Shown here piece after piece: positions 1 to 56,724 of a DNA stretch of 56,724 bases. This stretch comes from Nitrospiria bacterium. Its GTDB lineage: Bacteria > Nitrospirota > Nitrospiria > JACQBZ01. Location of the stretch: the NCBI GenBank assembly GCA_035517655.1, contig DATIYJ010000021.1:1-56724 (forward strand), written 5' to 3'. The notes under the pieces were generated by a model, which was given only the letters and a program-made list of their open reading frames with translations, searched no databases and was not told where the DNA came from. The translations under genes were made by a program, and so were the position numbers. Every line of letters starts with the position of its first letter. Position 1 is the stretch's first letter.

Positions 1-24
1 ATATTTATTACTTTTTAAAATTAC

Positions 25-44
25 GGGCGAATTACAATTCGCCC
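25..44 (-). terminator. Hairpin terminator downstream of tRNA-Gly
   Basis: Arms GGGCGAAT and ATTCGCCC form a perfect 8-bp stem with a 4-base loop, set in A/T-rich sequence. On the minus strand the stem is followed by GTAATTTT. It lies about 30 bases beyond the 3' end of the tRNA gene and is the natural end of that transcript. The U-tract is short, so efficiency is uncertain. Confidence 0.6.
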
Positions 45-75
45 TAATCTATATTAAATATATGATTTTTAAATT

Positions 76-150
76 TGGAGCGGAAAACGGGATTTGAACC
101 CGCGACCCTCGCCTTGGCAAGGCGATGCTCTACCGCTGAGCTATTCCCGC
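76..150 (-). tRNA. tRNA-Gly (anticodon GCC)
   Basis: Reading the minus strand from 150, the sequence folds as a tRNA. The acceptor stem starts GCGGGAA, the D arm is AGCTC..GAGC, and the anticodon stem TCGCC/GGCGA encloses the loop TTGCCAA, giving anticodon GCC. The T arm contains GGTTCAAATCC. The discriminator is T and the 3' CCA is encoded at 78-76. A near-consensus promoter lies at 220-248, so the gene has its own promoter with about 60 bases of leader. Confidence 0.96.
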
Positions 151-219
151 GTCCGGTGATCTGGAAAAGAAGAAGGCCGCCGATGGACCCAAACAAGGTG
201 AACAAATGTACATCCGCTA

Positions 220-248
220 TTTATATCCAAAATGGGAGGGGATGTCAA
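220..248 (-). promoter_or_regulatory. Sigma-70-type promoter for tRNA-Gly
   Basis: On the minus strand, -35 TTGACA (248-243) and -10 TATAAA (225-220) are separated by 17 bases. Transcription would begin near 213 and run into the tRNA at 150. The promoter sits in the gap after the stop of the exported hypothetical gene (271). Confidence 0.75.
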
Positions 249-270
249 TCAGCCAAAACGAGTAGCCGCG

Positions 271-786
271 TCACAGCACCTTGAACTCGATCACCTTGGA
301 GCTGGCCTTGCCGTGGGTATCCTCGACATACAGCTCGACGGTATGGTCTCCCTTCGGGAATTGGGCTTCCGTGGCATGGATCCGGTTGGCCACGACATAC
401 GGCTTGACCCGGTCTGTAATGTCGATGGTGAAGAATTTGATATACCGTACCTTCAGTGTGGACATGTTCGGCTCGGCCCCGTCTTTGGATTGCTTGAATT
501 CCACGTCGATCTCGACCGGCTGTTGACCGATCTCTCCGCCGCCCGGACGGACGACATCGATCTCCGGACCGTCTTTTAATTCAAGAAGCATCGACCGGCC
601 GACTTCGGTCAACCCCTTTTCCTTGGCCGTTTGATTCTGGCGGAGGACATCCTCGTTTGTAATGAGTTGAAGGACGTTGGCGGGCGCTTGGGCCGACGTG
701 ACGACGGCCGCCGCGAAGAGGAGACCGGCGACGCCACCCCAAAGGAGTCGTTGTGAGGTTCGATTAAAATTAAACTGCGCGCTCAT
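271..786 (-). CDS. Exported hypothetical protein
   Basis: I do not recognise a family. The 171-residue product starts with a short polar segment, then a hydrophobic stretch (about residues 15-30, GGVAGLLFAAAVVTSA) ending in AQA. This is a typical Sec signal peptide, so the mature protein (about 140 residues) is probably periplasmic. The rest is soluble and mixed in charge, and its C-terminal half (HTVELYVEDTHGKASSKVIEFKVL region) reads like a beta-sandwich ending. It lies 36 bases downstream of the transketolase subunit on the same strand and is likely co-transcribed with it. No function should be assigned. Confidence 0.75.
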   Translation of the reverse strand: MSAQFNFNRTSQRLLWGGVAGLLFAAAVVTSAQAPANVLQLITNEDVLRQNQTAKEKGLTEVGRSMLLELKDGPEIDVVRPGGGEIGQQPVEIDVEFKQSKDGAEPNMSTLKVRYIKFFTIDITDRVKPYVVANRIHATEAQFPKGDHTVELYVEDTHGKASSKVIEFKVL

Positions 787-822
787 GGTGCGTTGACAGC
801 GGGCCGAAGGATTGGGAAGATG

Positions 823-1647
823 TTATCGCTGGTCGAGTTCGGCCAACGCCTGCTCCATTTGTTCCGGCGTGGGCGGAATTCCGTGAAGCTCAGGCTTGTT
901 TTCCATGAATGAAACGCCCTTGCCCTTGATCGTCCGGGCGATGATCACGGTCGGCTTTCCCTTCGTGGCCCGGGCTTCGTCAAAGGCCTTGGCGATTTGG
1001 TCCCAGTCATGTCCGTCGATCTCGATCGCATGCCACTTGAAGGCCGTCCATTTATCGGCGAGCGGGGCCAGATCCATCACGTCCTTCACCCAGCCGTCCT
1101 GTTGGGCCTGATTGTGATCGACCATCACGGTGAGATGATCCAGGCCGTGGTTTCCGGCATACAACGCGGCCTCCCAAACCTGTCCTTCATCCAACTCGCC
1201 GTCCCCCGTCATGACGTAAACCCGGTAGTCCTTCCGGTCCAGCCGTCCGGCCAGCGCCATGCCGATGCCGATCGAGATGCCTTGGCCCAGGGAGCCGGTC
1301 GAGGCCTCGACGCCGCCCAACCGGTGTCGCTCAGGATGGCCCTGCAAGGGGCTGTCCAGCTTTCGCAAGGTGCTGAGTTGCTCCACCGGAAAGTAGCCGC
1401 TGCGCGCCAGAAAAGAATAGAGGGCGGGCGCCGCATGCCCTTTGCTCAGGATGAACCGGTCCCGGTCGGGCCAGTCCGCCCGCTTCGGATCATGCCGCAG
1501 GACCTGGAAGAAAAGCGTGGTCAAAATCTCGACGGTCGAGAGGGAACTGGTGGGATGACCGGAGCCGGCGGCCGCGGTCATCCGGATGATGTCCTTGCGG
1601 ATGGTGTTCGCCATCTTTTTGAGTTCGTCTCGGTTGGTTATCGTCAT
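823..1647 (-). CDS. Transketolase, N-terminal subunit
   Basis: This is the thiamine-diphosphate-binding half of a split transketolase, which moves two-carbon ketol units between sugar phosphates in the pentose phosphate pathway. At 274 residues it matches the N-terminal subunit rather than the ~650-residue fused enzyme. Visible landmarks are GSGHPTSSLS (His31, substrate/ThDP site), SKGHAAPALY, and the ThDP/metal motif TGDGELDEGQVWEA followed by VDHNQAQQDG. The pyrimidine-binding C-terminal subunit, normally the adjacent gene, is absent; an exported hypothetical protein follows instead. The start at 1647 sits about 3 bases after the predicted transcription start and has no Shine-Dalgarno. Met12 (ATG at 1614) is the alternative start. 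Confidence 0.92.
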   Translation of the reverse strand: MTITNRDELKKMANTIRKDIIRMTAAAGSGHPTSSLSTVEILTTLFFQVLRHDPKRADWPDRDRFILSKGHAAPALYSFLARSGYFPVEQLSTLRKLDSPLQGHPERHRLGGVEASTGSLGQGISIGIGMALAGRLDRKDYRVYVMTGDGELDEGQVWEAALYAGNHGLDHLTVMVDHNQAQQDGWVKDVMDLAPLADKWTAFKWHAIEIDGHDWDQIAKAFDEARATKGKPTVIIARTIKGKGVSFMENKPELHGIPPTPEQMEQALAELDQR

Positions 1648-1656
1648 AGTGTGACT

Positions 1657-1685
1657 AAATTAACAAAAAGACTGCGTCAAGTCAA
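1657..1685 (-). promoter_or_regulatory. Promoter of the transketolase gene
   Basis: On the minus strand, -35 TTGACT and -10 TAATTT are separated by 17 bases. The predicted start near 1650 leaves at most a few bases before the ATG at 1647, suggesting a leaderless transcript or use of the ATG at 1614. Confidence 0.55.
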
Positions 1686-1710
1686 TAACGATCTCGGGGC
1701 CGATTCCCGG

Positions 1711-1739
1711 TTGACGCTGAACGACAACTCCCCTATACT
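1711..1739 (+). promoter_or_regulatory. Promoter of the TPR-def-msbA operon
   Basis: -35 TTGACG (1711-1716) and -10 TATACT (1734-1739) with 17-base spacing are close to the sigma-70 consensus. Transcription would start near 1746, 32 bases before the TPR gene. Confidence 0.7.
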
Positions 1740-1777
1740 AGGGCATCACACCTCTTTCATCGTTTGCGGACGGTTCG

Positions 1778-2128
1778 ATGGCTACGGAAAAAATCGAGCG
1801 GATCAAGAAAGTGCTGGCCGTCGAGCCGGAGAGCGAAATGCTCTGGTTCAGCCTGGGACAGGCTTATCTGGCCGAGGAGTCGGCCGCTTCATTCGACTTG
1901 GCGGTCGAGGCGTTTGAAAGGGCGATCGCGCTGAAGCCGGACTATACCGTCGTTTATGAACATCTCGGCGGCGCGCTGGAAAAGATCGGAAAGGTGGAAA
2001 CCGCCAAGGGGATCTACCGAAAAGGGATCGAGATCGGCCGGAGAACGCGCGACATGATCCCGCTGGAACGGATGACGGCCCGCCTGCACCGTCTCGAAAA
2101 AGGTCCCCGGATCGCACCGGCCGGATGA
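1778..2128 (+). CDS. TPR-repeat protein
   Basis: The 116-residue protein consists almost wholly of tetratricopeptide helices. The stretch LWFSLGQAYLAEE..FDLAVEAFERAIALKPDYTVVYEHLGGALEKIGK gives two clear TPR units (about residues 25-85). There is no signal peptide or membrane segment, so it is cytoplasmic and probably a protein-protein adaptor. It is the first gene behind a good promoter. Its stop overlaps an upstream ATG of the deformylase frame and lies 17 bases before the better deformylase start, so the two are translationally linked. The partner protein cannot be told from sequence. Confidence 0.85.
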   Translation: MATEKIERIKKVLAVEPESEMLWFSLGQAYLAEESAASFDLAVEAFERAIALKPDYTVVYEHLGGALEKIGKVETAKGIYRKGIEIGRRTRDMIPLERMTARLHRLEKGPRIAPAG

Positions 2129-2145
2129 ACGATCGGGGAAATTCA

Positions 2146-2697
2146 ATGTCGATCCTGAAAACATCAAAACTGGGCAACCCGATCCTGCGGCAGATTGCGA
2201 AAGAGGTCCCTCTTTCGGAATTGAAAAACCCGGCGACCCAGAAACTGATCGACGACATGATCGAAACCATGCATGAATACGACGGCGTCGGCCTGGCCGC
2301 CCCCCAGGTGCACGAGTCCAAACAGATCGCCGTGATCGAGGTCCATAACAGCAAGCGGTATCCCTGGGCGCCCGACGTTCCATTGCTGATCCTGGTCAAC
2401 CCGGTCTTCCTCTCCGAATCGGATGAAACCGTCGACGGATGGGAAGGCTGTCTGAGCGTGGAAGGCTTTCGCGGGAAAGTCCCCCGGTCCAAGACCGTGG
2501 CGGTCCGTTTTTGGGACCGCAACGGAAAAGAGCGGAGGCTGGAGGCCGAGGACTTTCCGGCCGTGGTCATCCAGCACGAGCTGGACCATCTCGCCGGCAA
2601 GGTCTTCCTGGACCGGATGCGGGACTTCTCCACCCTGACCCACCTCAAAGAATACGAGCGGTTTTGGATGAAACCGCAGGATGAAGAGACGGATTGA
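2146..2697 (+). CDS. def: Peptide deformylase (first of two)
   Basis: This enzyme removes the N-formyl group from nascent proteins using a catalytic metal ion. All three family motifs are present: GVGLAAPQ (residues 47-54), EGCLS (metal ligand Cys102) and QHELDH (His144, Glu145, His148). The 183-residue length is normal. I take the ATG at 2146, preceded by CGGGGAA at proper spacing, over the ATG at 2125, which overlaps the TPR stop and adds seven residues unlike the family. The stop TGA shares its last base with the ATG of the downstream exporter. A second, diverged deformylase lies at 16463-16957. Confidence 0.95.
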   Translation: MSILKTSKLGNPILRQIAKEVPLSELKNPATQKLIDDMIETMHEYDGVGLAAPQVHESKQIAVIEVHNSKRYPWAPDVPLLILVNPVFLSESDETVDGWEGCLSVEGFRGKVPRSKTVAVRFWDRNGKERRLEAEDFPAVVIQHELDHLAGKVFLDRMRDFSTLTHLKEYERFWMKPQDEETD

Positions 2698-4421
2698 TGC
2701 GCTCTCTCTTTCGTGTCATACGCTACATCAAACCGTATCAACACCTGGCCTATCTGACCCTGGCCTGCGCCGTGCTCACCACCTCGCTCGAGATGGTCCC
2801 CCCCTGGCTGCTCAAGCGCGTGATCGACGACGTGATCCGCGGCGGCAACCTCCCGCTGCTCAAGTGGCTGATCCTCGGGCTGGTCGGGGCCCATGTGGGC
2901 CGGAACCTGCTGAACTCGGCGCGCATCCGGTTCAACAACACGCTCGAGCAGCGCGTGATCTACGACATGCGCGACCAGATCTATCGGGCCCTTCAGCGGC
3001 TTTCCGTGAGCTATTACGAAAACCGCGCGACGGGGGAGATCATGTCCCGCGTGGTGAACGACGTGAACAACCTGGAGCGGATCTTCATCGACGGCGTGGA
3101 GGCCCTCGTGATGGCCGGCCTCACGCTGTTGGGAATCATGACGGTGCTTTTTTTCCTGAACTGGCCGTTGGCCCTGATCGCCCTCGTCCCGATCCCCTTT
3201 CTGGTTCTGGGCGCGACGGTCTTCACCACGCGGGTCCACAAACTCTATCACGTCATCCGACACCAGGCGGCCCAGCTGAACGCGCTTCTTCAGGACAGCA
3301 TCTCGGGGATCCGCGAGACGATGAGTTTCAATCGCGAAGCGTATGAGGTGGAGCGGTTCAACCGGCAAAGCCTGGAATACAGCCGCGGCAACCTGCGGGT
3401 GGCGCGCATCTGGTCGGTCTATTCTCCCGGAATGATCCTGATCGCCTCGACCGGCACCCTCCTCATTCTCTGGTTCGGCACCCATGAGGTATTGGACGGC
3501 CGGATGACGGTCGGCGGCCTCGTGGCCTTCCTGAGCTACCTGGGATTGTTCTACACGCCGATCAACCAGATCCATTCGGTGAATCACATGCTCCAGCAAT
3601 CGCTGGCGTCGGGAGAGCGCGTCTTCGAGATCATGGACGCCGTGCCGGAGGTTTCCGACCGGCCCGGCGCGGCGGCTCTCCCTCAAAAGGTCCGGGGGTT
3701 CGTGGAGTTCAAGAACGTTTCGTTCCACTACCGCCCGAACGCCCCGGTCCTCCAGCAGATCTCGCTCCAGGCCTTTCCGGGTGAAAAGATCGCGCTGGTC
3801 GGTCCGAGCGGGAGCGGGAAGAGCACGATCATCAAACTGCTGATGCGATTGTACGACGTCGATACGGGCGTGATCACGATCGACGGGCACGACGTCCGCG
3901 ATCTGAAACTTTCGGATCTCCGGGATCAGATCGGCGTCGTGGCCCAGGAGCCGTTTCTGTTCAACGGAACGGTGCGCGAGAACATCCTCTACGGACGCCT
4001 CGACGCCACCGAAGAAGAGGTGAGCGCGGCGGCCGAGGCGGCCCGGGCCCACGAGTTTGTTCTCGCGCTCCCGGACGGCTACTCGACCTGGATCGGCGAG
4101 CGCGGCGTGAAGCTTTCGGTCGGCCAGAAACAGCGGATCGCCATCGCGCGGGCGCTGCTCAAGGATCCGCCGATCATCATCTTCGACGAGGCCACCTCCA
4201 ACATCGACACCGAGACCGAGGCCAAGATCCAGGAGGCCCTGGACGCCCTGACCTACCATCGCACGACCTTCATCATCGCCCATCGCCTCTCGACCCTCAA
4301 GCACGTCAACAAGATCCTGGTCGTTCAAAACGGACGGATCATCGAGCGGGGGACCCATGAGGAGCTCCTCGCCGGGGGCGGCCTGTACACGCTGCTGTAT
4401 GATGCGCAGTTTCAGATGTAG
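2697..4421 (+). CDS. ABC exporter of the MsbA/lipid flippase type
   Basis: This is a half-transporter of 574 residues with an N-terminal six-helix membrane domain (about 1-310) and a C-terminal ATPase. The ATPase has Walker A GPSGSGKST, a signature LSVGQKQR that departs from canonical LSGGQ, Walker B IIIFDEATSNID and the switch region IIAHRLST. It would work as a homodimer in the inner membrane exporting a lipid or hydrophobic compound. MsbA (lipid A-core flippase) is the closest functional model, but substrate cannot be read from sequence. It overlaps the deformylase stop by one base; a TTG at 2694 is an alternative start. Its TAG stop is formed by the terminus of the repeat at 4419-4457. 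Confidence 0.88.
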   Translation: MRSLFRVIRYIKPYQHLAYLTLACAVLTTSLEMVPPWLLKRVIDDVIRGGNLPLLKWLILGLVGAHVGRNLLNSARIRFNNTLEQRVIYDMRDQIYRALQRLSVSYYENRATGEIMSRVVNDVNNLERIFIDGVEALVMAGLTLLGIMTVLFFLNWPLALIALVPIPFLVLGATVFTTRVHKLYHVIRHQAAQLNALLQDSISGIRETMSFNREAYEVERFNRQSLEYSRGNLRVARIWSVYSPGMILIASTGTLLILWFGTHEVLDGRMTVGGLVAFLSYLGLFYTPINQIHSVNHMLQQSLASGERVFEIMDAVPEVSDRPGAAALPQKVRGFVEFKNVSFHYRPNAPVLQQISLQAFPGEKIALVGPSGSGKSTIIKLLMRLYDVDTGVITIDGHDVRDLKLSDLRDQIGVVAQEPFLFNGTVRENILYGRLDATEEEVSAAAEAARAHEFVLALPDGYSTWIGERGVKLSVGQKQRIAIARALLKDPPIIIFDEATSNIDTETEAKIQEALDALTYHRTTFIIAHRLSTLKHVNKILVVQNGRIIERGTHEELLAGGGLYTLLYDAQFQM

Positions 4422-4457
4422 GGGCGCATGGTGGGGCGACGCATGCGTCGCCCCTAC
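4419..4457. repeat. Palindromic TAGGGGC-type repeat at the exporter stop
   Basis: The element begins TAGGGGCG, where TAG is the stop codon of the ABC exporter. It contains a perfect palindrome at 4433-4454 (arms GGGGCGACGCA and TGCGTCGCCCC) and ends CCCCTACGG. Its termini match the ends of the longer repeats at 6075, 12249 and 44199. Confidence 0.75.
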
Positions 4458-4516
4458 GGAAGATTGATTGATGTCCGGGGTGCGATCTGATAGAGTCGGT
4501 TCCGGAGAAGGGCGGC

Positions 4517-4876
4517 ATGGATAAATTGATCATCGACCATCTTGAATTTTACGGCCACTGCGGGATCACGCCGGAGGAACAGAAAACCGGCCAGCGTTTT
4601 TCGCTGGATCTGGAAATCGGATGCGACGTCCGTCGCATTGCGCAAACGGACCGGCTCCGCGACGCCTTCGACTACGCCGCGATCTCCCGACGGCTGATCG
4701 AGATCGCCCGCAAAGAACAGTTTCGGTTGATCGAAACCATGGCCGAACGATTGGCCGAGGTCGTGCTTCGGGAATTCGGCGCGCAAAAGCTGACGCTGCG
4801 TTTGAGAAAAACCGCCCCGCCCATTGAGCCGATCATGGCCTACTCGGCGGTCGAGATCCATCGCGAGGCTCCCTGA
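4517..4876 (+). CDS. folB: Dihydroneopterin aldolase
   Basis: FolB cleaves 7,8-dihydroneopterin to 6-hydroxymethyl-dihydropterin and glycolaldehyde in folate synthesis. The 119-residue length and layout fit: FYGHCGITPEEQKTGQRF (the Y-G-x-x-G-x-x-x-E-x-x-x-x-Q-x-F family pattern) at the N-terminus, LRDAFDYAAI in the middle, LIETMAERLAEVVL, and the C-terminal LRKTAPPI strand. The start has a good Shine-Dalgarno (GGAGAAGGGC). A weak promoter-like pair (TTGATG..TAGAGT) precedes it. The next ATG begins two bases after its stop, so it is coupled to the LON-domain gene. Confidence 0.93.
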   Translation: MDKLIIDHLEFYGHCGITPEEQKTGQRFSLDLEIGCDVRRIAQTDRLRDAFDYAAISRRLIEIARKEQFRLIETMAERLAEVVLREFGAQKLTLRLRKTAPPIEPIMAYSAVEIHREAP

Positions 4877-4877
4877 C

Positions 4878-5555
4878 ATGGCCCAGGACCATCTGCCCAA
4901 AATCATCCCGCTGTTTCCGTTGCCTGCGACCGTTCTTTTTCCCCAAACCTACCTCCCGCTTCATATCTTTGAAACGCGATACCGGGAAATGGTCGAGGAT
5001 GCCCTGAATGATTCCGCGGAAGCGGCCCGCATGATCGGCATGGTCCTGTTGAAAGAAAACTGGGAAAAGGACTATTACGGCGGTCCGCCGATCCACCCGA
5101 TCGGCTGCGTCGGCCGGATCATGCAGGTCCATCGCTTGAACGACGGCCGCTACAACCTGGTTCTGTTCGGCCTGGACCCGTTCCGCGTCAAGAAACAGTT
5201 TTATGACAAAAGCTACCGCCGGGGCTGGATTGAAGCGGCCCGTCCGTCGGGACAGGCCGCCGCCGCGTTGCCGGACCCCCTCCGGAGCGACCTGATCCGT
5301 TCGCTGCAGGGCTATGCGCAGCTCCGCGGCTGGGAAAATCAGATCAACACCCTGCTCGATATGCGCTTGGACGATGAACGGCTCGTGCAACTGCTCTCCT
5401 CCGAGCTGGACACGACCCCGATCGAGAAGCAGTTCCTCCTCGAATCCGAGGACCTCGTGCAGCAATGTCGCCGGTTGATCGACCTGCTCGGATTTATGAC
5501 GGATGAACACCGCTCCCGAAAGGAAGCGAACCGGCCCTGGAATATCGGAGACTAA
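4878..5555 (+). CDS. LON substrate-binding domain protein
   Basis: This 225-residue protein contains only the N-terminal substrate-recognition domain of Lon proteases; there is no ATPase or protease domain. [31 protein letters not shown] is the classic start of that domain, followed by [30 protein letters not shown]. Such stand-alone proteins are common in bacteria and their role is not established; peptide or protein binding is inferred. The start is set by the ATG two bases after folB; in-frame upstream codons overlap folB and do not look like the family. Confidence 0.9.
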
Positions 5556-5599
5556 AGATCGACGAAGCCGTCGAGCCGGAACAACCCCAGGAGCAGACC

Positions 5600-6073
5600 A
5601 TGGCTAAAAAAGAATTAAAGGTCGGAGACGCCGCGCCCGATTTCCGTCTCCCCTCCACCGATGGAAGGGAGATCTCGTTGAAAGAGTTCCGCGGGAAGAA
5701 AAACGTGGTTTTATATTTCTATCCCAAGGACGACACGCCCGGCTGCACGAAAGAGGCCTGCAGTTTCCGGGACGAACGGCCGAAGTTCGACAAGAAAGAA
5801 GCCGTCGTCCTGGGCGTCAGCTTCGACGACCTGGAATCCCACAAGAAGTTTTCCGGGAAATACCATCTCCCCTTTCCCCTGCTGAGCGACACCGATAAAA
5901 AAGTCGCCGAAGCCTACGGGGTTTACAAAGAGAAAAGCATGTACGGCCGGACCTACATGGGAATCGAGCGGAGCACCTTCGTGATCGACAAAGACGGAAA
6001 GATCGCCCGGATTTACCGGAAGGTCAAGGTGGACGGCCACAGCGACGAGGTCCTGGGAGCGCTGGGAACTTAA
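5600..6073 (+). CDS. bcp: Thioredoxin-dependent thiol peroxidase (Bcp/PrxQ)
   Basis: This is an atypical two-cysteine peroxiredoxin that reduces hydrogen peroxide and organic peroxides with thioredoxin. The active site is [17 protein letters not shown], with the peroxidatic Cys (about residue 49) and the resolving Cys five residues later, as in the PrxQ class. Length (157) is standard and there is no signal peptide, so it is cytoplasmic. A clear Shine-Dalgarno (CCCAGGAGCAG) precedes the ATG. A second member with a membrane anchor occurs at 31793-32371. The gene converges on queD, with a complex repeat in between. Confidence 0.95.
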
Positions 6074-6074
6074 T

Positions 6075-6261
6075 CAGTGAGCAAGGCGAGCGACCTGCCT
6101 GCCGGCAGGGAGGGGGAGGCTCCATCCGGCTTCGCCGGTGGGATAAGCGAGGATCTGGCTTTGCCAGTCCGAGCGCGGGGCGTGGGGGCATCGGAGGAAC
6201 AGTTTTTTTATTTCGCCGCACGGGCCCCCACAGGCAATGGCCGCGACGCAAGCCCCTATAA
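6075..6261. repeat. Family-1 dispersed intergenic repeat, expanded copy
   Basis: It begins CAGTGAGCAAGGCGAGCGACC, continues through CCTGCCGGCAGG and GGGGGAGGCTCC, and ends GCGACGCAAGCCCCTATAA. These blocks occur in the same order at 12249-12333 and 44199-44275. This copy carries an extra central part with two further inverted repeats: CTGGC/GCCAG near 6155 and GTGGGGGC/GCCCCCAC spanning about 6182-6231. Read from the other strand its end is TTATAGGGGC, and that TAG is the stop codon of queD. Confidence 0.75.
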
Positions 6262-6660
6262 CCCTTTATAGGCCGCGAAGGAGCTCTCGGACTCCCACAT
6301 CCGGACTTCCGAGACCGGGAATCCTTTCGAACGCACAAATTCGAAAATCAATTTTGCAATGGACTCGGCCGTCGGATTGGTGTCGAAGAGATAGACCGGC
6401 TCGTTCATCTTCTGAAGCGTCGGGAGCACGGGGTCGTCCTTCCTCAAGAGCATCTTGTGGTCCAGCTCCCGATCCAGCCAGCCCGCGACGACTTCCTTCA
6501 CCTCCGTAAAATCCCGGACCATCCCGATCGGATCCAGTTTTTCGGTTTCCAACTCGATCTCGACTTTTCCGTTGTGGCCGTGGAGATGGCGGCATTTGCC
6601 GTCGTAGTTCATCAGTCGGTGGCCGTAGCAGAATTCGATGGCCTTGGTGACTTTGTACAC
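6256..6660 (-). CDS. queD: 6-carboxytetrahydropterin synthase (QueD/PTPS family)
   Basis: QueD converts dihydroneopterin triphosphate to 6-carboxy-tetrahydropterin, an early step of preQ0/queuosine synthesis. The zinc site is visible as the His of FCYGHRL and both His of CRHLHGHNG, whose Cys is the catalytic residue of the CxxxHGH motif. DHKMLL gives the catalytic His and RMWES the substrate Glu. At 134 residues it is full length. GGAGGG lies just upstream of the ATG, and a promoter at 6691-6719 gives a leader of about 24 bases, too short for a preQ1 riboswitch. A QueC-like gene lies 4 kb away at 10629. The last codons overlap a dispersed repeat. Confidence 0.93.
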   Translation of the reverse strand: MYKVTKAIEFCYGHRLMNYDGKCRHLHGHNGKVEIELETEKLDPIGMVRDFTEVKEVVAGWLDRELDHKMLLRKDDPVLPTLQKMNEPVYLFDTNPTAESIAKLIFEFVRSKGFPVSEVRMWESESSFAAYKGL

Positions 6661-6690
6661 GAATCCCTCCGGGGTGTGGACAACAATGTC

Positions 6691-6719
6691 ATCATACTAA
6701 AGGCGGATGACACGGTCAA
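6691..6719 (-). promoter_or_regulatory. Promoter of queD
   Basis: On the minus strand, -35 TTGACC and -10 TATGAT are 17 bases apart, with predicted start near 6684, 24 bases before the ATG. Confidence 0.7.
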
Positions 6720-6864
6720 CAGATTTGAGAAGATAGACTATCTTTCCTTGCAGGCATAGTATTATTTATAATGATCGAGGTAAAGAAGGGCGGTCCCCTC
6801 ACGAGCGCCAAGCCCGGCTGCATAAAGTGGGTGCGGCATCGGTCTGCGTGAATCGCTTCCAAAA

Positions 6865-8019
6865 ATGAACCCATCGTTATTGCAGAGCCTGATCGAGGTG
6901 GCCGCGTTGTTTCTCAAGCTGGGCATGACCGGCTTCGGCGGGCCTGCGGCCCATATCGCCATGATGCACGATGAGACGGTTCGGCGCCGCGGGTGGCTGA
7001 GCGACCAGGAATTCCTCGATCTGGTCGGCGCGACCAACCTGATCCCCGGCCCGAACTCGACCGAGATGGCGATCCATCTCGGCTTCCGGCGGGCGGGATG
7101 GCCGGGGCTGATGGTCGGCGGCCTCTGCTTTGTCCTGCCCGCCATGCTCATCGTCACGGCGCTGGCCTGGGTCTATGTGCGGTTTGGCGCGACGCCCCAG
7201 GCCGCGTGGCTGCTGTACGGCGTAAAGCCCGTCATCATGGCGATCATCGTGCAGGCGCTCTGGAACCTGGGACGGATGGCCGTGAAAGGCCCGCTCACCG
7301 CCGTCGTCGGGACGGCGGTTCTCGTTTTGTATCTTCTGGGCGTGAACGAAATCGGACTTCTCTTCGCGGGCGGACTGGTCGTCATGATCGGCGCGAACGT
7401 CCGACGATCAAGAAATCCAATCGCGGGACTTTTTCCCGTGCTGCCGTTCACCGGATGGAACATGGTCGCGTCCTCTGCGGCTATGATGACTGCGTTCAGC
7501 CTTCCGCTTTTATTCCTGACTTTTCTTAAGATCGGAGCGGTCCTGTACGGCGGCGGCTATGTCCTGCTTGCATTTCTCCGCGCCGATTTCGTCGTCCGGT
7601 TCGGCTGGCTCACCGACCCTCAATTGATGGACGCCGTTGCGGTCGGTCAGGTTACGCCCGGGCCGCTCTTTACGACGGCCACATTCATCGGCTTTATTTT
7701 GGGCGGGATGCCGGGGGCGCTGATCGCGACGCTCGGCATTTTTCTGCCGGGATTCCTCTTTGTCGCCATCTCAAATCCGCTGGTTCCCCGGATGCGCGAG
7801 TCGGTCTGGGTCGGAGGACTGTTGGACGGCGTCAATACGGCCTCGCTGGGTTTGATGGCCGCCGTGTCATGGCAATTGGGCCGGGCATCGCTGGCCGATC
7901 CCCTCACGATCCTGATCGCCGTTATCGCCTTGGCCTTGCTGATCCGGTTCAGAATCAATTCGACATGGCTGATCGCGGGTGGGGCATTGTTGGGCTTGCT
8001 GACGGCCGCATTGCGATGA
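6865..8019 (+). CDS. chrA: Chromate transporter ChrA, two-domain type
   Basis: This is an inner-membrane CHR-family protein of 384 residues with two homologous halves. The N-terminal half has the motif FGGPAAHIAMM followed by LIPGPNSTEMA; the C-terminal half has FLKIGAVLYGGGYVLLAF and VGQVTPGPLFTTATF. About ten to twelve hydrophobic helices can be read. The family exports chromate or sulfate-like oxyanions; chromate resistance is inferred from homology, and some members serve other anions. No strong Shine-Dalgarno is visible before the ATG. A TATAAT at 6767-6772 could be its -10, about 90 bases upstream, without a convincing -35. It heads a metal/metalloid gene block. Confidence 0.92.
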   Translation: MNPSLLQSLIEVAALFLKLGMTGFGGPAAHIAMMHDETVRRRGWLSDQEFLDLVGATNLIPGPNSTEMAIHLGFRRAGWPGLMVGGLCFVLPAMLIVTALAWVYVRFGATPQAAWLLYGVKPVIMAIIVQALWNLGRMAVKGPLTAVVGTAVLVLYLLGVNEIGLLFAGGLVVMIGANVRRSRNPIAGLFPVLPFTGWNMVASSAAMMTAFSLPLLFLTFLKIGAVLYGGGYVLLAFLRADFVVRFGWLTDPQLMDAVAVGQVTPGPLFTTATFIGFILGGMPGALIATLGIFLPGFLFVAISNPLVPRMRESVWVGGLLDGVNTASLGLMAAVSWQLGRASLADPLTILIAVIALALLIRFRINSTWLIAGGALLGLLTAALR

Positions 8020-8043
8020 AATACACACGGGAAACTGATTCAG

Positions 8044-8059
8044 GTCAGCGTGCGCTGAC
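8044..8059. promoter_or_regulatory. Inverted repeat between chrA and aquaporin gene
   Basis: GTCAGCG and CGCTGAC form perfect 7-base arms around TG. The element sits 25 bases after the chrA stop and 90 bases before the aquaporin start. It could be a repressor operator for the arsenic genes or a weak terminator stem; no T-run follows. Confidence 0.4.
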
Positions 8060-8149
8060 GATGTCGGTCAAGCCTCGCCGAAACGGACTTCGATGTGGCG
8101 ACGACTTAAGCTTTCATGTTAGACTTGGTCCACAACAACGAGGCCGCGG

Positions 8150-8824
8150 ATGAAACCGTATTGGGCCGAACTCTTCGGAACCTTTGCGCTTGTTTTTGCC
8201 GGAACCGGCGCCATTGTAATTAATGATGTCACGGGCGGCTCGGTGACGCATGTCGGCGTCTCCCTGACCTTCGGACTGATTGTGACGGCGATGGTTTACA
8301 CGGTGGGAAATGTTTCGGGCGCTCATCTCAATCCGGCTGTGACCTTCGGGTTTTGGGTTTCGGGGCGCTTTACAGGTCAAAAAGTGCTGCCGTACGTGAT
8401 CAGCCAATGCGCGGGGGCATTTGTAGCCAGCGGCCTGCTTCGTCTTCTTTTTCCCCAAGATGCGACTTTGGGCGCTACGATTCCGTCGGGCTCGATCGCC
8501 CAATCTTTCGGTCTTGAGATTGTTCTATCATTGCTGCTGATGTTCGTCATTCTCAATGTCTCGGTCGGGGCCAAAGAAACCGGTGTGATGGCCGGCGTCG
8601 CGATCGGCGGCGTGGTCGGGCTCGAAGCCCTGTTCGCCGGTCCGATCACGGGCGCCTCGATGAACCCGGCGCGTTCCCTGGCGCCGGCGATCGTATCGGG
8701 AAATCTCCATTTACTGTGGATTTATCTTTTAGCCCCGTTCTTGGGCGCGTATCTCGGCGTCTGGGGCTGCCGCTGCGTTCAGGAAAAGGGCTGTTGCGCG
8801 AAGTTGCAGGAGCAGACTCCATGA
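8150..8824 (+). CDS. Aquaporin (MIP family), arsenic-linked
   Basis: This is a six-helix channel of 224 residues with both signature NPA boxes: AHLNPAVTF (Asn61) and ASMNPARSL (Asn172). The Arg after the second NPA, which lines the selectivity filter, is present. The C-terminal tail is Cys-rich (WGCRCVQEKGCCAKLQ). Its stop overlaps the ATG of the arsenate reductase by four bases (ATGA), so the two are translated together. In known arsenic operons an aquaglyceroporin (AqpS) beside ArsC lets arsenite leave the cell down its gradient; that role is inferred here. No ArsB or Acr3 pump is in the window. Confidence 0.9.
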   Translation: MKPYWAELFGTFALVFAGTGAIVINDVTGGSVTHVGVSLTFGLIVTAMVYTVGNVSGAHLNPAVTFGFWVSGRFTGQKVLPYVISQCAGAFVASGLLRLLFPQDATLGATIPSGSIAQSFGLEIVLSLLLMFVILNVSVGAKETGVMAGVAIGGVVGLEALFAGPITGASMNPARSLAPAIVSGNLHLLWIYLLAPFLGAYLGVWGCRCVQEKGCCAKLQEQTP

Positions 8825-9216
8825 AGCGGCTTTTGTTTGTTTGCGTCGAGAATTCGTGCCGCAGTCAGATCGCGGAGGCGTTCGCGCGCATCCATGGAAA
8901 GGGGGGGATCGAAATCTACAGCGCCGGCTCCCGCCCGTCCGGGAAGGTGAACACGAAAGCGATCGAGTCGATGCGGGAAGTCGGTTACGATCTCACCAAG
9001 CACGTCTCGAAGTCGCTCGCGGAAATTCCGGCCGTCGAATACGATTTCGTGGTGACCATGGGCTGCGGCGATGAATGCCCGTTTGTTCGGGCCAAACAAC
9101 GCGAGGATTGGAAGATTCAAGACCCCAAAAATCTTCCGCTCGAACAATTTCGAAAAATACGGGACGAAATCGAGAAGAAAGTCGAAGAAGTTTTATCCCG
9201 AATCGAGGCCGCCTGA
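8821..9216 (+). CDS. arsC: Arsenate reductase, thioredoxin-coupled (LMW phosphatase fold)
   Basis: This 131-residue enzyme reduces arsenate to arsenite. The phosphatase-type loop CVENSCR (Cys8..Arg14) binds the oxyanion and Cys8 is the nucleophile. TMGCGDECP supplies the second and third redox cysteines (Cys82, Cys86), as in the S. aureus/B. subtilis thioredoxin-coupled class, so it differs from the glutaredoxin-type ArsC. It overlaps the aquaporin stop by four bases, which sets the start. An upstream in-frame extension exists but lies inside the aquaporin gene. The SigZ-type sigma gene follows after 19 bases, suggesting one operon. Confidence 0.93.
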   Translation: MKRLLFVCVENSCRSQIAEAFARIHGKGGIEIYSAGSRPSGKVNTKAIESMREVGYDLTKHVSKSLAEIPAVEYDFVVTMGCGDECPFVRAKQREDWKIQDPKNLPLEQFRKIRDEIEKKVEEVLSRIEAA

Positions 9217-9235
9217 CTCTCGCCGGAGCCGACGC

Positions 9236-9778
9236 ATGGATATCGAAGCCCTTTGGAAGGAATACCACGCCGCCCTCCGCCGTTTCATTCAAAAGCGCGT
9301 TTCGGAAGAAGCGGCCGTGGAGGATTTGCTTCAAGATATCTTTGTAAAAGTCCATTCGAGAATGGACACGCTTAAAGAGAGCGGCCGGGTCCGGAGCTGG
9401 CTTTATCAAATAACGCGCAACACGATCATCGATTATTATCGCAGCCGCAAGCCAATGGGAGAGATCCCGGAGGGACTTTCTCGTTCCGAAGAGGACGACC
9501 GCCGGGTTTTGAAAGAATTGGGGGAGTGCGTGCGGCCGATGATCGAAAGACTTTCCGAGCCTTATCGGGAAGCGCTGATTTTGTCCGAATTACGAGGGCT
9601 CACGCAAAAACAAATCGGAGAGAAACAGGGAATCTCCTTGTCCGGAGCGAAAGCCCGGGTGCAAAGAGGGCGGGCGAAGCTAAAAGGGCTGATGATGGAA
9701 TGCTGCGCTTTCGAGTTCGACCGCCGGGGAAGGATTTCCGACTACGAATCCAAGGAAGACGACTGTACGGGTTGCTGA
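9236..9778 (+). CDS. sigZ: RNA polymerase sigma factor, SigZ type
   Basis: This is a 180-residue ECF-like sigma factor. Region 2 is at the N-terminus (YHAALRRFIQKRVS..VEDLLQDIFVKVH), with SWLYQITRNTIIDYYR as the core/-10 part; region 4 contains LSEPYREALILSELRGLTQKQIGEKQGISLSGAKARVQRGRAKL. A C-terminal tail holds ECCAFEFDRRGRISDY and then CTGC. This tail is characteristic of the SigZ family and could bind metal or arsenite, though that is inference. The start is the ATG at 9236 with GGAG seven bases upstream; an in-frame upstream extension overlaps arsC. No anti-sigma gene is adjacent. Confidence 0.9.
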   Translation: MDIEALWKEYHAALRRFIQKRVSEEAAVEDLLQDIFVKVHSRMDTLKESGRVRSWLYQITRNTIIDYYRSRKPMGEIPEGLSRSEEDDRRVLKELGECVRPMIERLSEPYREALILSELRGLTQKQIGEKQGISLSGAKARVQRGRAKLKGLMMECCAFEFDRRGRISDYESKEDDCTGC

Positions 9779-9866
9779 TCCACCAACGCTTGCATCCTTT
9801 TCGGCCTTCCTCCGTCTAATAGGGCATCAAGGAACACGACGAACCCGAATAGGAAGGAGAACCGGA

Positions 9867-10496
9867 ATGGAAACTCTCAAGGGCCGTGACACGAGTTCCC
9901 GTACGACTCGTCGAATGATCAATATCGAGTTTCTCTACATCGATCTCACCGTCTGCACCCGCTGCAAGGGAACCGACGCCAACCTCCAGGAGGCCTTGTC
10001 CGAGGTCTCGCGGATCCTGGAGGCGGCGGGCGCCGATGTTTCGGTCCGGAAGATCCTCGTCGAATCGGAAGCCCAGGCCAAGGCGCTCGGCTTTTTCAGC
10101 TCTCCCACCATCCGGATCAACGGGAAGGACATCGCGCTCGAGTTTCGCGAGAGTCGTTGCGAATCCTGCGAGGCCTGCGCCGGCGGCGGCCCCGTGAATT
10201 GCCGGGTCTGGGTTTTTCAGGGAAAAGAATACACGGAGGCCCCGATCGCGATGATCGTTGACGCGATTCTCCGGGAGGCCTATCGCGACGCGTCATCGCA
10301 AAAACCGTCCGCGCGCACGCGCAAACTTCGAGAAGTTCCCGATTCTCTACGACGCTTCTTTCGCGGCAAGGCCCCAACACTCGAGAGCGAAGCATCTTCC
10401 TGTTGTCCCCCGGCGGAGCAGACCGACTGTTGTCCGCCTTCCGAAAAGGCGGTCTGCTGCGGAACGTCCGCTTCCAAGGGCTGCGGCTGCCGTTGA
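9867..10496 (+). CDS. DUF2703-like protein with Cys-rich tail
   Basis: The 209-residue product has a central domain resembling DUF2703, a thioredoxin-like family of unknown function. It reads VCTRCKGT (CxxC) then a long helix, FFSSPTIRINGKDIA (cis-Pro region) and CESCEACAGG. The tail (about residues 175-209) has four Cys pairs in SCCPPAE, DCCPPSE, VCCGTS and GCGCR, a probable soft-metal or arsenite binding segment. A strong Shine-Dalgarno (AGGAAGGAGAA) fixes the start at 9867, although an internal ATG at residue 17 (MINIEFLY) gives the typical domain start. It follows sigZ by 88 bases and is probably part of the same metalloid response. Confidence 0.75.
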   Translation: METLKGRDTSSRTTRRMINIEFLYIDLTVCTRCKGTDANLQEALSEVSRILEAAGADVSVRKILVESEAQAKALGFFSSPTIRINGKDIALEFRESRCESCEACAGGGPVNCRVWVFQGKEYTEAPIAMIVDAILREAYRDASSQKPSARTRKLREVPDSLRRFFRGKAPTLESEASSCCPPAEQTDCCPPSEKAVCCGTSASKGCGCR

Positions 10497-10589
10497 ACAT
10501 CTCCACGCCAGGCTCACGGACGGTTCTTTAACGCTTCTCCGTATTATGCACCTCCTTATTATGCACCGCCTTCCGGCCCGTCGATTCAC

Positions 10590-10618
10590 TTGATTTAGGA
10601 TCATGCCTCTGGTAGAGT
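10590..10618 (+). promoter_or_regulatory. Promoter of the QueC-like gene
   Basis: -35 TTGATT (10590-10595) and -10 TAGAGT (10613-10618) are 17 bases apart. The predicted start is near 10625, only four bases before the TTG at 10629. Confidence 0.6.
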
Positions 10619-10628
10619 AACAACCTTA

Positions 10629-11429
10629 TTGAACCGTTTTAGGGATGGGACAGGATCGTCTTTGGCACCGAAGAAAATCCCAAAACAGGCCGAAAAGAAT
10701 CCCGGCTCGACCCGCCCGCCGGACAGGCGGGTCGGCGTCCTGGCCAGCGGCGGCTCGGATTCGAGCATCCTGCTCGTCGATCTGACCGAACGCCATGCCG
10801 GCGTCATCCCGCTTTACATTCGCAACGGGCTGGTCTGGGAAGAAGCCGAGCTTTATTGGCTCCGACGTTTTCTGAAAGCCGTCGCCCGCCCGGCGATCGG
10901 ACCGCTTCAAATTCTGGATCTTCCGATGGAGGACGTCTATGGGGCCCATTGGAGCATGACGGGAGACGCGGTGCCGGATCTGGCGTCGGGGTGGCAGGAG
11001 GTCTACCTCCCGGGACGCAACCTGATCCTCCTGTCCAAGGCGGTCGTGTACTGCGGCCTGAACGATCTCGATGCGATCGCGCTCGGACCGCTTAAGACGA
11101 ACCTCTTCGCGGACAGCTCGCCGGAATTCTTCTCCGGCTTCCAGCAGTTGGTCCGGCGGGCCTTGAACCGCCCACTGGAGATCCTGACGCCGTTTTCGCG
11201 GTTGAGCAAACAGGAGGTGATGGAGCGGGGCCGCCGGCTCCCGCTGGAGTTGACGTTTTCCTGTCTCAGCCCCCATGGAATGATGCATTGCGGGGCGTGC
11301 AACAAATGCGCCGAACGCATGGCGGCTTTCTCCGACGCACGACTGAGAGACCGGACGCGCTATCGCGTTCGCGACCCGATCAAGAAAAAAGGCGCGAACC
11401 CGCAGGTTGTAAGCCTGGCCCGGCCTTAA
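10629..11429 (+). CDS. QueC-like PP-loop protein (7-cyano-7-deazaguanine synthase family)
   Basis: This is an ATP-pyrophosphatase protein of up to 266 residues. The PP-loop is LASGGSDSS (QueC usually has SGGLDS or SGGMDS). The C-terminal zinc site is present: CLSPHGMMHCGACNKC gives four cysteines in the QueC pattern. In queuosine synthesis QueC turns carboxy-deazaguanine into preQ0, which fits queD at 6256, but queE and queF are not in the window. No ATG is available. The TTG at 10629 lies 4 bases from the predicted transcript start; a TTG at 10662 has AGGA upstream and is the alternative. A palindromic repeat is embedded in frame near residues 27-35. Confidence 0.75.
   Translation: MNRFRDGTGSSLAPKKIPKQAEKNPGSTRPPDRRVGVLASGGSDSSILLVDLTERHAGVIPLYIRNGLVWEEAELYWLRRFLKAVARPAIGPLQILDLPMEDVYGAHWSMTGDAVPDLASGWQEVYLPGRNLILLSKAVVYCGLNDLDAIALGPLKTNLFADSSPEFFSGFQQLVRRALNRPLEILTPFSRLSKQEVMERGRRLPLELTFSCLSPHGMMHCGACNKCAERMAAFSDARLRDRTRYRVRDPIKKKGANPQVVSLARP
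10708..10734. repeat. Palindromic repeat embedded in the QueC-like coding region
   Basis: Arms CGACCCGCC and GGCGGGTCG (9 bp, perfect) flank a 9-base loop CGCCGGACA. It is the kind of palindrome usually found between genes, as in CCTGCCGGCAGG of the family-1 repeats. Here it is read as part of the low-complexity peptide STRPPDRRVG just before the PP-loop. Confidence 0.6.
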
Positions 11430-11452
11430 ATGCCAAAGGTTCGGATCGAACA

Positions 11453-12244
11453 ATGACGGTCGCCGCGCCTTACCGGATCGTCTGCCTTACCGCCGAAACG
11501 GCCGAGATCCTGTACGCCCTGAGCGCGGGCGATCGCGTCGTGGGAATCAGCGGGCACACCACCTGGCCGCCGGAGGCCCGCGGCAAACCGAAGGTCGGCG
11601 GCTATACCACCGTCCGATTGGACCGGGTGCTGGCGCTGAAACCCGACCTGGTCCTGGCCTATTCGGACCTTCAGGCCGACGCGGCGCGGGACCTGATCCG
11701 GCGCGGAGTCACCGTGATCACATTGAATCAACGGAGCCTCGTCGAGATCCTGCAGGCCGTTCAGATGATCGGGGCGATCATCGGCAAACCGGCCGACGCC
11801 CTCCGGCTCGTGGCGATGATGGAAGCGGCCTTCGGCCAAGTTCGGGCCTCGGCCAAGGCCATTTCGCGGCGGCCGCGCGTCTATTTCGAGGAATGGGATG
11901 ACCCCCTGATCTCCGGCATTCGGTGGGTCGGCGAACTGATCGATCTGGCCGGGGGCGAGGATATTTTCGCGGAACGACGGGAGGCCCGATCCGCTTCGGA
12001 CCGGGTCGTCCGATCGGACGAGGTAATCCAACGGGACCCGGAGATCATCGTGGCCTCGTGGTGCGGCCGAAAAGTCCGACCCGAACGCATCGCGCGACGG
12101 CCGGGTTGGGAGACGATCACGGCCGTGAAACGCGGGCGGATTCACGAGATCAAGTCGGCCCACATCCTGCAACCGGGCTTGTCCATTCTCAACGGTCTAA
12201 AGCGGCTGCACAAAATATTTTCGGATGTAACGGCGAACGGGTAA
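11453..12244 (+). CDS. Periplasmic-binding-protein fold protein without signal peptide (BtuF/FepB-like)
   Basis: This 263-residue protein has the two-lobe fold of vitamin B12/siderophore binding proteins. It opens RIVCLTAETAEILYALSAGDRVVGISGHTTWPPEARGKPKVGGYT, then VLALKPDLVLAYSDLQ, the linker helix region, and a C-terminal lobe ending IHEIKSAHILQPGLSILNGL. It starts directly with the first strand after seven residues, with no signal peptide or lipobox, so it appears cytoplasmic. Extending upstream would overlap the QueC-like gene without giving a signal peptide. No BtuCD-type permease is nearby. It follows the QueC-like gene by 23 bases. Its ligand, possibly a corrinoid, is unknown. Confidence 0.8.
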   Translation: MTVAAPYRIVCLTAETAEILYALSAGDRVVGISGHTTWPPEARGKPKVGGYTTVRLDRVLALKPDLVLAYSDLQADAARDLIRRGVTVITLNQRSLVEILQAVQMIGAIIGKPADALRLVAMMEAAFGQVRASAKAISRRPRVYFEEWDDPLISGIRWVGELIDLAGGEDIFAERREARSASDRVVRSDEVIQRDPEIIVASWCGRKVRPERIARRPGWETITAVKRGRIHEIKSAHILQPGLSILNGLKRLHKIFSDVTANG

Positions 12245-12248
12245 ACAT

Positions 12249-12333
12249 CCAGCGAGCAAGGCGTGCGACCCGCCTGCCGGCAGGCAGGGAGGGGAGGCTC
12301 CGTAAGCGGAGGGGGCGACACGAGCCCCTATAA
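12249..12333. repeat. Family-1 dispersed intergenic repeat
   Basis: Blocks AGCGAGCAAGG..GCGACC, CCTGCCGGCAGG, GGGGAGGCTCCG-TAAG-CGGAG (a hairpin) and GGGGGCGACACGAGCCCCTATAA are in the same order as in the copies at 6075 and 44199. It fills the whole gap between the binding-protein-like gene and the ABC ATPase, ending a few bases before the ATG, so it would be transcribed as the leader of the ATPase gene. Confidence 0.8.
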
Positions 12334-12337
12334 ATGA

Positions 12338-13303
12338 ATGAAAGCGATCGAGATACGAAATCTCAAAAAGACGTTTAACGGGAAAACCGTCCTGGAGAAT
12401 CTGACCCTCGACGTGGAGCCGGGCGAAGTCTTCGGCATGCTGGGCCCGAACGGGGCCGGCAAGACCACGACGATCCGCACGATCCTGACCTTGCTGAAAC
12501 CCACCGAAGGCCGGGTGATGGTCTGGGGCTACGATGTCGAGACGCAGCCGCGGGAGGTCCGTCAGGTGCTCGGGTACGTCCCGCAGGAGAAAGCGGTCGA
12601 TCGTTTTCTGACCGGACGGGAGCATTTGATTCTGGTGGCCGACCTGTATCACTTGAGCAAAGCGGAGGCCCAAAAACGGATCCGCGAGGTGCTGGAGCTG
12701 GTGGATCTGTCCCAGAAGGCGGATGATCTGGTGACCCACTATTCCGGCGGCATGAAAAAGAAGCTGGACATCGCCTGCGGCCTGATCCCGGACCCCAAGG
12801 TCCTGGTTCTCGATGAGCCGACGCTGGGCCTCGACGTGGAAAGCCGCATCCGGATCTGGGAATACATCCGCCGGCTGCAGCGGGGAGGACTCACGATTTT
12901 GATGACGACCAATTATCTTGACGAGGCGGATCAACTCTGCGACCGGATCGCCATCCTGGACCGGGGGCGCCTGGTGTCGTTGGGGGCGCCGGAAGGATTG
13001 AAGAAAGGCCTCGGTGGGGATCGGGTGACGATCCAGTTCGGCCCGCAAGAAGACCGCTTGGAGGAGTTGGCCGGCCGATTGAAGAAAGAACTGCCGTTCG
13101 TCAACGAGATCAAGGTCTCTCCGGGAAACCATGAGTTGGAGATCCGCGTCACCTCGAACGAAGAGGCGTTGGCCCCGCTCATTCAGAAGATCCATGAGCA
13201 CCGCCACCCGATTCTCGCGATCCAGTATTCCCGCCCGACCTTGGAAGACGTCTTCATCACCTCCACCGGCCACAAGATCAAAGAGGACAGCGCCCTGTTA
13301 TGA
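12338..13303 (+). CDS. ABC-2 exporter, ATP-binding subunit
   Basis: A 321-residue ATPase of the NodI/DrrA/CcmA class. Walker A is GPNGAGKTT, Q-loop YVPQEKAVD, signature YSGGMKKK, Walker B VLVLDEPTLGLD, followed by the switch MTTNYLDEADQL. The C-terminal ~90 residues form the accessory domain typical of drug and polysaccharide exporters. It pairs with the permease whose start overlaps its stop by four bases. The start at 12338 has no Shine-Dalgarno because a dispersed repeat occupies the upstream region; an ATGA four bases earlier is out of frame. Substrate is unknown. Confidence 0.92.
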   Translation: MKAIEIRNLKKTFNGKTVLENLTLDVEPGEVFGMLGPNGAGKTTTIRTILTLLKPTEGRVMVWGYDVETQPREVRQVLGYVPQEKAVDRFLTGREHLILVADLYHLSKAEAQKRIREVLELVDLSQKADDLVTHYSGGMKKKLDIACGLIPDPKVLVLDEPTLGLDVESRIRIWEYIRRLQRGGLTILMTTNYLDEADQLCDRIAILDRGRLVSLGAPEGLKKGLGGDRVTIQFGPQEDRLEELAGRLKKELPFVNEIKVSPGNHELEIRVTSNEEALAPLIQKIHEHRHPILAIQYSRPTLEDVFITSTGHKIKEDSALL

Positions 13304-14076
13304 AATGGATTCTTCAAGAAACGACCGCCCTGACGATGCGATCGGTCAAGCGATTGTCCCGGGAGCGGATCAGCATGGTCTTTGGGCTGATCCAGCCCAT
13401 GTTGTTCTGGCTGATCCTGTTCGGGAACCTTTTTCAGAGGACGGCCCAGATCCCGGGTTTTAAGGGTCCGAACTATATCACCTTCCTGACGGCCGGGGTG
13501 GTGGTCATGACGGTATTGAACAGCGGCCTGTCCGGCGGCGTCGATCTGCTGTTCGACAAAGAAAGCGGTTTCCTGGAGCGCTTGCTTTCGGCCCCGATCA
13601 GCCGGAATTCGCTGATTTACAGCCGCTTCATCTTCGTGATGGCCATCACGTCGGTCCAGATCCTGGTCATTCTTCTGGTGGCTTTCCTGCTGTTCGGGGT
13701 CTATCCCCACAGCGGCCTGCTGGGCATGGCCTTTATCATGCTGGTAGGCCTGCTTTTCGGCCTGGGCCTGATCGCGATATCGCTCACGCTCGCGTTCGCC
13801 ATCAAAGGGCACGGCAATTTCTTCGCGTTGACGGGATTCTTGACCCTGCCGTTGATCTTTCTCTCCACGGCCCTGGTGCCGAGCCAGGCCATGCCCGGCT
13901 GGATGGCGTTCCTGGCCCAATTCAACCCGATGACCTACGCCACCGAGGCGGTCCGGGACTTGATCGTCGGCGGATGGCTTTGGACGGATATCGTCAAGGT
14001 CCTGGCCGTCCTTCTGGTTTTCGACGCCGTCAGCATCGCGTTCAGCAGCCGCATTTTTCGCCGGCAGGTCGGATAA
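13300..14076 (+). CDS. ABC-2 exporter, permease subunit
   Basis: This 258-residue membrane protein has six hydrophobic segments and the ABC-2 pattern. It begins with a cytoplasmic amphipathic stretch (TTALTMRSVKRLSRERI), followed by FGLIQPMLFWLILFGNLF, a loop with DLLFDKESGFLERLLSAPISR (the conserved coupling region), and FNPMTYATEAVRDLIVGG near the C-terminus. It forms the membrane part of the exporter with the ATPase at 12338, starting at the ATG inside that gene's stop (ATGA). It could move a drug, lipid or glycan precursor; nothing in the neighbourhood identifies which. Confidence 0.9.
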   Translation: MKWILQETTALTMRSVKRLSRERISMVFGLIQPMLFWLILFGNLFQRTAQIPGFKGPNYITFLTAGVVVMTVLNSGLSGGVDLLFDKESGFLERLLSAPISRNSLIYSRFIFVMAITSVQILVILLVAFLLFGVYPHSGLLGMAFIMLVGLLFGLGLIAISLTLAFAIKGHGNFFALTGFLTLPLIFLSTALVPSQAMPGWMAFLAQFNPMTYATEAVRDLIVGGWLWTDIVKVLAVLLVFDAVSIAFSSRIFRRQVG

Positions 14077-14112
14077 AGGGCCCCATCAAAGAATTCCGGG
14101 CTAAATTTTGTG

Positions 14113-14142
14113 TTGACTAGGTTAAAATGGGTACGCTAAAAT
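14113..14142 (+). promoter_or_regulatory. Promoter of the ferredoxin gene
   Basis: -35 TTGACT (14113-14118) and -10 TAAAAT (14137-14142) are 18 bases apart, in a locally A/T-rich gap. The leader would be about 80 bases and ends in a strong Shine-Dalgarno (AAAGGGGAGA). Confidence 0.7.
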
Positions 14143-14230
14143 ACGGTCTCTATAACAAACGATAACGCCGTTATGGTGACCACCATGAACGATTATAAAA
14201 AGTGCCAACTATTGAGAAAGGGGAGAGCCT

Positions 14231-14608
14231 ATGTCATTACTGATTGCCGATAACTGCATCAACTGCGGCGCGTGTCTGCCCGAATGCCCGAACGAAGCGA
14301 TTTTTGAGAATCGGAGCGCGTCGGAAGCCAAAGAATGCACGGTGACCGAAGGCATCGGCGTGGGAGACGGGATCTACGTGATTTCGTTCGACCGCTGCAC
14401 GGAATGCGTCGGCCATTTTGACGAACCTCAATGCGCCGCGGTCTGCCCGGTGGATGAGTGCTGCATCCCGGATCCCGCCGTGGCGGAGTCCAAGGAAGCC
14501 CTACTGGAGAAGGCGAGGAAGATTAACCCGGGCAAGGAGATTGATCCCGCAAAATCCTGGGGGAAAGTCCGCACGGGTCCCATGGCGGGCAAGTTCGCGG
14601 CCGCCTGA
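14231..14608 (+). CDS. 2[4Fe-4S] ferredoxin, YfhL type
   Basis: This is a 125-residue electron carrier with two cluster-binding motifs. The first is CINCGACLPECP. The second is CTECVGHFDEPQCAAVCP, with the long insertion (C-x2-C-x8-C-x3-C) typical of the YfhL/Allochromatium-type ferredoxins, which have low redox potentials. VDECC adds extra cysteines after the second cluster. The C-terminal ~35 residues extend past the family core (KEIDPAKSWGKVRTGPMAGK). It has its own promoter, a strong Shine-Dalgarno and a clear terminator, so it is monocistronic and probably well expressed. Its redox partner is not in the window. Confidence 0.93.
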   Translation: MSLLIADNCINCGACLPECPNEAIFENRSASEAKECTVTEGIGVGDGIYVISFDRCTECVGHFDEPQCAAVCPVDECCIPDPAVAESKEALLEKARKINPGKEIDPAKSWGKVRTGPMAGKFAAA

Positions 14609-14643
14609 GCGACTATTTCAAGATTCGTTCCGGATAAAAAGAA

Positions 14644-14668
14644 GGCCCCGCCAAACGGGGCCTTTTGT
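14644..14668 (+). terminator. Intrinsic terminator after the ferredoxin gene
   Basis: GGCCCCG and CGGGGCC form a perfect 7-bp stem with a CCAAA loop, followed by TTTTGTTTT and preceded by AAAAAGAA. It works in both directions, so it can also stop the converging CBS-domain transcript. Confidence 0.9.
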
Positions 14669-14698
14669 TTTCATGCCGTTTAAAAATCCTGCCGCCCG

Positions 14699-15088
14699 TC
14701 AGAACGCGCCCCAGTTCTTATAATACCGGAGAAGATCGCGCACGGAGATGACGCCGACGATCTTTCCGCTGTCCGTCACGGCCAGATGCCGGATCCCCTT
14801 CTCGCTCATCAGATCGCTGGCGTCGCTGGCCGGGCGGTCGATATCGATCGTAATGATCGGGCTGCTCATGATCGCCCGGACCTTCTCCTGCTGAATATCC
14901 CGGCCTTCGGCCATCGCCTTTCGGACCAGATCCGTCTCGCTGACGACCCCGACCAGGTGGCCGTTTTCTTCCACCAACAACGCGCCGACTTGAACCTCCC
15001 GCATCAGCTGGGCGGCGGCCAGGAGGGTCGACCCCGTCTGAATCGTCCGCATGTTTCTGTTCATCATCACGGCCAGGGGGCGCTTCAT
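14699..15088 (-). CDS. Two-CBS-domain protein
   Basis: A 129-residue cytoplasmic protein made of a tandem CBS pair (Bateman module). The first unit reads MMNRNMRTIQTGSTLLAAAQLMREVQVGALLVEENGHLVGVVSETDLVRK; the second reads IMSSPIITIDIDRPASDASDLMSEKGIRHLAVTDSGKIVGVISVRDLLRYY. Such modules bind adenine nucleotides and act as energy sensors; the target is unknown. The frame is open to an ATG at 15136, but that ATG lies inside the -10 box (15135-15140), so I use the ATG at 15088, which has AAGG upstream and gives the usual family start. Confidence 0.9.
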   Translation of the reverse strand: MKRPLAVMMNRNMRTIQTGSTLLAAAQLMREVQVGALLVEENGHLVGVVSETDLVRKAMAEGRDIQQEKVRAIMSSPIITIDIDRPASDASDLMSEKGIRHLAVTDSGKIVGVISVRDLLRYYKNWGAF

Positions 15089-15134
15089 GGGTATGCCTTG
15101 GTATGCCTCGTTACTCCTCAAATGGATATTGCCC

Positions 15135-15163
15135 ATCTTAGTTCACCGCGGTTGAAATGTCAA
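15135..15163 (-). promoter_or_regulatory. Promoter of the CBS-domain gene
   Basis: Minus-strand -35 TTGACA (15163-15158) and -10 TAAGAT (15140-15135), spacing 17. The predicted start near 15128 gives a 40-base leader to the ATG at 15088. Confidence 0.65.
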
Positions 15164-15165
15164 GG

Positions 15166-15194
15166 TTGCAAGGATCTTCCTTTTTTGATACAAT
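15166..15194 (+). promoter_or_regulatory. Promoter of the SirB1-like gene, back to back with the CBS promoter
   Basis: -35 TTGCAA (15166-15171) and -10 TACAAT (15189-15194), spacing 17. The two -35 boxes of the divergent promoters are only two bases apart, so one regulator could control both. The predicted start (about 15201) coincides with the ATG at 15203. Confidence 0.65.
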
Positions 15195-15202
15195 AAGCCT
15201 TG

Positions 15203-16060
15203 ATGAATCCTTCCTTCGATCGACAATTCAATGCGATCTTCACCTTGTTGTCGGATCAGGATGAGAAGACGGTCGATCTCGTCCGACAAACCTTGATCGA
15301 TATCGGACCCGAGGTGGTCCCCTCCTTGGAGCGGGCCAAGACGGCCGCCGCCCCCCATATCCGCGGCCAGCTCCAAACCGTGGTGGAGCAGATTCGACAG
15401 AACGACCTGGAAAACCGATTTCGGGACTATGCCGGTTTCGGAGAGGCCGATCCGGACCTGGAGGAAGGCAGCCTGCTGATCGCGCGCTTCGGCTGCCCGG
15501 ATCTCGATCCGGCCGCCACCCGTCTTGCGTTGGACCGTATCGCGGATGAAATCTCCAACCGCTCCATCCGGAAGAATCGTCCCGAAGAAGTCATCCACGG
15601 CATCAACCGCCATCTATTCGAGGAGCTGGGGTTTCACGGAAACACCGAGGATTATTACAATCCCGACAACAGTTACCTCAACCGCGTTCTGGAACAACGC
15701 GCCGGCATCCCCATCAGCCTCTCCGTGGTCTACCTGCTCGTCGCGAAGCGGCTGGGCCTGCCCATCTCCGGCGTCGGGCTCCCCGGTCATTTCATGCTGA
15801 AGTACGAACGGGAGGACGGTTGTCTTTTTTTGGACGCCTTTCATCAGGGACAGATCCTGACGCGCGAGGAATGCATCCGGTTTCTGCTGAATTCCGGATA
15901 TGAAATCCAGTCCAATCAGTTCTCTTCCGCTACCGTCCGCGACATTCTGACGCGGATGCTCCGCAACCTGGTTTACGCTTACAGCCAGCTTAAAGACAAG
16001 GAAAAGGCCCATCGGTTGACCCGCCTTCTCCACATCCTCCAATTGCCGGCTCAGGGATAA
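15203..16060 (+). CDS. SirB1-family transglutaminase-like protein
   Basis: A 285-residue cytoplasmic protein of the SirB1 family, which carries a transglutaminase-like core. The central signature is visible: EEVIHGINRHLFEELGFHGNTEDYYNPDNSYLNRVLEQRAGIPISLSVVYL, then GLPGHFMLKY and FLDAFHQGQ. A TPR-like C-terminal helix pair (NLVYAYSQLKDKEKAHRLTRLLHIL) ends the protein. The classic catalytic Cys is not evident, as is common in this family, and the molecular role is unknown. ATG at 15203 is preferred over the TTG at 15200. The promoter places the transcript start at the ATG and there is no Shine-Dalgarno. Its 3' end overlaps the converging Nudix gene by 10 bases. Confidence 0.85.
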   Translation: MNPSFDRQFNAIFTLLSDQDEKTVDLVRQTLIDIGPEVVPSLERAKTAAAPHIRGQLQTVVEQIRQNDLENRFRDYAGFGEADPDLEEGSLLIARFGCPDLDPAATRLALDRIADEISNRSIRKNRPEEVIHGINRHLFEELGFHGNTEDYYNPDNSYLNRVLEQRAGIPISLSVVYLLVAKRLGLPISGVGLPGHFMLKYEREDGCLFLDAFHQGQILTREECIRFLLNSGYEIQSNQFSSATVRDILTRMLRNLVYAYSQLKDKEKAHRLTRLLHILQLPAQG

Positions 16061-16446
16061 TTCTGCAGGTCTTTAATGAGCGGCCTGTTCGCCTCGGGGA
16101 AATCAAATTGCGACAGTTCGGAACCGGATACCCACCGGTAGGCCTGGTTTCCCAGCGATCGCGGGGTCCCGTCTAAAATCGCGCAGCGGAAGAAGTGCAG
16201 CCTGACGCTGTAGCCCGGATAGGCATGCCGGATCACTTTCAGTTCCTCGCCCACCCGTACCGAGATGTCCAGCTCCTCCTTGAGTTCACGACGAAGGCAA
16301 TCCTGAAGGGATTCATCGGGATGGCGCTTGCCCCCCGGGAACTCCCACAGGCCTCCGAGAGGGCTCGTCTTCAATCGTTGCGTGATCAGGTAACGTCCAT
16401 CCCGGACGATCACGGCGGCCGCGACCTCGATGCTCTTTTCGGACAT
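16051..16446 (-). CDS. MutT-type Nudix hydrolase
   Basis: A 131-residue nucleotide pyrophosphohydrolase. The Nudix box begins GGKRHPDESLQDCLRRELKEEL (residues ~37-58) and fits Gx5Ex7REUxEExGU except that the late Gly is Asp. VAAAVIVRDGRYLITQRL at the start and GLWEFPGGK are typical of MutT, which clears 8-oxo-dGTP from the nucleotide pool; other substrates are possible. The start is the Met of SEKSIEV (16446), since the first three residues of the longer frame are not conserved. It is the last gene of the thiI-ACT-def-nudix operon. Confidence 0.9.
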   Translation of the reverse strand: MSEKSIEVAAAVIVRDGRYLITQRLKTSPLGGLWEFPGGKRHPDESLQDCLRRELKEELDISVRVGEELKVIRHAYPGYSVRLHFFRCAILDGTPRSLGNQAYRWVSGSELSQFDFPEANRPLIKDLQNYP

Positions 16447-16462
16447 GAAACCCATCCCTCCG

Positions 16463-16957
16463 CTAAAACGCTTTCCGCCTGAAAAGATCGGTGCTGAGCG
16501 AGGCGATCCGGTCCAGAAACAGAAGGCCGTCCAGGTGATCCACCTCGTGCTGGAGGGCCAGGGCCTCGAAGCCTTCCGCCGTGAAGCCGACCGGTTTTCC
16601 CCGCGGATCCAGGCCCTCCACCCAAACGGTCTCGAACCGGTTCACGTTTCCGGTATAGTCCGGCACGCTCAGACAGCCCTCCCGGACGATCTTTTTTCCC
16701 TCCCGGTGTCGAAGGATCGGGTTGATGAGGATGACCCGCCCGTGGTGCTTGTCCTTGATCTTCCTCGAGACGTCGCAGACGATGATCCGGTGCGCCTCGC
16801 CGATCTGGGGCGCGGCGATGGCGACGCCGGGAGAGGCCGCGAGGGTGTCGAGAAGGTTTTTGATGATCCGGCCGGCCCGCTCGTCGATCGTCCGAACCGG
16901 CTCCGAGCGGCCTTTCAGGATCGGATGGGGATATTGAAGAATTTTTTGGACGGCCAT
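16463..16957 (-). CDS. def: Peptide deformylase (second copy)
   Basis: A second deformylase of 164 residues. The motifs are GVAIAAPQIG (residues 44-53; Ile replaces the usual Leu of GxGLAAxQ), EGCLSVP (Cys95) and QHEVDH (His137, Glu138, His141), so the metal site is complete and the enzyme should be active. It differs strongly in sequence from the copy at 2146, so it is not a recent duplicate. It starts one base after the ACT-domain gene and is followed 16 bases later by the Nudix gene. Confidence 0.94.
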   Translation of the reverse strand: MAVQKILQYPHPILKGRSEPVRTIDERAGRIIKNLLDTLAASPGVAIAAPQIGEAHRIIVCDVSRKIKDKHHGRVILINPILRHREGKKIVREGCLSVPDYTGNVNRFETVWVEGLDPRGKPVGFTAEGFEALALQHEVDHLDGLLFLDRIASLSTDLFRRKAF

Positions 16958-16958
16958 C

Positions 16959-17507
16959 TCAGAATTGGGCCGACTCGACCGGATGAAGGGCGACGTCCAC
17001 TTTCATCACCTTTTGTAATTTCCGAAGGGCGTCCGCGAGGGGCCCGATCCGAACTTTCCCGGGAATATCGACCTCCAGGATCATCACATAGACCGGCCGG
17101 CCGTTTGGACCGATCACGCGGGTGTTCATGTCCGTGATATTGATCCCGCGCGAGGCGAGCAGCCGGGTCACGCGATAGACGATTCCGGGCCGATCGGACC
17201 CGTAAACCGAAAGAATGTGCGGACGCCCGCCGGGCCTCGGCTCCCGGCGCCCCTCCTTCGTCGAGAGAGGCCGGACCAGAAGGGAAAGGCCCAGGGTCTT
17301 TTGGACGTTCTTGAACCGGGCTTCGATCGACATGGAATCCGGCCGTCGTGGGAGTCGCACAATCAGCATCATCGCGAATTCGCCCCGGAGAAGGGTCATG
17401 CTGGTGTCCTCGATGTTGCAGCCGGTTTCGTAGAGGACGCGCGTGATCCCGGCGACGATACCGGGCCGGTCCGGGCCGGCGGCGGTGATGATGGCGAATC
17501 GGTTCAT
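16959..17507 (-). CDS. Tandem ACT-domain protein (GcvR-like)
   Basis: A 182-residue protein with two ACT modules, each opening with the same pattern: ITAAGPDRPGIVAGITRVLYETGCNIEDTSM (N-terminal) and VYGSDRPGIVYRVTRLLASRGINITDMNTR (C-terminal, from about residue 97). There is no DNA-binding domain, as in GcvR, the glycine-responsive regulator of the gcv system. ACT pairs bind amino acids, and regulation of glycine or one-carbon metabolism is a reasonable but unproven guess. It lies between thiI and a deformylase in one operon, so its real target may be different. Confidence 0.85.
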   Translation of the reverse strand: MNRFAIITAAGPDRPGIVAGITRVLYETGCNIEDTSMTLLRGEFAMMLIVRLPRRPDSMSIEARFKNVQKTLGLSLLVRPLSTKEGRREPRPGGRPHILSVYGSDRPGIVYRVTRLLASRGINITDMNTRVIGPNGRPVYVMILEVDIPGKVRIGPLADALRKLQKVMKVDVALHPVESAQF

Positions 17508-17559
17508 GGGCCTCCCCGCGTTAAACGAGATCCGGGTCGCATATCGGGCGGTCGACGGC

Positions 17560-18735
17560 TCAAGGAAAGGTGAACTCCGTCCGTTGCGCCGTCTCCAGTC
17601 CCATCTTCACAAGATCCGGAACGTTCAGGTCGCGTTCCGCTTTTTCGACCTCGTTCATTTCGGCCGCGACGGTCGGGTGCGGGGGGATGAAGAGCCGGCA
17701 ACAGTCCTGGTCCGGTTGAATCGAGACGGAATAGGTCCCGATGGTCCTGGCCAGCTCGATGATTTCCTCCTTGTCGAAACCGATCAGGGGCCGGAGGATG
17801 GGAAGACGCGCGGCGGCCTGGATCGCCGTAAGATTCTCCAGCGTCTGGGAGGCCACCTGCCCCAGATTTTCACCCGTCACGACGGCCTTCGCCCGCTCCC
17901 GTCGGGCGATCTCCTCCGCGATCCGGAGCATAAACCTCCGGTATAAAACGACGCGAAGGGCCGGCGGCGCGCTTAAGACGATCAAGCGCTGGATCTCCCC
18001 GAACGCCACGGCATAAAGGCGCGACGCGAATTGATGCCGCGTCAAATGCTGCACCAACTCCTCCGCTTTTTCGAGCGAGGCCCGGGTCAAATAAGGCGAG
18101 CCGTGGAAATGGACAAAGCCGACGGTGCAGCCGCGCTTCATCATCAGATACGAGGCCACGGGGGAATCGATCCCGCCGGAGATCAGGCTCAGCACATGCC
18201 CGCTGACGCCCACGGGCAGCCCTCCCGGCCCGTCGTGCTTTTCAAAATAAACCAGGGACTCCTTCCGGAGCAGCTCGACATGGATCGTGAACTCCGGATT
18301 TTTCAGATCCACGCGGGCCTTCGTCTTATCCTGAACGTAACGGCCCAGCCGATGGTTCAACTCCACCGAGGTCATCGGATAATTCTTGTCGCTTCGCCGG
18401 GCCGCGATGCGGAAGCTTTCGAACGACTTTCCGGCGAGGACCGGATCGAGAAAAGCCTCCATCGCCTCCGGTTCACGGGCAGTCCGGTAGGCCGGCGAGA
18501 AATTGGCGACGCCGAAGACTCCGCCGATTCGCTCGCGCAGGATCGACCAGTCCAGACCTTCCTGCAGCTCGATCAGAATCCTCCCGTAGGGGGTCAAAAT
18601 CCGGACGCCTCCGAGATCGCGGGCGGCCTTTCGAAGGTTTTCGGCCAGCCGGCGCACGAACATCGGACGGTTATCGCCCTTGAGGGCGATCTCGTGATAA
18701 TGAACGACGACGCAATCGGATCGAGGCCCGGCCAT
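17560..18735 (-). CDS. thiI: tRNA 4-thiouridine synthase / thiamine thiazole sulfur protein ThiI
   Basis: ThiI adenylates U8 of tRNA for 4-thiouridine formation and takes part in sulfur transfer for thiamine. The 391-residue protein has the ferredoxin-like/THUMP region (residues ~60-165), then the PP-loop SGGIDSP and the QASQTLENLTAI helix. The C-terminal rhodanese domain found in E. coli ThiI is absent, which is usual in many phyla. DQDCCRLFIPPHPT is the conserved family segment. The ATG at 18735 lies directly at the predicted transcript start and no Shine-Dalgarno exists, so translation is probably leaderless. Confidence 0.93.
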   Translation of the reverse strand: MAGPRSDCVVVHYHEIALKGDNRPMFVRRLAENLRKAARDLGGVRILTPYGRILIELQEGLDWSILRERIGGVFGVANFSPAYRTAREPEAMEAFLDPVLAGKSFESFRIAARRSDKNYPMTSVELNHRLGRYVQDKTKARVDLKNPEFTIHVELLRKESLVYFEKHDGPGGLPVGVSGHVLSLISGGIDSPVASYLMMKRGCTVGFVHFHGSPYLTRASLEKAEELVQHLTRHQFASRLYAVAFGEIQRLIVLSAPPALRVVLYRRFMLRIAEEIARRERAKAVVTGENLGQVASQTLENLTAIQAAARLPILRPLIGFDKEEIIELARTIGTYSVSIQPDQDCCRLFIPPHPTVAAEMNEVEKAERDLNVPDLVKMGLETAQRTEFTFP

Positions 18736-18741
18736 GCCGCT

Positions 18742-18770
18742 ATCATATCATGTTGCAAGAGATCTTGCAC
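18742..18770 (-). promoter_or_regulatory. thiI promoter with overlapping inverted repeat
   Basis: The -10 is TATGAT (18747-18742). A poor -35 (GTGCAA, 18770-18765) lies 17 bases upstream. An inverted repeat TGCAAGA-GA-TCTTGCA (18754-18769) covers the -35 and half the spacer, as a repressor or activator site would. The start codon follows six bases after the -10. Confidence 0.5.
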
Positions 18771-18835
18771 ATGAACCGGATTCGAGTCGGGAAGGGTGAA
18801 TCGCAGGCGCACGGCCGGAAGAACAAGACGCGCCC

Positions 18836-20872
18836 CTACCCGGACGGCTTCAAGATCCGGAGGAAGGTCTCGACAATACGGGGATCGAACTGACGGCCGG
18901 CGTTTTGTCGAAGCTCCTCCGCCGCCGCCTCGACGGTCAGCCGGGGTCGATAGGGGCGGACGGAGATCATCGCCTGGTAGGCCTCGACCACGCCGAGAAC
19001 ACGGGCCAGAAACGGGATCTCCTCCCCCCGCAGACCGTTCGGGTAGCCGTGGCCGTCGTAACGCTCATGATGATAGAGAATCGCCGGGAGGACCCCGTCC
19101 AATTGCGTTGATTCTTTGGCCAGCATTTCGGCCAGGGCGGGATGGGCCTGGACAATCTTTTTTTCCTCCAGGGAAAGCGGTCCGGGTTTATTGAGAAGGG
19201 TGTCGGGAACGCTGACCATCCCGATATTGTGCAACAGGCTGGCCAATTGCAGACTCTTCTTGTCATTTTCGCCCAGATTCAAGGCCTCCGCGAGATGCAT
19301 CGCGAACTGGACAACGGCTTCGGTGTGGCCCCGCGTGTAGGGGCTTTTTCCGTCGATGGCCGTTGCAAGGTCCCAGAACGTTTTCATCTTCGGATTGTTC
19401 AGCATATCGGTGAGCTTCCGCTGGTCTTTCTCAATGGCCGATTTGAGCGTGTCGCTGTAACTGCAAACCTTGTTTCGTCCCCCCTCCTTGGCGAAATAGA
19501 GGGCTTCGTCGGCGACCGTGATCAGCCGCTCGCGGGAATCGGCATCCGCCGGAAACGAGGCCATGCCGATGCTGACCGATAAACGCGCCGGGTGTCCGGA
19601 GGCCCCGGCGAAGCGCTCTTCGTCGATCGACCCCCGAATCCGCTCCGCGACGATTTTGGCCCGTTGGCCGGTCGTCTCCGGAAGGATGACCGTAAACTCC
19701 TCGCCGCCGTATCGGGACGCGATGTCCACGTTCCGGATCGATTGTTGGATCACCTTCGCGATTTCCTTTAAGACGGCATCCCCCATCGGATGGCCGTAGG
19801 TGTCGTTGAAGGATTTGAAATGATCGATATCCAGCATCAGCATGGAAAAGTCTTTTCCGTAACGCTTTCCCCGTTCCACTTCTTCCCCCAGCCGCCTCTG
19901 AAATTCCCGATGATTGTAGAGACCGGTCAAGCCGTCGGTAATGGCCTGCCGCTCCACATCTTGCAAGAATCGGGCGTTGTCGATCGCCACGGCCGCATGA
20001 ACGGCGAGCGTGGACAGGGGATCCATGTCTTCCGGGGAAAAGGCGGATGCGCCCTGCGTATTCACGGCGGCCAGGATCCCTTCGACGATTCCCTGCCGAA
20101 CCATCGGAACCGCGAGAAGGTTTCTCATGGAAGGTCGCAGAGCCGGCGTCGCTTTCCAGAGGGGATGTTGTTCGGGCGTTTCAATCATCACCGGGCGCCG
20201 CTCGGTCCGGGCCAGAGTCCAAAGACCCAGGGAGGCCGCCGGACACGGAAAGGAACAGCGATCCAGCTCGATGCCGGAAGCGATCGCGGAACGGATTTCG
20301 TTCCGTTCCGGGTCGATCAGGAGAAGAAGAGCCCCTTCGGTCTGCAAGAGTTGTCGCACACCCTCGACCAGGGATTGGACCAGGACATCGATCTTTCGTT
20401 CTTTTGTAACGGCGAGGGAGACTTCGTAAAGTCGGCGGGCCCGCAAGGTGGCCTCGTCCAAACGGTTCTTGAGCTGGCGCTTTTCAACCACCTTTTGAAC
20501 CAGTCGGGGGAGGATCTCCTGATAATTTTTTGTTTTGAGGATGTAATCGTACGCCCCCTTTTTCATGGCCTCGACCGCGACCGTTTCATCGCCCTGTCCC
20601 GTGACCATGATCACCGGAACCGTATACCGGCGTTCTTGAATCCGATCCAAAACCTCCAGACCGTTCATGCGGGGCAGACTGTAGTCCAGAATCATGGCGT
20701 TGAACGGGGACCCGGCGAGCGCGTCCAACGCGGCTTGGCCGTTCGCCACGGTCGTGATTCGAACGGAGGGAGCCTGCTTTTCAAAAACGGTACGGGTCAG
20801 CTCCGCCTGATCCGGATTATCTTCGACTAAAAGCAGATGCACGGTTTCCCCCGGCATGGACGGATGCGTCAC
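18836..20872 (-). CDS. REC-GAF-GGDEF-HD-GYP signalling protein with degenerate HD-GYP
   Basis: A 678-residue cytoplasmic protein with four modules. REC is residues ~10-130 (phospho-acceptor Asp63). GAF is ~160-305. GGDEF is ~310-470, with active motif GGEEF at 389-393 and an inhibitory RxxD site (Arg380-Asp383) five residues before it. HD-GYP is ~500-675. The HD-GYP retains HHERYDGHGYP (601-611), but the HD pair is His548-Asn549 and the downstream Asp of the ADAYDAM-type motif is Glu630 (VVEAYQAM). Diguanylate cyclase activity is expected; phosphodiesterase activity is doubtful. It overlaps the CheY-like gene by four bases and ends the five-gene operon. Its TAG stop begins a TAGGGGCG repeat fragment. 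Confidence 0.93.
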   Translation of the reverse strand: MTHPSMPGETVHLLLVEDNPDQAELTRTVFEKQAPSVRITTVANGQAALDALAGSPFNAMILDYSLPRMNGLEVLDRIQERRYTVPVIMVTGQGDETVAVEAMKKGAYDYILKTKNYQEILPRLVQKVVEKRQLKNRLDEATLRARRLYEVSLAVTKERKIDVLVQSLVEGVRQLLQTEGALLLLIDPERNEIRSAIASGIELDRCSFPCPAASLGLWTLARTERRPVMIETPEQHPLWKATPALRPSMRNLLAVPMVRQGIVEGILAAVNTQGASAFSPEDMDPLSTLAVHAAVAIDNARFLQDVERQAITDGLTGLYNHREFQRRLGEEVERGKRYGKDFSMLMLDIDHFKSFNDTYGHPMGDAVLKEIAKVIQQSIRNVDIASRYGGEEFTVILPETTGQRAKIVAERIRGSIDEERFAGASGHPARLSVSIGMASFPADADSRERLITVADEALYFAKEGGRNKVCSYSDTLKSAIEKDQRKLTDMLNNPKMKTFWDLATAIDGKSPYTRGHTEAVVQFAMHLAEALNLGENDKKSLQLASLLHNIGMVSVPDTLLNKPGPLSLEEKKIVQAHPALAEMLAKESTQLDGVLPAILYHHERYDGHGYPNGLRGEEIPFLARVLGVVEAYQAMISVRPYRPRLTVEAAAEELRQNAGRQFDPRIVETFLRILKPSG

Positions 20873-21294
20873 TCGTCGGTCTTCAGACCGCGGTTGGTCA
20901 GCAGCCAGTAGAACTTCAGCGCCCTCACCTTCTCCATGAAATCCTGAAACTTGACCGGCTTGGTGATATAGCTGTTGGCGCCGCCGCTGTACGACTTGAC
21001 GATCTCTTCCTCGCGGTCGGACGTCGTGAGCATGATCACCGGAATCATCCGAAGGTCCTCGTCCTGCTTGACGGCTTTTAAGACATCGATCCCGCCGACC
21101 TTGGGAAGGTTGATGTCCAAAAGGATGAGGCCGGGACGGGCCGCGGACGCATACTTTCCGATCCGGAACAGATAATCGAGCGCTTCCCGTCCGTCCTTGA
21201 CCCAGTAGACCCGATTCGCCACTTGGCCTTCGTCGAGAACCTGGCGGGTCAGTTCGGCGTGATCGGGGTTATCTTCAACCAGAAGAATGTCCAT
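20869..21294 (-). CDS. CheY-like single-domain response regulator (Rcp1 type)
   Basis: A 141-residue receiver domain with no output domain. The acidic pocket is LLVEDN near the N-terminus, Asp60 (LILLDINLPK) is the phospho-acceptor, and TTSD and the Lys of ITKPVKF complete the site. The sequence type (DILLVEDNPDHAELTRQVL..YLFRIGKY) is that of regulators paired with cytoplasmic or HAMP histidine kinases. It lies between the kinase (48 bases upstream) and the GGDEF/HD-GYP protein (4-base overlap). It may relay or buffer phosphate between them. Confidence 0.92.
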   Translation of the reverse strand: MDILLVEDNPDHAELTRQVLDEGQVANRVYWVKDGREALDYLFRIGKYASAARPGLILLDINLPKVGGIDVLKAVKQDEDLRMIPVIMLTTSDREEEIVKSYSGGANSYITKPVKFQDFMEKVRALKFYWLLTNRGLKTDE

Positions 21295-21342
21295 CGGTTT
21301 CCTCCGAATTAACGTATCACAGTCCGAAGAATTGTCAATCGC

Positions 21343-22818
21343 TCACGCCTTTGCGCGAGGAAATTGGACGAAGAACGTCGTCCCCTGCCCCTTTTGGGAT
21401 TCGAGCCGGATCTTCCCGCCTGCGAGATCGACGATCTTTTTAACAATCGAGAGACCGATCCCCGTTCCCTCCACTTCGACCTCCTGGAGTCTCTGGAAAA
21501 TGCCGAAAATCTTTTCGTGATAGGCGGGATCGATCCCGATGCCGTTGTCCTTGACGTAGAACTCCACTTCTTTCTCCATCTCGCGCCCCCCGATTTCGAT
21601 CCTCGGCCGGGCCTGGTCCCCCATGAATTTGGCGGCATTCGTGATCAGGTTTTGGAACAACTGATTCAGATGGCCGCGGCCGAATACAAACGCAGGAAGC
21701 GGAGATTGGAGGACCACGTCGATCCCCTTGGCCCTGAATCTTTCTTTATGCACCTCGAGGATTTCCCCGATCACGGTCCGGACATCCGACATCTCCGGGT
21801 TCTCCTGCATCCGCCCGATTCTGGAAAGGGTCAGAAGATCGTTGATCAGCTGTTCCATGAAATTCGTATTCGCGACGACCCTCTCGAGATAATGTTTCCC
21901 CTTTTCATCCACCTTATCTCCGTAACTTTCCAGGAAGAGGGAGGCCATCCCCTGAATAGAAACGACCGGCGATTTCAAATCGTGCGAAACGGTGTACACA
22001 AACCCTTCCAACTCCTTCGTTCGAAGCTTGACCTGATTTTCCAAATTTTGATGTACAAAGGCCAGATCATGGCTCATTTGATTGAAGCTCCGGGCCAAGT
22101 CCCCCAATTCGTCGTGCGAAAGAACCGGCACGGTCGCGCCGTACTCGCCTTGACCGATTCGTTCGGTCCCCTGGGCGAGAACCCGTATCCGTAACACGAT
22201 CCGTCGCATAAAAAACAACGTCATCAGCAGCACGGCCGTTCCGCTGATTATCATAATGACGATCACCCGCTGTGAAATCCGTTCGATTGTCTTCAAAACG
22301 TCGCCGATCGGCAGCCCCAAACGCAACGTGCCCAGACGCGTGGTCTCTCTCAGCTCCTTGCCGCCGAAGAGGAGAAACTCCTCGCCGGATCGGGCCTCTT
22401 GGACCGCCCAGACCGGGAGAGCTATGTCCAAAACGGGCTGGCCGTTTATCATGATTCGCTCGTATCTCGGCCGGTCGGAACGCAAGTCCGATACCGTCAA
22501 GGGGTCCCGATAGATCTGCCCCTTTTCGACCACGTTGGTATGGGCCAAGACCCGGCCGGTTGGATCCAGCGCCATGGCGTAAACGGCGCCGGTACGTTCA
22601 AGTCCGGATTGCAAGGCCGAAAGCAACGCCTGCTCGTTCTCGGTCTGAATTCCCGATGCGGTCACGGCCGGTAGGCTCTTCGTTGCCAAAAATCCCCGCT
22701 TAACCACCTCCTCCAATAAAACGGCATGGACGACATAGGTCGAAAACCAAATGACCAGCCCGGCCGACAAAGAACTCACCAGAATTAAAAAAATGACCAC
22801 CTTGGTTTGAAGCCTCAT
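21343..22818 (-). CDS. Membrane sensor histidine kinase
   Basis: A 491-residue kinase. Transmembrane helices at ~7-31 and ~184-205 enclose a periplasmic sensor region of about 150 residues. HAMP is ~205-258. The dimerisation domain has SHDLKSPV with His279 as the phosphorylation site. The ATPase part has NLITNAAKF (N box), DNGIGIDP (G1), FGIFQRL (F box) and GTGIGLSIVKKIV (G2). It overlaps the periplasmic binding protein gene by four bases and precedes two response regulators, so the binding protein plus kinase plus regulators look like one pathway. Confidence 0.94.
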   Translation of the reverse strand: MRLQTKVVIFLILVSSLSAGLVIWFSTYVVHAVLLEEVVKRGFLATKSLPAVTASGIQTENEQALLSALQSGLERTGAVYAMALDPTGRVLAHTNVVEKGQIYRDPLTVSDLRSDRPRYERIMINGQPVLDIALPVWAVQEARSGEEFLLFGGKELRETTRLGTLRLGLPIGDVLKTIERISQRVIVIMIISGTAVLLMTLFFMRRIVLRIRVLAQGTERIGQGEYGATVPVLSHDELGDLARSFNQMSHDLAFVHQNLENQVKLRTKELEGFVYTVSHDLKSPVVSIQGMASLFLESYGDKVDEKGKHYLERVVANTNFMEQLINDLLTLSRIGRMQENPEMSDVRTVIGEILEVHKERFRAKGIDVVLQSPLPAFVFGRGHLNQLFQNLITNAAKFMGDQARPRIEIGGREMEKEVEFYVKDNGIGIDPAYHEKIFGIFQRLQEVEVEGTGIGLSIVKKIVDLAGGKIRLESQKGQGTTFFVQFPRAKA

Positions 22819-23705
22819 GGCACGACCTTGTCGAGGCTCTTCACGACGTCGGGCGGAATGAGGAGTCCCGCATTCGTTGCAGCTTTGAGGCTTAGAACGG
22901 TCTCGACCTTTTCCGGATATACCGGATCCTCAACCGGTTTCTTCGCCAGGACCCGCCGTGCGGCCGAAGCCGCCGCCCGACCGATTTCGCGGAAGCTCGC
23001 CGATATTGAAGCAGTCGCTCCTTGTTCCACGAGCCCCGCAGCGGGAACATACAGCGGGACTTTGTTGGACCAGGAGAACTCCTTGAGCACGGCGAAACTC
23101 TGGGAATTGATCAGAAACGGATCGGGCATCAACCAGATGGCATCGACATCCTTATAAATGGATCGAAGTCGCTCCGGCAGTTCATCCGGACTTTTCAACC
23201 GCTCGGGAACGATCTCGATCTCCATCGGCGCCGACGCCTCCTGCATCCTCTCGACGTTATCGTCGATGGAGTTGGAAACCCAGAGCACCGCCAGTCTTTT
23301 CAACGCGGGCTGGATGTCTTTGAGCTTCGGAACGATCGCGCGTTCATCCGTAAGCATCTCGATCTGGACCGAAGGCCCGGGACGTTTTGCGAATTTAAAA
23401 TCGATCCCCGGAGCCATGGCGTAGATCAAGGTTACGGCTTCCGGATAGGGGAACAGGGCGGCTTTTCCGCCGAAGGAAACAACGACGCGGGTGCCGGGGG
23501 GAAGTTTGGGACTATTCTCTGATAGGTTGTAGGTAGGGACGGATTCCCCGAACACCTCTTGGAACCCTTCGAGGGCTTCCCGGTAAGGCACCAGGTTCGA
23601 GCTCAGGACCGCCACAACGTCCTGGGCCCACCCGGTGCCGGATGCGGCGAGCCACATTCCAGCGGTGAGAACCCAAGTTAGATACTTAGCGCTGCCCATT
23701 TCCAT
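22815..23705 (-). CDS. Periplasmic ABC-type substrate-binding protein (PF04392-like)
   Basis: About 296 residues with a signal peptide (KYLTWVLTAGMWLAASGTGWAQ, cut after AQ or nearby), then DVVAVLSSNLVPYREALEGFQEVF. This matches the start of the ABC_sub_bind family (TrpX-like). LKRLAVLWVSNSIDDNVERM and VDAIWLMPDPFLI are further family-like segments. No permease or ATPase gene is adjacent. It lies between a TonB receptor and a histidine kinase, so it is probably a ligand sensor. The start is the Met at 23705 or 23699; the longer open frame reaches back into the TonB receptor gene and would bury the signal peptide. Confidence 0.82.
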   Translation of the reverse strand: MEMGSAKYLTWVLTAGMWLAASGTGWAQDVVAVLSSNLVPYREALEGFQEVFGESVPTYNLSENSPKLPPGTRVVVSFGGKAALFPYPEAVTLIYAMAPGIDFKFAKRPGPSVQIEMLTDERAIVPKLKDIQPALKRLAVLWVSNSIDDNVERMQEASAPMEIEIVPERLKSPDELPERLRSIYKDVDAIWLMPDPFLINSQSFAVLKEFSWSNKVPLYVPAAGLVEQGATASISASFREIGRAAASAARRVLAKKPVEDPVYPEKVETVLSLKAATNAGLLIPPDVVKSLDKVVP

Positions 23706-23736
23706 TTGGGGGGAACTTTCAGGGTTCAAAAACTCG

Positions 23737-25677
23737 CTAGTCGAACGTGATCGAGACACCGCCGGTGTAGGTCCGGGGAACTGCCAGGCCGTCGGCGAAT
23801 TCCACATGCCGTGCCTTCAGCAGGTTCTGCCCGGCTATGTAAAACTCAGCATTCTTATACCAGGGCGAGGCGTACGCGAGGCGTGCATCCAGTCGCCAGT
23901 ACGTTGGCACAGTGACCGAATCGGTGATATTGGTGATGAAGTAACTGTCCTTATATCCCAGGTTGAAACTCCCCGAGAATCCGCCGCCGAAGTCGGCCAT
24001 CGCGCCCAGGTTCACCTTGTGCGGCGGGGTATTCTTGGTGATCTCACCCTCGTTGCCGCTTTTGTCCGTGATGTGTTCGTACGTGTAGTTTACGTACATC
24101 GACTGTCTCGTCGTGAACCGATATTTGAATTGCAGTTCCGCTCCCTTCGCAACAGCCTGGTTGGTGTTGACAAAGCCCAAGGCCGCCACGGACGGATTGT
24201 TCGGCCATGGCCCCAGATCGGCGTCATCATCGATTCCGTCAATGCGGGTGTAAAAAAGGTTCGACTCGGCTTCCAAGTGATGCTCCAGCCAATGGCCGAG
24301 ATATCCGACCTCGTACGATGTCAGTTTCTCGGGTTTCAGATCGGGATTTCCCACCCTCGCCACGGAATCATTCAGCTGTTGGTTGACAAAAAGTTGTCGG
24401 AGAGTCGGAACGGTATGCGCAACGGAATAAGTCGCCCGGAAGGATTGGTTCTCCACCGGCGCCCATAGGGATGCTAATTGGTAGTTTGCGTGCGGCTTCT
24501 CGGTTCGAGTCCCTTCGAAGGCCAAGGCTCCCACGAGCGTTACCTGATCGGTGACGCGCCCTGTCTGGTTGAAAAATGCGCGGCGGATGGCGTCATTCAC
24601 ATCGGGATGTCCAACGAATGTATTCTGAGAATCGACCCGGGTGCCTTGATAATTCAACCCATAGGTGCTGTTTAAACGTCCATTCCCCCAGTCGATGCGG
24701 TGAAGGATTTCTTCGTCAAATCGGTCGTTCTGAAGATGGTTGATGTCGCCGGTGGGAGTCGGGTCAATGATGTTCGTGAATGTGGAATGAGAACTTGAAA
24801 TCTCCAAATGCGAGTTGTCCGAGATTTTGGCCTGGAATTTGAGCATTTCGAAATGCTGGCTAAAGTTATCTTGTGACTCCTGAGCATTGGCAAACCCGGA
24901 GGTGTTCCACGAGCCTCCGGCAAAGAACTCCAAATCGGATCCATTCGTCAGGTCCCGCCGGAGTCGCATGTTGGCTTTGTTGCTGTGAAGAAAATCATTT
25001 GTCGCTGTTCCGCCCGTAGCGCTGTCAAACGGTCCCTGCTCCAAGTAACTATGACTGAGTCGGAAGTCAAACGCGCGGATCGAACTATTCAGAGCTTCAG
25101 ATGTCATCACGGTGCCTTGGTTCCCACCGGCCCCCTGGATCGTGGCGGTCGTTGCCCCGCCGGGCTTTTTGGTAATAATATTGATGACCCCCAAGGCCGC
25201 CCCGGTGCCATAAAGGGCCGCATTGGGCCCTCGAATGATCTCAATGCGGTCGATGTCTTGAATTCCGATGGGAAGCTGGGCCCAATAGACCCCTCCCGAG
25301 TCCGTTGCATAAACGCTTCGGCCATCCACCAAAACTAAAATGTTACGGGCAAACGCTTCGTCAAAGCCGCGAATCGAGACGATCGCACGATTACCGAGCA
25401 CCGTCTGGTGGCCGTCCAATATGTCCATGCCCAACCGAAAGCGCATAAGGTCCCAGAGATTCGTGACTCCCGATGCTTTGATTTCCTCGGTCGTGATGAC
25501 TTCCACCGCTACCGGCGCCTCCTGGACGGATTGGGGACGACGGGAGGCGGTGGTCACTTGGGCTTCCTCTTGAAAGAATTCCAGTGTTTCGTCGGTTGCG
25601 GCTAATACGTCAAACACATTGGTGAACAGAAGGCAGGTAAAAATAAGGAGGCGGAACATTCCATGCGGGCTTTTCAC
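23737..25677 (-). CDS. TonB-dependent outer membrane receptor
   Basis: A 646-residue outer-membrane receptor. The signal peptide (MFRLLIFTCLLFTNVFDVLA) precedes a TonB-box-like acidic segment, and the plug domain follows: TTASRRPQSVQEAPVAVEVITTEEI, NRAIVSIRGFDEAFARNILVLVDGRSVY, and DRIEIIRGPNAALYGTGAALGVINIITKKPG. The C-terminal ~480 residues form the beta-barrel, with typical alternating strands up to the end (GGVSITFD; the usual terminal Phe is one residue in). It resembles vesicle-type or cobalamin/siderophore receptors; substrate is unknown. It is the first gene of the five-gene signalling operon and has its own promoter about 130 bases upstream. Confidence 0.93.
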   Translation of the reverse strand: MKSPHGMFRLLIFTCLLFTNVFDVLAATDETLEFFQEEAQVTTASRRPQSVQEAPVAVEVITTEEIKASGVTNLWDLMRFRLGMDILDGHQTVLGNRAIVSIRGFDEAFARNILVLVDGRSVYATDSGGVYWAQLPIGIQDIDRIEIIRGPNAALYGTGAALGVINIITKKPGGATTATIQGAGGNQGTVMTSEALNSSIRAFDFRLSHSYLEQGPFDSATGGTATNDFLHSNKANMRLRRDLTNGSDLEFFAGGSWNTSGFANAQESQDNFSQHFEMLKFQAKISDNSHLEISSSHSTFTNIIDPTPTGDINHLQNDRFDEEILHRIDWGNGRLNSTYGLNYQGTRVDSQNTFVGHPDVNDAIRRAFFNQTGRVTDQVTLVGALAFEGTRTEKPHANYQLASLWAPVENQSFRATYSVAHTVPTLRQLFVNQQLNDSVARVGNPDLKPEKLTSYEVGYLGHWLEHHLEAESNLFYTRIDGIDDDADLGPWPNNPSVAALGFVNTNQAVAKGAELQFKYRFTTRQSMYVNYTYEHITDKSGNEGEITKNTPPHKVNLGAMADFGGGFSGSFNLGYKDSYFITNITDSVTVPTYWRLDARLAYASPWYKNAEFYIAGQNLLKARHVEFADGLAVPRTYTGGVSITFD

Positions 25678-25806
25678 GCGCCGGCCGATCGTTTACAAGT
25701 TCAAAGCGCCGACATCTTGTTCGTCACTCCGCTTGTCTTCCCAATCTGAAACCAACCTAAAATTTTTCTTAAGTCATTGACAGTTCTGTTGTATGCAACC
25801 AGTAAA

Positions 25807-25834
25807 AATGTACCACATTCCTGTATCCTGTCAA
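25807..25834 (-). promoter_or_regulatory. Promoter of the TonB receptor signalling operon
   Basis: Minus-strand -35 TTGACA (25834-25829) and -10 TACATT (25812-25807), spacing 16. It lies in the 286-base gap 25678-25963, which otherwise holds no gene that I can support. The leader would be about 120 bases and has no recognisable cobalamin or other riboswitch core. Confidence 0.55.
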
Positions 25835-25963
25835 TCGGCGAAGAAACCGTGATTGATGAGGAGTCAAGCGATGGTAGGTGCAATGAGTTCATACAACCGG
25901 ATGGGGGCTACGATGGGAGCGGAGACAGGGAGCGGGACATAACGGAATTCTATAGGGATGCGA

Positions 25964-26281
25964 TCAAGGTTTTGGCGCCATGAAGACCAGAAGAACCAAC
26001 CGTTCGCTCGAACTGTTCTTCACGCCGTGCTCGACGCCGGCCGGGGCCAGGACGCCACGATCTCGGCCGATCTCGCGCTCTTCGGGGCCGATTCGAAACC
26101 GGCCGCGGCCCTCCAGAACGATATAGATCTTGTCGGAGTCCGGATGAAGATGCGGCATCTGCTCCTGCCCGGATTCGAGGCAATACAGGTCGCAGAAGAA
26201 GCGGTCCGTTTCGGCGAGATTATTCTTCTTGAGCTTGTCGGGCGAGAAGCTCCGGTTTTTTTGAAGATCGAAGAGATGCAC
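25964..26281 (-). CDS. Single cupin-domain protein
   Basis: A 105-residue cupin. Motif 1 is HLHPDSDKIYIVLEGRGRFRIG (two His and a Glu-like pattern, here with Asp-Lys before the strand). Motif 2 is VLAPAGVEHGVKN (third His). These residues usually bind one metal ion. Stand-alone cupins of this size are sugar, mercaptosuccinate or amino-acid dioxygenases, or ligand sensors, and the function cannot be assigned. It follows the SdhE-like gene after seven bases and so is the last gene of the sdhB-sdhE operon. Confidence 0.8.
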   Translation of the reverse strand: MHLFDLQKNRSFSPDKLKKNNLAETDRFFCDLYCLESGQEQMPHLHPDSDKIYIVLEGRGRFRIGPEEREIGRDRGVLAPAGVEHGVKNSSSERLVLLVFMAPKP

Positions 26282-26288
26282 GGTTCGT

Positions 26289-27170
26289 TTACACCTTCAA
26301 TTGGATCTTCTCGACCACCGCTTCGGTCGGAACCAGATGGCGCGAGAGCCCGAGTTCCTTCGCCTGAAATCCCATCGCCAAGCCGATGAGCTGGGGAAGA
26401 TGGAGGATCGGAAGGCCCAGTTTCTCGCCGATTTTCTTTTCGGCCTTGCCCTGATAGATGTCGAGATTCATGTGACAGAGCGGACACGGCGTGACCATGG
26501 CGTCGGCCAGTTCGTCCTTCGCCTCTTTCAGGTTGGCGCCCACCATGCCGATCGCGATAGGCTCCTTTTCGAGCACGAGCGGAAAACCGCAGCATTTCGT
26601 CCTTCCCTCGTAATCGACCGGATGGGCGCTCAAGACCGAGATCACCTTTTCAAGCGAAACCGGATTCTCCGGATCGTCGAAACCGAGATACTTGGACGGA
26701 CGAAGGATATAGCAGCCGTAAAACGGGGCGATGCGGAGATTCTCCAAGGGCCGGGTCACATAACCCCGCAGCACGTCGATCCCGATATCGCCCACGATGA
26801 TCCAAAGAAGGTGTTTGATCTCGACCCGGCCGTTGTACCGCACGCCATCGGGCGCGAGGAGCGCGTTGATCCGGTCCAGCAGGCCCTCTTCGGTCTTGAG
26901 CCGGTAGTTGGCCATGGCCATCACGCCCTGGCAGGTCCCGCAAATCGTCATGATGTCCAGGCCGAGCGCCTCGGCCTGCGCGAAGGTGCGGGCGTTGATC
27001 GCCAGCGCGAGATCGGGATCGGCCTCCGTGATCACGCCGGCCCCGCAGCAGGCGGCGTTCAGCATCTCGACGACCTCGATCCCGAGCCGTTTGGTGACCA
27101 GCATCGTGGACTGGTAGAGCTCCGGACAGGCCCCTTTCGCGGCGCATCCGGTGTACAGGGCGAATTTCAT
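26289..27170 (-). CDS. Succinate dehydrogenase/heterodisulfide reductase-type CCG subunit (SdhE/HdrB-like)
   Basis: A 293-residue protein with two CCG (cysteine-rich) domains: NAACCGAGVI near residue 41 and GRTKCCGFPLVL near 189, each with partner cysteines (GCAAKG, CGTCQG, YGCYILRP, CPLCHMN). In non-classical (type E) succinate:quinone oxidoreductases and in HdrB, this subunit carries special Fe-S centres and takes the place of the haem b membrane anchor. It lies 103 bases after an SdhB-like gene, so it is likely the quinone-side subunit. The flavoprotein SdhA is not in the window. Confidence 0.85.
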   Translation of the reverse strand: MKFALYTGCAAKGACPELYQSTMLVTKRLGIEVVEMLNAACCGAGVITEADPDLALAINARTFAQAEALGLDIMTICGTCQGVMAMANYRLKTEEGLLDRINALLAPDGVRYNGRVEIKHLLWIIVGDIGIDVLRGYVTRPLENLRIAPFYGCYILRPSKYLGFDDPENPVSLEKVISVLSAHPVDYEGRTKCCGFPLVLEKEPIAIGMVGANLKEAKDELADAMVTPCPLCHMNLDIYQGKAEKKIGEKLGLPILHLPQLIGLAMGFQAKELGLSRHLVPTEAVVEKIQLKV

Positions 27171-27273
27171 TCTCGACTCCTTTTATATCGGGGGGCCGCT
27201 GCGGCGGGACAGAAATAAGGTCCTCACATGCCCCCCGTACCCCCGCGCTCGCACCGGCAAAGCGGATGCTCGC

Positions 27274-28227
27274 TTATTTCTTTCGAGCGCGGCGCGCGTC
27301 AAAAATCGACCGGACCTGTTTCATTCCCGGGATGGCCGACCTCAGCTTAAACGGAAACGGAACCTTCCCCTTCAGAAACATCCGGATTCCCAGCGGGAGA
27401 ATCCGCAGGAAGTCTTTGATCCGGAACCCGATCACCTTCATCGGCATCAGCCCTTCGTTCAAGCGGCCCTCCTGCCGTATGATATCCACAAAACTCGTGA
27501 TGTGGCGGGAGCCCATCGTCTCCGTCAGGCCGGATTGAAGGGAAGCCCGGCGCAAGAGAATGATCGCCTCCATCGGCTTGACGTCTTTCGGACAAACCTC
27601 GACGCAGTAATTGCAGCGCGTGCAGTCCCAGATCCCGCCGTCTTCCTGCAAGCGCCCCAGCCGTTCGGGAACGGCCGCCTCGCGCGGATCGGCCGCGAAG
27701 CGCCAGGCCTTGGCCAGCGCCGCGGGTCCCGCGAACCCTTTTTCGACTTCGTAGACGGTGCAGGCCGCGACGCAGGCGCCGCACAGGATGCAGGCCTCGA
27801 CGTTGTTGAAGGCCTTGTAGGCGTCCCGCATCCGGACCGGATCCACCTGCTCGTGCGGCAGCGGTTCGAGCCACGGCCGGATCGACCGGATCTTTTCCCA
27901 GAACGGTCCCATCTCGACAACGAGGTCCTTGATCAGCGGCAGGTTTTTGAGCGGGCCGATCCGGATTTCGCCGTGCCGTTCCAGCTCGGGCCTGATCTGC
28001 GTCTTGCAGGCCAGCTTCTCGGTCCCGTTGATCTCCATCGCGCAGGAGCCGCAAATGGCGCTGCGGCAGGCATACCGAAACGTCAGGGTGCCGTCCGTCT
28101 CGCTCTTCAGGCGCATCAAGGCCTCGAGCACCGTGGTGCCGTGCCCGACGTCGAGCCGGTACGGCTCCTCGTGCGGCTTCGGATCCTTTTCCGGGTTGTA
28201 TTTTTGGATATGAAACGTGACGCGCAT
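27274..28227 (-). CDS. sdhB: Succinate dehydrogenase/fumarate reductase iron-sulfur subunit
   Basis: A 317-residue Fe-S protein. The N-terminal [2Fe-2S] domain has CRSAICGSC and a fourth Cys after EKLAC. The C-terminal ferredoxin domain has CILCGACVAAC and CTRCNYCVEVCPKDVKP for the [4Fe-4S] and [3Fe-4S] clusters. A C-terminal extension of ~80 residues beyond the core resembles the longer type-E enzymes. It transfers electrons from the flavoprotein to the quinone-side subunit. It has its own promoter and starts 100 bases after the ECF42 operon. No sdhA, sdhC or sdhD is adjacent, only the CCG-type subunit. Confidence 0.93.
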   Translation of the reverse strand: MRVTFHIQKYNPEKDPKPHEEPYRLDVGHGTTVLEALMRLKSETDGTLTFRYACRSAICGSCAMEINGTEKLACKTQIRPELERHGEIRIGPLKNLPLIKDLVVEMGPFWEKIRSIRPWLEPLPHEQVDPVRMRDAYKAFNNVEACILCGACVAACTVYEVEKGFAGPAALAKAWRFAADPREAAVPERLGRLQEDGGIWDCTRCNYCVEVCPKDVKPMEAIILLRRASLQSGLTETMGSRHITSFVDIIRQEGRLNEGLMPMKVIGFRIKDFLRILPLGIRMFLKGKVPFPFKLRSAIPGMKQVRSIFDARRARKK

Positions 28228-28256
28228 GGGGCGAGTCCAATGGATAACGGTGTCGT

Positions 28257-28285
28257 ATTCTACCAGAGCGGGACGCGGTGTGCAA
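28257..28285 (-). promoter_or_regulatory. Promoter of sdhB-sdhE-cupin
   Basis: Minus-strand -35 TTGCAC (28285-28280) and -10 TAGAAT (28262-28257), spacing 17; start near 28250, 22 bases before sdhB. It separates this operon from the ECF42 genes upstream. Confidence 0.65.
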
Positions 28286-28328
28286 ATGGGATGTCCGGAT
28301 CACCCCTCGCGTGCGACCGGTGATTTGA

Positions 28329-28814
28329 TTATTTATCCCGGCACGCTTTCTCCAAAGCGGCGGCGTCGAGTTTTTTCATCTGAAGCACCGCCTTCATGAC
28401 GCGTTCCGATTGGGCGGGATCGGCGTCTTTCATCATCTCGCCCAAAACGGCGGGAACGATTTGCCAGGATAGACCGTACCGGTCTTTAAGCCAGCCGCAT
28501 TGCCCTTTGGCTCCGCCCTCGGAGAGCTTCTCCCACAGCTCATCCACTTCTTTCTGCGTCTTGCAGTTCACGATGAAGGACACGGCTTCCGTGAATTTGA
28601 ACACCGGCCCGCCGTTCAAGGCCATGAATTCCTGCCCGTCGAGCCGGAAGGTCACGGTCATGACCGTTCCCTTCGGTCTTCCGGAAACCCTTGCCCCTGC
28701 CTCCCCATAACGAGTGACGCTCACGATCTTTGAATTCTTGAAAATGGAGGCATAAAAATTTACGGCTTCCTCCGCGTTGCTATCGAACCACAAACATGGG
28801 ACGAATTTTTGCAT
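28329..28814 (-). CDS. VOC-family protein (PhnB-like)
   Basis: A 161-residue vicinal oxygen chelate protein: MQKFVPCLWFDSNAEEAVNFYASIF is the PhnB-type opening, followed by FMALNGGPVFKFTEAVSFIVNC and GQCGWLKDRYGLSWQIVPAVL. Such proteins are often labelled 3-demethylubiquinone methyltransferase-like, but that name is historical and no methyltransferase motif is present. The ATG at 28814 has AGGTGG upstream; the seven extra residues of the longer frame are not family-like. It is the last gene of the ECF42 operon, and VOC proteins are frequent members of such operons. Confidence 0.87.
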   Translation of the reverse strand: MQKFVPCLWFDSNAEEAVNFYASIFKNSKIVSVTRYGEAGARVSGRPKGTVMTVTFRLDGQEFMALNGGPVFKFTEAVSFIVNCKTQKEVDELWEKLSEGGAKGQCGWLKDRYGLSWQIVPAVLGEMMKDADPAQSERVMKAVLQMKKLDAAALEKACRDK

Positions 28815-28831
28815 GATGTGAACCACCTTTC

Positions 28832-29359
28832 TCACTTTTCAGCGATGGTCTTCAGGTTGGCCAGTCCCGTCTCGAAGTCCTTGCCGACGATGCGGTCCAT
28901 ATTGAAAAAGACGTGGATGACCTTCGCCATGTAGGGAAGGGGACCGTGCATCGCCCACGTCACCTTTGTGGTATCGCCTTCGGGTTCCAGCGTGAACTCG
29001 GCGACGTTGTGGCCTTCAAACGGCTTGATGAAATCCAGTTTGATCGTGACCTGAGAAGGCGGCGACGACTCTGTAATCTCCATGCGCCCTTTTCCCACTT
29101 TGTTGTTGCCTTCCCACTCGTACACGGCGCCTTTGCCGTCGGACGCGCCGCTGTGGATCCTCTGCATCGCGGGGTCCATTTTCTCCCAGGGCGACCAGGC
29201 GCCCCAACGGTGGAAATCGTTGATAAGCGCAAAGATCCTCTCCGGAGGGGCTTTGATGCTCGCCGAGCGCCGGACACGGAACGTGTCGGGCCGGGTCGCG
29301 GCATAGATGAGAAGAGCGGCGATCAGAACGACCGCCGCGATGGCGATGATCTTTATCAT
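28832..29359 (-). CDS. SRPBCC (polyketide cyclase/START-like) protein with N-terminal membrane helix
   Basis: A 175-residue protein. An N-terminal hydrophobic helix (IIAIAAVVLIAALLIYAA) anchors or exports it. The SRPBCC domain follows: FRVRRSASIKAPPERIFALINDFHRWGAWSPWEKMDPAMQR, then VTIKLDFIKPFEGHNVAEFTLEPEGDTTKVTWAMHG. This fold makes a deep pocket for lipids or aromatic compounds; ligand unknown. It lies 24 bases downstream of a YciI/DGPF gene and overlaps the longer frame of the VOC gene. It is a typical accessory gene of ECF42-type operons. Confidence 0.87.
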   Translation of the reverse strand: MIKIIAIAAVVLIAALLIYAATRPDTFRVRRSASIKAPPERIFALINDFHRWGAWSPWEKMDPAMQRIHSGASDGKGAVYEWEGNNKVGKGRMEITESSPPSQVTIKLDFIKPFEGHNVAEFTLEPEGDTTKVTWAMHGPLPYMAKVIHVFFNMDRIVGKDFETGLANLKTIAEK

Positions 29360-29383
29360 GGATTCCCCCCCTTCTGCTCATCC

Positions 29384-29776
29384 TTATTTTGTTCTTGAAC
29401 GCCGCCGCTCGCTTTCCGCCACGAGTTCCGTCAAATCCGCGGCCGGGCGAATCTCGAAGGGCCCTCCCCGCACACCGGGGTGTTTGGACATCAACTGGAC
29501 GGCGTGGTTCAGATCCCTGGCCTCGAGAATCAAGATGCCGCCCAACTGCTCCTTCGTTTCGGCGTAGGGGCCGTCGGTCACGGAGGCCCTGCCGTTCTGA
29601 AACCGCAGCGTCGTGGCGTTCCGGGGCGGCTGCAGCGCTTCCCCGCCGACAAAGTGCCCGTTCTTCCGGAGCACGTCGTCGTAGGCGAAGCAGTCGTCGA
29701 CGAAGACGTTCCGCTCGCTCTCGGACATCGTTTCCCATTTTTTCGGATCCATGTATCCAAGGCAAATATATTTCAT
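29384..29776 (-). CDS. YciI/DGPF-domain protein (second)
   Basis: A 130-residue protein of the YCII-related (DGPF) family. The defining motif reads [29 protein letters not shown], with Tyr in place of Phe in the DGPF core. [11 protein letters not shown] is the usual N-terminus. DGPF proteins are small ferredoxin-like-fold proteins found almost always beside ECF42 sigma factors. Their biochemical role is not established. It lies 50 bases after the first DGPF gene in the same transcript and may form heteromers with it. Confidence 0.9.
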
Positions 29777-29826
29777 GATATTTCCCTCCCTGTCTTGTAT
29801 TTTGATCCGGCCCGGCCCTTACGGCC

Positions 29827-30273
29827 TCACGACGGCTTGCGCTTTTCGACCTGTGCGCGCACCGTGGGATTGTCCGCGGCCTTCCGGACGTCCGGTGGAA
29901 AGTCCGACATCTCGAACACCTGGCGAATCTCGATGACGTCGCCCTCTACCGCGGGGCATCGCTTCGCCCACCGGACCGCCTCGTCCTTCGACTTGAGGTC
30001 GAGCATCCAATAGCCGCCGATCACTTCCTTCGACTCGATGAAGGGCCCGTCGGTCGCGCTCGGCTTCCCTCCCGCAAATGAAACGCGCGCGCCCTTCGAG
30101 ATCGGGTGAAGCCCGTCGAGCGAGATGAGCGCTCCGGCCTTCGTCAGCTCCTCGTTGAACTTCATCATCTTGTCGACGGCGTCGGCCGGCGGGGCGAATC
30201 CTTCACCCGCCCTCTCTTCGGCCGGGGTGTCGGGTTGGTACACTCTCGGAATCATCATCAGCATGAATCGCAT
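29827..30273 (-). CDS. YciI/DGPF-domain protein (first)
   Basis: A 148-residue DGPF protein with the canonical motif TDGPFIESKEVIGGYWMLDLKSKDEAVRWAKR. The N-terminus MRFMLMMIPR is standard. AAAGGAG precedes the ATG. It is the first gene behind the ECF-type promoter at 30361-30389 and is separated from the sigma gene by a leader with a strong hairpin. The promoter places it as the main target of the sigma factor encoded just upstream. Confidence 0.92.
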   Translation of the reverse strand: MRFMLMMIPRVYQPDTPAEERAGEGFAPPADAVDKMMKFNEELTKAGALISLDGLHPISKGARVSFAGGKPSATDGPFIESKEVIGGYWMLDLKSKDEAVRWAKRCPAVEGDVIEIRQVFEMSDFPPDVRKAADNPTVRAQVEKRKPS

Positions 30274-30294
30274 GACCGTATCTCCTTTTGGTTT

Positions 30295-30334
30295 GGAGCC
30301 GGGTTTCCAGGCCGCCTCCGGCGGCCCCGGCTCC
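30295..30334 (-). other. Nested hairpin in the leader of the DGPF genes
   Basis: Outer arms GGAGCCGGG and CCCGGCTCC (30295-30303 / 30326-30334) and an inner perfect stem GGCCGCC-TCC-GGCGGCC (30310-30326, sharing one base with the outer arm). It lies between the predicted transcript start (about 30355) and the Shine-Dalgarno. No U-run follows, so it is more likely an mRNA-stability or processing element than a terminator. Confidence 0.6.
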
Positions 30335-30360
30335 GTGTTGGATTGACTGTCTACACTTCA

Positions 30361-30389
30361 TAGTCGTTCCGGGGAGCCCGAAATCGACA
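30361..30389 (-). promoter_or_regulatory. ECF42-type promoter upstream of the DGPF genes
   Basis: On the minus strand TGTCGA (30389-30384) is followed after 17 bases by CGACTA (30366-30361). The ECF42 group is reported to use TGTCGA at -35 and a short CG[A/T]C-like -10. The site lies in the gap between the sigma gene and its first DGPF gene, as expected for autogenous operon control. Confidence 0.6.
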
Positions 30390-30419
30390 ACGGGGGAATA
30401 AAAAATTTCGTTCGCCGTT

Positions 30420-31667
30420 TCAGTCCGGCAGTTCGCCCAGCCGCCGATCGAGAAACCGCCGTTCCGGCTCAAGCCGCGTGAGGTCAAGAGCCCGCCGGTA
30501 GGAGGCCCGGGCTTCGGCCGTCCGCCCCAGCCGCCGGCACAAGTCCGCACGCGCCGAGTGGGCCAGGTGGTAATCCCGCAGATCGCCGCGCGCCAGAATG
30601 GCGTCGATCAAGGCCAGGCCGGCCTCAGGCCCGTCCCGCATGGCCACCGCCACGGCGCGGTTCAGCTCCACCACGGGCGACGGATCCATCCGTGCCAGCA
30701 GGTCGTACAGGACGACGATCTGGGCCCAGTCCGTCTCGGAAGCGTCGGACGCCTCGGCGTGCACCGCCGCGAGCGCGGCCTGCAGGCTGTAGGGGCCGAA
30801 CCGGCGCGTCGTGAGCGCCCGTTCCACAAGCGCCAATCCCTCTTTGATCTGGCCCCGATTCCAAAGCGAACGGTCCTGATCCTCCAGCAGAACCAGGTCC
30901 CCGGTCGGCGAGGTGCGCGCGGCGCGTCGTGATTCCTGCAGCAGCATCAGCGCAAGGAGCCCGACCGCCTCCGGCTCCGGCAGCCATTCGACGAGCAGAC
31001 GGCCGAGGCGGATCGCCTCGCCCGAAAGATCGGCCCGCGTCAGCGACGCGCCCGATGACGCGGCGTAGCCCTCGTTGAAGACGAGATAGATCACCCGCAG
31101 CACCGCGGCGAGCCGGTCCGGCAGCTCGGCGTGGGCGGGCACCTGGTAGGGAATGCGCGCGTCGCGGATCTTCGCCTTGGCGCGCACGATGCGCTGCGCC
31201 AGGGTGGGCGCGGGGGTGAGGAAGGCGCGGGCGATCTCCTCGGTCGTGAGGCCGCAGACCTCGCGCAACGTGAGGGCCACCCGGGCGTCCGGCGACAGGG
31301 CCGGGTGGCAGCAGGTGAAGACGAGCCGCAGCCGGTCGTCCTCGACGCTCTCGTCTTCCCCCGCCTCGGCATCCTCCACGGCCGCGACAGGCTCGGCGAC
31401 GTCGTCCAGCGCGGTGAAACGGGCGCCCCGTCGCAGGTTGTCGATCGCCTTGAAGCGTCCGGCCGAGACCAGCCAGGCCCGTGGATTGGCGGGCAGCCCC
31501 TCGCGCGGCCACTGCTCCAGCGCCGTCCGGAAGGCCTCGTGCAGCGCCTCCTCCGCGAGGTCGAAGTCGCCGAGCAGGCGGATCAGCGTGGCGAGGACGC
31601 GGCGCGACTCGGCGCGGTAGACGGCGTCCACCTTTTCGCGCATGCGTTCGGAGGTCTCCTCGCTCAT
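30420..31667 (-). CDS. ECF42-type RNA polymerase sigma factor with TPR-like C-terminal extension
   Basis: A 415-residue sigma factor. Regions 2 and 4 occupy the first ~190 residues ([52 protein letters not shown], then [36 protein letters not shown]). [18 protein letters not shown] is a signature segment of this group. A ~220-residue C-terminal extension includes [25 protein letters not shown] and TPR-like helices ending [27 protein letters not shown]42 factors lack an anti-sigma partner and use this extension for control. The DGPF pair downstream confirms the assignment. Confidence 0.92.
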
Positions 31668-31792
31668 CGGCGGGCCTTCGGTTACTCCTTGTGGAACGGC
31701 CTAAGCGGTTTTGGAAATATCGGCGTCATGAGCGATGACTGTAAAGTCGTGCGTCTCATGACGGGATGAGCGGCGGAACGGCTCCAAATGGA

Positions 31793-32371
31793 CTAAGATT
31801 TCGGTGCGGGTGTCGCGGAATTCCGAAGTTCAACCAATGCGCGATGGATTTCCAGCGCGTGGTCCTCCGGCTTGACGGAGGGGAAGATCTTGCGGACGAT
31901 GCCCTGCGGGTCGATGATCACGGTGCTCCTCCGGGCCACCTTGATCCCCATGAAGCTCGTAAGCACGCCGTACTGCGCGGTCACCTGCTGCCGGTCGTCC
32001 GCGAGGATCGGAAAGTTCAGTTTGAATTTCTCGGCGAATTTCTTGTGGGATTCGACCGTGTCGACGCTGACGCCGAGGATCTTGGCGTCCAGCCGCTGGA
32101 TGGCCAGCAGGTTGTCGCGGAAGGAGCAGGCCTCCTTGGTACAACCCGGGGTGTCGTCCTTCGGGTAGAAATACAGGACCACCCACTTTCCGCGCTGCTC
32201 GGATAGCGTCACCGGTTTCCCGTCCTGGTCCTGGAGCGTAAAATCGGGGGCGGGCTTCCCCTCCGCCACCGCCGGCTCCGGCGGGTTCGCGTTCACCCGG
32301 AAGACGCCGAACCAGACCACCAGCGCGGCGAGGACGATCAATAGAAGAATGCCCGAGAAAAACATTTTCAT
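31793..32371 (-). CDS. Membrane-anchored Bcp/PrxQ peroxiredoxin
   Basis: A 192-residue PrxQ-type thiol peroxidase with an N-terminal hydrophobic helix (FFSGILLLIVLAALVVWFGVF) that should anchor it with the enzyme in the periplasm. The active site [18 protein letters not shown] has both cysteines five residues apart, as in the soluble copy at 5600, with which it shares the active-site block. After the anchor come a short linker and AEGKPAPDFTLQDQDGKPVTL. It would need a periplasmic thiol reductant. It has an excellent promoter of its own (32466-32494) with a leader of about 88 bases. Confidence 0.92.
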   Translation of the reverse strand: MKMFFSGILLLIVLAALVVWFGVFRVNANPPEPAVAEGKPAPDFTLQDQDGKPVTLSEQRGKWVVLYFYPKDDTPGCTKEACSFRDNLLAIQRLDAKILGVSVDTVESHKKFAEKFKLNFPILADDRQQVTAQYGVLTSFMGIKVARRSTVIIDPQGIVRKIFPSVKPEDHALEIHRALVELRNSATPAPKS

Positions 32372-32465
32372 GATGACCCTTGGACCGGATAATGGGGAAT
32401 CATAACCTATCTCTCCTGCCTATTCAAGCCCATCCCGCGCGCGAGGTCGGAGGGGAATGGAGTGG

Positions 32466-32494
32466 ATTATATTCTTTTAGGTGAGGCGAGTCAA
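32466..32494 (-). promoter_or_regulatory. Strong promoter of the anchored peroxiredoxin gene
   Basis: Minus-strand -35 TTGACT (32494-32489) and perfect -10 TATAAT (32471-32466) with 17-base spacing. The rest of the 265-base gap up to rtcB is A/T-rich and shows no gene. Confidence 0.8.
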
Positions 32495-32636
32495 TAATTG
32501 GGGAAATAACGTGAGGCGTAGAGGGTCAAAGGTGGAGGGGAAAAGGAGCAAGTAGATTGCAGGAAATTCCCCCTTCGGTCCCTATATATATTATAATGAT
32601 GCAGATCGAATATATTCGTCCTTTTGGTTGTCGGAG

Positions 32637-34082
32637 CTATCCCTTAATGTTCGCGATCGGCTTGAGCTGGACGACCTTTTTCGAGACCCCGATAGAGTCC
32701 ATCGTGTCGACGACTTCGGAAATGTCTTTATAGGCCGTGCCGGCCTCCTCGGCCAGTCCGGACATCGAAACGGCCTTGACGAGAATCCCGTGCTGCTCCA
32801 TCCGCCGCTGAAGGTCGCTTCCCCGGATCATCCGCTTGGCCGCGTGGCGGGACATGGTCCGGCCCGAGCCGTGCATCGTGGAGCCGAAGGTCTCGGCCTC
32901 GGCGGTCTGGGTGCCGAGACAGACGTACGAGCCCGTCTCCATCGAGCCGCCCACGATCACCGGTTGGCCCCAGTCGCGGTAGAGCGTCGGGACTTCGCTT
33001 CGGCCGGGCCCGAAACAGCGCGTGGATCCCTTGCGGTGGACGAGAAGCTCGGTCGGTTTTCCGTCGATGTCATACGTCTCGATCTTGGCCACGTTGTGCG
33101 CCACGTCGTAGATCGTCTCCAGCCCCAGCCGCTCCGCGTCCTCGTTGAAGACCTGGCTGAAGGCCTCGCGGATCCGGTGCGTGATCACCTGCCGGTTGGC
33201 GAAGGCCATGTTCGCGGCGCAGACCATCGCGCCGTAGTAGGCCTGTCCCTCCGGCGAACGGAAAGGAGCGCAGGCCAGCTGCCGGTCCTTGACCGTGATG
33301 CCGTATTTCTTCATGGCCGTATCGAACACCCGGAGATAATCGGTGCCGATCTGATGCCCGAAGCCGCGCGAGCCGCAATGGACCATCACGACCACTTGGT
33401 CCTGCCCGAAGATCCCGATCGCGCGGGCCAGCTTCTCGTCGTAAATGTTTTCCTGCGAGGCCACCTGGATCTCGAGATAATGGTTGCCGGAGCCGAGCGT
33501 TCCGATCTGACCGATCCCCCGCTCGATCGCGTGCGCGCTCACCTTGGACGGATCGCCGCCCGGGAGACAGCCGCCGCCTTCGACCCGGTCGCGGTCCAGG
33601 GCCCATCCGTATCCTTTTCTGATGCACCAGTCCACGCCGCGCGTCATCACCTCCGACAACTCTTTCTTGTCGATCTTGACGAACCCCTTCGCGCCCACCC
33701 CGGCCGGCACCTTGTTGAACAGGACGTTCAGCAGGTCCCGGAGACGCGGCTTAACGTCCGCCAGCTTCAGGTCGGTCCGGATCAGCCGCATCCCGCAATT
33801 GATGTCGAACCCGATCCCGCCGGGCGAAATCACGCCGTCCTTCGTCGAGAAGGCCGCCACGCCGCCGATCGGAAATCCGTAGCCCCAATGGCCGTCCGGC
33901 ATGCAAAGCGCGTATTTTTGTATGCCCGGAAGACAGGCCACATTCGTGACCTGCTCGAACACGCCCGCATCCATCTCTTTCAGCAGCTTGTCCGAGGCGT
34001 AGATCCGCGCCGGAACGCGCATGCCTTCCTTCTCGGTCGTCGGAATTTCCCAGAGATTGTCTTTGACTTTGTTGATTTGCAT
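32637..34082 (-). CDS. rtcB: RNA-splicing ligase RtcB
   Basis: RtcB joins RNA 2',3'-cyclic phosphate (or 3'-phosphate) ends to 5'-OH ends using GTP and Mn2+. The 481-residue protein has GFDINCGMRL (metal Asp and Cys), GSGNHYLEIQV, VHCGSRGFGHQIG, and HGSGRTMSR, whose His receives the guanylate. The true start is the ATG at 34082 (MQINKVKDNLWEIP); the 55-residue upstream open frame overlaps archease. It is the third gene of pepP-archease-rtcB. Archease is the known activator that lets RtcB turn over, which supports an RNA repair role, for example after toxin cleavage or rRNA/tRNA damage. Confidence 0.96.
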   Translation of the reverse strand: MQINKVKDNLWEIPTTEKEGMRVPARIYASDKLLKEMDAGVFEQVTNVACLPGIQKYALCMPDGHWGYGFPIGGVAAFSTKDGVISPGGIGFDINCGMRLIRTDLKLADVKPRLRDLLNVLFNKVPAGVGAKGFVKIDKKELSEVMTRGVDWCIRKGYGWALDRDRVEGGGCLPGGDPSKVSAHAIERGIGQIGTLGSGNHYLEIQVASQENIYDEKLARAIGIFGQDQVVVMVHCGSRGFGHQIGTDYLRVFDTAMKKYGITVKDRQLACAPFRSPEGQAYYGAMVCAANMAFANRQVITHRIREAFSQVFNEDAERLGLETIYDVAHNVAKIETYDIDGKPTELLVHRKGSTRCFGPGRSEVPTLYRDWGQPVIVGGSMETGSYVCLGTQTAEAETFGSTMHGSGRTMSRHAAKRMIRGSDLQRRMEQHGILVKAVSMSGLAEEAGTAYKDISEVVDTMDSIGVSKKVVQLKPIANIKG

Positions 34083-34096
34083 AGGCCGTATATGTC

Positions 34097-34531
34097 TTAT
34101 ATGTCCACGACCACGCGGGCCTTCCAGCCGCCCGTCTCGGTCCGGACCACCTCGAACTGATGATAGGTCACGGCCTTGGCATCGGCCCGGAGGCCGTGAC
34201 GCTTGGGATCGATCGGCTCTCCCCGGACGGTGGAGCTGAGACTCCACTCCCCGTTTTGTTTCAATTGAACGCTGAATTCCCTGAACAGAAGCCTCTCCGC
34301 GTCTTTCAAATAGATCAGCTCCGACAGCCAGTCGTACAGGAGCTGATCGATCTGTTCATGCTGGAGGCGGATTTCTTTTTGAACCTTGGGCCGGAGCCGG
34401 CGCGTGTCCGCCATTCCCTCAAAGAGGGCCTGACCCGCCGCCTGGAACAGCTCGGCGGGCGTGTCGCCCGTCGCCTCGAACGCCATGTCGGCAATGGCGG
34501 TGTCTTCGAGAAAAGTATACGCCTGACTCAT
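34097..34531 (-). CDS. Archease, RtcB cofactor
   Basis: A 144-residue archease. The N-terminal motif FLEDTAIADMAFEATGDTPAELF corresponds to the family's HTADIxxEAxGxTxxEaF, with the first His replaced by Glu. LYDWLSELIYLKDAERLLFREFSV and GLRADAKAVTYHQFEVV are the other conserved segments. It speeds the guanylation step of RtcB and allows multiple turnovers. It overlaps the upstream M24 peptidase gene by four bases and is followed by rtcB after 14 bases, so the three are co-expressed. Confidence 0.94.
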   Translation of the reverse strand: MSQAYTFLEDTAIADMAFEATGDTPAELFQAAGQALFEGMADTRRLRPKVQKEIRLQHEQIDQLLYDWLSELIYLKDAERLLFREFSVQLKQNGEWSLSSTVRGEPIDPKRHGLRADAKAVTYHQFEVVRTETGGWKARVVVDI

Positions 34532-35655
34532 AACTCAAGCACTTTCGGGAAGCGGGTGAGGTTTTCGCAACCGGTCGGGGTTACCACGACCAGGTCCTCG
34601 ATCCGGACCGCCCCGATCTCGGGATAGTACAGCCCCGGCTCGACCGTAACGACCTCTCCCGCCTTCAGGGTCCATTCGGACTTGCTGATCCTGGGAGGCT
34701 CGTGGATGTCGAGGCCGACGCCGTGGCCGGTGCCGTGGAAAAAACCCTGCATCCGGCCGTTCTTCGGACCGGTCGGATACCCCGACTGCTCGAAGATCGT
34801 CATGATCCGCCGGTGGATCGTCCGGCCTTCCGCCCCGTCGCGGACCATCGCGATGCCCTCTTCCTGCGCGCGGCGGACGGCGTCGTACAAGGTCCGGAGC
34901 GCGTCCGGGGCCCGGCCCTTCACCACGGTCCGCGTCATGTCGGCGTAGTACCGCGTCCGGGCCGACCGGGGAAAAACGTCCATCACGATCGACTGGTTGG
35001 GCCGCAAGGGGCCGGAGCCTTCGTCATGCGGATCGCATCCCTGGAGGCCGCAGGCCACGATCGTGTGCTGGGCGATGCAGTCCATCTCCATCAATTTCAC
35101 GTTGATGATTTTCTTGATCGCCTCGGAGGTCAGGGTCCCTTCGCTCCAGTGCAGCTCGTCCTTTTTGATCTTGGATTCCCGGATCACCTCGACCGCGGCC
35201 TCCACGGCGGCCTCGGTCGCCCGCTGGGTCTGGGTGATCGCCTCGATCTCCTCGGCCGACTTCAGGACCCGCTCCTCAAAGAAGGGGTCCGGCTTGGTCG
35301 TCAGCGCATAGCCTTTCGATTGAAGCCCCTGGGCATGGCGGAACCCGAAATCGCCTGGGATGAGAAGCCGCCGCACGCCGCGGACCTTGAGACAGGCGTC
35401 CACCACGTCGATCGTTTTGGGCTCGGCCAGGCCCTGCTCTTTCAATTTCTGCTCGATCGCCGAATAGGACAACACCTCGTTCACGCGCGCCTGGGCCCGG
35501 GCCCGGTCGAGCTCCAGGTCGCTCATCACGAGCGTCTTTCGCCCGTCGGTCTGAATGAAAATGAAGGGATCGGGGGCCAGAAACCGGGTGGCGTAGTAGA
35601 GGTTCGAATCCAGCTCGCTGTTCGCGATCATCAGGACGGCCTGGTCGTTTTTCAT
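34528..35655 (-). CDS. M24-family aminopeptidase (Xaa-Pro aminopeptidase/PepP type)
   Basis: A 375-residue metallopeptidase of the pita-bread fold. The N-terminal ~150 residues form the creatinase-like domain; the C-terminal catalytic domain has the dinuclear-metal ligands Asp (VMDVFPRS), Asp (YYADMTRT), His (GTGHGVGLDIHE), Glu (VTVEPGLY) and Glu (RIEDLVVV). It probably removes residues before proline. A Shine-Dalgarno (AAAGGAG) and a near-perfect promoter precede it. It overlaps archease by four bases; the reason a peptidase heads an RNA-repair operon is unknown and the link may be accidental. Confidence 0.92.
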   Translation of the reverse strand: MKNDQAVLMIANSELDSNLYYATRFLAPDPFIFIQTDGRKTLVMSDLELDRARAQARVNEVLSYSAIEQKLKEQGLAEPKTIDVVDACLKVRGVRRLLIPGDFGFRHAQGLQSKGYALTTKPDPFFEERVLKSAEEIEAITQTQRATEAAVEAAVEVIRESKIKKDELHWSEGTLTSEAIKKIINVKLMEMDCIAQHTIVACGLQGCDPHDEGSGPLRPNQSIVMDVFPRSARTRYYADMTRTVVKGRAPDALRTLYDAVRRAQEEGIAMVRDGAEGRTIHRRIMTIFEQSGYPTGPKNGRMQGFFHGTGHGVGLDIHEPPRISKSEWTLKAGEVVTVEPGLYYPEIGAVRIEDLVVVTPTGCENLTRFPKVLEL

Positions 35656-35676
35656 CGCATGCTCCTTTCGGAGGGT

Positions 35677-35705
35677 ATTATAAACGGCCGCGGAAAGTAA
35701 TGCAA
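35677..35705 (-). promoter_or_regulatory. Promoter of pepP-archease-rtcB
   Basis: Minus-strand -35 TTGCAT (35705-35700) and perfect -10 TATAAT (35682-35677), spacing 17. The start near 35670 gives a 15-base leader that contains the Shine-Dalgarno. Confidence 0.75.
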
Positions 35706-35718
35706 TCTCCCGCCCGTC

Positions 35719-36441
35719 CTAAAAAGACCGGGCGGACCGACGGGACGGGGGATTGAAAAACCGCACCGAAGGATGTTTGAAGAACCCGATCAGGATCATC
35801 CCGGCCAGGAATCCCCCGATGTGCGCGAACCAGGCGACGCCGCCGGCGGAGCCCCCGCCGCCGACCGAGGCCGTGCCGCTGATCACCTGAAGGACGAACC
35901 AGAAAATCAGCACGACGCCGGCCGGCACGTACATCCGCCAGAAGAAGAATCCCAACGGGATCAGGACGAAGACGCGGGCCCGCGGGTAGAGCAACAGATA
36001 TGCGCCGAGCACGCCCGATATGGCGCCGCTCGCGCCGATCATGGGCGCCGCCGAAGCGGGATCGGCCAGGGCGTGGCTCATCGCCGCGATCACCCCGCAG
36101 ATCAGATAAAAAAACACGAAGCGGACGTGCCCCATCGCGTCCTCGATGTTGTTTCCGAAGATCCAGAGATAGAGCATGTTCCCGATCAGGTGCAGGAACC
36201 CCCCGTGCAGGAACATGCTGGTGATCAGGCTCAGGGCGGCGGGCACGGCCGTCACCCCGCGGGGCAGGGACGCTTCTCCAAAGATCACGCCCGGAATCGC
36301 CCCGTATTGGTAGACGAAGCGCTGCCCGGCCTGCGGACCCAGGGTCAGCTGGTAGAAAAAAACCAGGGTCGCGGCCGCAACGATGCCGATCATCGCAACG
36401 GGCGTCGTCTCGGTCGGATTGTCGTCATGAAGCGGGATCAT
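35719..36441 (-). CDS. Rhomboid-family intramembrane serine protease
   Basis: A 240-residue membrane protein with about six helices. The catalytic Ser is in GASGAISGVLGAY and the catalytic His in AHIGGFLAGMILI; the oxyanion-side motif HLIGNMLYLWIFG is in helix 2. A Gly-rich loop (GTASVGGGGSAGG) lies before the last helix. The short soluble N-terminus MIPLHDDNPTE is typical of this subgroup, which sets the start at 36441; the much longer open frame upstream is antisense to the patatin gene. A promoter lies at 36475-36503. Substrates are unknown. Confidence 0.92.
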   Translation of the reverse strand: MIPLHDDNPTETTPVAMIGIVAAATLVFFYQLTLGPQAGQRFVYQYGAIPGVIFGEASLPRGVTAVPAALSLITSMFLHGGFLHLIGNMLYLWIFGNNIEDAMGHVRFVFFYLICGVIAAMSHALADPASAAPMIGASGAISGVLGAYLLLYPRARVFVLIPLGFFFWRMYVPAGVVLIFWFVLQVISGTASVGGGGSAGGVAWFAHIGGFLAGMILIGFFKHPSVRFFNPPSRRSARSF

Positions 36442-36474
36442 CGCGCCGGCTCGAATGGAACGAACGATGGGGAT

Positions 36475-36503
36475 AAGGTAGCGGATTGGATGGGACCCGT
36501 CAA
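36475..36503 (-). promoter_or_regulatory. Promoter of the rhomboid gene
   Basis: Minus-strand -35 TTGACG (36503-36498) and -10 TACCTT (36480-36475), spacing 17. It is divergent from the patatin promoter 12 bases away. Confidence 0.5.
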
Positions 36504-36514
36504 GGGGCGGGGCC

Positions 36515-36543
36515 TTGCGATTTTTATCGGGCCGATTTAAGAT
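36515..36543 (+). promoter_or_regulatory. Promoter of the patatin gene
   Basis: -35 TTGCGA (36515-36520) and -10 TAAGAT (36538-36543), spacing 17. The ATG (36550) follows six bases after the -10, so the predicted transcript begins at the start codon. Confidence 0.6.
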
Positions 36544-36549
36544 AGCGCC

Positions 36550-37395
36550 ATGCGTTTCTGGGAAAAACTTCGGGCCCGCCTTCAAGGCCGCCCCAAGTCC
36601 CCGCCCCGGGTGGCCCTCGTCCTCGGCGGCGGCGCGGCGCGGGGCTTCGCCCACGTCGGGGTGATCCGCGTCCTGGAACGGGAGAAGATCCCGATCGACA
36701 TGATCGTGGGCACCAGCGTGGGCAGCCTCATCGGGGCGATCTACGCCGCGGGCGCGGCCGGCCCGAACCTGGAAAGGATCGCCCTCCAACTGGAGCGGGA
36801 CGACCTGGTGGACTACTCCATCCTCGCGCTCAGGAAGGGACTGATCATCGGAGACCGGCTGGAGCGCTTCGTCTCGGAGAAGGTGGGCGTTTCGCGCATC
36901 GAGGATCTCAAGCTTCCCTTCGCGGCCGTCGCGACCGATATCCGGACCGGCGAGCGCGTCATCCTGGACCGCGGCCCTCTGGCGACCGCCGTGCATGCCA
37001 GTTGCGCGCTGCCGGCCGTCTTCCAGCCGGTCGAACTGGACGGGAAGCTTCTGGTCGACGGCGGCGTGCTGGAACCGCTTCCGGTGCCCACGGCCAAATT
37101 CCTCGGAGCGGACGTGACGATCGCGGTGGACGTCGGGACCCGGATCAAGAAGATCCAGTCCTCGGACGTCGTGACCGTCGTGATTCAGGCGCTCAGCATT
37201 TCGGGGGCCGAGATGCGGCGGCGCCACGCGCTGGAGGCCGACGTGTTGATCCATCCCGACGTCAACGGGGTCGGCGCCTTTGATTTCGCTCAAAAGGAAC
37301 GCTGCGTGGAGGCCGGGGCGGCCGCCGCCCGCGAAGCCCTCCCCCGCATCCGCGAAGTTCTAAGCGCCCGCCGCATCCTCCCCCGCCGATCGTAA
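36550..37395 (+). CDS. Patatin-like phospholipase (RssA/YchK type)
   Basis: A 281-residue hydrolase with the patatin Ser-Asp dyad. The oxyanion region is LGGGAARGFAHVGVI, the nucleophile elbow is GTSVGS, and the catalytic Asp is in VDGGVLEPLPV. It has no signal peptide, though an N-terminal amphipathic segment (FWEKLRARLQGRPK) may touch the membrane. The family hydrolyses acyl lipids; the natural substrate of this subgroup is not settled. The ATG lies at the predicted transcript start and no Shine-Dalgarno is visible. Confidence 0.9.
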   Translation: MRFWEKLRARLQGRPKSPPRVALVLGGGAARGFAHVGVIRVLEREKIPIDMIVGTSVGSLIGAIYAAGAAGPNLERIALQLERDDLVDYSILALRKGLIIGDRLERFVSEKVGVSRIEDLKLPFAAVATDIRTGERVILDRGPLATAVHASCALPAVFQPVELDGKLLVDGGVLEPLPVPTAKFLGADVTIAVDVGTRIKKIQSSDVVTVVIQALSISGAEMRRRHALEADVLIHPDVNGVGAFDFAQKERCVEAGAAAAREALPRIREVLSARRILPRRS

Positions 37396-37433
37396 AAAAA
37401 CGAAGGCCGGGTCTTGATGCAGACCCGGCCTTC
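37394..37433 (-). terminator. Strong terminator between patatin and helicase genes
   Basis: GAAGGCCGGGTCT and AGACCCGGCCTTC form a perfect 13-bp stem (37402-37414 / 37421-37433) with a six-base loop. On the minus strand it is followed by GTTTTTTT, a proper U-run, so it ends the helicase transcript; toward the plus strand the T content is weaker. Confidence 0.9.
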
Positions 37434-37467
37434 CCTTATCGAGCCGACTACGGCTTGCGCGTCCGGT

Positions 37468-38688
37468 TTATCGCTGGAAGATCGGCCGCCGCCATTTGCT
37501 CGGTCCGCCCCCGTTTGAGTTCCGGGGCCGGAACGATCTTCGGGGCGCTTCTTCCTGAACCTCTCCGCGGCTCTCGAACCCGGTGATCGTCACCTGGGGG
37601 ATCTTCGACCCGATCAGCCGCTCGATATCCCGGAGGTTGCCCCGTTCGTTCGGGGACATCAACGAGATGGCGTCGCCCGTCGCCTCGGCGCGGGCGGTCC
37701 TTCCGATCCGGTGGACATAATCCTCCGGTGAGTCCGGAAACTCGTAATTCACCACGTGCGAAATCCCCTTGACGTCCAGTCCGCGCGCGGCGATGTTCGT
37801 CGCGACCAGCACCTGGATCGCGCCTCTCCGGAAGTCGTCCAGCGTTCGGGTCCGCGCATTCTGGCTCTTGTTGCTGTGAAGGGCCGCCACCCGTTTTCCC
37901 TTTCCCTCGAGCTGGCGCGCCAGATGGTCCGCGCGGTGCTTCGTGCGCGTGAAGACGAGCACATGGTCCATCTTTTCCTTTTCAATCAGATGGAGAAGAA
38001 GGTCCCGCTTTCGCGAAGCGTCCACCGGATAGACCACCTGACGGACCCCGTCGGCCGGCGTCCCCTGCCGCGCGATCTGGATCATGACCGGGTGCTTCAA
38101 AATTTCATGCGAAAGCTTCCGGATCTCTTCCGGCATGGTGGCCGAGAAGAAAAGCGTCTGCCGCTGAAGCGGGAGATTCTTGATGATCGTCCGGACGTCC
38201 GGAATGAAGCCCATGTCGAGCATCCGGTCCGCCTCGTCGATCACCAACACCTCGAGGCTTCTGAAATTCAGATGGCCCTGCCGCATATGGTCCAGCAAGC
38301 GGCCCGGGGTCGCCACAAGGATGTCCGCCCCTTGACGGAGCGTCGTCGTCTGCCGATCGAGGTTCACGCCGCCGAAGACGACCGCGGTCCGCAGCCGCAG
38401 GAAGCGGCCGTAGGTCCGGACGCTTTCATACACCTGCGCCGCCAGCTCGCGCGTGGGAACGAGCACCAGCACGCGAAGCGACGGGGAACGTCCCTCGCGC
38501 AGCTTGTGCAGAATCGGCAGGGTGAAACCGGCCGTCTTGCCGGTTCCGGTCTGGGCGCAGCCGATCACGTCCTTTCCCTCCAGAACGGCCGGGATGGCCT
38601 GTTCCTGGATCGGGGTCGGGTTTTCATAATTTTTCGCCTTGACGGCGCGTAGAATTTCCGGGGCAAGCCCCATTTCTTCAAACGTCAT
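37468..38688 (-). CDS. DEAD-box RNA helicase (RhlE-like)
   Basis: A 406-residue ATP-dependent RNA helicase. In order: Q motif (NPTPIQEQAIP), Walker A AQTGTGKT, PTRELAAQV, GG, TPGRLLDH, VIDEADRML, SAT, then the C-terminal RecA domain with VLVFTRTK, ATNIAARGLDVK and HRIGRTARA. A short basic tail (SFRPRNSNGGG..KWRRP) is typical of RhlE/CsdA-like proteins and binds RNA. The promoter predicted at 38922-38950 gives a leader of about 230 bases, as in cold-induced helicase genes where the leader controls translation. A strong terminator follows. Confidence 0.94.
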   Translation of the reverse strand: MTFEEMGLAPEILRAVKAKNYENPTPIQEQAIPAVLEGKDVIGCAQTGTGKTAGFTLPILHKLREGRSPSLRVLVLVPTRELAAQVYESVRTYGRFLRLRTAVVFGGVNLDRQTTTLRQGADILVATPGRLLDHMRQGHLNFRSLEVLVIDEADRMLDMGFIPDVRTIIKNLPLQRQTLFFSATMPEEIRKLSHEILKHPVMIQIARQGTPADGVRQVVYPVDASRKRDLLLHLIEKEKMDHVLVFTRTKHRADHLARQLEGKGKRVAALHSNKSQNARTRTLDDFRRGAIQVLVATNIAARGLDVKGISHVVNYEFPDSPEDYVHRIGRTARAEATGDAISLMSPNERGNLRDIERLIGSKIPQVTITGFESRGEVQEEAPRRSFRPRNSNGGGPSKWRRPIFQR

Positions 38689-38921
38689 TCTTTGTTACTC
38701 CTATCTATGGGACCGCAGTCCCGTGCATGATTGCGAACCGGCCGGCGGTTGTCAGGCCATGGCTCGTTCATACGAGTCCATGCCCGGCTGTGCCGGTCAT
38801 TCGCCTTGATTGAAGAACCTTTAGAAGTATTGAAGGTCAATCGGTAAGAATGGATGGACCCGCTTCTGAGGAGGGATCGTATTCTCGCGGATACCGCCTC
38901 GTGGTTCGTCAAAACTGAATG

Positions 38922-38950
38922 ACTATAACACAAAGGAATGGAATTAGCAA
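38922..38950 (-). promoter_or_regulatory. Promoter of the helicase gene, with long leader
   Basis: Minus-strand -35 TTGCTA (38950-38945) and -10 TATAGT (38927-38922), spacing 17. The start near 38915 leaves about 227 untranslated bases before the ATG at 38688. The 524-base gap 38689-39212 thus holds this leader, the promoter, the structured repeat at 38984-39120 and the SDR promoter. Confidence 0.65.
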
Positions 38951-38983
38951 GCACTAATACAAACGACTTTAATCCTGTTCCAT

Positions 38984-39120
38984 CGGCGGGTCCTGTCCTT
39001 CGGCAGCCCCATCCGTCCTCACTGCGTACTCTCCGATGTTTTATTCGGGGAATCACACGAAAGAGCCCTTGGCCTTTCCGTTGCGGGCGGACAGGGCGCC
39101 CCGCCTTCGGCCACCCGCCG
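38984..39120. repeat. Family-2 structured repeat, long copy A
   Basis: Outer arms CGGCGGGT and ACCCGCCG enclose CCTGTCCTTCGGCAGCCCC at one end and GCCTTCGGCC at the other, with about 90 bases between. The insert is clearly related to that of copy C (shared ATCCGTCCTCACT, CACACGAAA, TTGGCCT, CCGTTGCGGGCGGA). It lies upstream of both the helicase and SDR promoters. Confidence 0.8.
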
Positions 39121-39175
39121 AATGCACCCTACGTCAGGTCGTTCGCAGTAAATATTGATCGCAAACGATAGAGGC

Positions 39176-39204
39176 TTGACATTAGACCGGATTCATATTC
39201 TACT
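39176..39204 (+). promoter_or_regulatory. Possible promoter of the SDR gene
   Basis: A perfect -35 TTGACA (39176-39181) is followed 17 bases later by the weak -10 TCTACT (39199-39204). The start would fall near 39211, just before the ATG at 39213. Confidence 0.4.
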
Positions 39205-39212
39205 GAACGGGT

Positions 39213-40022
39213 ATGTCCTCCATCTCACATCAAGGGACGACGGCCCTTGTCACCGGCGCCTCCAGCGGGATCGGCCTCGAGCTCAGCCGGCTGCTGGCGC
39301 GGGACGGCTGCCGCCTCGTGCTCGTGGCGAGAGACCGTGACCGCTTGGAAAAGGCCGCGCGGGAATTGCGGGAGCGGTTCAACGTCTCCGTCAAAGTCAT
39401 CCCAACGGATCTTTCGAAGCCGCAGGCGCCCGAGGCGATCGTCCGGGAGCTTGAGCATGCATCGATCGAGATCGACATTCTCGTGAACAACGCCGGCTAC
39501 GCCGTCTATGGCCCCTTCCTCAAGACGGATCCTGGGGTCGAGCTCGAAATGATGCAGGTGAATATGGCGAGCCTGACTCATCTGACGAAACGGCTTCTGC
39601 CGCACATGGTCAAAACGAAAGCGGGCCGGATCATGAACGTCGCCTCGACCGCGGCCTTCGCGCCGGGGCCGTTGATGGCGGTCTATTATGCGACCAAGGC
39701 CTACGTCCTCTCCTTCTCCGAGGCGCTGGCCGACGAGCTGCGCGGAACGGGCGTCACCGTGACGGCGCTCTGCCCGGGGGCCACCGAGACCGGCTTTCAG
39801 AAAAGGGCCGGAGCGGAAGATTCGATGATGTTCAAGCCGTGGAAGGTGATGGACGCCGGGACGGTCGCCCGGGTCGGCTATGAAGGAATGATGAAGGGGA
39901 AAACGGTCGTGATCCCCGGGCTGCTGAACAAGCTGTTGGTCTTTTCGATCCGCCTCGGCCCGAGGCGTTACGTCACGCGGATCGCAAGGTTGATGCAGGA
40001 AAGACGGAAGCCGAAATCCTGA
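39213..40022 (+). CDS. Short-chain dehydrogenase/reductase
   Basis: A 269-residue NAD(P)-dependent SDR of the classical type. The cofactor motif is TGASSGIG, followed by Arg-rich LVLVARDRDRLEKAA (suggesting NADP), NNAG, the catalytic Ser in NVASTAA, and YYATK with the catalytic Tyr and Lys. PGATETGF is the C-terminal loop of the acyl/oxo-reductase-like subgroup (DltE/YqjQ type). The substrate is unknown. No Shine-Dalgarno is visible before the ATG, in agreement with a leaderless transcript. The gene converges on tldD with only five bases between stops. Confidence 0.9.
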   Translation: MSSISHQGTTALVTGASSGIGLELSRLLARDGCRLVLVARDRDRLEKAARELRERFNVSVKVIPTDLSKPQAPEAIVRELEHASIEIDILVNNAGYAVYGPFLKTDPGVELEMMQVNMASLTHLTKRLLPHMVKTKAGRIMNVASTAAFAPGPLMAVYYATKAYVLSFSEALADELRGTGVTVTALCPGATETGFQKRAGAEDSMMFKPWKVMDAGTVARVGYEGMMKGKTVVIPGLLNKLLVFSIRLGPRRYVTRIARLMQERRKPKS

Positions 40023-40027
40023 ACCGT

Positions 40028-41470
40028 TCAGGCCGTCACGCCCACGGTGACTTTGCGGAAGCGGGCGGGCGCGGCGCCGTGGGACATCTCGGCCGTCTGG
40101 CCCGGCTGGCCCTTTCCGCAGTTCACGACGCCCCAGAGCGTCCAGTGGTCGCCGTCGCAGACGGCGTCGCAGGAGCCCCAGAACTCCGGCGTGATCCCCT
40201 GGTAGGTGCAGTTCTTGAGCATCGCGCCGCGCCGGCCTTTCCTGATTTCCCAGCCGATCTCGCAGCCGAACTGGAAATTATACCGCATCTGGTCGATCGA
40301 CCAGCTTTTGTTCGTGCACATGAAAATGCCGTCCTTCGTATCCGCGATCAGCTCGTCCAGCGTCCGGTCGCCCGGCATCAGGCTTAAGTTCGTGATCCTG
40401 ATCATCGGAAGCGAGGCCCAGCTGTCGGCGCGGCCGCAGCCGCGGCTGGGCTCCCGGATCACCGGCGCGAATTCGCGGTTGGTGTGGTAGCCCACGAAAA
40501 TTCCGTTTTGAACGATGGGCCAGCGCTGCGCCCGGACGCCGTCGTCGTCGTAGCCGAAAGTCGAAAGCCCGCCCGGCACGGTCGAGTCGGCCATCAGGGT
40601 CACCCGCTCCGAGCCGTAGCGGAACTTTTTGTACTTCTCCATTGTCAGAAAGCTCCGGCCGGCGTAATTCTCCTCCAGGCCCAGGACGCGATCCAGCTCC
40701 GAGGGATGGCCCATCGATTCATGGATCTGGAGGGCGAGCTGCGTCCCGTCCAGGATCAGGTCTTTTTTGCCCGGGGGACACGGCTTCGCGGTCAGCAGCG
40801 CCACGGCCTCTTCGCGGGTTTTCTCGGCGTTCTCGATCAACGCGAGCCCCCGGACCAGCTCGTAGCCCATTCCCATGTACTGCCCGCCGAAGCTCATCGG
40901 GTAGGAGCGTTTCTGGACCTCGCCGTTCTCCACGGCGGTCGCGGCGTAGCCCGCGCCGGTGCGGGTCAGGGTCTGGTCGACGAAGGTCCCTTCGCTCGTC
41001 GCGAGCCATTGCCGCTCCCGGACGCATCCCATCGTCGACTCGGCGACCTTGATGCGGCGGTCCTTCCGGAGGATCTCATCGATGCGAAACAGCAGGTCCA
41101 GTTTCTCGCTCACCGGCACCTTGAACGGATCGATCACGAGCGGCGTCTGCCACGCGGTGTCCACGACGTCCTCTTTCGAGAGGCGGACGTTTCCCTTTTT
41201 AAGCTTCGCGCTCGCCTTCGCGATCCGGCAGGCCAACACCGCGGTCTTTCGAATGTCCTCCTTGGCCAGCGAGGGGCCGGCCGCAAAGCCCCACGCGCCG
41301 TCCGCGATCACCCGCACGCCGAGCCCGAGCGACTCGTCCTGGCGCATCTCGCCCAGCTCCCCGTTCCGGACCGTCAAATCTTCGACCGTCGTTTGTAGGA
41401 TCCGCACGTCGGCGTACGATGCCCCGTGGCGTTTCGCGGTGTTTAAAGCAATCGCGGTTAAATCGCGCAT
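40028..41470 (-). CDS. tldD: TldD-type metalloprotease subunit
   Basis: TldD is the zinc-bearing half of the TldD/TldE peptidase, which digests unfolded peptides that thread into its chamber and matures some peptide antibiotics. The 480-residue protein has the metal motif HESMGHPSELDR (His-Glu-x-x-x-His), the third ligand Cys near the end (VVNCGKGQPGQ), and family segments such as CTNKSWSIDQMRYNFQFGCEIGW. It follows the PmbA/TldE partner in the same operon; a 53-base structured repeat lies in the 94-base gap between them. Confidence 0.93.
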   Translation of the reverse strand: MRDLTAIALNTAKRHGASYADVRILQTTVEDLTVRNGELGEMRQDESLGLGVRVIADGAWGFAAGPSLAKEDIRKTAVLACRIAKASAKLKKGNVRLSKEDVVDTAWQTPLVIDPFKVPVSEKLDLLFRIDEILRKDRRIKVAESTMGCVRERQWLATSEGTFVDQTLTRTGAGYAATAVENGEVQKRSYPMSFGGQYMGMGYELVRGLALIENAEKTREEAVALLTAKPCPPGKKDLILDGTQLALQIHESMGHPSELDRVLGLEENYAGRSFLTMEKYKKFRYGSERVTLMADSTVPGGLSTFGYDDDGVRAQRWPIVQNGIFVGYHTNREFAPVIREPSRGCGRADSWASLPMIRITNLSLMPGDRTLDELIADTKDGIFMCTNKSWSIDQMRYNFQFGCEIGWEIRKGRRGAMLKNCTYQGITPEFWGSCDAVCDGDHWTLWGVVNCGKGQPGQTAEMSHGAAPARFRKVTVGVTA

Positions 41471-41491
41471 GGATCTATCTCCTCATCCGTT

Positions 41492-41544
41492 GCATAAACG
41501 GGTCCTGTCCTTCGGCAGCCCCGCCTTCGGCCACCCGTTTATGC
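41492..41544. repeat. Family-2 structured repeat, short copy B
   Basis: Perfect 12-base outer arms GCATAAACGGGT and ACCCGTTTATGC enclose CCTGTCCTTCGGCAGCCCC and GCCTTCGGCC directly, without the 90-base insert of copies A and C. It lies in the pmbA-tldD intercistronic space, so it is transcribed with the operon. Confidence 0.85.
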
Positions 41545-41564
41545 GTCGGGATACAGAACATCTT

Positions 41565-42902
41565 TCAAAACCTCGTCCCGCTCGAAAAATTGAACCCCCG
41601 GATCTTCACCGCCGGGCAGACGATCCCCCCGCCCCAGAAGGCGTGGGCGTAGGCCGTTTCGCGGCCCAGCGCCTCGACCCGGTTGAAGGCCCCGACGACG
41701 CTCTCGGTGAAGCGGAAATTTTTCACGGGATGCCTGACCTTTCCCTTCTCGACCAGGAAGACGCCGTCCCGGGTCATGCCTGTGATCGTCAACGTGACCG
41801 GGTCGAGAATGTTGGTGTAATGGAAATGGGTGATCAGCAGACCGCGGTCGGTCGACGCGACCATTTCGTCGACCGAGGAATTTCCGCCCTCCAGCATCAG
41901 ATTGAGCGGCATCGGGCCGTTGGTATTGGGCTGCGGCAGGGCGTGGCCGGTCGAGGACGTTCCGGCCTCCTTCGCCGTTTTCCGGTCGTGCACGACCGCC
42001 TTCGCCACGCCCCGGTCTACAAGAACGACGCGGCGGCGCGGCATGCCCTCGTAATCGAAATTCAGGCCGAGCGTCCGGGGATTGTAGACGTCGTCCACGA
42101 TCACGACCTTCTCGCTCAAGATCTTCCGGCCCAGCCTGCCCGACACGAAGCTGCGGCCTTCGAGATACGGCAGCGCGCCGAACCCTTCCCAGGCCATGAA
42201 GAGCAGAAGCTCCGCGACGGCGGCCGGCTCCAGGATCACGTCGTAGGCCCCCGGCGGCAGGACCCTGGGACCGCGGCCCGCCAGGGCCTTCTCGATGGCG
42301 ACGGACGTCAGGGCCTCGGGGTGAACGGCGCGGATGTTCGGGTGGGTCGCGTCCGCCCAGCCGGAACTGTCGCGGGCCATCACCGTCACGCTGAAGCTGG
42401 CCGAGGTGTAGGCGTTGTACGCGAAGAGGCCGTTCGAATTCGCCAGGCCCGTCGCCTGCATTCCGTGCGAGAAGATCCCGGCCGCCGTCGTCTTTTTCTT
42501 CCGACAGGCCGCCACGGCGCGGCGGATGCAATCCACCTTTTCATCCGGCGTGACGGCCATCGTCTCCGGGACGGCATGGGAGAGCGGCCGGTAGGTCTGC
42601 GGCCCGGGGAAAGACAAGAGCGCGGGATCTTCCGGCTGGACCGACGCGATTTGAACGGCCTTCCGAAGCGTCCGCTCCAGGGTGGCGCGGTCGAAGCGGT
42701 TGCAGCTCGCCCGTCCCTGGCGCCTCCCCTTTTGAACGCGGATCACGGCCTCGGCGTTTCCGGTCTCGATGTGCTGCGAGACGATGTTGTTCCCGAAGCG
42801 GGTGAGGCCTTCCTGCTGCGCCGCGAGCAAGACCTCCACGGCCGTTCCGTCGGCCAGCGCCGTCACCTGTTTTACGATGTCGCGAAAGCGGGATTCGTTC
42901 AT
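41565..42902 (-). CDS. pmbA: PmbA/TldE-type partner subunit
   Basis: A 445-residue protein homologous to TldD but without the HExxxH motif, as expected for PmbA/TldE, which forms the heterodimer and lacks zinc. Recognisable segments are EGLTRFGNNIVSQHI at the N-terminus, the central VILEPAAVAELLLFMAWEGFGAL, SEKVVIVDDVYNPRTLG and the C-terminal GREVAY-like GRETAYAHAFWGG. With TldD it makes the peptidase chamber. It starts six bases after the cytochrome b gene, so cytochrome b-pmbA-tldD form one transcription unit, although a functional link with the cytochrome is not obvious. Confidence 0.9.
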   Translation of the reverse strand: MNESRFRDIVKQVTALADGTAVEVLLAAQQEGLTRFGNNIVSQHIETGNAEAVIRVQKGRRQGRASCNRFDRATLERTLRKAVQIASVQPEDPALLSFPGPQTYRPLSHAVPETMAVTPDEKVDCIRRAVAACRKKKTTAAGIFSHGMQATGLANSNGLFAYNAYTSASFSVTVMARDSSGWADATHPNIRAVHPEALTSVAIEKALAGRGPRVLPPGAYDVILEPAAVAELLLFMAWEGFGALPYLEGRSFVSGRLGRKILSEKVVIVDDVYNPRTLGLNFDYEGMPRRRVVLVDRGVAKAVVHDRKTAKEAGTSSTGHALPQPNTNGPMPLNLMLEGGNSSVDEMVASTDRGLLITHFHYTNILDPVTLTITGMTRDGVFLVEKGKVRHPVKNFRFTESVVGAFNRVEALGRETAYAHAFWGGGIVCPAVKIRGFNFSSGTRF

Positions 42903-42908
42903 GATCGG

Positions 42909-44120
42909 TCAGCGCGCGTGTTGGTCGGGGTCATGGCCGGGGTGGTCTTCGTGAGGCTCGTCATGGTGCTCTCCCGGTGGGACGGCTTCGTCGTGGGTCT
43001 GCCCGCCGGGCGGCATTTCGTCCATCTGCATGCCGGGCATCCATTCCATGTTTTCCTCGTGGCCGTGGTGATGGCCGTGATGAACCTGTTTGGGGGCCAG
43101 CCAGGCATAAACGGTCAGGCTCAAAAGAACGAGCGCGGTCGCGGCCCCCAGCGCCAGCACCCCCTTGCGGTCCTTCGGATCGCGGCTCGCGCCCCGATCG
43201 AGCAGCGGCACGATGAGGATGAGCAGGAACAAAACGATCGTGCTGTACAGGATCCCGGCCATGCCCAAAAAATTTTCGGCGCCGTACTGCCAGAGATAGA
43301 TCCAGGGCGGCTTGACGCCGGTCTCTACGGAGGAGGCCTCGGGCTGCAAGGGGGCGGAAACGAGCGCCGCGAGGATCGCGACAAGGCCGTAGAAAACGAG
43401 GCTGAACCGGATGATCCCGAACAGATGTTCGGAAAACGTCCCGCTCAACTCGGACTGCGGGACTTCGGGCAGTTTGGAATGCGGCCCGCGGGGAAGCGGC
43501 GAGATGTTGAAGACATGAATCAGATAAAAATGGCCGACGATCAAAAAGACCAAAAGCAGCGGGGCCAGCGAGACGTGAAAACTGTACATCCGCGCGCTCA
43601 TCGAGACGCTCTTCGTCAGGCCCTCCCCCAGCAGGCCTCCGAGGGGACCCAGAAGACCCACGACGAACTGATAGTGCTCCAGGGCCTCGGACCCTTCCTG
43701 GTCCCACTTGATGACCGTCCCCGAAAAGTACGAAAGCATCGTCGCGGTAAAAAACAGCCCGACGCCGAAATACCAGGTCAGGGCGCGCGGGGCTTTGTAG
43801 GACCCGCTGTAAAATACCCGGAGGAGATGCGCGCACATCGATAGGATCACGGCCTGCGCCGTCCAGTAATGGAAGGAACGGAGCCACCGGCCGCCGGCGA
43901 CCTGCTCCGCGATATAATGGACGCTGCGGTTGGCCTGGTCCGGCTGGGGATTGAAGAATTGGGTCAGGATCAGGCCGGTGAGAAACAGGAGGGCAAAGCC
44001 CGTCAGCGTGATTCCGCCGAGGCAATAGCCGAGATTCTTGGCGTGGGCCGGGACCGGAAAAGAAAGGCGGCTCAGGCGGGTCCATTGATCCAGTCGATTC
44101 CAGAGACTGCCGTTCGACAT
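42909..44120 (-). CDS. Cytochrome b of a bc-type complex with His/Met-rich tail
   Basis: A 403-residue membrane cytochrome. Four haem-binding His pairs fit the b6 pattern: His84/His98 (13 residues apart) and His182/His197 (14 apart). About eight helices, including the subunit IV-like part, are fused in one chain. The Qo-site PEWY motif is not seen; the equivalent position reads KPPWIYLW. After the last helix (to about residue 345) comes a ~57-residue tail with 13 His and five Met (HHGHHHGH, MEWMPGMQMDEM, then HHDEPHEDH). No Rieske protein or cytochrome c gene is adjacent. A good promoter and GAGG ribosome site precede it. Confidence 0.9.
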   Translation of the reverse strand: MSNGSLWNRLDQWTRLSRLSFPVPAHAKNLGYCLGGITLTGFALLFLTGLILTQFFNPQPDQANRSVHYIAEQVAGGRWLRSFHYWTAQAVILSMCAHLLRVFYSGSYKAPRALTWYFGVGLFFTATMLSYFSGTVIKWDQEGSEALEHYQFVVGLLGPLGGLLGEGLTKSVSMSARMYSFHVSLAPLLLVFLIVGHFYLIHVFNISPLPRGPHSKLPEVPQSELSGTFSEHLFGIIRFSLVFYGLVAILAALVSAPLQPEASSVETGVKPPWIYLWQYGAENFLGMAGILYSTIVLFLLILIVPLLDRGASRDPKDRKGVLALGAATALVLLSLTVYAWLAPKQVHHGHHHGHEENMEWMPGMQMDEMPPGGQTHDEAVPPGEHHDEPHEDHPGHDPDQHAR

Positions 44121-44159
44121 GCGACCTCGAATCGATTGTGCGGCGGAACAAGAATGTCG

Positions 44160-44188
44160 ATTCTACTCGAACGAAGAGTGTTTGTCAA
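44160..44188 (-). promoter_or_regulatory. Promoter of cytochrome b-pmbA-tldD
   Basis: Minus-strand -35 TTGACA (44188-44183) and -10 TAGAAT (44165-44160), spacing 17; start near 44153, 33 bases before the ATG. Confidence 0.75.
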
Positions 44189-44198
44189 AGTAGTTACT

Positions 44199-44275
44199 CA
44201 GCGAGCGAAGGTCGCGAGAGGGGGAGGCTCCATTCCGCCTTCGGCGGATGGAGGGGGCGACGCGAGCCCCTACAA
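44199..44275. repeat. Family-1 dispersed intergenic repeat
   Basis: Blocks CAGCGAGCGAAGG, GGGGGAGGCTCC, a hairpin CCGCC-TTC-GGCGG flanked by CTCCAT and TGGAG, and GGGGGCGACGCGAGCCCCTACAAA. Same order as the copies at 6075 and 12249. It lies between the cytochrome b promoter and the end of the SUMF1-type gene. Confidence 0.8.
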
Positions 44276-44297
44276 ACGGTCGATCATTTGTCAAAAC

Positions 44298-45146
44298 TCA
44301 AGCGCTCTTGGCGCATCGGAAACCGAGATCCCCGAAACTGAAGACGGGGTCGAAATAAAGACGGTAGGAGGCCCTGGCTTCGTGCGCGGTGATCTCCCGC
44401 GCCTCGTCCTCCCGCTGATGGCCGAAACTCCGGGCCCAGGATTTTCCACGGATGACCTTGAAGCGCCGGCCGTATTTATCGGACGGAACCGCGTTTCCCG
44501 GATACGGCTGGTACCAGTCCTCGGTCCATTCCCAGACGTTGCCCTCCAGATCCAGGACCTTGTAGAAGCTCGCGCCCTGCGGATAGGACCCGACCGGCCG
44601 CAGTCCGTCCGAGAGCAGATTGGCCTTGCCGGCATCGAATTCGTTCCCCCAGGGATAGCGAAGACCCTCCGGCCCGCGGGCGGCCTTTTCCCACTCGGCC
44701 TCGGTGGGAAGCCGTTTTCCGGCCCAGGCACAATAGGCCGCGGCCTGATACCAGGTCACGTCCGTCACGGGATAGCGATCCCGGCCCGGGGGGTACGCAT
44801 CGGCCTCCCAGGACGCGGGGGACTGCGCGCGCCGCGCGCGGATGTAGGCCGCGAAATCCCGGTTGGTCGCCTCGTAGCGGTCGAGAAAAAAACCGGGCAG
44901 GTTCACGGTGCGGGCCGGGGCCTCATCCTGAAACCAGGGCTTGATCAAGCCCAGATCCACGCTCCGGCCCTGAAGATCTTTTTCATCGCTTCCCATCGTG
45001 AAGGGGCCGGGAGGAATCCAGACCATCCCGGGGGGCGGCGACGAACAGGCGAACGCGCCCGCGCAGACTCCCAGAAAGACTCCGAGGAGGATCCAAAACC
45101 GAACGGTTTTATTTGGACGGGCCGGATGCCGTTGCGATTTCATCAT
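44298..45146 (-). CDS. SUMF1/FGE-sulfatase-domain lipoprotein
   Basis: A ~282-residue protein. A membrane-spanning signal (VRFWILLGVFLGVCAGAFAC) ends in a lipobox-like Cys followed by SSPPP, so it is probably a lipoprotein. The SUMF1 domain begins GMVWIPPGPFTMGSDEKD and includes FFLDRYEATNRDFAAYI, KRLPTEAEWEKAARG, GNVWEWTEDWY and LGFRCAKSA. The Cys pair of true formylglycine-generating enzymes is missing (RASYRLYFDP in its place), so it should not mature sulfatases; many such proteins bind ligands. The ATG at 45164 overlaps the -10 box, so I start at 45146. Confidence 0.85.
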   Translation of the reverse strand: MMKSQRHPARPNKTVRFWILLGVFLGVCAGAFACSSPPPGMVWIPPGPFTMGSDEKDLQGRSVDLGLIKPWFQDEAPARTVNLPGFFLDRYEATNRDFAAYIRARRAQSPASWEADAYPPGRDRYPVTDVTWYQAAAYCAWAGKRLPTEAEWEKAARGPEGLRYPWGNEFDAGKANLLSDGLRPVGSYPQGASFYKVLDLEGNVWEWTEDWYQPYPGNAVPSDKYGRRFKVIRGKSWARSFGHQREDEAREITAHEARASYRLYFDPVFSFGDLGFRCAKSA

Positions 45147-45162
45147 GACGCTCGCGTCACGC

Positions 45163-45192
45163 ATGATAACAATTCCCTTCGCGAAAAATCAA
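45163..45192 (-). promoter_or_regulatory. Promoter of the SUMF1-type lipoprotein gene
   Basis: Minus-strand -35 TTGATT (45192-45187) and -10 TATCAT (45168-45163), spacing 18. Its position rules out the ATG at 45164 as start codon. The 383-base gap 45147-45529 contains this promoter, the long repeat copy C and the rarA upstream region. Confidence 0.6.
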
Positions 45193-45286
45193 CGCGGGCG
45201 ATCCCCGCCCCGAGCGCCGAGGCAGGCCGGAGCTGCCATCGATAAGCGGCCATGATCAAACACACACGACAGACTTAGAGTGACAT

Positions 45287-45424
45287 CCGGCGGGTGGCCG
45301 AAGGCGGGCGCCCCATCCGCCCGCAACGGACAGGCCAAGGAGTTTTTCGTGTGGTTCCCCTGCGAATCCCGGGAAGATGCGGAGTGAGGACGGATGGGGC
45401 TGCCGCAGGACAGGACCCGCCGGG
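45287..45424. repeat. Family-2 structured repeat, long copy C (inverted)
   Basis: Read on the minus strand: outer arms CCGGCGGGT and ACCCGCCGG, CCTGTCCTGCGGCAGCCCC next to the first arm and GCCTTCGGCC next to the second. The insert is ~90 bases. Within the insert CCCCATCCG and CGGATGGGG form a second, nested 9-bp inverted repeat. The length (138) is the same as copy A within one base. Confidence 0.82.
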
Positions 45425-45529
45425 TGTGAGTCGATGTAAGCAGTCATGGGTACAACCCCACGGTGCCGCCCCTGCGCGCTGCTCAGCCGGCGTTGCAAAA
45501 TCGCAGGGGATGTGCGATTCTATTTCGTC

Positions 45530-46873
45530 ATGGATCTGTTTGAAACAAAAGAACCCCAAGGTCCCCCGCCGCCGCTGGCCGAGCGGATGCGGCCGGGAAC
45601 GCTCAACGAGTTCGTCGGACAGGAGCATCTCGTCGGGCCGGGCCATTTCCTATCGACCGTTCTGCGATCGGACCATCCCCCCTCGATCATTTTTTGGGGC
45701 CCGCCCGGCTCCGGCAAGACCACCCTCGCGCGGATCATCGCGCGGGCCACGCAGTGCCGCTTCGTCTTTTTCTCGGCCGTGCTGGCCGGCGTGAAAGAGG
45801 TCCGCGAGATCGTGGCCGAGGCCAAGGTCCGGAAAAAAACGGAGGGGAAGCGGACGATCCTTTTCGTGGACGAGATCCACCGCTTCAACCGGAGCCAGCA
45901 GGACGCGTTTCTCCCCCACGTGGAGGACGGGACGATCATACTGATGGGCGCGACGACCGAGAACCCGAGTTTCGAAGTCAACGCCCCTTTGCTCTCCCGC
46001 TGCCGCGTCCTGGTTTTAAAATCGCTCGAGCCGGATCATATCGTCCGCGTCCTCCGACAGGCCCTCACCGATCCGGAGCGGGGCCTGGGCAAGATGGCGA
46101 TCGACGCGGCGCCGGAACTTTTGGAAGAGATGGCCGACTGGTCGGAGGGGGACGCGCGACGGGCCTTGAACCTTCTCGAGGCGGCCGTCGCGTTGTGTCC
46201 GGAGAAGGACGGGAAACGGCATCTGACCGAGAAAGAGGTCCGGGAGGCGGCCCAGACCCGTCTGTTGCTGTTCGACAAAAGCCGCGAGGAGCATTACAAC
46301 GTCATCTCGGCCTTCATCAAGAGCATGCGCGGAAGCGATCCGGACGCCGCGGTCTACTGGCTGGCCCGGATGCTCGAGGCCGGGGAAGACCCCCTTTTCA
46401 TTGCACGACGGATGGTCATCTTCGCCTCGGAAGACGTCGGCAACGCCGATCCGCAGGCGCTTCCGATCGCCGTCGCCGCGCTCCAGGCCTTTCACGCCGT
46501 CGGCCTGCCCGAGGGCTGGATTCCCTTGAGTCAGGCCGCGACCTATCTGGCCTCGGCGCCGAAGAGCAACGCGAGCTACACGGCGTATAAGAAAGCGGCG
46601 AGGGCTTCCAGGGATCACGGCAGCCTCCCCGTCCCGCTGCACCTTCGCAACGCCCCGACGCGCCTGATGGAAACGCTCGGCTACGGCAAGGGCTATCAAT
46701 ACCCGCACGACCTCCCGGATCAGCTCGCGGCGCAGGATTATCTGCCGGAGGCCCTGCGGAAAGAACGGTACTACGAGCCCAAGGAGGTCGGACACGAAAA
46801 AGAAATCCGAAAGCGCCTCGACGAAATCCGCGAGCAAAGGAAAAAAATCCGCAAAGAAGCCGGGGAAGAATAA
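45530..46873 (+). CDS. rarA: Replication-associated recombination protein RarA (MgsA)
   Basis: A 447-residue AAA+ ATPase related to clamp loaders and WRNIP1, acting at stalled replication forks. Walker A is GPPGSGKTT, Walker [15 protein letters not shown], sensor 1 [23 protein letters not shown] is sensor 2. The C-terminal part has the tetramerisation region ([27 protein letters not shown]) and the characteristic [12 protein letters not shown]. The ATG at 45530 is the family start (MDLFETKEP); the 28 upstream in-frame residues are not conserved. A TTCTAT lies six bases before the ATG with TTGCAA further upstream, a possible weak leaderless promoter. Confidence 0.94.
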
Positions 46874-46988
46874 GTCCTCCGACCGCTGGCTCGAGATCGG
46901 CGTCGAGTGCGGCGCCGACGCAGGCGACGCCGTCGCCGAGCGGCTCGGGCCCTACGGCGAGGGCGGGGCTGCGGTCGAGTCGCGCCCG

Positions 46989-47783
46989 GTGGGGAAGGCC
47001 CGGCTTTCCGACGAGCCGGTTTCCGCTTTGGTTTGGGTCAGGATCTATCTTCCCGCGGCCGTTTGGAAGCGCAAGCGGCCCCGCATCGAGCGAGCGCTGC
47101 GGGAGCTCCGCAAGGAATATTCCCTCTCAAAGATCCGGACGCGCGCCTTGGGCCCGGAGGACTGGGCCGAGCAATGGAAGAAGGGCTACCAAACCCGGAA
47201 GGTCGGCCGACGGACGGTGATCGTGCCGTCCTGGAAAAGGTATCGTCCGAAACGAAATGAAATCGCGGTGACGATGGACCCGGGCATGGCCTTCGGGAGC
47301 GGGCTTCATCCCACGACGCGGCTCTGTCTCATCGCGCTGGAAAAATATCTCAGGACCGGCGACCGGGTCCTGGATGTCGGCACCGGTTCCGGGATCCTCG
47401 CGATCGCGGCCGCGAAGCTTTGCGCCGGCTCCGTCGACGCGCTGGACATCGAACCCGCCGCAATCGACGCGGCCAAGCGCAATGCAACCGAAAACGGCGT
47501 CGCCAAAAGCGTCAAGCTTTATCTTGGAACATTGAAGGAGCTCGGCGCGACGATCCGGCCGGCCGGCCTCGTCCTGGTCAACATCTTGGCCTACGCGATC
47601 ATCCGCATGCTGCCGGAACTGAAGTCCAAGCTCCGGCCGGGCGGGCTTCTCATCACCGGCGGGATTCTGGCCGAGTTCCGTCCCGATGTTGAAGCCGCGT
47701 TGAGGCGGGAAGGCTTCGAAGTGATCGAAGCGCTTCAGGAAGAAGACTGGGTCACGCTCGTCGCGCGAAGGGGTGCTTCATGA
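46989..47783 (+). CDS. prmA: Ribosomal protein L11 methyltransferase PrmA, start unresolved
   Basis: PrmA trimethylates ribosomal protein L11. GSGLHPTTRLCL (L11 recognition/active loop), the SAM site DVGTGSGILAIAAAKL and LVNILAYAII (catalytic-like NIL) are present. The GTG at 46989 would give 264 residues, but family-like sequence continues upstream in the same frame to about 46863 (SDRWLEIGVECGAD..AERLGPYGEGGAAVESRP), matching the PrmA N-terminal domain. Between there and the previous stop in this frame there is no ATG, GTG or TTG. Either a rare start codon, a sequencing error, or slippage at the A7 run 46841-46847 in the end of rarA is involved. Confidence 0.85.
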   Translation: MGKARLSDEPVSALVWVRIYLPAAVWKRKRPRIERALRELRKEYSLSKIRTRALGPEDWAEQWKKGYQTRKVGRRTVIVPSWKRYRPKRNEIAVTMDPGMAFGSGLHPTTRLCLIALEKYLRTGDRVLDVGTGSGILAIAAAKLCAGSVDALDIEPAAIDAAKRNATENGVAKSVKLYLGTLKELGATIRPAGLVLVNILAYAIIRMLPELKSKLRPGGLLITGGILAEFRPDVEAALRREGFEVIEALQEEDWVTLVARRGAS

Positions 47784-47853
47784 TAATGACGGCGTCTCGG
47801 TCTGTACATTCCCCCGAGAGCCCCGGCCAGGCCCCTCGTCATCTTGCGTCGGA

Positions 47854-49731
47854 TCAATTCACCGGAGCTTTGTACAGGTCCAACATTCGAAAGCTGCGAT
47901 AGGCGATCGTATTCGAGACCTGGGCGATCATTCCAATGCTGCCATCCGGCCGCACTTCAATGGATTGATTATAAGGACCGGGGATCGGGACCGGGATCCC
48001 CGCCAGAAAGTGATAGTCGCCGTTCAAGAGAAGAGAGGCGCTGCCCAGCGCCTGGGAATAAACCCCCAAATCGGTCAGGATCATCGGAGTCGCCGTCATC
48101 GTCGTTTGGTCGACATTCAGCACATAACCCCGACTGTTCGCGGTTGGGAACAGCGAATGGCGTGTATTGCCGTTATCAAACATCGACAGAACACTCGTGC
48201 CGTTCAGCTCAAAGCCCACGTCGTGCTGATGCGAAAACCAGGGATAGGGGTCGCTGGAATTGATCGTAAAGTCGCCGTCCTTCCCGAGTTTCCAAACCAC
48301 GTCGCCCGTGCCGGTTCCGTTGTTATAGTCGATCTTGAACACCCAGTCCTGGTGACGCGCGGAATAGACCAAGCTCCCGTCCGAGACGTAGTCGATGGAG
48401 TTCCCGTGCAGCCAGTCGTTGGCCAGGCTGCCTAGGAACAAGGGGGGACATCCCCCCTGACCCTGCCGGCAGGTTTCGCCGAGCACCGCGGCGCGATTCA
48501 CATCCAGATGGTCAAAGGAGTTCCAAAACCAGGCCACCTGCCAGTTCGTATCGAGATCGATGATCATGTCCCCGACGATATCCACGGGATTCGCGGCCGA
48601 AGATCCCTGGGTTCCGTCCGTAAAAACCTTTTCTGCAACGGCCAATACCACGGTATGCCCGTTCTTCAACCGAATGGCGTCGTGCGTAAACGAGCCGACA
48701 AGACACTGGGTGGAACCCAACTGGCACGAGGAGGTCTGCCCCATCGCCACCACTTGCTCGGAGACCCGCGCCGCGTTTGTCTCATGGATGACATTGCCCG
48801 TCAGGTCGATCTCCCTCAAGACGGCGTTCGGCCCGTACATCCCGTTCAAATCGGTTCCAACCGCCAGGAGCAAAATTGTTCCTCCGGCCACCGGCCCGGT
48901 GACCAAGGGTGTCGTCCCCGAAGGATCCTGATAATACCAGATCGGATAGCCCGACAGATCGAAGGCTACCGGAAAATAACCCACGGTGATCGGGGTCTCG
49001 AGCAACACGTGGTTGGCCAGGCTGTCCTGCAACCCCGGAGGATTGGGAAAAGTAACCGGAGGGAACGTGACCGTAGGGATCCCCGTCTGGAAAGCAAGCG
49101 TGGGTCCGGCCACGACCTTGAGTCCCGTTACCGTTTCCGAACGCATGTAGTACACCGAATCCGCCCGCATACCGGCGACATAAAAATTCATGCTGGCCGG
49201 CGGGACGCATGGAAGCCAGCCCGTGCTGTCGACATTGCCCACGGTCCCCTTGCGCCAGAAACGCACCTGCATGAAACTGCCCAACGAACAAGAGGGGGCG
49301 CTGAACAAAGCGATCAGCGGGTTGGCCGTCGCACTGACCACCGGGCTGCTCCCGGAAAGTCGCGACGTCAACTGGAAGCTGATGGACGCTTGAGCCGTGG
49401 CCTGCGTGGCGTTGTTTCGCGCCGTCACCTGGATCTGGAAAGTACCGTCGTACTTGGCCGGGGCCACCTGGAACGTGTTCGTCGTACTGTAATCCCGCAT
49501 CATGATGAGCAGGTTGGGAGAGGGACCGGCACTGAAGCGGAAAGAAATCGTGCCGGGATCCGAGTCCGTGGCGGTCGCGGTCAGCGATATGGTTGTTCCG
49601 ACCGGCTGGGGCGAGGCCGGCAACGCCGCAAGATCCACGGTTATGGCCGCCGCCGCTTGATAACTCGTTGCGGCTATTATGAATAAAACCGCGGGTAAAA
49701 CGAAGCGTTTCTTTATTGAAAGCGGTGTCAT
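47854..49731 (-). CDS. Exported aryl-sulfate sulfotransferase (ASST-like)
   Basis: A ~625-residue exported protein. A signal peptide (FVLPAVLFIIAATSYQAAA) is followed by an Ig/cadherin-like module (residues ~25-120) and a linker. A beta-propeller then shows the arylsulfotransferase pattern: FTHDAIRLKNGHTVVLA, DWLHGNSIDY, VYSARHQDWVFKID, WKLGKDGDF, and FSHQHDVGFE. These His residues include the expected covalent sulfo-His. ASST moves sulfate between phenolic compounds without PAPS. The ATG at 49731 has AGGAG eight bases upstream; the 15-residue extension lacks such a site. No DsbA/DsbB-like partner is next to it. Confidence 0.85.
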   Translation of the reverse strand: MTPLSIKKRFVLPAVLFIIAATSYQAAAAITVDLAALPASPQPVGTTISLTATATDSDPGTISFRFSAGPSPNLLIMMRDYSTTNTFQVAPAKYDGTFQIQVTARNNATQATAQASISFQLTSRLSGSSPVVSATANPLIALFSAPSCSLGSFMQVRFWRKGTVGNVDSTGWLPCVPPASMNFYVAGMRADSVYYMRSETVTGLKVVAGPTLAFQTGIPTVTFPPVTFPNPPGLQDSLANHVLLETPITVGYFPVAFDLSGYPIWYYQDPSGTTPLVTGPVAGGTILLLAVGTDLNGMYGPNAVLREIDLTGNVIHETNAARVSEQVVAMGQTSSCQLGSTQCLVGSFTHDAIRLKNGHTVVLAVAEKVFTDGTQGSSAANPVDIVGDMIIDLDTNWQVAWFWNSFDHLDVNRAAVLGETCRQGQGGCPPLFLGSLANDWLHGNSIDYVSDGSLVYSARHQDWVFKIDYNNGTGTGDVVWKLGKDGDFTINSSDPYPWFSHQHDVGFELNGTSVLSMFDNGNTRHSLFPTANSRGYVLNVDQTTMTATPMILTDLGVYSQALGSASLLLNGDYHFLAGIPVPIPGPYNQSIEVRPDGSIGMIAQVSNTIAYRSFRMLDLYKAPVN

Positions 49732-49967
49732 AAGCTTTGCTCCTGATTTAGACCCCGGGGTTCCGGGCTGGAACATCGTATTCTTGGCCGCGTCCAGGGT
49801 GTCGGACGAAGCACCTGTTCTTGCACAAAAGCGGAAGCATTATAAATTTTTTCGGGCTCCAGGTCAATCCCTCGAAAGTGGGGTTTTCCACTCCGAAAAA
49901 CCCCTACTGCGATGCCGTTGCGGGCCCGGGACGTTCAAACGCGGTCTCTATATATTGGTTCGGGACC

Positions 49968-50255
49968 TTACGGGGTTTCGGTGATCTGGGTGCGGCGTTC
50001 CTTGCCCGCGCCGCCGTAGACCATGAAGACTTTCTTCCCCTGCCGGACGTGGTAGACCGCCCAGGCGGGCGCTTTTCCGTCGTAGGAGGCGTCGGGGTCC
50101 TCGCCGGAGGCCTTGAGGTGGTCGGGATAGGTGATGCCGACGTCGACCACTTCGGCCAGAAGGCATTCGGTGGTAAAACCCTTGCCGGTCAGGGCGACCT
50201 TCATCAGGAGTTGATTGATCTGTTCCGGGTCGTTCATTTCGATCGATTGGGGCAT
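49968..50255 (-). CDS. Small conserved-looking hypothetical protein
   Basis: A 95-residue soluble protein that I do not recognise. It has an acidic helical start (MNDPEQINQLLMKVALTGKGFTTECLLAEVVDVG) and a beta-rich end (AWAVYHVRQGKKVFMVYGG). The start may be the ATG at 50255 or the Met six residues later. It lies six bases after the 66-residue gene on the same strand, so the pair is co-transcribed from the promoter at 50570-50599. The 190 bases between it and the arylsulfotransferase start contain no gene I can support. Confidence 0.65.
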   Translation of the reverse strand: MPQSIEMNDPEQINQLLMKVALTGKGFTTECLLAEVVDVGITYPDHLKASGEDPDASYDGKAPAWAVYHVRQGKKVFMVYGGAGKERRTQITETP

Positions 50256-50261
50256 CGTCGC

Positions 50262-50462
50262 TCACATCAATTTTTTCAACTCGGCTTCCATCACGGATAC
50301 CCACCGCTCGACCGGCGCCTCGGCGTCCACGATGATCTCATACTTCCCGTTCGGGAGCTTCCTGACCTTTCCCGGCGCTTCCGGGCCGAGCGGGATCTCG
50401 ATCCATTCGCGGTTGATACCGAGGCGGTCCGTCACCTCGAAGATCGCGTTGATTTCCTTCAT
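50262..50462 (-). CDS. Small hypothetical protein
   Basis: A 66-residue protein (MKEINAIFEVTDRLGINREW..KLPNGKYEIIVDAEAPVERW) with a beta-rich centre and a helical C-terminus (VSVMEAELKKLM). No family is recognised. I start at the Met at 50462, because the longer open frame runs through the structured repeat copy D (50512-50560), which looks non-coding. With the 95-residue gene it forms a two-gene operon whose leader begins with that repeat. Confidence 0.6.
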   Translation of the reverse strand: MKEINAIFEVTDRLGINREWIEIPLGPEAPGKVRKLPNGKYEIIVDAEAPVERWVSVMEAELKKLM

Positions 50463-50511
50463 TCCGACGACTTTGAGCAATTGTGTCCCCTCACGACAAA
50501 AAGTACCTAAC

Positions 50512-50560
50512 GTAAGCGGGTCCTGTCCTTCGGCAGCCCCACTTCCGGCCACCCGCTTAT
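50512..50560. repeat. Family-2 structured repeat, short copy D
   Basis: Arms TAAGCGGGT and ACCCGCTTA (9 bp perfect, extended by a G/T pair) enclose CCTGTCCTTCGGCAGCCCC and CTTCCGGCC. It begins about three bases after the predicted transcript start of the two small genes, so it would form the 5' end of that mRNA. Confidence 0.82.
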
Positions 50561-50569
50561 CGGCCCATA

Positions 50570-50599
50570 ACCTTACCATCCCCGCTCGCGGGTTGTCAA
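50570..50599 (-). promoter_or_regulatory. Promoter of the two small hypothetical genes
   Basis: Minus-strand -35 TTGACA (50599-50594) and -10 TAAGGT (50575-50570), spacing 18; CCCGC/GCGGG in the spacer is an additional small inverted repeat. Start near 50563. Confidence 0.55.
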
Positions 50600-50632
50600 A
50601 AGACTTGACTTGGTTGCCAGATTTGGAATGAT

Positions 50633-50664
50633 CGCGGGGACGGCGAAATCCGGCCGCCCCCGCG
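50633..50664 (-). terminator. Hairpin directly after the 1-Cys peroxiredoxin stop
   Basis: CGCGGGG and CCCCGCG pair, continued after one mismatch by CGGC/GCCG. The stem starts five bases beyond the stop codon. The U-run is lacking, so it is a probable but not certain terminator. Confidence 0.55.
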
Positions 50665-50669
50665 GGTCG

Positions 50670-51305
50670 TCACAGGTTGGGCTGGGGCGTGGTCCGAAGA
50701 TAGGGCTTGATGACCTTGTGTCCCTTCGGAAACTTGCCCGCGATCTCCTCGTCTTTCACCGACGTGGCGATGATGCAGTCCTGCCCCGGCTTCCAGTCGG
50801 CCGGCGTCGCGACGCTGTATTTCGCGGTCAACTGCAGCGATTCGACCACGCGGAAGATCTCGTCGAAGTTCCGTCCCGTCGCGGCCGGATAGGTCAGGGT
50901 CAGCTTGAGCTTCTTGTCCGGGCCGATGATGAAGACCGACCGGACGGTCATGTTGTCGATCGCGTTGGGATGGATCATGTCGTACAGCAGGGCGACTTTC
51001 CGCTCGGGATCGCCGATGATCGGATAGTCGACCACGCAGTTCTGGGTCTCCTCGATGTCCTTGATCCATTTCGTGTGGTCGCCGATCGGGTCGACGCTCA
51101 GGGCGACGACCTTGACGCCCTTTTGGGCGAACTTGTTCTTGAGTTTCGCCACCGCGCCCAGCTCGGTGGTGCAGACCGGCGTGAAATCTTTCGGGTGGGA
51201 AAAGAAAATCACCCAGTTGTTCCCGATCCATTCATGAAAACGGATCGGACCCTGCGTGGATTCCGCCGTGAAATCCGGCACGATGTCTCCTAATCGAACG
51301 GCCAT
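50670..51305 (-). CDS. 1-Cys peroxiredoxin (Prx6 type)
   Basis: A 211-residue peroxidase. The peroxidatic Cys is in HPKDFTPVCTTELG (about residue 45). The C-terminal domain with YPAATGRNFDEIFRVVESLQL and TPADWKPGQDCII is characteristic of the Prx6 group. A second Cys (NCVVDYP) and the one in QDCII are not at the resolving position. It detoxifies hydrogen peroxide and organic peroxides in the cytoplasm. AAGGAGG lies just before the ATG. The promoter at 51378-51407 has an inverted repeat at the predicted start site, suggesting a dedicated regulator. Confidence 0.94.
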   Translation of the reverse strand: MAVRLGDIVPDFTAESTQGPIRFHEWIGNNWVIFFSHPKDFTPVCTTELGAVAKLKNKFAQKGVKVVALSVDPIGDHTKWIKDIEETQNCVVDYPIIGDPERKVALLYDMIHPNAIDNMTVRSVFIIGPDKKLKLTLTYPAATGRNFDEIFRVVESLQLTAKYSVATPADWKPGQDCIIATSVKDEEIAGKFPKGHKVIKPYLRTTPQPNL

Positions 51306-51362
51306 GGCTCCCTCCTTTAAATGGTTAAGTTCCGTGAATCCAGTCGTTTTAATCTCTAAAAT

Positions 51363-51407
51363 AAGGTCGGACCTTTATTTATAAACCCCTAGCCGGGCCC
51401 TGGTCAA
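51363..51407 (-). promoter_or_regulatory. Promoter and putative operator of the 1-Cys peroxiredoxin gene
   Basis: Minus-strand -35 TTGACC (51407-51402) and -10 TATAAA (51383-51378), spacing 18. The inverted repeat AAGGTC-G-GACCTT (51363-51375) is centred on the predicted transcript start near 51371, a typical repressor position. Confidence 0.65.
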
Positions 51408-51495
51408 GAGGAAATTGGAGGGGGCGCCTCTCTGTGAAAAGGAATAGATATAGTGCAACCGATTCTGATAAAATGTGAAATTCATTCGGTGACCC

Positions 51496-54400
51496 ATGAA
51501 TATCAACGAACTTAAAAAGATTTTATCCGCGCGCATCCTGGTGATCGACGGCGCGATGGGGACGCAGATCCAGAACCGGAACCTCGCGGCGAAGGATTTC
51601 GGCGGGCCGCTTCTTGAAGGCTGCAACGAGAACCTGAACCTCACCCGTCCCGACGTGATCCAGGCTATCCACGAGGCCTATCTCGCGGCCGGCGCGGACA
51701 TCGTCGAGACGAACACCTTCGGCGGGACCTCGATCGTGCTGGCCGAGTACGGTCTCCAGGACAAGGTGCTTGAGATCAACCGGGCCGGGGCGCGACTCGC
51801 GCGCGCCGCCGCGGAGCGCTTCTCGACCTCCGAGCGTCCGCGGCTCGTGGCCGGCGCGATGGGGCCGACGACCAAGACGCTGCTCGTGACCGGCGGGGTC
51901 ACCTTTGACCAGCTCAGCGAAGCGTTCTACCTCCAAACGAAGGGACTGATCGAGGGCGGCGCCGACCTGCTCTTGCTCGAGACGGCCCAGGATACTTTGA
52001 ACCTCAAGGCCGCGGCGATCGGCGTACTGAAGGCCTTAAAAGAATCCGGCCGGGAGCTTCCGCTGATGATCTCGGCCACGATCGAGCGGACCGGCACGAT
52101 GCTGGCCGGCCAGGCCGTGGAGGCTCTGTACACGTCGCTCGAACATCTGCCGCTATTTTCGATCGGGCTGAACTGCGCCACAGGGCCGGAGTTCATGACG
52201 GATCATATCCGCTCGCTCGCGGCGCTCGCGACCTGTTATATCAGCGTCTATCCCAACGCCGGGCTGCCGGATGAAGAAGGGAAATATTCCGAGACGCCCG
52301 AATCGCTCTCGGCCAAACTCGCGCGCTTCGCGGACGAGGGCTGGCTGAACCTCGTCGGCGGCTGCTGCGGCACGACCCCGGAGCATATCAAAGCGATCGC
52401 CGACATGGTCAAAGGCAAGAAGCCCCGCGTCCCGCAGACGCTGGTCAAGCCGGCCGTATCCGGGATCGACTATCTGCCGATCGAGGAGGACAACCGTCCC
52501 ATCATCGTGGGCGAGCGGACGAACGTGATCGGCAGCCGGAAGTTCAAGGACCTGATCGTGTCGGAGAAGATCGAGGAGGCCTCCGAGATCGGCCGCGCCC
52601 AGGTCAAGACCGGGGCGCAGGTGTTGGATGTTTGCATGGCCAACCCCGACCGCAACGAGCTTTTTGACATGGACCGCTTCATTCAAATCCTGAACAAGAA
52701 GGTCAAGTCCCCGCTCATGATCGACTCGACCGACGCCGCCGTGACCGAGGCCGCGCTCAAGCACTGCCAGGGGAAATGCGTGATCAACTCAATCAACCTT
52801 GAGGACGGCGAGGAGCGCTTCGAGAAGATTGTGCCGCTGCTCAAAAAATACGGCGGCGCGGTGGTCGTGGGCTGCATCGACGAGGACAAGGTCCAGGGCA
52901 TGGCCGTCGCGCGGCAGAGGAAGCTCGCCGTCGCTCAAAGGTCGCACGACCTGCTGGTGAACAAGTACGGCGTCCCCGTTCGGGACCTCATCTTCGACGC
53001 CCTGGTCTTCCCGGTCGGAACGGGCGACGCCAACTACATCGGCTCGGCGCCCGAGACGATCGAGGGCATCCGGCTGATCAAGGAAGCTCTGCCGGGCGTC
53101 AAGACGGTGCTGGGGATCAGCAACGTCTCCTTCGGCCTCCCGCCCGCCGGGCGGGAAGTTTTAAACGCCGTTTTCCTGTATCACTGCGTCAAGGCCGGGC
53201 TGGATTACGCGATCGTCAATTCCGAGAAGCTTGAGCGCTACCCGTCCATCCCGGAGGAGGAGCGGCGGCTTGCGGAGGACCTGATCTACTGGCGCGGAAA
53301 AGACCCCGTGGCGGCCTTCGCCGAATATTTCCGTGCGAAGAAGCCGGCCGCGAAAAAACCCAAGAGCTCGCTGTCGCTCGATGAGCGGCTGGCACGGTAT
53401 ATTATTGAAGGCTCGAAGGATGGACTGGTCGAGGACCTCGATGAGGCGCGCAAAACCCGAAGCCCCCTTGAGATCATCAACGGCCCGCTGATGGCCGGGA
53501 TGGACGAGGTCGGGCGGCTGTTCAACAACAACGAATTGATCGTGGCCGAGGTGCTGCAGTCGGCCGAAGCGATGAAGGCCGCGGTGCGCCACCTCGAACA
53601 ATTCATGGAGAAGAGCGACACCGCCAGCCGCGGCAAGATCATCCTGGCGACGGTGAAGGGCGACGTGCACGACATCGGGAAGAACCTCGTCGAGATCATC
53701 CTCGGCAACAACGGCTACAAGATCGTCAATCTCGGCATCAAGGTCCCGCCGGAGGAGTTGATCGCGGCCTATCAGCGCGAGCGGCCGGACGCGATCGGCC
53801 TGTCCGGGCTCCTGGTCAAGTCGGCCCAGCAAATGGTCGTGACGGCGCAGGATTTGAAGGCGGCCGGGATCGCGGCGCCGATCCTCGTCGGCGGCGCCGC
53901 GCTGACGAAAAAATTCACGGACACCAAGATCGCGGCCGAGTATGCCGGCCCGGTGATCTATGCCAAGGACGCGATGAACGGGCTCGATATCGCGAACCAG
54001 TTGATGAACGAAGATTCGCGCGAGGACTTTCTGAACAAAGTCCGGGAAGACCGGAAACACATGGTCCAGGTTACCGAGGAGCGCGCATCCCGTCCCGCGA
54101 CGCTTACTGAGGCCACGGCCGCGCGTTCGGCCGTGCGGAGGAATCATCCCCTGCCGAGGCCGTCGGACTTCGATCTGCATGTGATCGAAAAGGGTCCCGT
54201 CGAGGAGATCTTCGGATACATCAACCCGGTCATGCTGTACGGGAAGCATCTGGGCCTGAAGGGAAACCTGGAAAAGCTTCTGGCCGAGAAGGACGAGACG
54301 GCCGAAAAACTTTACAAAACAGTCGAGGCGTTCAAGAAAGAGGCAATCGCAAAAAAATATATCACGGCACAGGGGGTCTACCGGTTCTTTCCATGCCAAT

Positions 54401-54957
54401 CGCGTGGAGACGATCTTTTGATCTTCGATCCGTCCGATCCATCGCGTATGATTGAGACATTCACATTCCCGCGGCAACCTTCCGGCGAGCGGCTCTGCCT
54501 CTCGGACTACTGCCGTGACGTCGAGTCCAAAGAGATCGACAGCGTGGCGTTCTTCGCCGTCACCTGCGGACGCGGCGTGCGGAAACTATCCACGCAATGG
54601 AAAGAGGCGGGGGACTATCTGCGTTCGCACATGCTGCAGGCCGTGGCGGTCGAGGGGGCGGAGGGCTTTGCGGAATGGCTGCACAAAAAGATTCGCGCGG
54701 ACTGGGGTTTCCCCGATCCGCCTTCGCTCGCATTACCGGATCTCTTCCATAAAAAATACCGCGGCGTGCGCGTCAGCTTCGGCTATCCGGCCTGCCCGAA
54801 CCTCGCCGACCAGCACAAACTCTTCAAGCTGCTCGACGTCGCCGCAAAGATCGGCATCCAATTGACCGACGGCGACATGATGGACCCCGAAGCCTCCGTC
54901 TCGGCCCTCGTCTTCCATCATCCGGACGCGAAGTATTTCAGGACGGATACTGCATAG
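51496..54957 (+). CDS. metH: Cobalamin-dependent methionine synthase
   Basis: MetH transfers the methyl group of methyltetrahydrofolate to homocysteine through methylcobalamin. The 1153-residue protein has all modules. The homocysteine domain (1-~320) has zinc ligands Cys227 (GLNCATGP), Cys290 and Cys291 (GGCCGTTP). The pterin domain (~340-600) has GERTNVIGSRKF and GISNVSFGLP. The cap domain is ~630-715. The B12 domain has GDVHDIGKNLV with His725 as the cobalt ligand. The reactivation domain (~900-1150) has GVRVSFGYPACPNLADQ. The upstream gap contains no recognisable SAM or cobalamin riboswitch, and the Shine-Dalgarno (GGTGA) is weak. Confidence 0.97.
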   Translation: MNINELKKILSARILVIDGAMGTQIQNRNLAAKDFGGPLLEGCNENLNLTRPDVIQAIHEAYLAAGADIVETNTFGGTSIVLAEYGLQDKVLEINRAGARLARAAAERFSTSERPRLVAGAMGPTTKTLLVTGGVTFDQLSEAFYLQTKGLIEGGADLLLLETAQDTLNLKAAAIGVLKALKESGRELPLMISATIERTGTMLAGQAVEALYTSLEHLPLFSIGLNCATGPEFMTDHIRSLAALATCYISVYPNAGLPDEEGKYSETPESLSAKLARFADEGWLNLVGGCCGTTPEHIKAIADMVKGKKPRVPQTLVKPAVSGIDYLPIEEDNRPIIVGERTNVIGSRKFKDLIVSEKIEEASEIGRAQVKTGAQVLDVCMANPDRNELFDMDRFIQILNKKVKSPLMIDSTDAAVTEAALKHCQGKCVINSINLEDGEERFEKIVPLLKKYGGAVVVGCIDEDKVQGMAVARQRKLAVAQRSHDLLVNKYGVPVRDLIFDALVFPVGTGDANYIGSAPETIEGIRLIKEALPGVKTVLGISNVSFGLPPAGREVLNAVFLYHCVKAGLDYAIVNSEKLERYPSIPEEERRLAEDLIYWRGKDPVAAFAEYFRAKKPAAKKPKSSLSLDERLARYIIEGSKDGLVEDLDEARKTRSPLEIINGPLMAGMDEVGRLFNNNELIVAEVLQSAEAMKAAVRHLEQFMEKSDTASRGKIILATVKGDVHDIGKNLVEIILGNNGYKIVNLGIKVPPEELIAAYQRERPDAIGLSGLLVKSAQQMVVTAQDLKAAGIAAPILVGGAALTKKFTDTKIAAEYAGPVIYAKDAMNGLDIANQLMNEDSREDFLNKVREDRKHMVQVTEERASRPATLTEATAARSAVRRNHPLPRPSDFDLHVIEKGPVEEIFGYINPVMLYGKHLGLKGNLEKLLAEKDETAEKLYKTVEAFKKEAIAKKYITAQGVYRFFPCQSRGDDLLIFDPSDPSRMIETFTFPRQPSGERLCLSDYCRDVESKEIDSVAFFAVTCGRGVRKLSTQWKEAGDYLRSHMLQAVAVEGAEGFAEWLHKKIRADWGFPDPPSLALPDLFHKKYRGVRVSFGYPACPNLADQHKLFKLLDVAAKIGIQLTDGDMMDPEASVSALVFHHPDAKYFRTDTA

Positions 54958-54975
54958 GGATTGTAGGGGGCCTTG

Positions 54976-55425
54976 ATGAGAGTTTTTGCGTTCCTAATCA
55001 TTGCAGGAATGCTTGTGGGGTGCCAGACCGCTCCTCGGCCGCTGCCCCCGGATGAATTGAATCGCATCCAAACTCGCACGTTCAACGAGCCCTTCGATCG
55101 CGTCTTCTCCGCCGTTCTGGAAACCCTCCGGGATGCCCGCTACCCCATCGCCGTGTCCGACACTCAATCGGGCCTCATCATGACCGACGACGTACTGCCG
55201 GAGGGACATCCAATCGCCGAAACCGAGGCCGCCGTCCGCTCCAAGTGGAGCGTCATGGTCACTCGGACCGGGGATAATCGAACCACTGTCCGAGCTCGGT
55301 GGTTCTATGCCATCCGGGGCGCTATCCTCCTTCGCTTTCGCGAGGCCGACCAGCCGGAATCCGAGGAGGCTCACTATAAGCCATTTTTCGAAAAGCTGGA
55401 ATCGAAATTGAAAAATAGCCCCTGA
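54976..55425 (+). CDS. Small lipoprotein of unknown function
   Basis: A 149-residue protein with a lipoprotein signal peptide (MRVFAFLIIAGMLVGCQT; lipobox LVGC, lipidated Cys about residue 16). The mature part begins with a Pro-rich linker. A compact alpha/beta domain follows: RTFNEPFDRVFSAVLETLRDARYPIAVSDTQSGLIMTDD resembles the opening of small lipoproteins that contain an NlpC/BamC-like fold. WSVMVTRTGDNRTTVRARWFY follows. No function is assigned. The ATG at 54976 is preferred over the TTG at 54973, with GGGGG upstream. It lies 18 bases after metH. Confidence 0.8.
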   Translation: MRVFAFLIIAGMLVGCQTAPRPLPPDELNRIQTRTFNEPFDRVFSAVLETLRDARYPIAVSDTQSGLIMTDDVLPEGHPIAETEAAVRSKWSVMVTRTGDNRTTVRARWFYAIRGAILLRFREADQPESEEAHYKPFFEKLESKLKNSP

Positions 55426-55511
55426 CTTTTAAATGGATTGGAGTCTGAGAATTTTCCCAGAAATAATAAATAGGGACAGATTGAGGTAGCCCCGATTCCA
55501 TGGACAGATGG

Positions 55512-56375
55512 TTAAGCCCCCGGATGCCGCTCCTCAAACTGCACCGGGCTTTGGTAATCTAACGCCGCGTGGCGGCGCTGCCGATTATAAAACAGTTCGA
55601 TGTAGTCAAACAACGCCGCCCGCGCCTGATCTCGATCGAAGAAGGTCTGATGGAAAACCCATTCGTTCTTCAGCGAACTAAAAAAGCTCTCCACCACGGC
55701 GTTGTCGTAACAGTTGCCCTTTCGACTCATGCTGGGCTGCATCCCCTGCATCTGAAGCCGGCTCCGATAAAGACGGCTGGCATACTGGATGCCCTGATCG
55801 GTGTGATGGATCAGTCCGGGCGAAGGACGGCGGTGGGCAATCGCCATGGCCAGTGCATCAAGCACCAACTGGCCGTCGGGCCGTTCACTCATCGCCCACC
55901 CCACGACGCGTCGGGAGTACAAATCCAACAGCACGGCCAGATACAGCCACCCCCGGCGGGTGGGAATAAAGGTGATATCCCCGGCCCAGATCCGGTTCGG
56001 AACGGCCACGGCAAACTGCCGGTCCAGATGATTGGGTGCGGGCGGATCGCTGTTGCGGGCCGCATAGGCCGCTCGAAACCGTCGCATCCGTCGGGCTTCG
56101 ATGCCATGGATCCGTCGCAGTCGCCTCACGCGGTGTCGGCCGCACGGCACGCCCTCGTCGTTCAAAGTCCGCCAGGTCTTGACCGCGCCGTAGGCCTCCC
56201 GGTTCTGGGCGTGAAGCCGGCGGATCTGAAGCAGCAGGGTCCGATTGGCTTGCGCCCGGCGACTCTCCGGTCGGTTGCGCCCGGCGTAGTAGCCGCTACG
56301 GCTCACGCCCACGGCGGCGCACAGGTGATCGACGCGATGAACCGACCGGTGCGCTTCGATGAAGGCGTGCTTCAT
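55512..56375 (-). CDS. IS3-family transposase, OrfB (DDE integrase)
   Basis: A 287-residue DDE transposase part. A HTH_21 segment (RVDHLCAAVGVSRSGYYAGRNRP) precedes the rve catalytic core with Asp in WAGDITFI, Asp in HHTDQGIQYAS and Glu in NAVVESFFSSLKNE, 35 residues apart, as in the DD(35)E class. YIELFYNRQRRHAALDYQSPVQFE is the family's C-terminal signature. It lies in the -1 frame relative to OrfA and shares four bases with it. The active enzyme is expected to be an OrfAB fusion by frameshifting. All catalytic residues are intact, so the element may be active. Confidence 0.94.
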   Translation of the reverse strand: MKHAFIEAHRSVHRVDHLCAAVGVSRSGYYAGRNRPESRRAQANRTLLLQIRRLHAQNREAYGAVKTWRTLNDEGVPCGRHRVRRLRRIHGIEARRMRRFRAAYAARNSDPPAPNHLDRQFAVAVPNRIWAGDITFIPTRRGWLYLAVLLDLYSRRVVGWAMSERPDGQLVLDALAMAIAHRRPSPGLIHHTDQGIQYASRLYRSRLQMQGMQPSMSRKGNCYDNAVVESFFSSLKNEWVFHQTFFDRDQARAALFDYIELFYNRQRRHAALDYQSPVQFEERHPGA

Positions 56376-56665
56376 TCGGATCCCTTGGTGAAGAACGCCA
56401 CGGCTTTTTTTAAAATGTCCCGCTCCTCACGCAGCCGCGCGTTCTCCCGTCGGAGCCGGGCCACTTCATCGGCGGGGGCGGGCAGACGCCCCGAGCCGGG
56501 AAAGGAATGCTCGCCGTGAGTCCGAATTTGCGCCTGCCATTTATAAAGCCGATTTCTCGGGACCCCCAGCTCCCGGGCCAGTTCCGCCGCCGGTTTACCG
56601 GATTGCTCCAGCAACCGCACGGCTTCGGCTTTAAACGCTTTGGTAAAACTCCGGCGCTTTCGCAT
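56372..56665 (-). CDS. IS3-family transposase, OrfA
   Basis: A 97-residue DNA-binding protein with a helix-turn-helix (KAFKAEAVRLLEQSGKPAAELARELGVPRNRLYKWQ) that recognises the IS ends, followed by a leucine-zipper-like helix (DEVARLRRENARLREERDILKKAV) for multimerisation. The A7G run on the minus strand (56411-56404), inside codons for LKKA, allows -1 slippage into OrfB. Alone, OrfA normally acts as an inhibitor of transposition. Confidence 0.93.
   Translation of the reverse strand: MRKRRSFTKAFKAEAVRLLEQSGKPAAELARELGVPRNRLYKWQAQIRTHGEHSFPGSGRLPAPADEVARLRRENARLREERDILKKAVAFFTKGSE
56405..56411 (-). promoter_or_regulatory. Programmed -1 frameshift site of the IS3 element
   Basis: Seven A residues on the minus strand (TTA AAA AAA GCC in the OrfA frame). 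A -1 slip leads into an open OrfB frame that continues through the ATG at 56375, giving the OrfAB transposase. Confidence 0.75.
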
Positions 56666-56724
56666 TGGACACCTCCAGGGGTATTGTCCCCTTTTCTAGT
56701 GTCCATGAAAAGAGGGGTAGCTCA

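Follow-up and report, generated by a model that had tools for sequence, protein, structure and literature searches.

A transporter-less PF04392 binding protein between a TonB-dependent receptor and a histidine kinase: a candidate trans-envelope sensory system in Nitrospirota

Genes for TonB-dependent receptors (TBDTs) and PF04392 proteins are as a rule annotated as serving uptake, and a locus that combines the two with a histidine kinase raises the question of whether its binding protein serves import or sensing. In the 56,724-nucleotide stretch of DNA analyzed here (the window), which comes from a groundwater-type Nitrospirota bacterium, five minus-strand open reading frames encode in succession a TBDT, a periplasmic substrate-binding protein (SBP), a membrane histidine kinase (HK), a single-domain response regulator (REC) and a REC-GAF-GGDEF-HD protein, with intergenic distances of 31, -4, 48 and -4 bases. 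This one-strand layout had been described in an earlier note on the sequence and is borne out to the base by the ORF coordinates; the identities proposed there for the receptor, binding protein, kinase and CheY-like regulator agree with the Pfam domains, and a Pfam scan of the block confirmed that it holds no ABC permease or ATPase. We consider it probable (about 0.6), judging from sequence, that the operon encodes a sensory system that spans the cell envelope and runs from the TBDT through the SBP and kinase to the REC domains and cyclic di-GMP (c-di-GMP). In this model a scarce ligand, which is probably a metal complex or some small organic compound, would cross the outer membrane by way of the TBDT and reach the SBP, which would bind it in the periplasm with no transporter to serve. 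The liganded or empty form of the SBP would then dock on the periplasmic sCache domain of the kinase, which would phosphorylate both the single-domain regulator and the receiver domain of the GGDEF protein. Once phosphorylated, the GGDEF protein would make c-di-GMP rather than break it down.

The TBDT (positions 23737 to 25677, minus strand; 646 residues) consists of a plug and a β-barrel (Pfam Plug and TonB_dep_Rec); among proteins of solved structure, Cir and BtuB are closest to it. For the SBP (22815 to 23705, minus strand; 296 residues) we took the ATG at 23705 as the start, the longer ORF-caller start at 23807 overlapping the TBDT gene; the protein read from this ATG begins with a signal peptide (...SGTGWAQ/DVV). 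The protein is a TrpX-like type-I binding protein that matches ABC_sub_bind (PF04392) with 57.6 bits over the C-terminal 60% of the model, its best NCBIfam match is TrpX, and its predicted fold (pLDDT 85) best matches the Trp-bound structure 3LFT. The kinase (21343 to 22818, minus strand; 491 residues) has a periplasmic domain between two transmembrane segments, followed by HAMP, HisKA and HATPase_c domains, with a HisKA motif SHDLKSP and intact catalytic boxes. The Pfam match of the periplasmic domain to sCache_3_2 is weak (31.2 bits against a cut-off of 28.4), and its predicted fold is of the PDC/sCache type, closest to the domains of CitA, DcuS and WalK.

The single-domain regulator (20869 to 21294, minus strand; 141 residues; Pfam Response_reg) is of the Rcp1 type, with the phosphoacceptor aspartate and the conserved threonine and lysine in place and an E value of about 1e-28 against RcpA. 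The last gene (18836 to 20872, minus strand) encodes a 678-residue protein with Response_reg, GAF, GGDEF and HD_5 domains, in which the GGEEF active motif and the RxxD I-site are intact (RNVDIASRYGGEEF at residue 380). The earlier note had called its C-terminal domain HD-GYP; the GYP half of that label holds (HHERYDGHGYP), but the HD half does not, since LLHNIGM replaces HDIGK here and in most relatives of the family. With the HD metal-binding motif lost and the GGDEF motifs intact, the protein is predicted to be a diguanylate cyclase with c-di-GMP synthesis as its output; its HD domain, which probably lacks phosphodiesterase activity, may have a binding or regulatory role.

To place the locus we surveyed the PF04392 genes of the phylum (135 in total, 91 in the host class and 44 in other classes). 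In the host class an HK-type gene follows the SBP gene in 86 of 91 cases, overlapping it in 49 of 90, whereas a permease lies nearby in one; in the other classes an HK-type gene comes directly after the SBP gene in 30 of 44, with a permease again in one. Permeases thus stand beside just 2 of 135 genes, both at distant loci (L073 and L180) that keep permease and ATPase together. Relatives with a permease/ATPase pair linked to the SBP, or with scattered genes, had been named beforehand as what would speak against a sensory role; instead, in all seven orthologous loci (L028 to L034) the SBP still adjoins the same sensor head, with no permease in any of them. In two Elusimicrobia loci (L136 and L138) the SBP, sensor head and TBDT are likewise kept, in a different order. 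The SBP and the kinase are co-inherited (correlation of SBP distances with those of the kinase, r = 0.92; with those of the sensor, r = 0.90). Within the host genome, which encodes 7 Plug proteins, 25 HisKA stretches and 2 PF04392 proteins, both PF04392 genes sit between a TBDT and an HK gene, so that the grouping is not a product of chance. The part of the earlier sensory interpretation that favored sensing over import is therefore supported, but the five-gene order is not a conserved unit: what is conserved is the TBDT-SBP-HK module, and the REC/GGDEF-HD pair also occurs elsewhere with other kinases.

The output of the module is exchangeable. Where the window has the REC-cyclase pair, modules elsewhere have sigma-54 activators or hybrid kinases. 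An HK gene with those for a REC and a GGDEF-HD protein immediately behind it is confined to the window, L030 and, with an inserted gene, L028; in L031, L032 and L034 a second, cytosolic kinase lies inside the REC-cyclase cassette, and L029 has no output gene nearby. As this pair is common to other kinases, cross-talk is possible. The link from kinase to c-di-GMP that the earlier note proposed gains support from proteins in which the sensor half is joined directly to GGDEF-EAL domains. In a genome of the Manganitrophus family (L033), the TBDT and SBP genes accompany an sCache/HAMP head, about 51% identical to that of the window over 254 residues, to which PAS-GGDEF-EAL is fused instead of the kinase; this fusion is a natural domain swap. 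Two further loci (L188 and L189) read TBDT-SBP-HAMP-GGDEF-EAL, and L178 and L179 combine the SBP with dCache-HAMP-HD-GYP. All five surveyed modules of the window's family contain c-di-GMP enzymes, including the paralogous module on contig C8 of the same genome, whose response regulator (544 residues) is a REC-GAF-HD-GYP protein with an intact HDIGK.

The receptor is the loosest partner of the module, with a distance correlation to the SBP of 0.75, and this bears on an alternative that we regard as unlikely, namely that the SBP and kinase form the sensor, the ligand enters through porins, and the TBDT is an uptake gene that travels with the circuit as a passenger or is regulated by it as a target. 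The TBDT has been replaced in L030, whose proteins are 24% (TBDT), 51% (SBP) and 63% (HK) identical to those of the window, it is lost or fragmented in L032 and L034 with the kinase intact, and in more than a quarter of cases in the class a TBDT is missing from the 4.5 kb around the module, some of these modules lying at contig ends. Sensing may therefore not depend on the TBDT. Against its being a passenger, a TBDT is nearby in 64 of 91 class modules, in both modules of the host genome and in Elusimicrobia; placement by chance is very unlikely with seven Plug proteins in the genome, and the outputs are often c-di-GMP enzymes, not repressors of the TBDT.

Small ligands are often bound by sCache domains directly, so sensing need not fall to the SBP. 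The similarity of the kinase's predicted fold to CitA, DcuS and WalK, some of them direct ligand binders, together with a Pfam match that is weak yet above the cut-off, would fit a kinase that senses a small molecule directly, with the SBP as an accessory such as a competitor, chaperone or negative regulator. We think this improbable, since the SBP stays with the sensor head across phyla and despite the swap of output in L033, and co-varies strongly with it; partner proteins also dock on sCache domains of the WalK type, and a WalK-YycH model is the top Foldseek match of the sensor. More improbable still, to the point that we give it very little weight, is that the SBP works for an ABC importer whose other genes lie elsewhere, with the neighboring kinase reporting on that importer. 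PF04392 proteins in other organisms are importer subunits, as the TrpX match recalls, and the two distant loci retain transporter genes, but the genome has no PF02653 permeases other than two neighboring ones on contig C25 in a LivHM arrangement, sequences of this kind in relatives are LivH/LivM, and PF02653 is missing altogether from 15 or more PF04392-encoding genomes. This census speaks against an unlinked permease as the partner of the SBP.

The proposed sensory system resembles several known ones in part. SBP-dependent two-component sensors, such as TorT/TorS, LuxP/LuxQ and AioX/AioS, also place the gene for a transporter-less periplasmic binding protein beside that for a membrane HK with a periplasmic domain, an adjacency found here and conserved in relatives along with the lack of a linked ABC importer; the operon differs in its PF04392 SBP, its sCache sensor, the TBDT in the cluster and the REC-GGDEF output. 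TrpXYZ importers have a homologous SBP of the same predicted fold, whereas the operon has no PF02653 permease or ATPase to go with it. The Rcp1-type REC and the REC-GGDEF output recall phytochrome kinase-Rcp1 pairs and PleD-like proteins, but the kinase input here is periplasmic rather than a phytochrome, and the output adds a GAF and a degenerate HD domain. As in FecA/FecR/FecI, a TBDT would take part in signaling to the cell interior, although information would travel through the SBP and kinase; FecA-type surface signaling was ruled out, as in the Pfam scan the TBDT lacks an STN signaling domain and the operon encodes neither FecR nor an ECF sigma factor. The tripartite YfiBNR system of Pseudomonas (PMC4655355) likewise has an outer-membrane component, a soluble periplasmic regulator and an inner-membrane sensor that sets c-di-GMP. 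There, YfiR is a PF13689 protein, YfiB a lipoprotein and YfiN itself the cyclase, whereas the operon has PF04392 and sCache in place of PF13689 and CHASE8, and a phosphorelay would intervene.

Because the receptor-SBP-kinase core recurs across the phylum and permeases are so rare beside it, the PF04392 family seems to be sensory in Nitrospirota. Tentatively, and with somewhat less than even confidence, we suggest that nearly the whole family has switched from import to sensing, its TBDT partners acting solely as sensory conduits. TBDT, SBP and sensor would then form a general front end to which different outputs (c-di-GMP enzymes, sigma-54 activators and hybrid kinases) can be coupled, and the ligand would never need to enter the cytoplasm. 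If so, many uptake annotations in nitrite oxidizers, manganese oxidizers and groundwater lineages would denote sensors, and TonB energy would be spent on sampling an external molecule and setting biofilm-type or transcriptional programs. A full-text search of openly licensed papers found no description of the PF04392-TBDT-kinase arrangement, for which the natural fusions and output swaps offer clean, testable constructs.

The block (approximately 18745 to 25960) is present or absent as a unit between cupin and ThiI genes, the site lacking it in one genome of the same genus and three family members. A single-sequence search of the genome contigs returned nothing, an alignment-based search gave six loci, and a plasmid collection yielded only four weak, unannotated matches. 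A promoter-like site, TTGACA-16-(TG)TACATT (25807 to 25834, minus strand), lies about 130 bases before the TBDT start; it is a consensus match only, six such sites occurring in the region against 3.7 expected by chance. No riboswitch or other RNA element that might hint at the ligand was found in the window besides a tRNA, and the seven related loci gave only tRNAs and a piece of a group II intron. Elsewhere in the genome, a YfiR (PF13689)-CHASE8 HK-REC.GGDEF.EAL-TBDT cluster (L219) parallels the operon and has the layout of YfiBNR, and another TBDT sensory cluster contains SBP_bac_5; in contrast to these, the genome also encodes a normal TBDT-Peripla_BP_2-FecCD-ABC importer.

All five genes that the earlier note had proposed as a sensory operon were found as described on the minus strand, from 25677 to 18836, and both the spacing (intergenic gaps of 31, -4, 48 and -4 bases in order from the first gene) and the domain content given for them, as matched by Pfam, agreed with our analysis: a TonB-dependent receptor (TBDT), a PF04392 periplasmic binding protein (SBP), an sCache-HAMP histidine kinase (HK), a receiver protein (REC) and a REC-GAF-GGDEF-HD protein. 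The window is contig C21 of the source genome (2.65 Mb, 99% complete), which belongs to the same class as Candidatus Manganitrophus; the relatives that carry names are MAGs of Nitrospirae and Manganitrophaceae, which makes this class Nitrospiria. Translation of the SBP begins with the ATG at 23705. There is a promoter-like site 130 bases upstream of the TBDT, and no riboswitch was detectable.

The TBDT consists of plug and barrel domains, with no STN domain in the Pfam scan, and its closest solved structures are Cir and BtuB. The SBP is TrpX-like; the best structural match of its AlphaFold2 model (pLDDT 85) is Trp-bound 3LFT, with a TM of only about 0.6, so that the ligand class is not transferable from that structure. 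The HK has all its kinase boxes intact and a predicted sCache/PDC sensor fold (pLDDT 78) nearest to CitA, DcuS and WalK, and the REC is of the Rcp1 type. The output protein retains an intact GGEEF motif and I-site (RxxD). In the HD-GYP domain attributed to it, the HD motif reads HN (LLHNIGM), as is common to most of its relatives. When an HD-GYP enzyme lacks the metal-binding Asp, this speaks against its acting as a phosphodiesterase, and given an HN motif without this residue alongside an intact GGEEF and I-site, the net effect of the protein is predicted from its motifs to be c-di-GMP synthesis.

Seven orthologous SBPs (47-69% identity) come from three further genera and families, and in all seven loci the same sensor head, the sCache-HAMP half of the HK, directly follows the SBP. 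The five-gene order is kept at L030, albeit with a different TBDT (24% identity). In the same genus (L028), HK and REC are separated by a further REC-PAS-GAF-HD-GYP gene (5994-7865) whose HDIGK is intact, and the GGDEF gene (4135-5519) is frameshifted or affected by an assembly error. Upstream of TBDT-SBP-HK, the loci L031, L032 and L034 carry a cassette of cytosolic kinase, REC and GGDEF-HD. At L033, PAS-GGDEF-EAL substitutes for the kinase half, with the TBDT, SBP and sCache-HAMP head retained, a natural domain swap in which, judging from domain architecture, one input would drive c-di-GMP domains either via a kinase or directly. Two loci in Manganitrophus-family genomes (L034:9190-9684, L032:8238-8955) have a lost or fragmented TBDT and an intact kinase, and the L034 SBP has a large internal deletion, its kinase still being intact.

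REC and REC-GAF-GGDEF-HD pairs also occur with other kinases, without TBDT or SBP (L055, L059), and the gene order of this cassette differs at L058 and L061; a further pair elsewhere in the source genome (L054) has a partly masked upstream kinase. The five-gene operon is therefore a TBDT-SBP input joined onto a separable kinase-Rcp1-cyclase cassette. One same-genus genome and three family members lack the entire block between their cupin and ThiI genes, with the flanks intact, so it was gained or lost as a unit. Across 42 non-redundant modules (the SBP gene and its neighbours), SBP distances correlated more strongly with those of the sensor (0.90) and kinase (0.92) than with those of the TBDT (0.75), with partial correlations of 0.38, 0.47 and 0.27, species history contributing to every one of these values.

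The proposal that the operon senses rather than imports is well supported by comparison. PF04392 is present in 87 of 117 genomes of the class. Among 91 SBP genes from all families of the class (Nitrospiraceae sampled), an HK-type gene follows the SBP in 86, a TBDT lies within 4.5 kb in 64 and a permease is nearby in one; in other classes of the phylum an HK-type gene directly follows in 30 of 44, the remainder mostly having one after a tandem SBP or longer gap, and a permease occurs in one of 44, these loci being linked by descent and paralogy and their counts not independent. No PF02653 permease is encoded in at least 15 of the genomes that have a PF04392 protein. Two Elusimicrobia loci read SBP-HK-TBDT, with a recognizable sensor head. 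Outputs in the SBP cluster (n = 90), as assigned by crude motif rules, comprised 31 sigma-54 activators, 13 c-di-GMP enzymes and 46 hybrid kinases or none; in the window's family, each of the five modules has c-di-GMP enzymes. The other classes also contain direct fusions to GGDEF-EAL or HD-GYP, and such independent fusions support the c-di-GMP link. For the operon itself it is inferred that a ligand is sensed, that SBP and kinase touch, that phosphate is passed on and that the TBDT takes part. The principle of an SBP-dependent kinase is already known; in the literature searched, its combination with a TBDT, the PF04392 family and exchangeable outputs across a phylum seems not to have been described. 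Tandem arrangements were also seen: at L182, L183 and L186 two to three PF04392 genes precede just one histidine kinase, which in L182 has a confirmed dCache domain, as though one sensor served several binding proteins, and L180:5084-8899 encodes an unusual one-piece importer, a 1271-aa fusion of a PF02653 permease to three tandem PF04392 domains, with an ATPase gene following it.

Signalling clusters hold four of the seven TBDTs of the source genome, namely those of the window and contigs C8, C60 and C6. The transport-locus layout is exemplified on contig C36, where a TBDT is part of a normal importer together with Peripla_BP_2, FecCD and an ATPase. The C8 cluster comprises GGDEF-HN, TBDT, SBP, hybrid HK and REC-GAF-HD-GYP. 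That of C6 (L220:5153-13859) has a sigma-54 activator and TBDT in tandem, followed by SBP_bac_5 and an HK; the SBP_bac_5 gene overlaps the kinase gene by 4 bases, placing a further SBP family beside a kinase. The C60 cluster (L219:163-11183) encodes YfiR/DUF4154, a CHASE8-HAMP-PAS histidine kinase, REC-GGDEF-EAL, a TBDT and a 1213-aa protein with a receiver-like beginning. CHASE8 is the domain of YfiN, and the cluster is strikingly parallel to the Pseudomonas YfiR/YfiN c-di-GMP system. There, as PMC4655355 describes, the membrane cyclase of a tripartite system, YfiN, is under the control of YfiR, whereas the C60 YfiR is partnered with a kinase. Elsewhere in the window, an 836-aa minus-strand ORF (1848-4358) has zero Pfam matches, and small ORFs at 28329-31667, PhnB-, SRPBCC- and YCII-like by eye, adjoin a sigma-70 family protein that carries DUF6596 and TPR.
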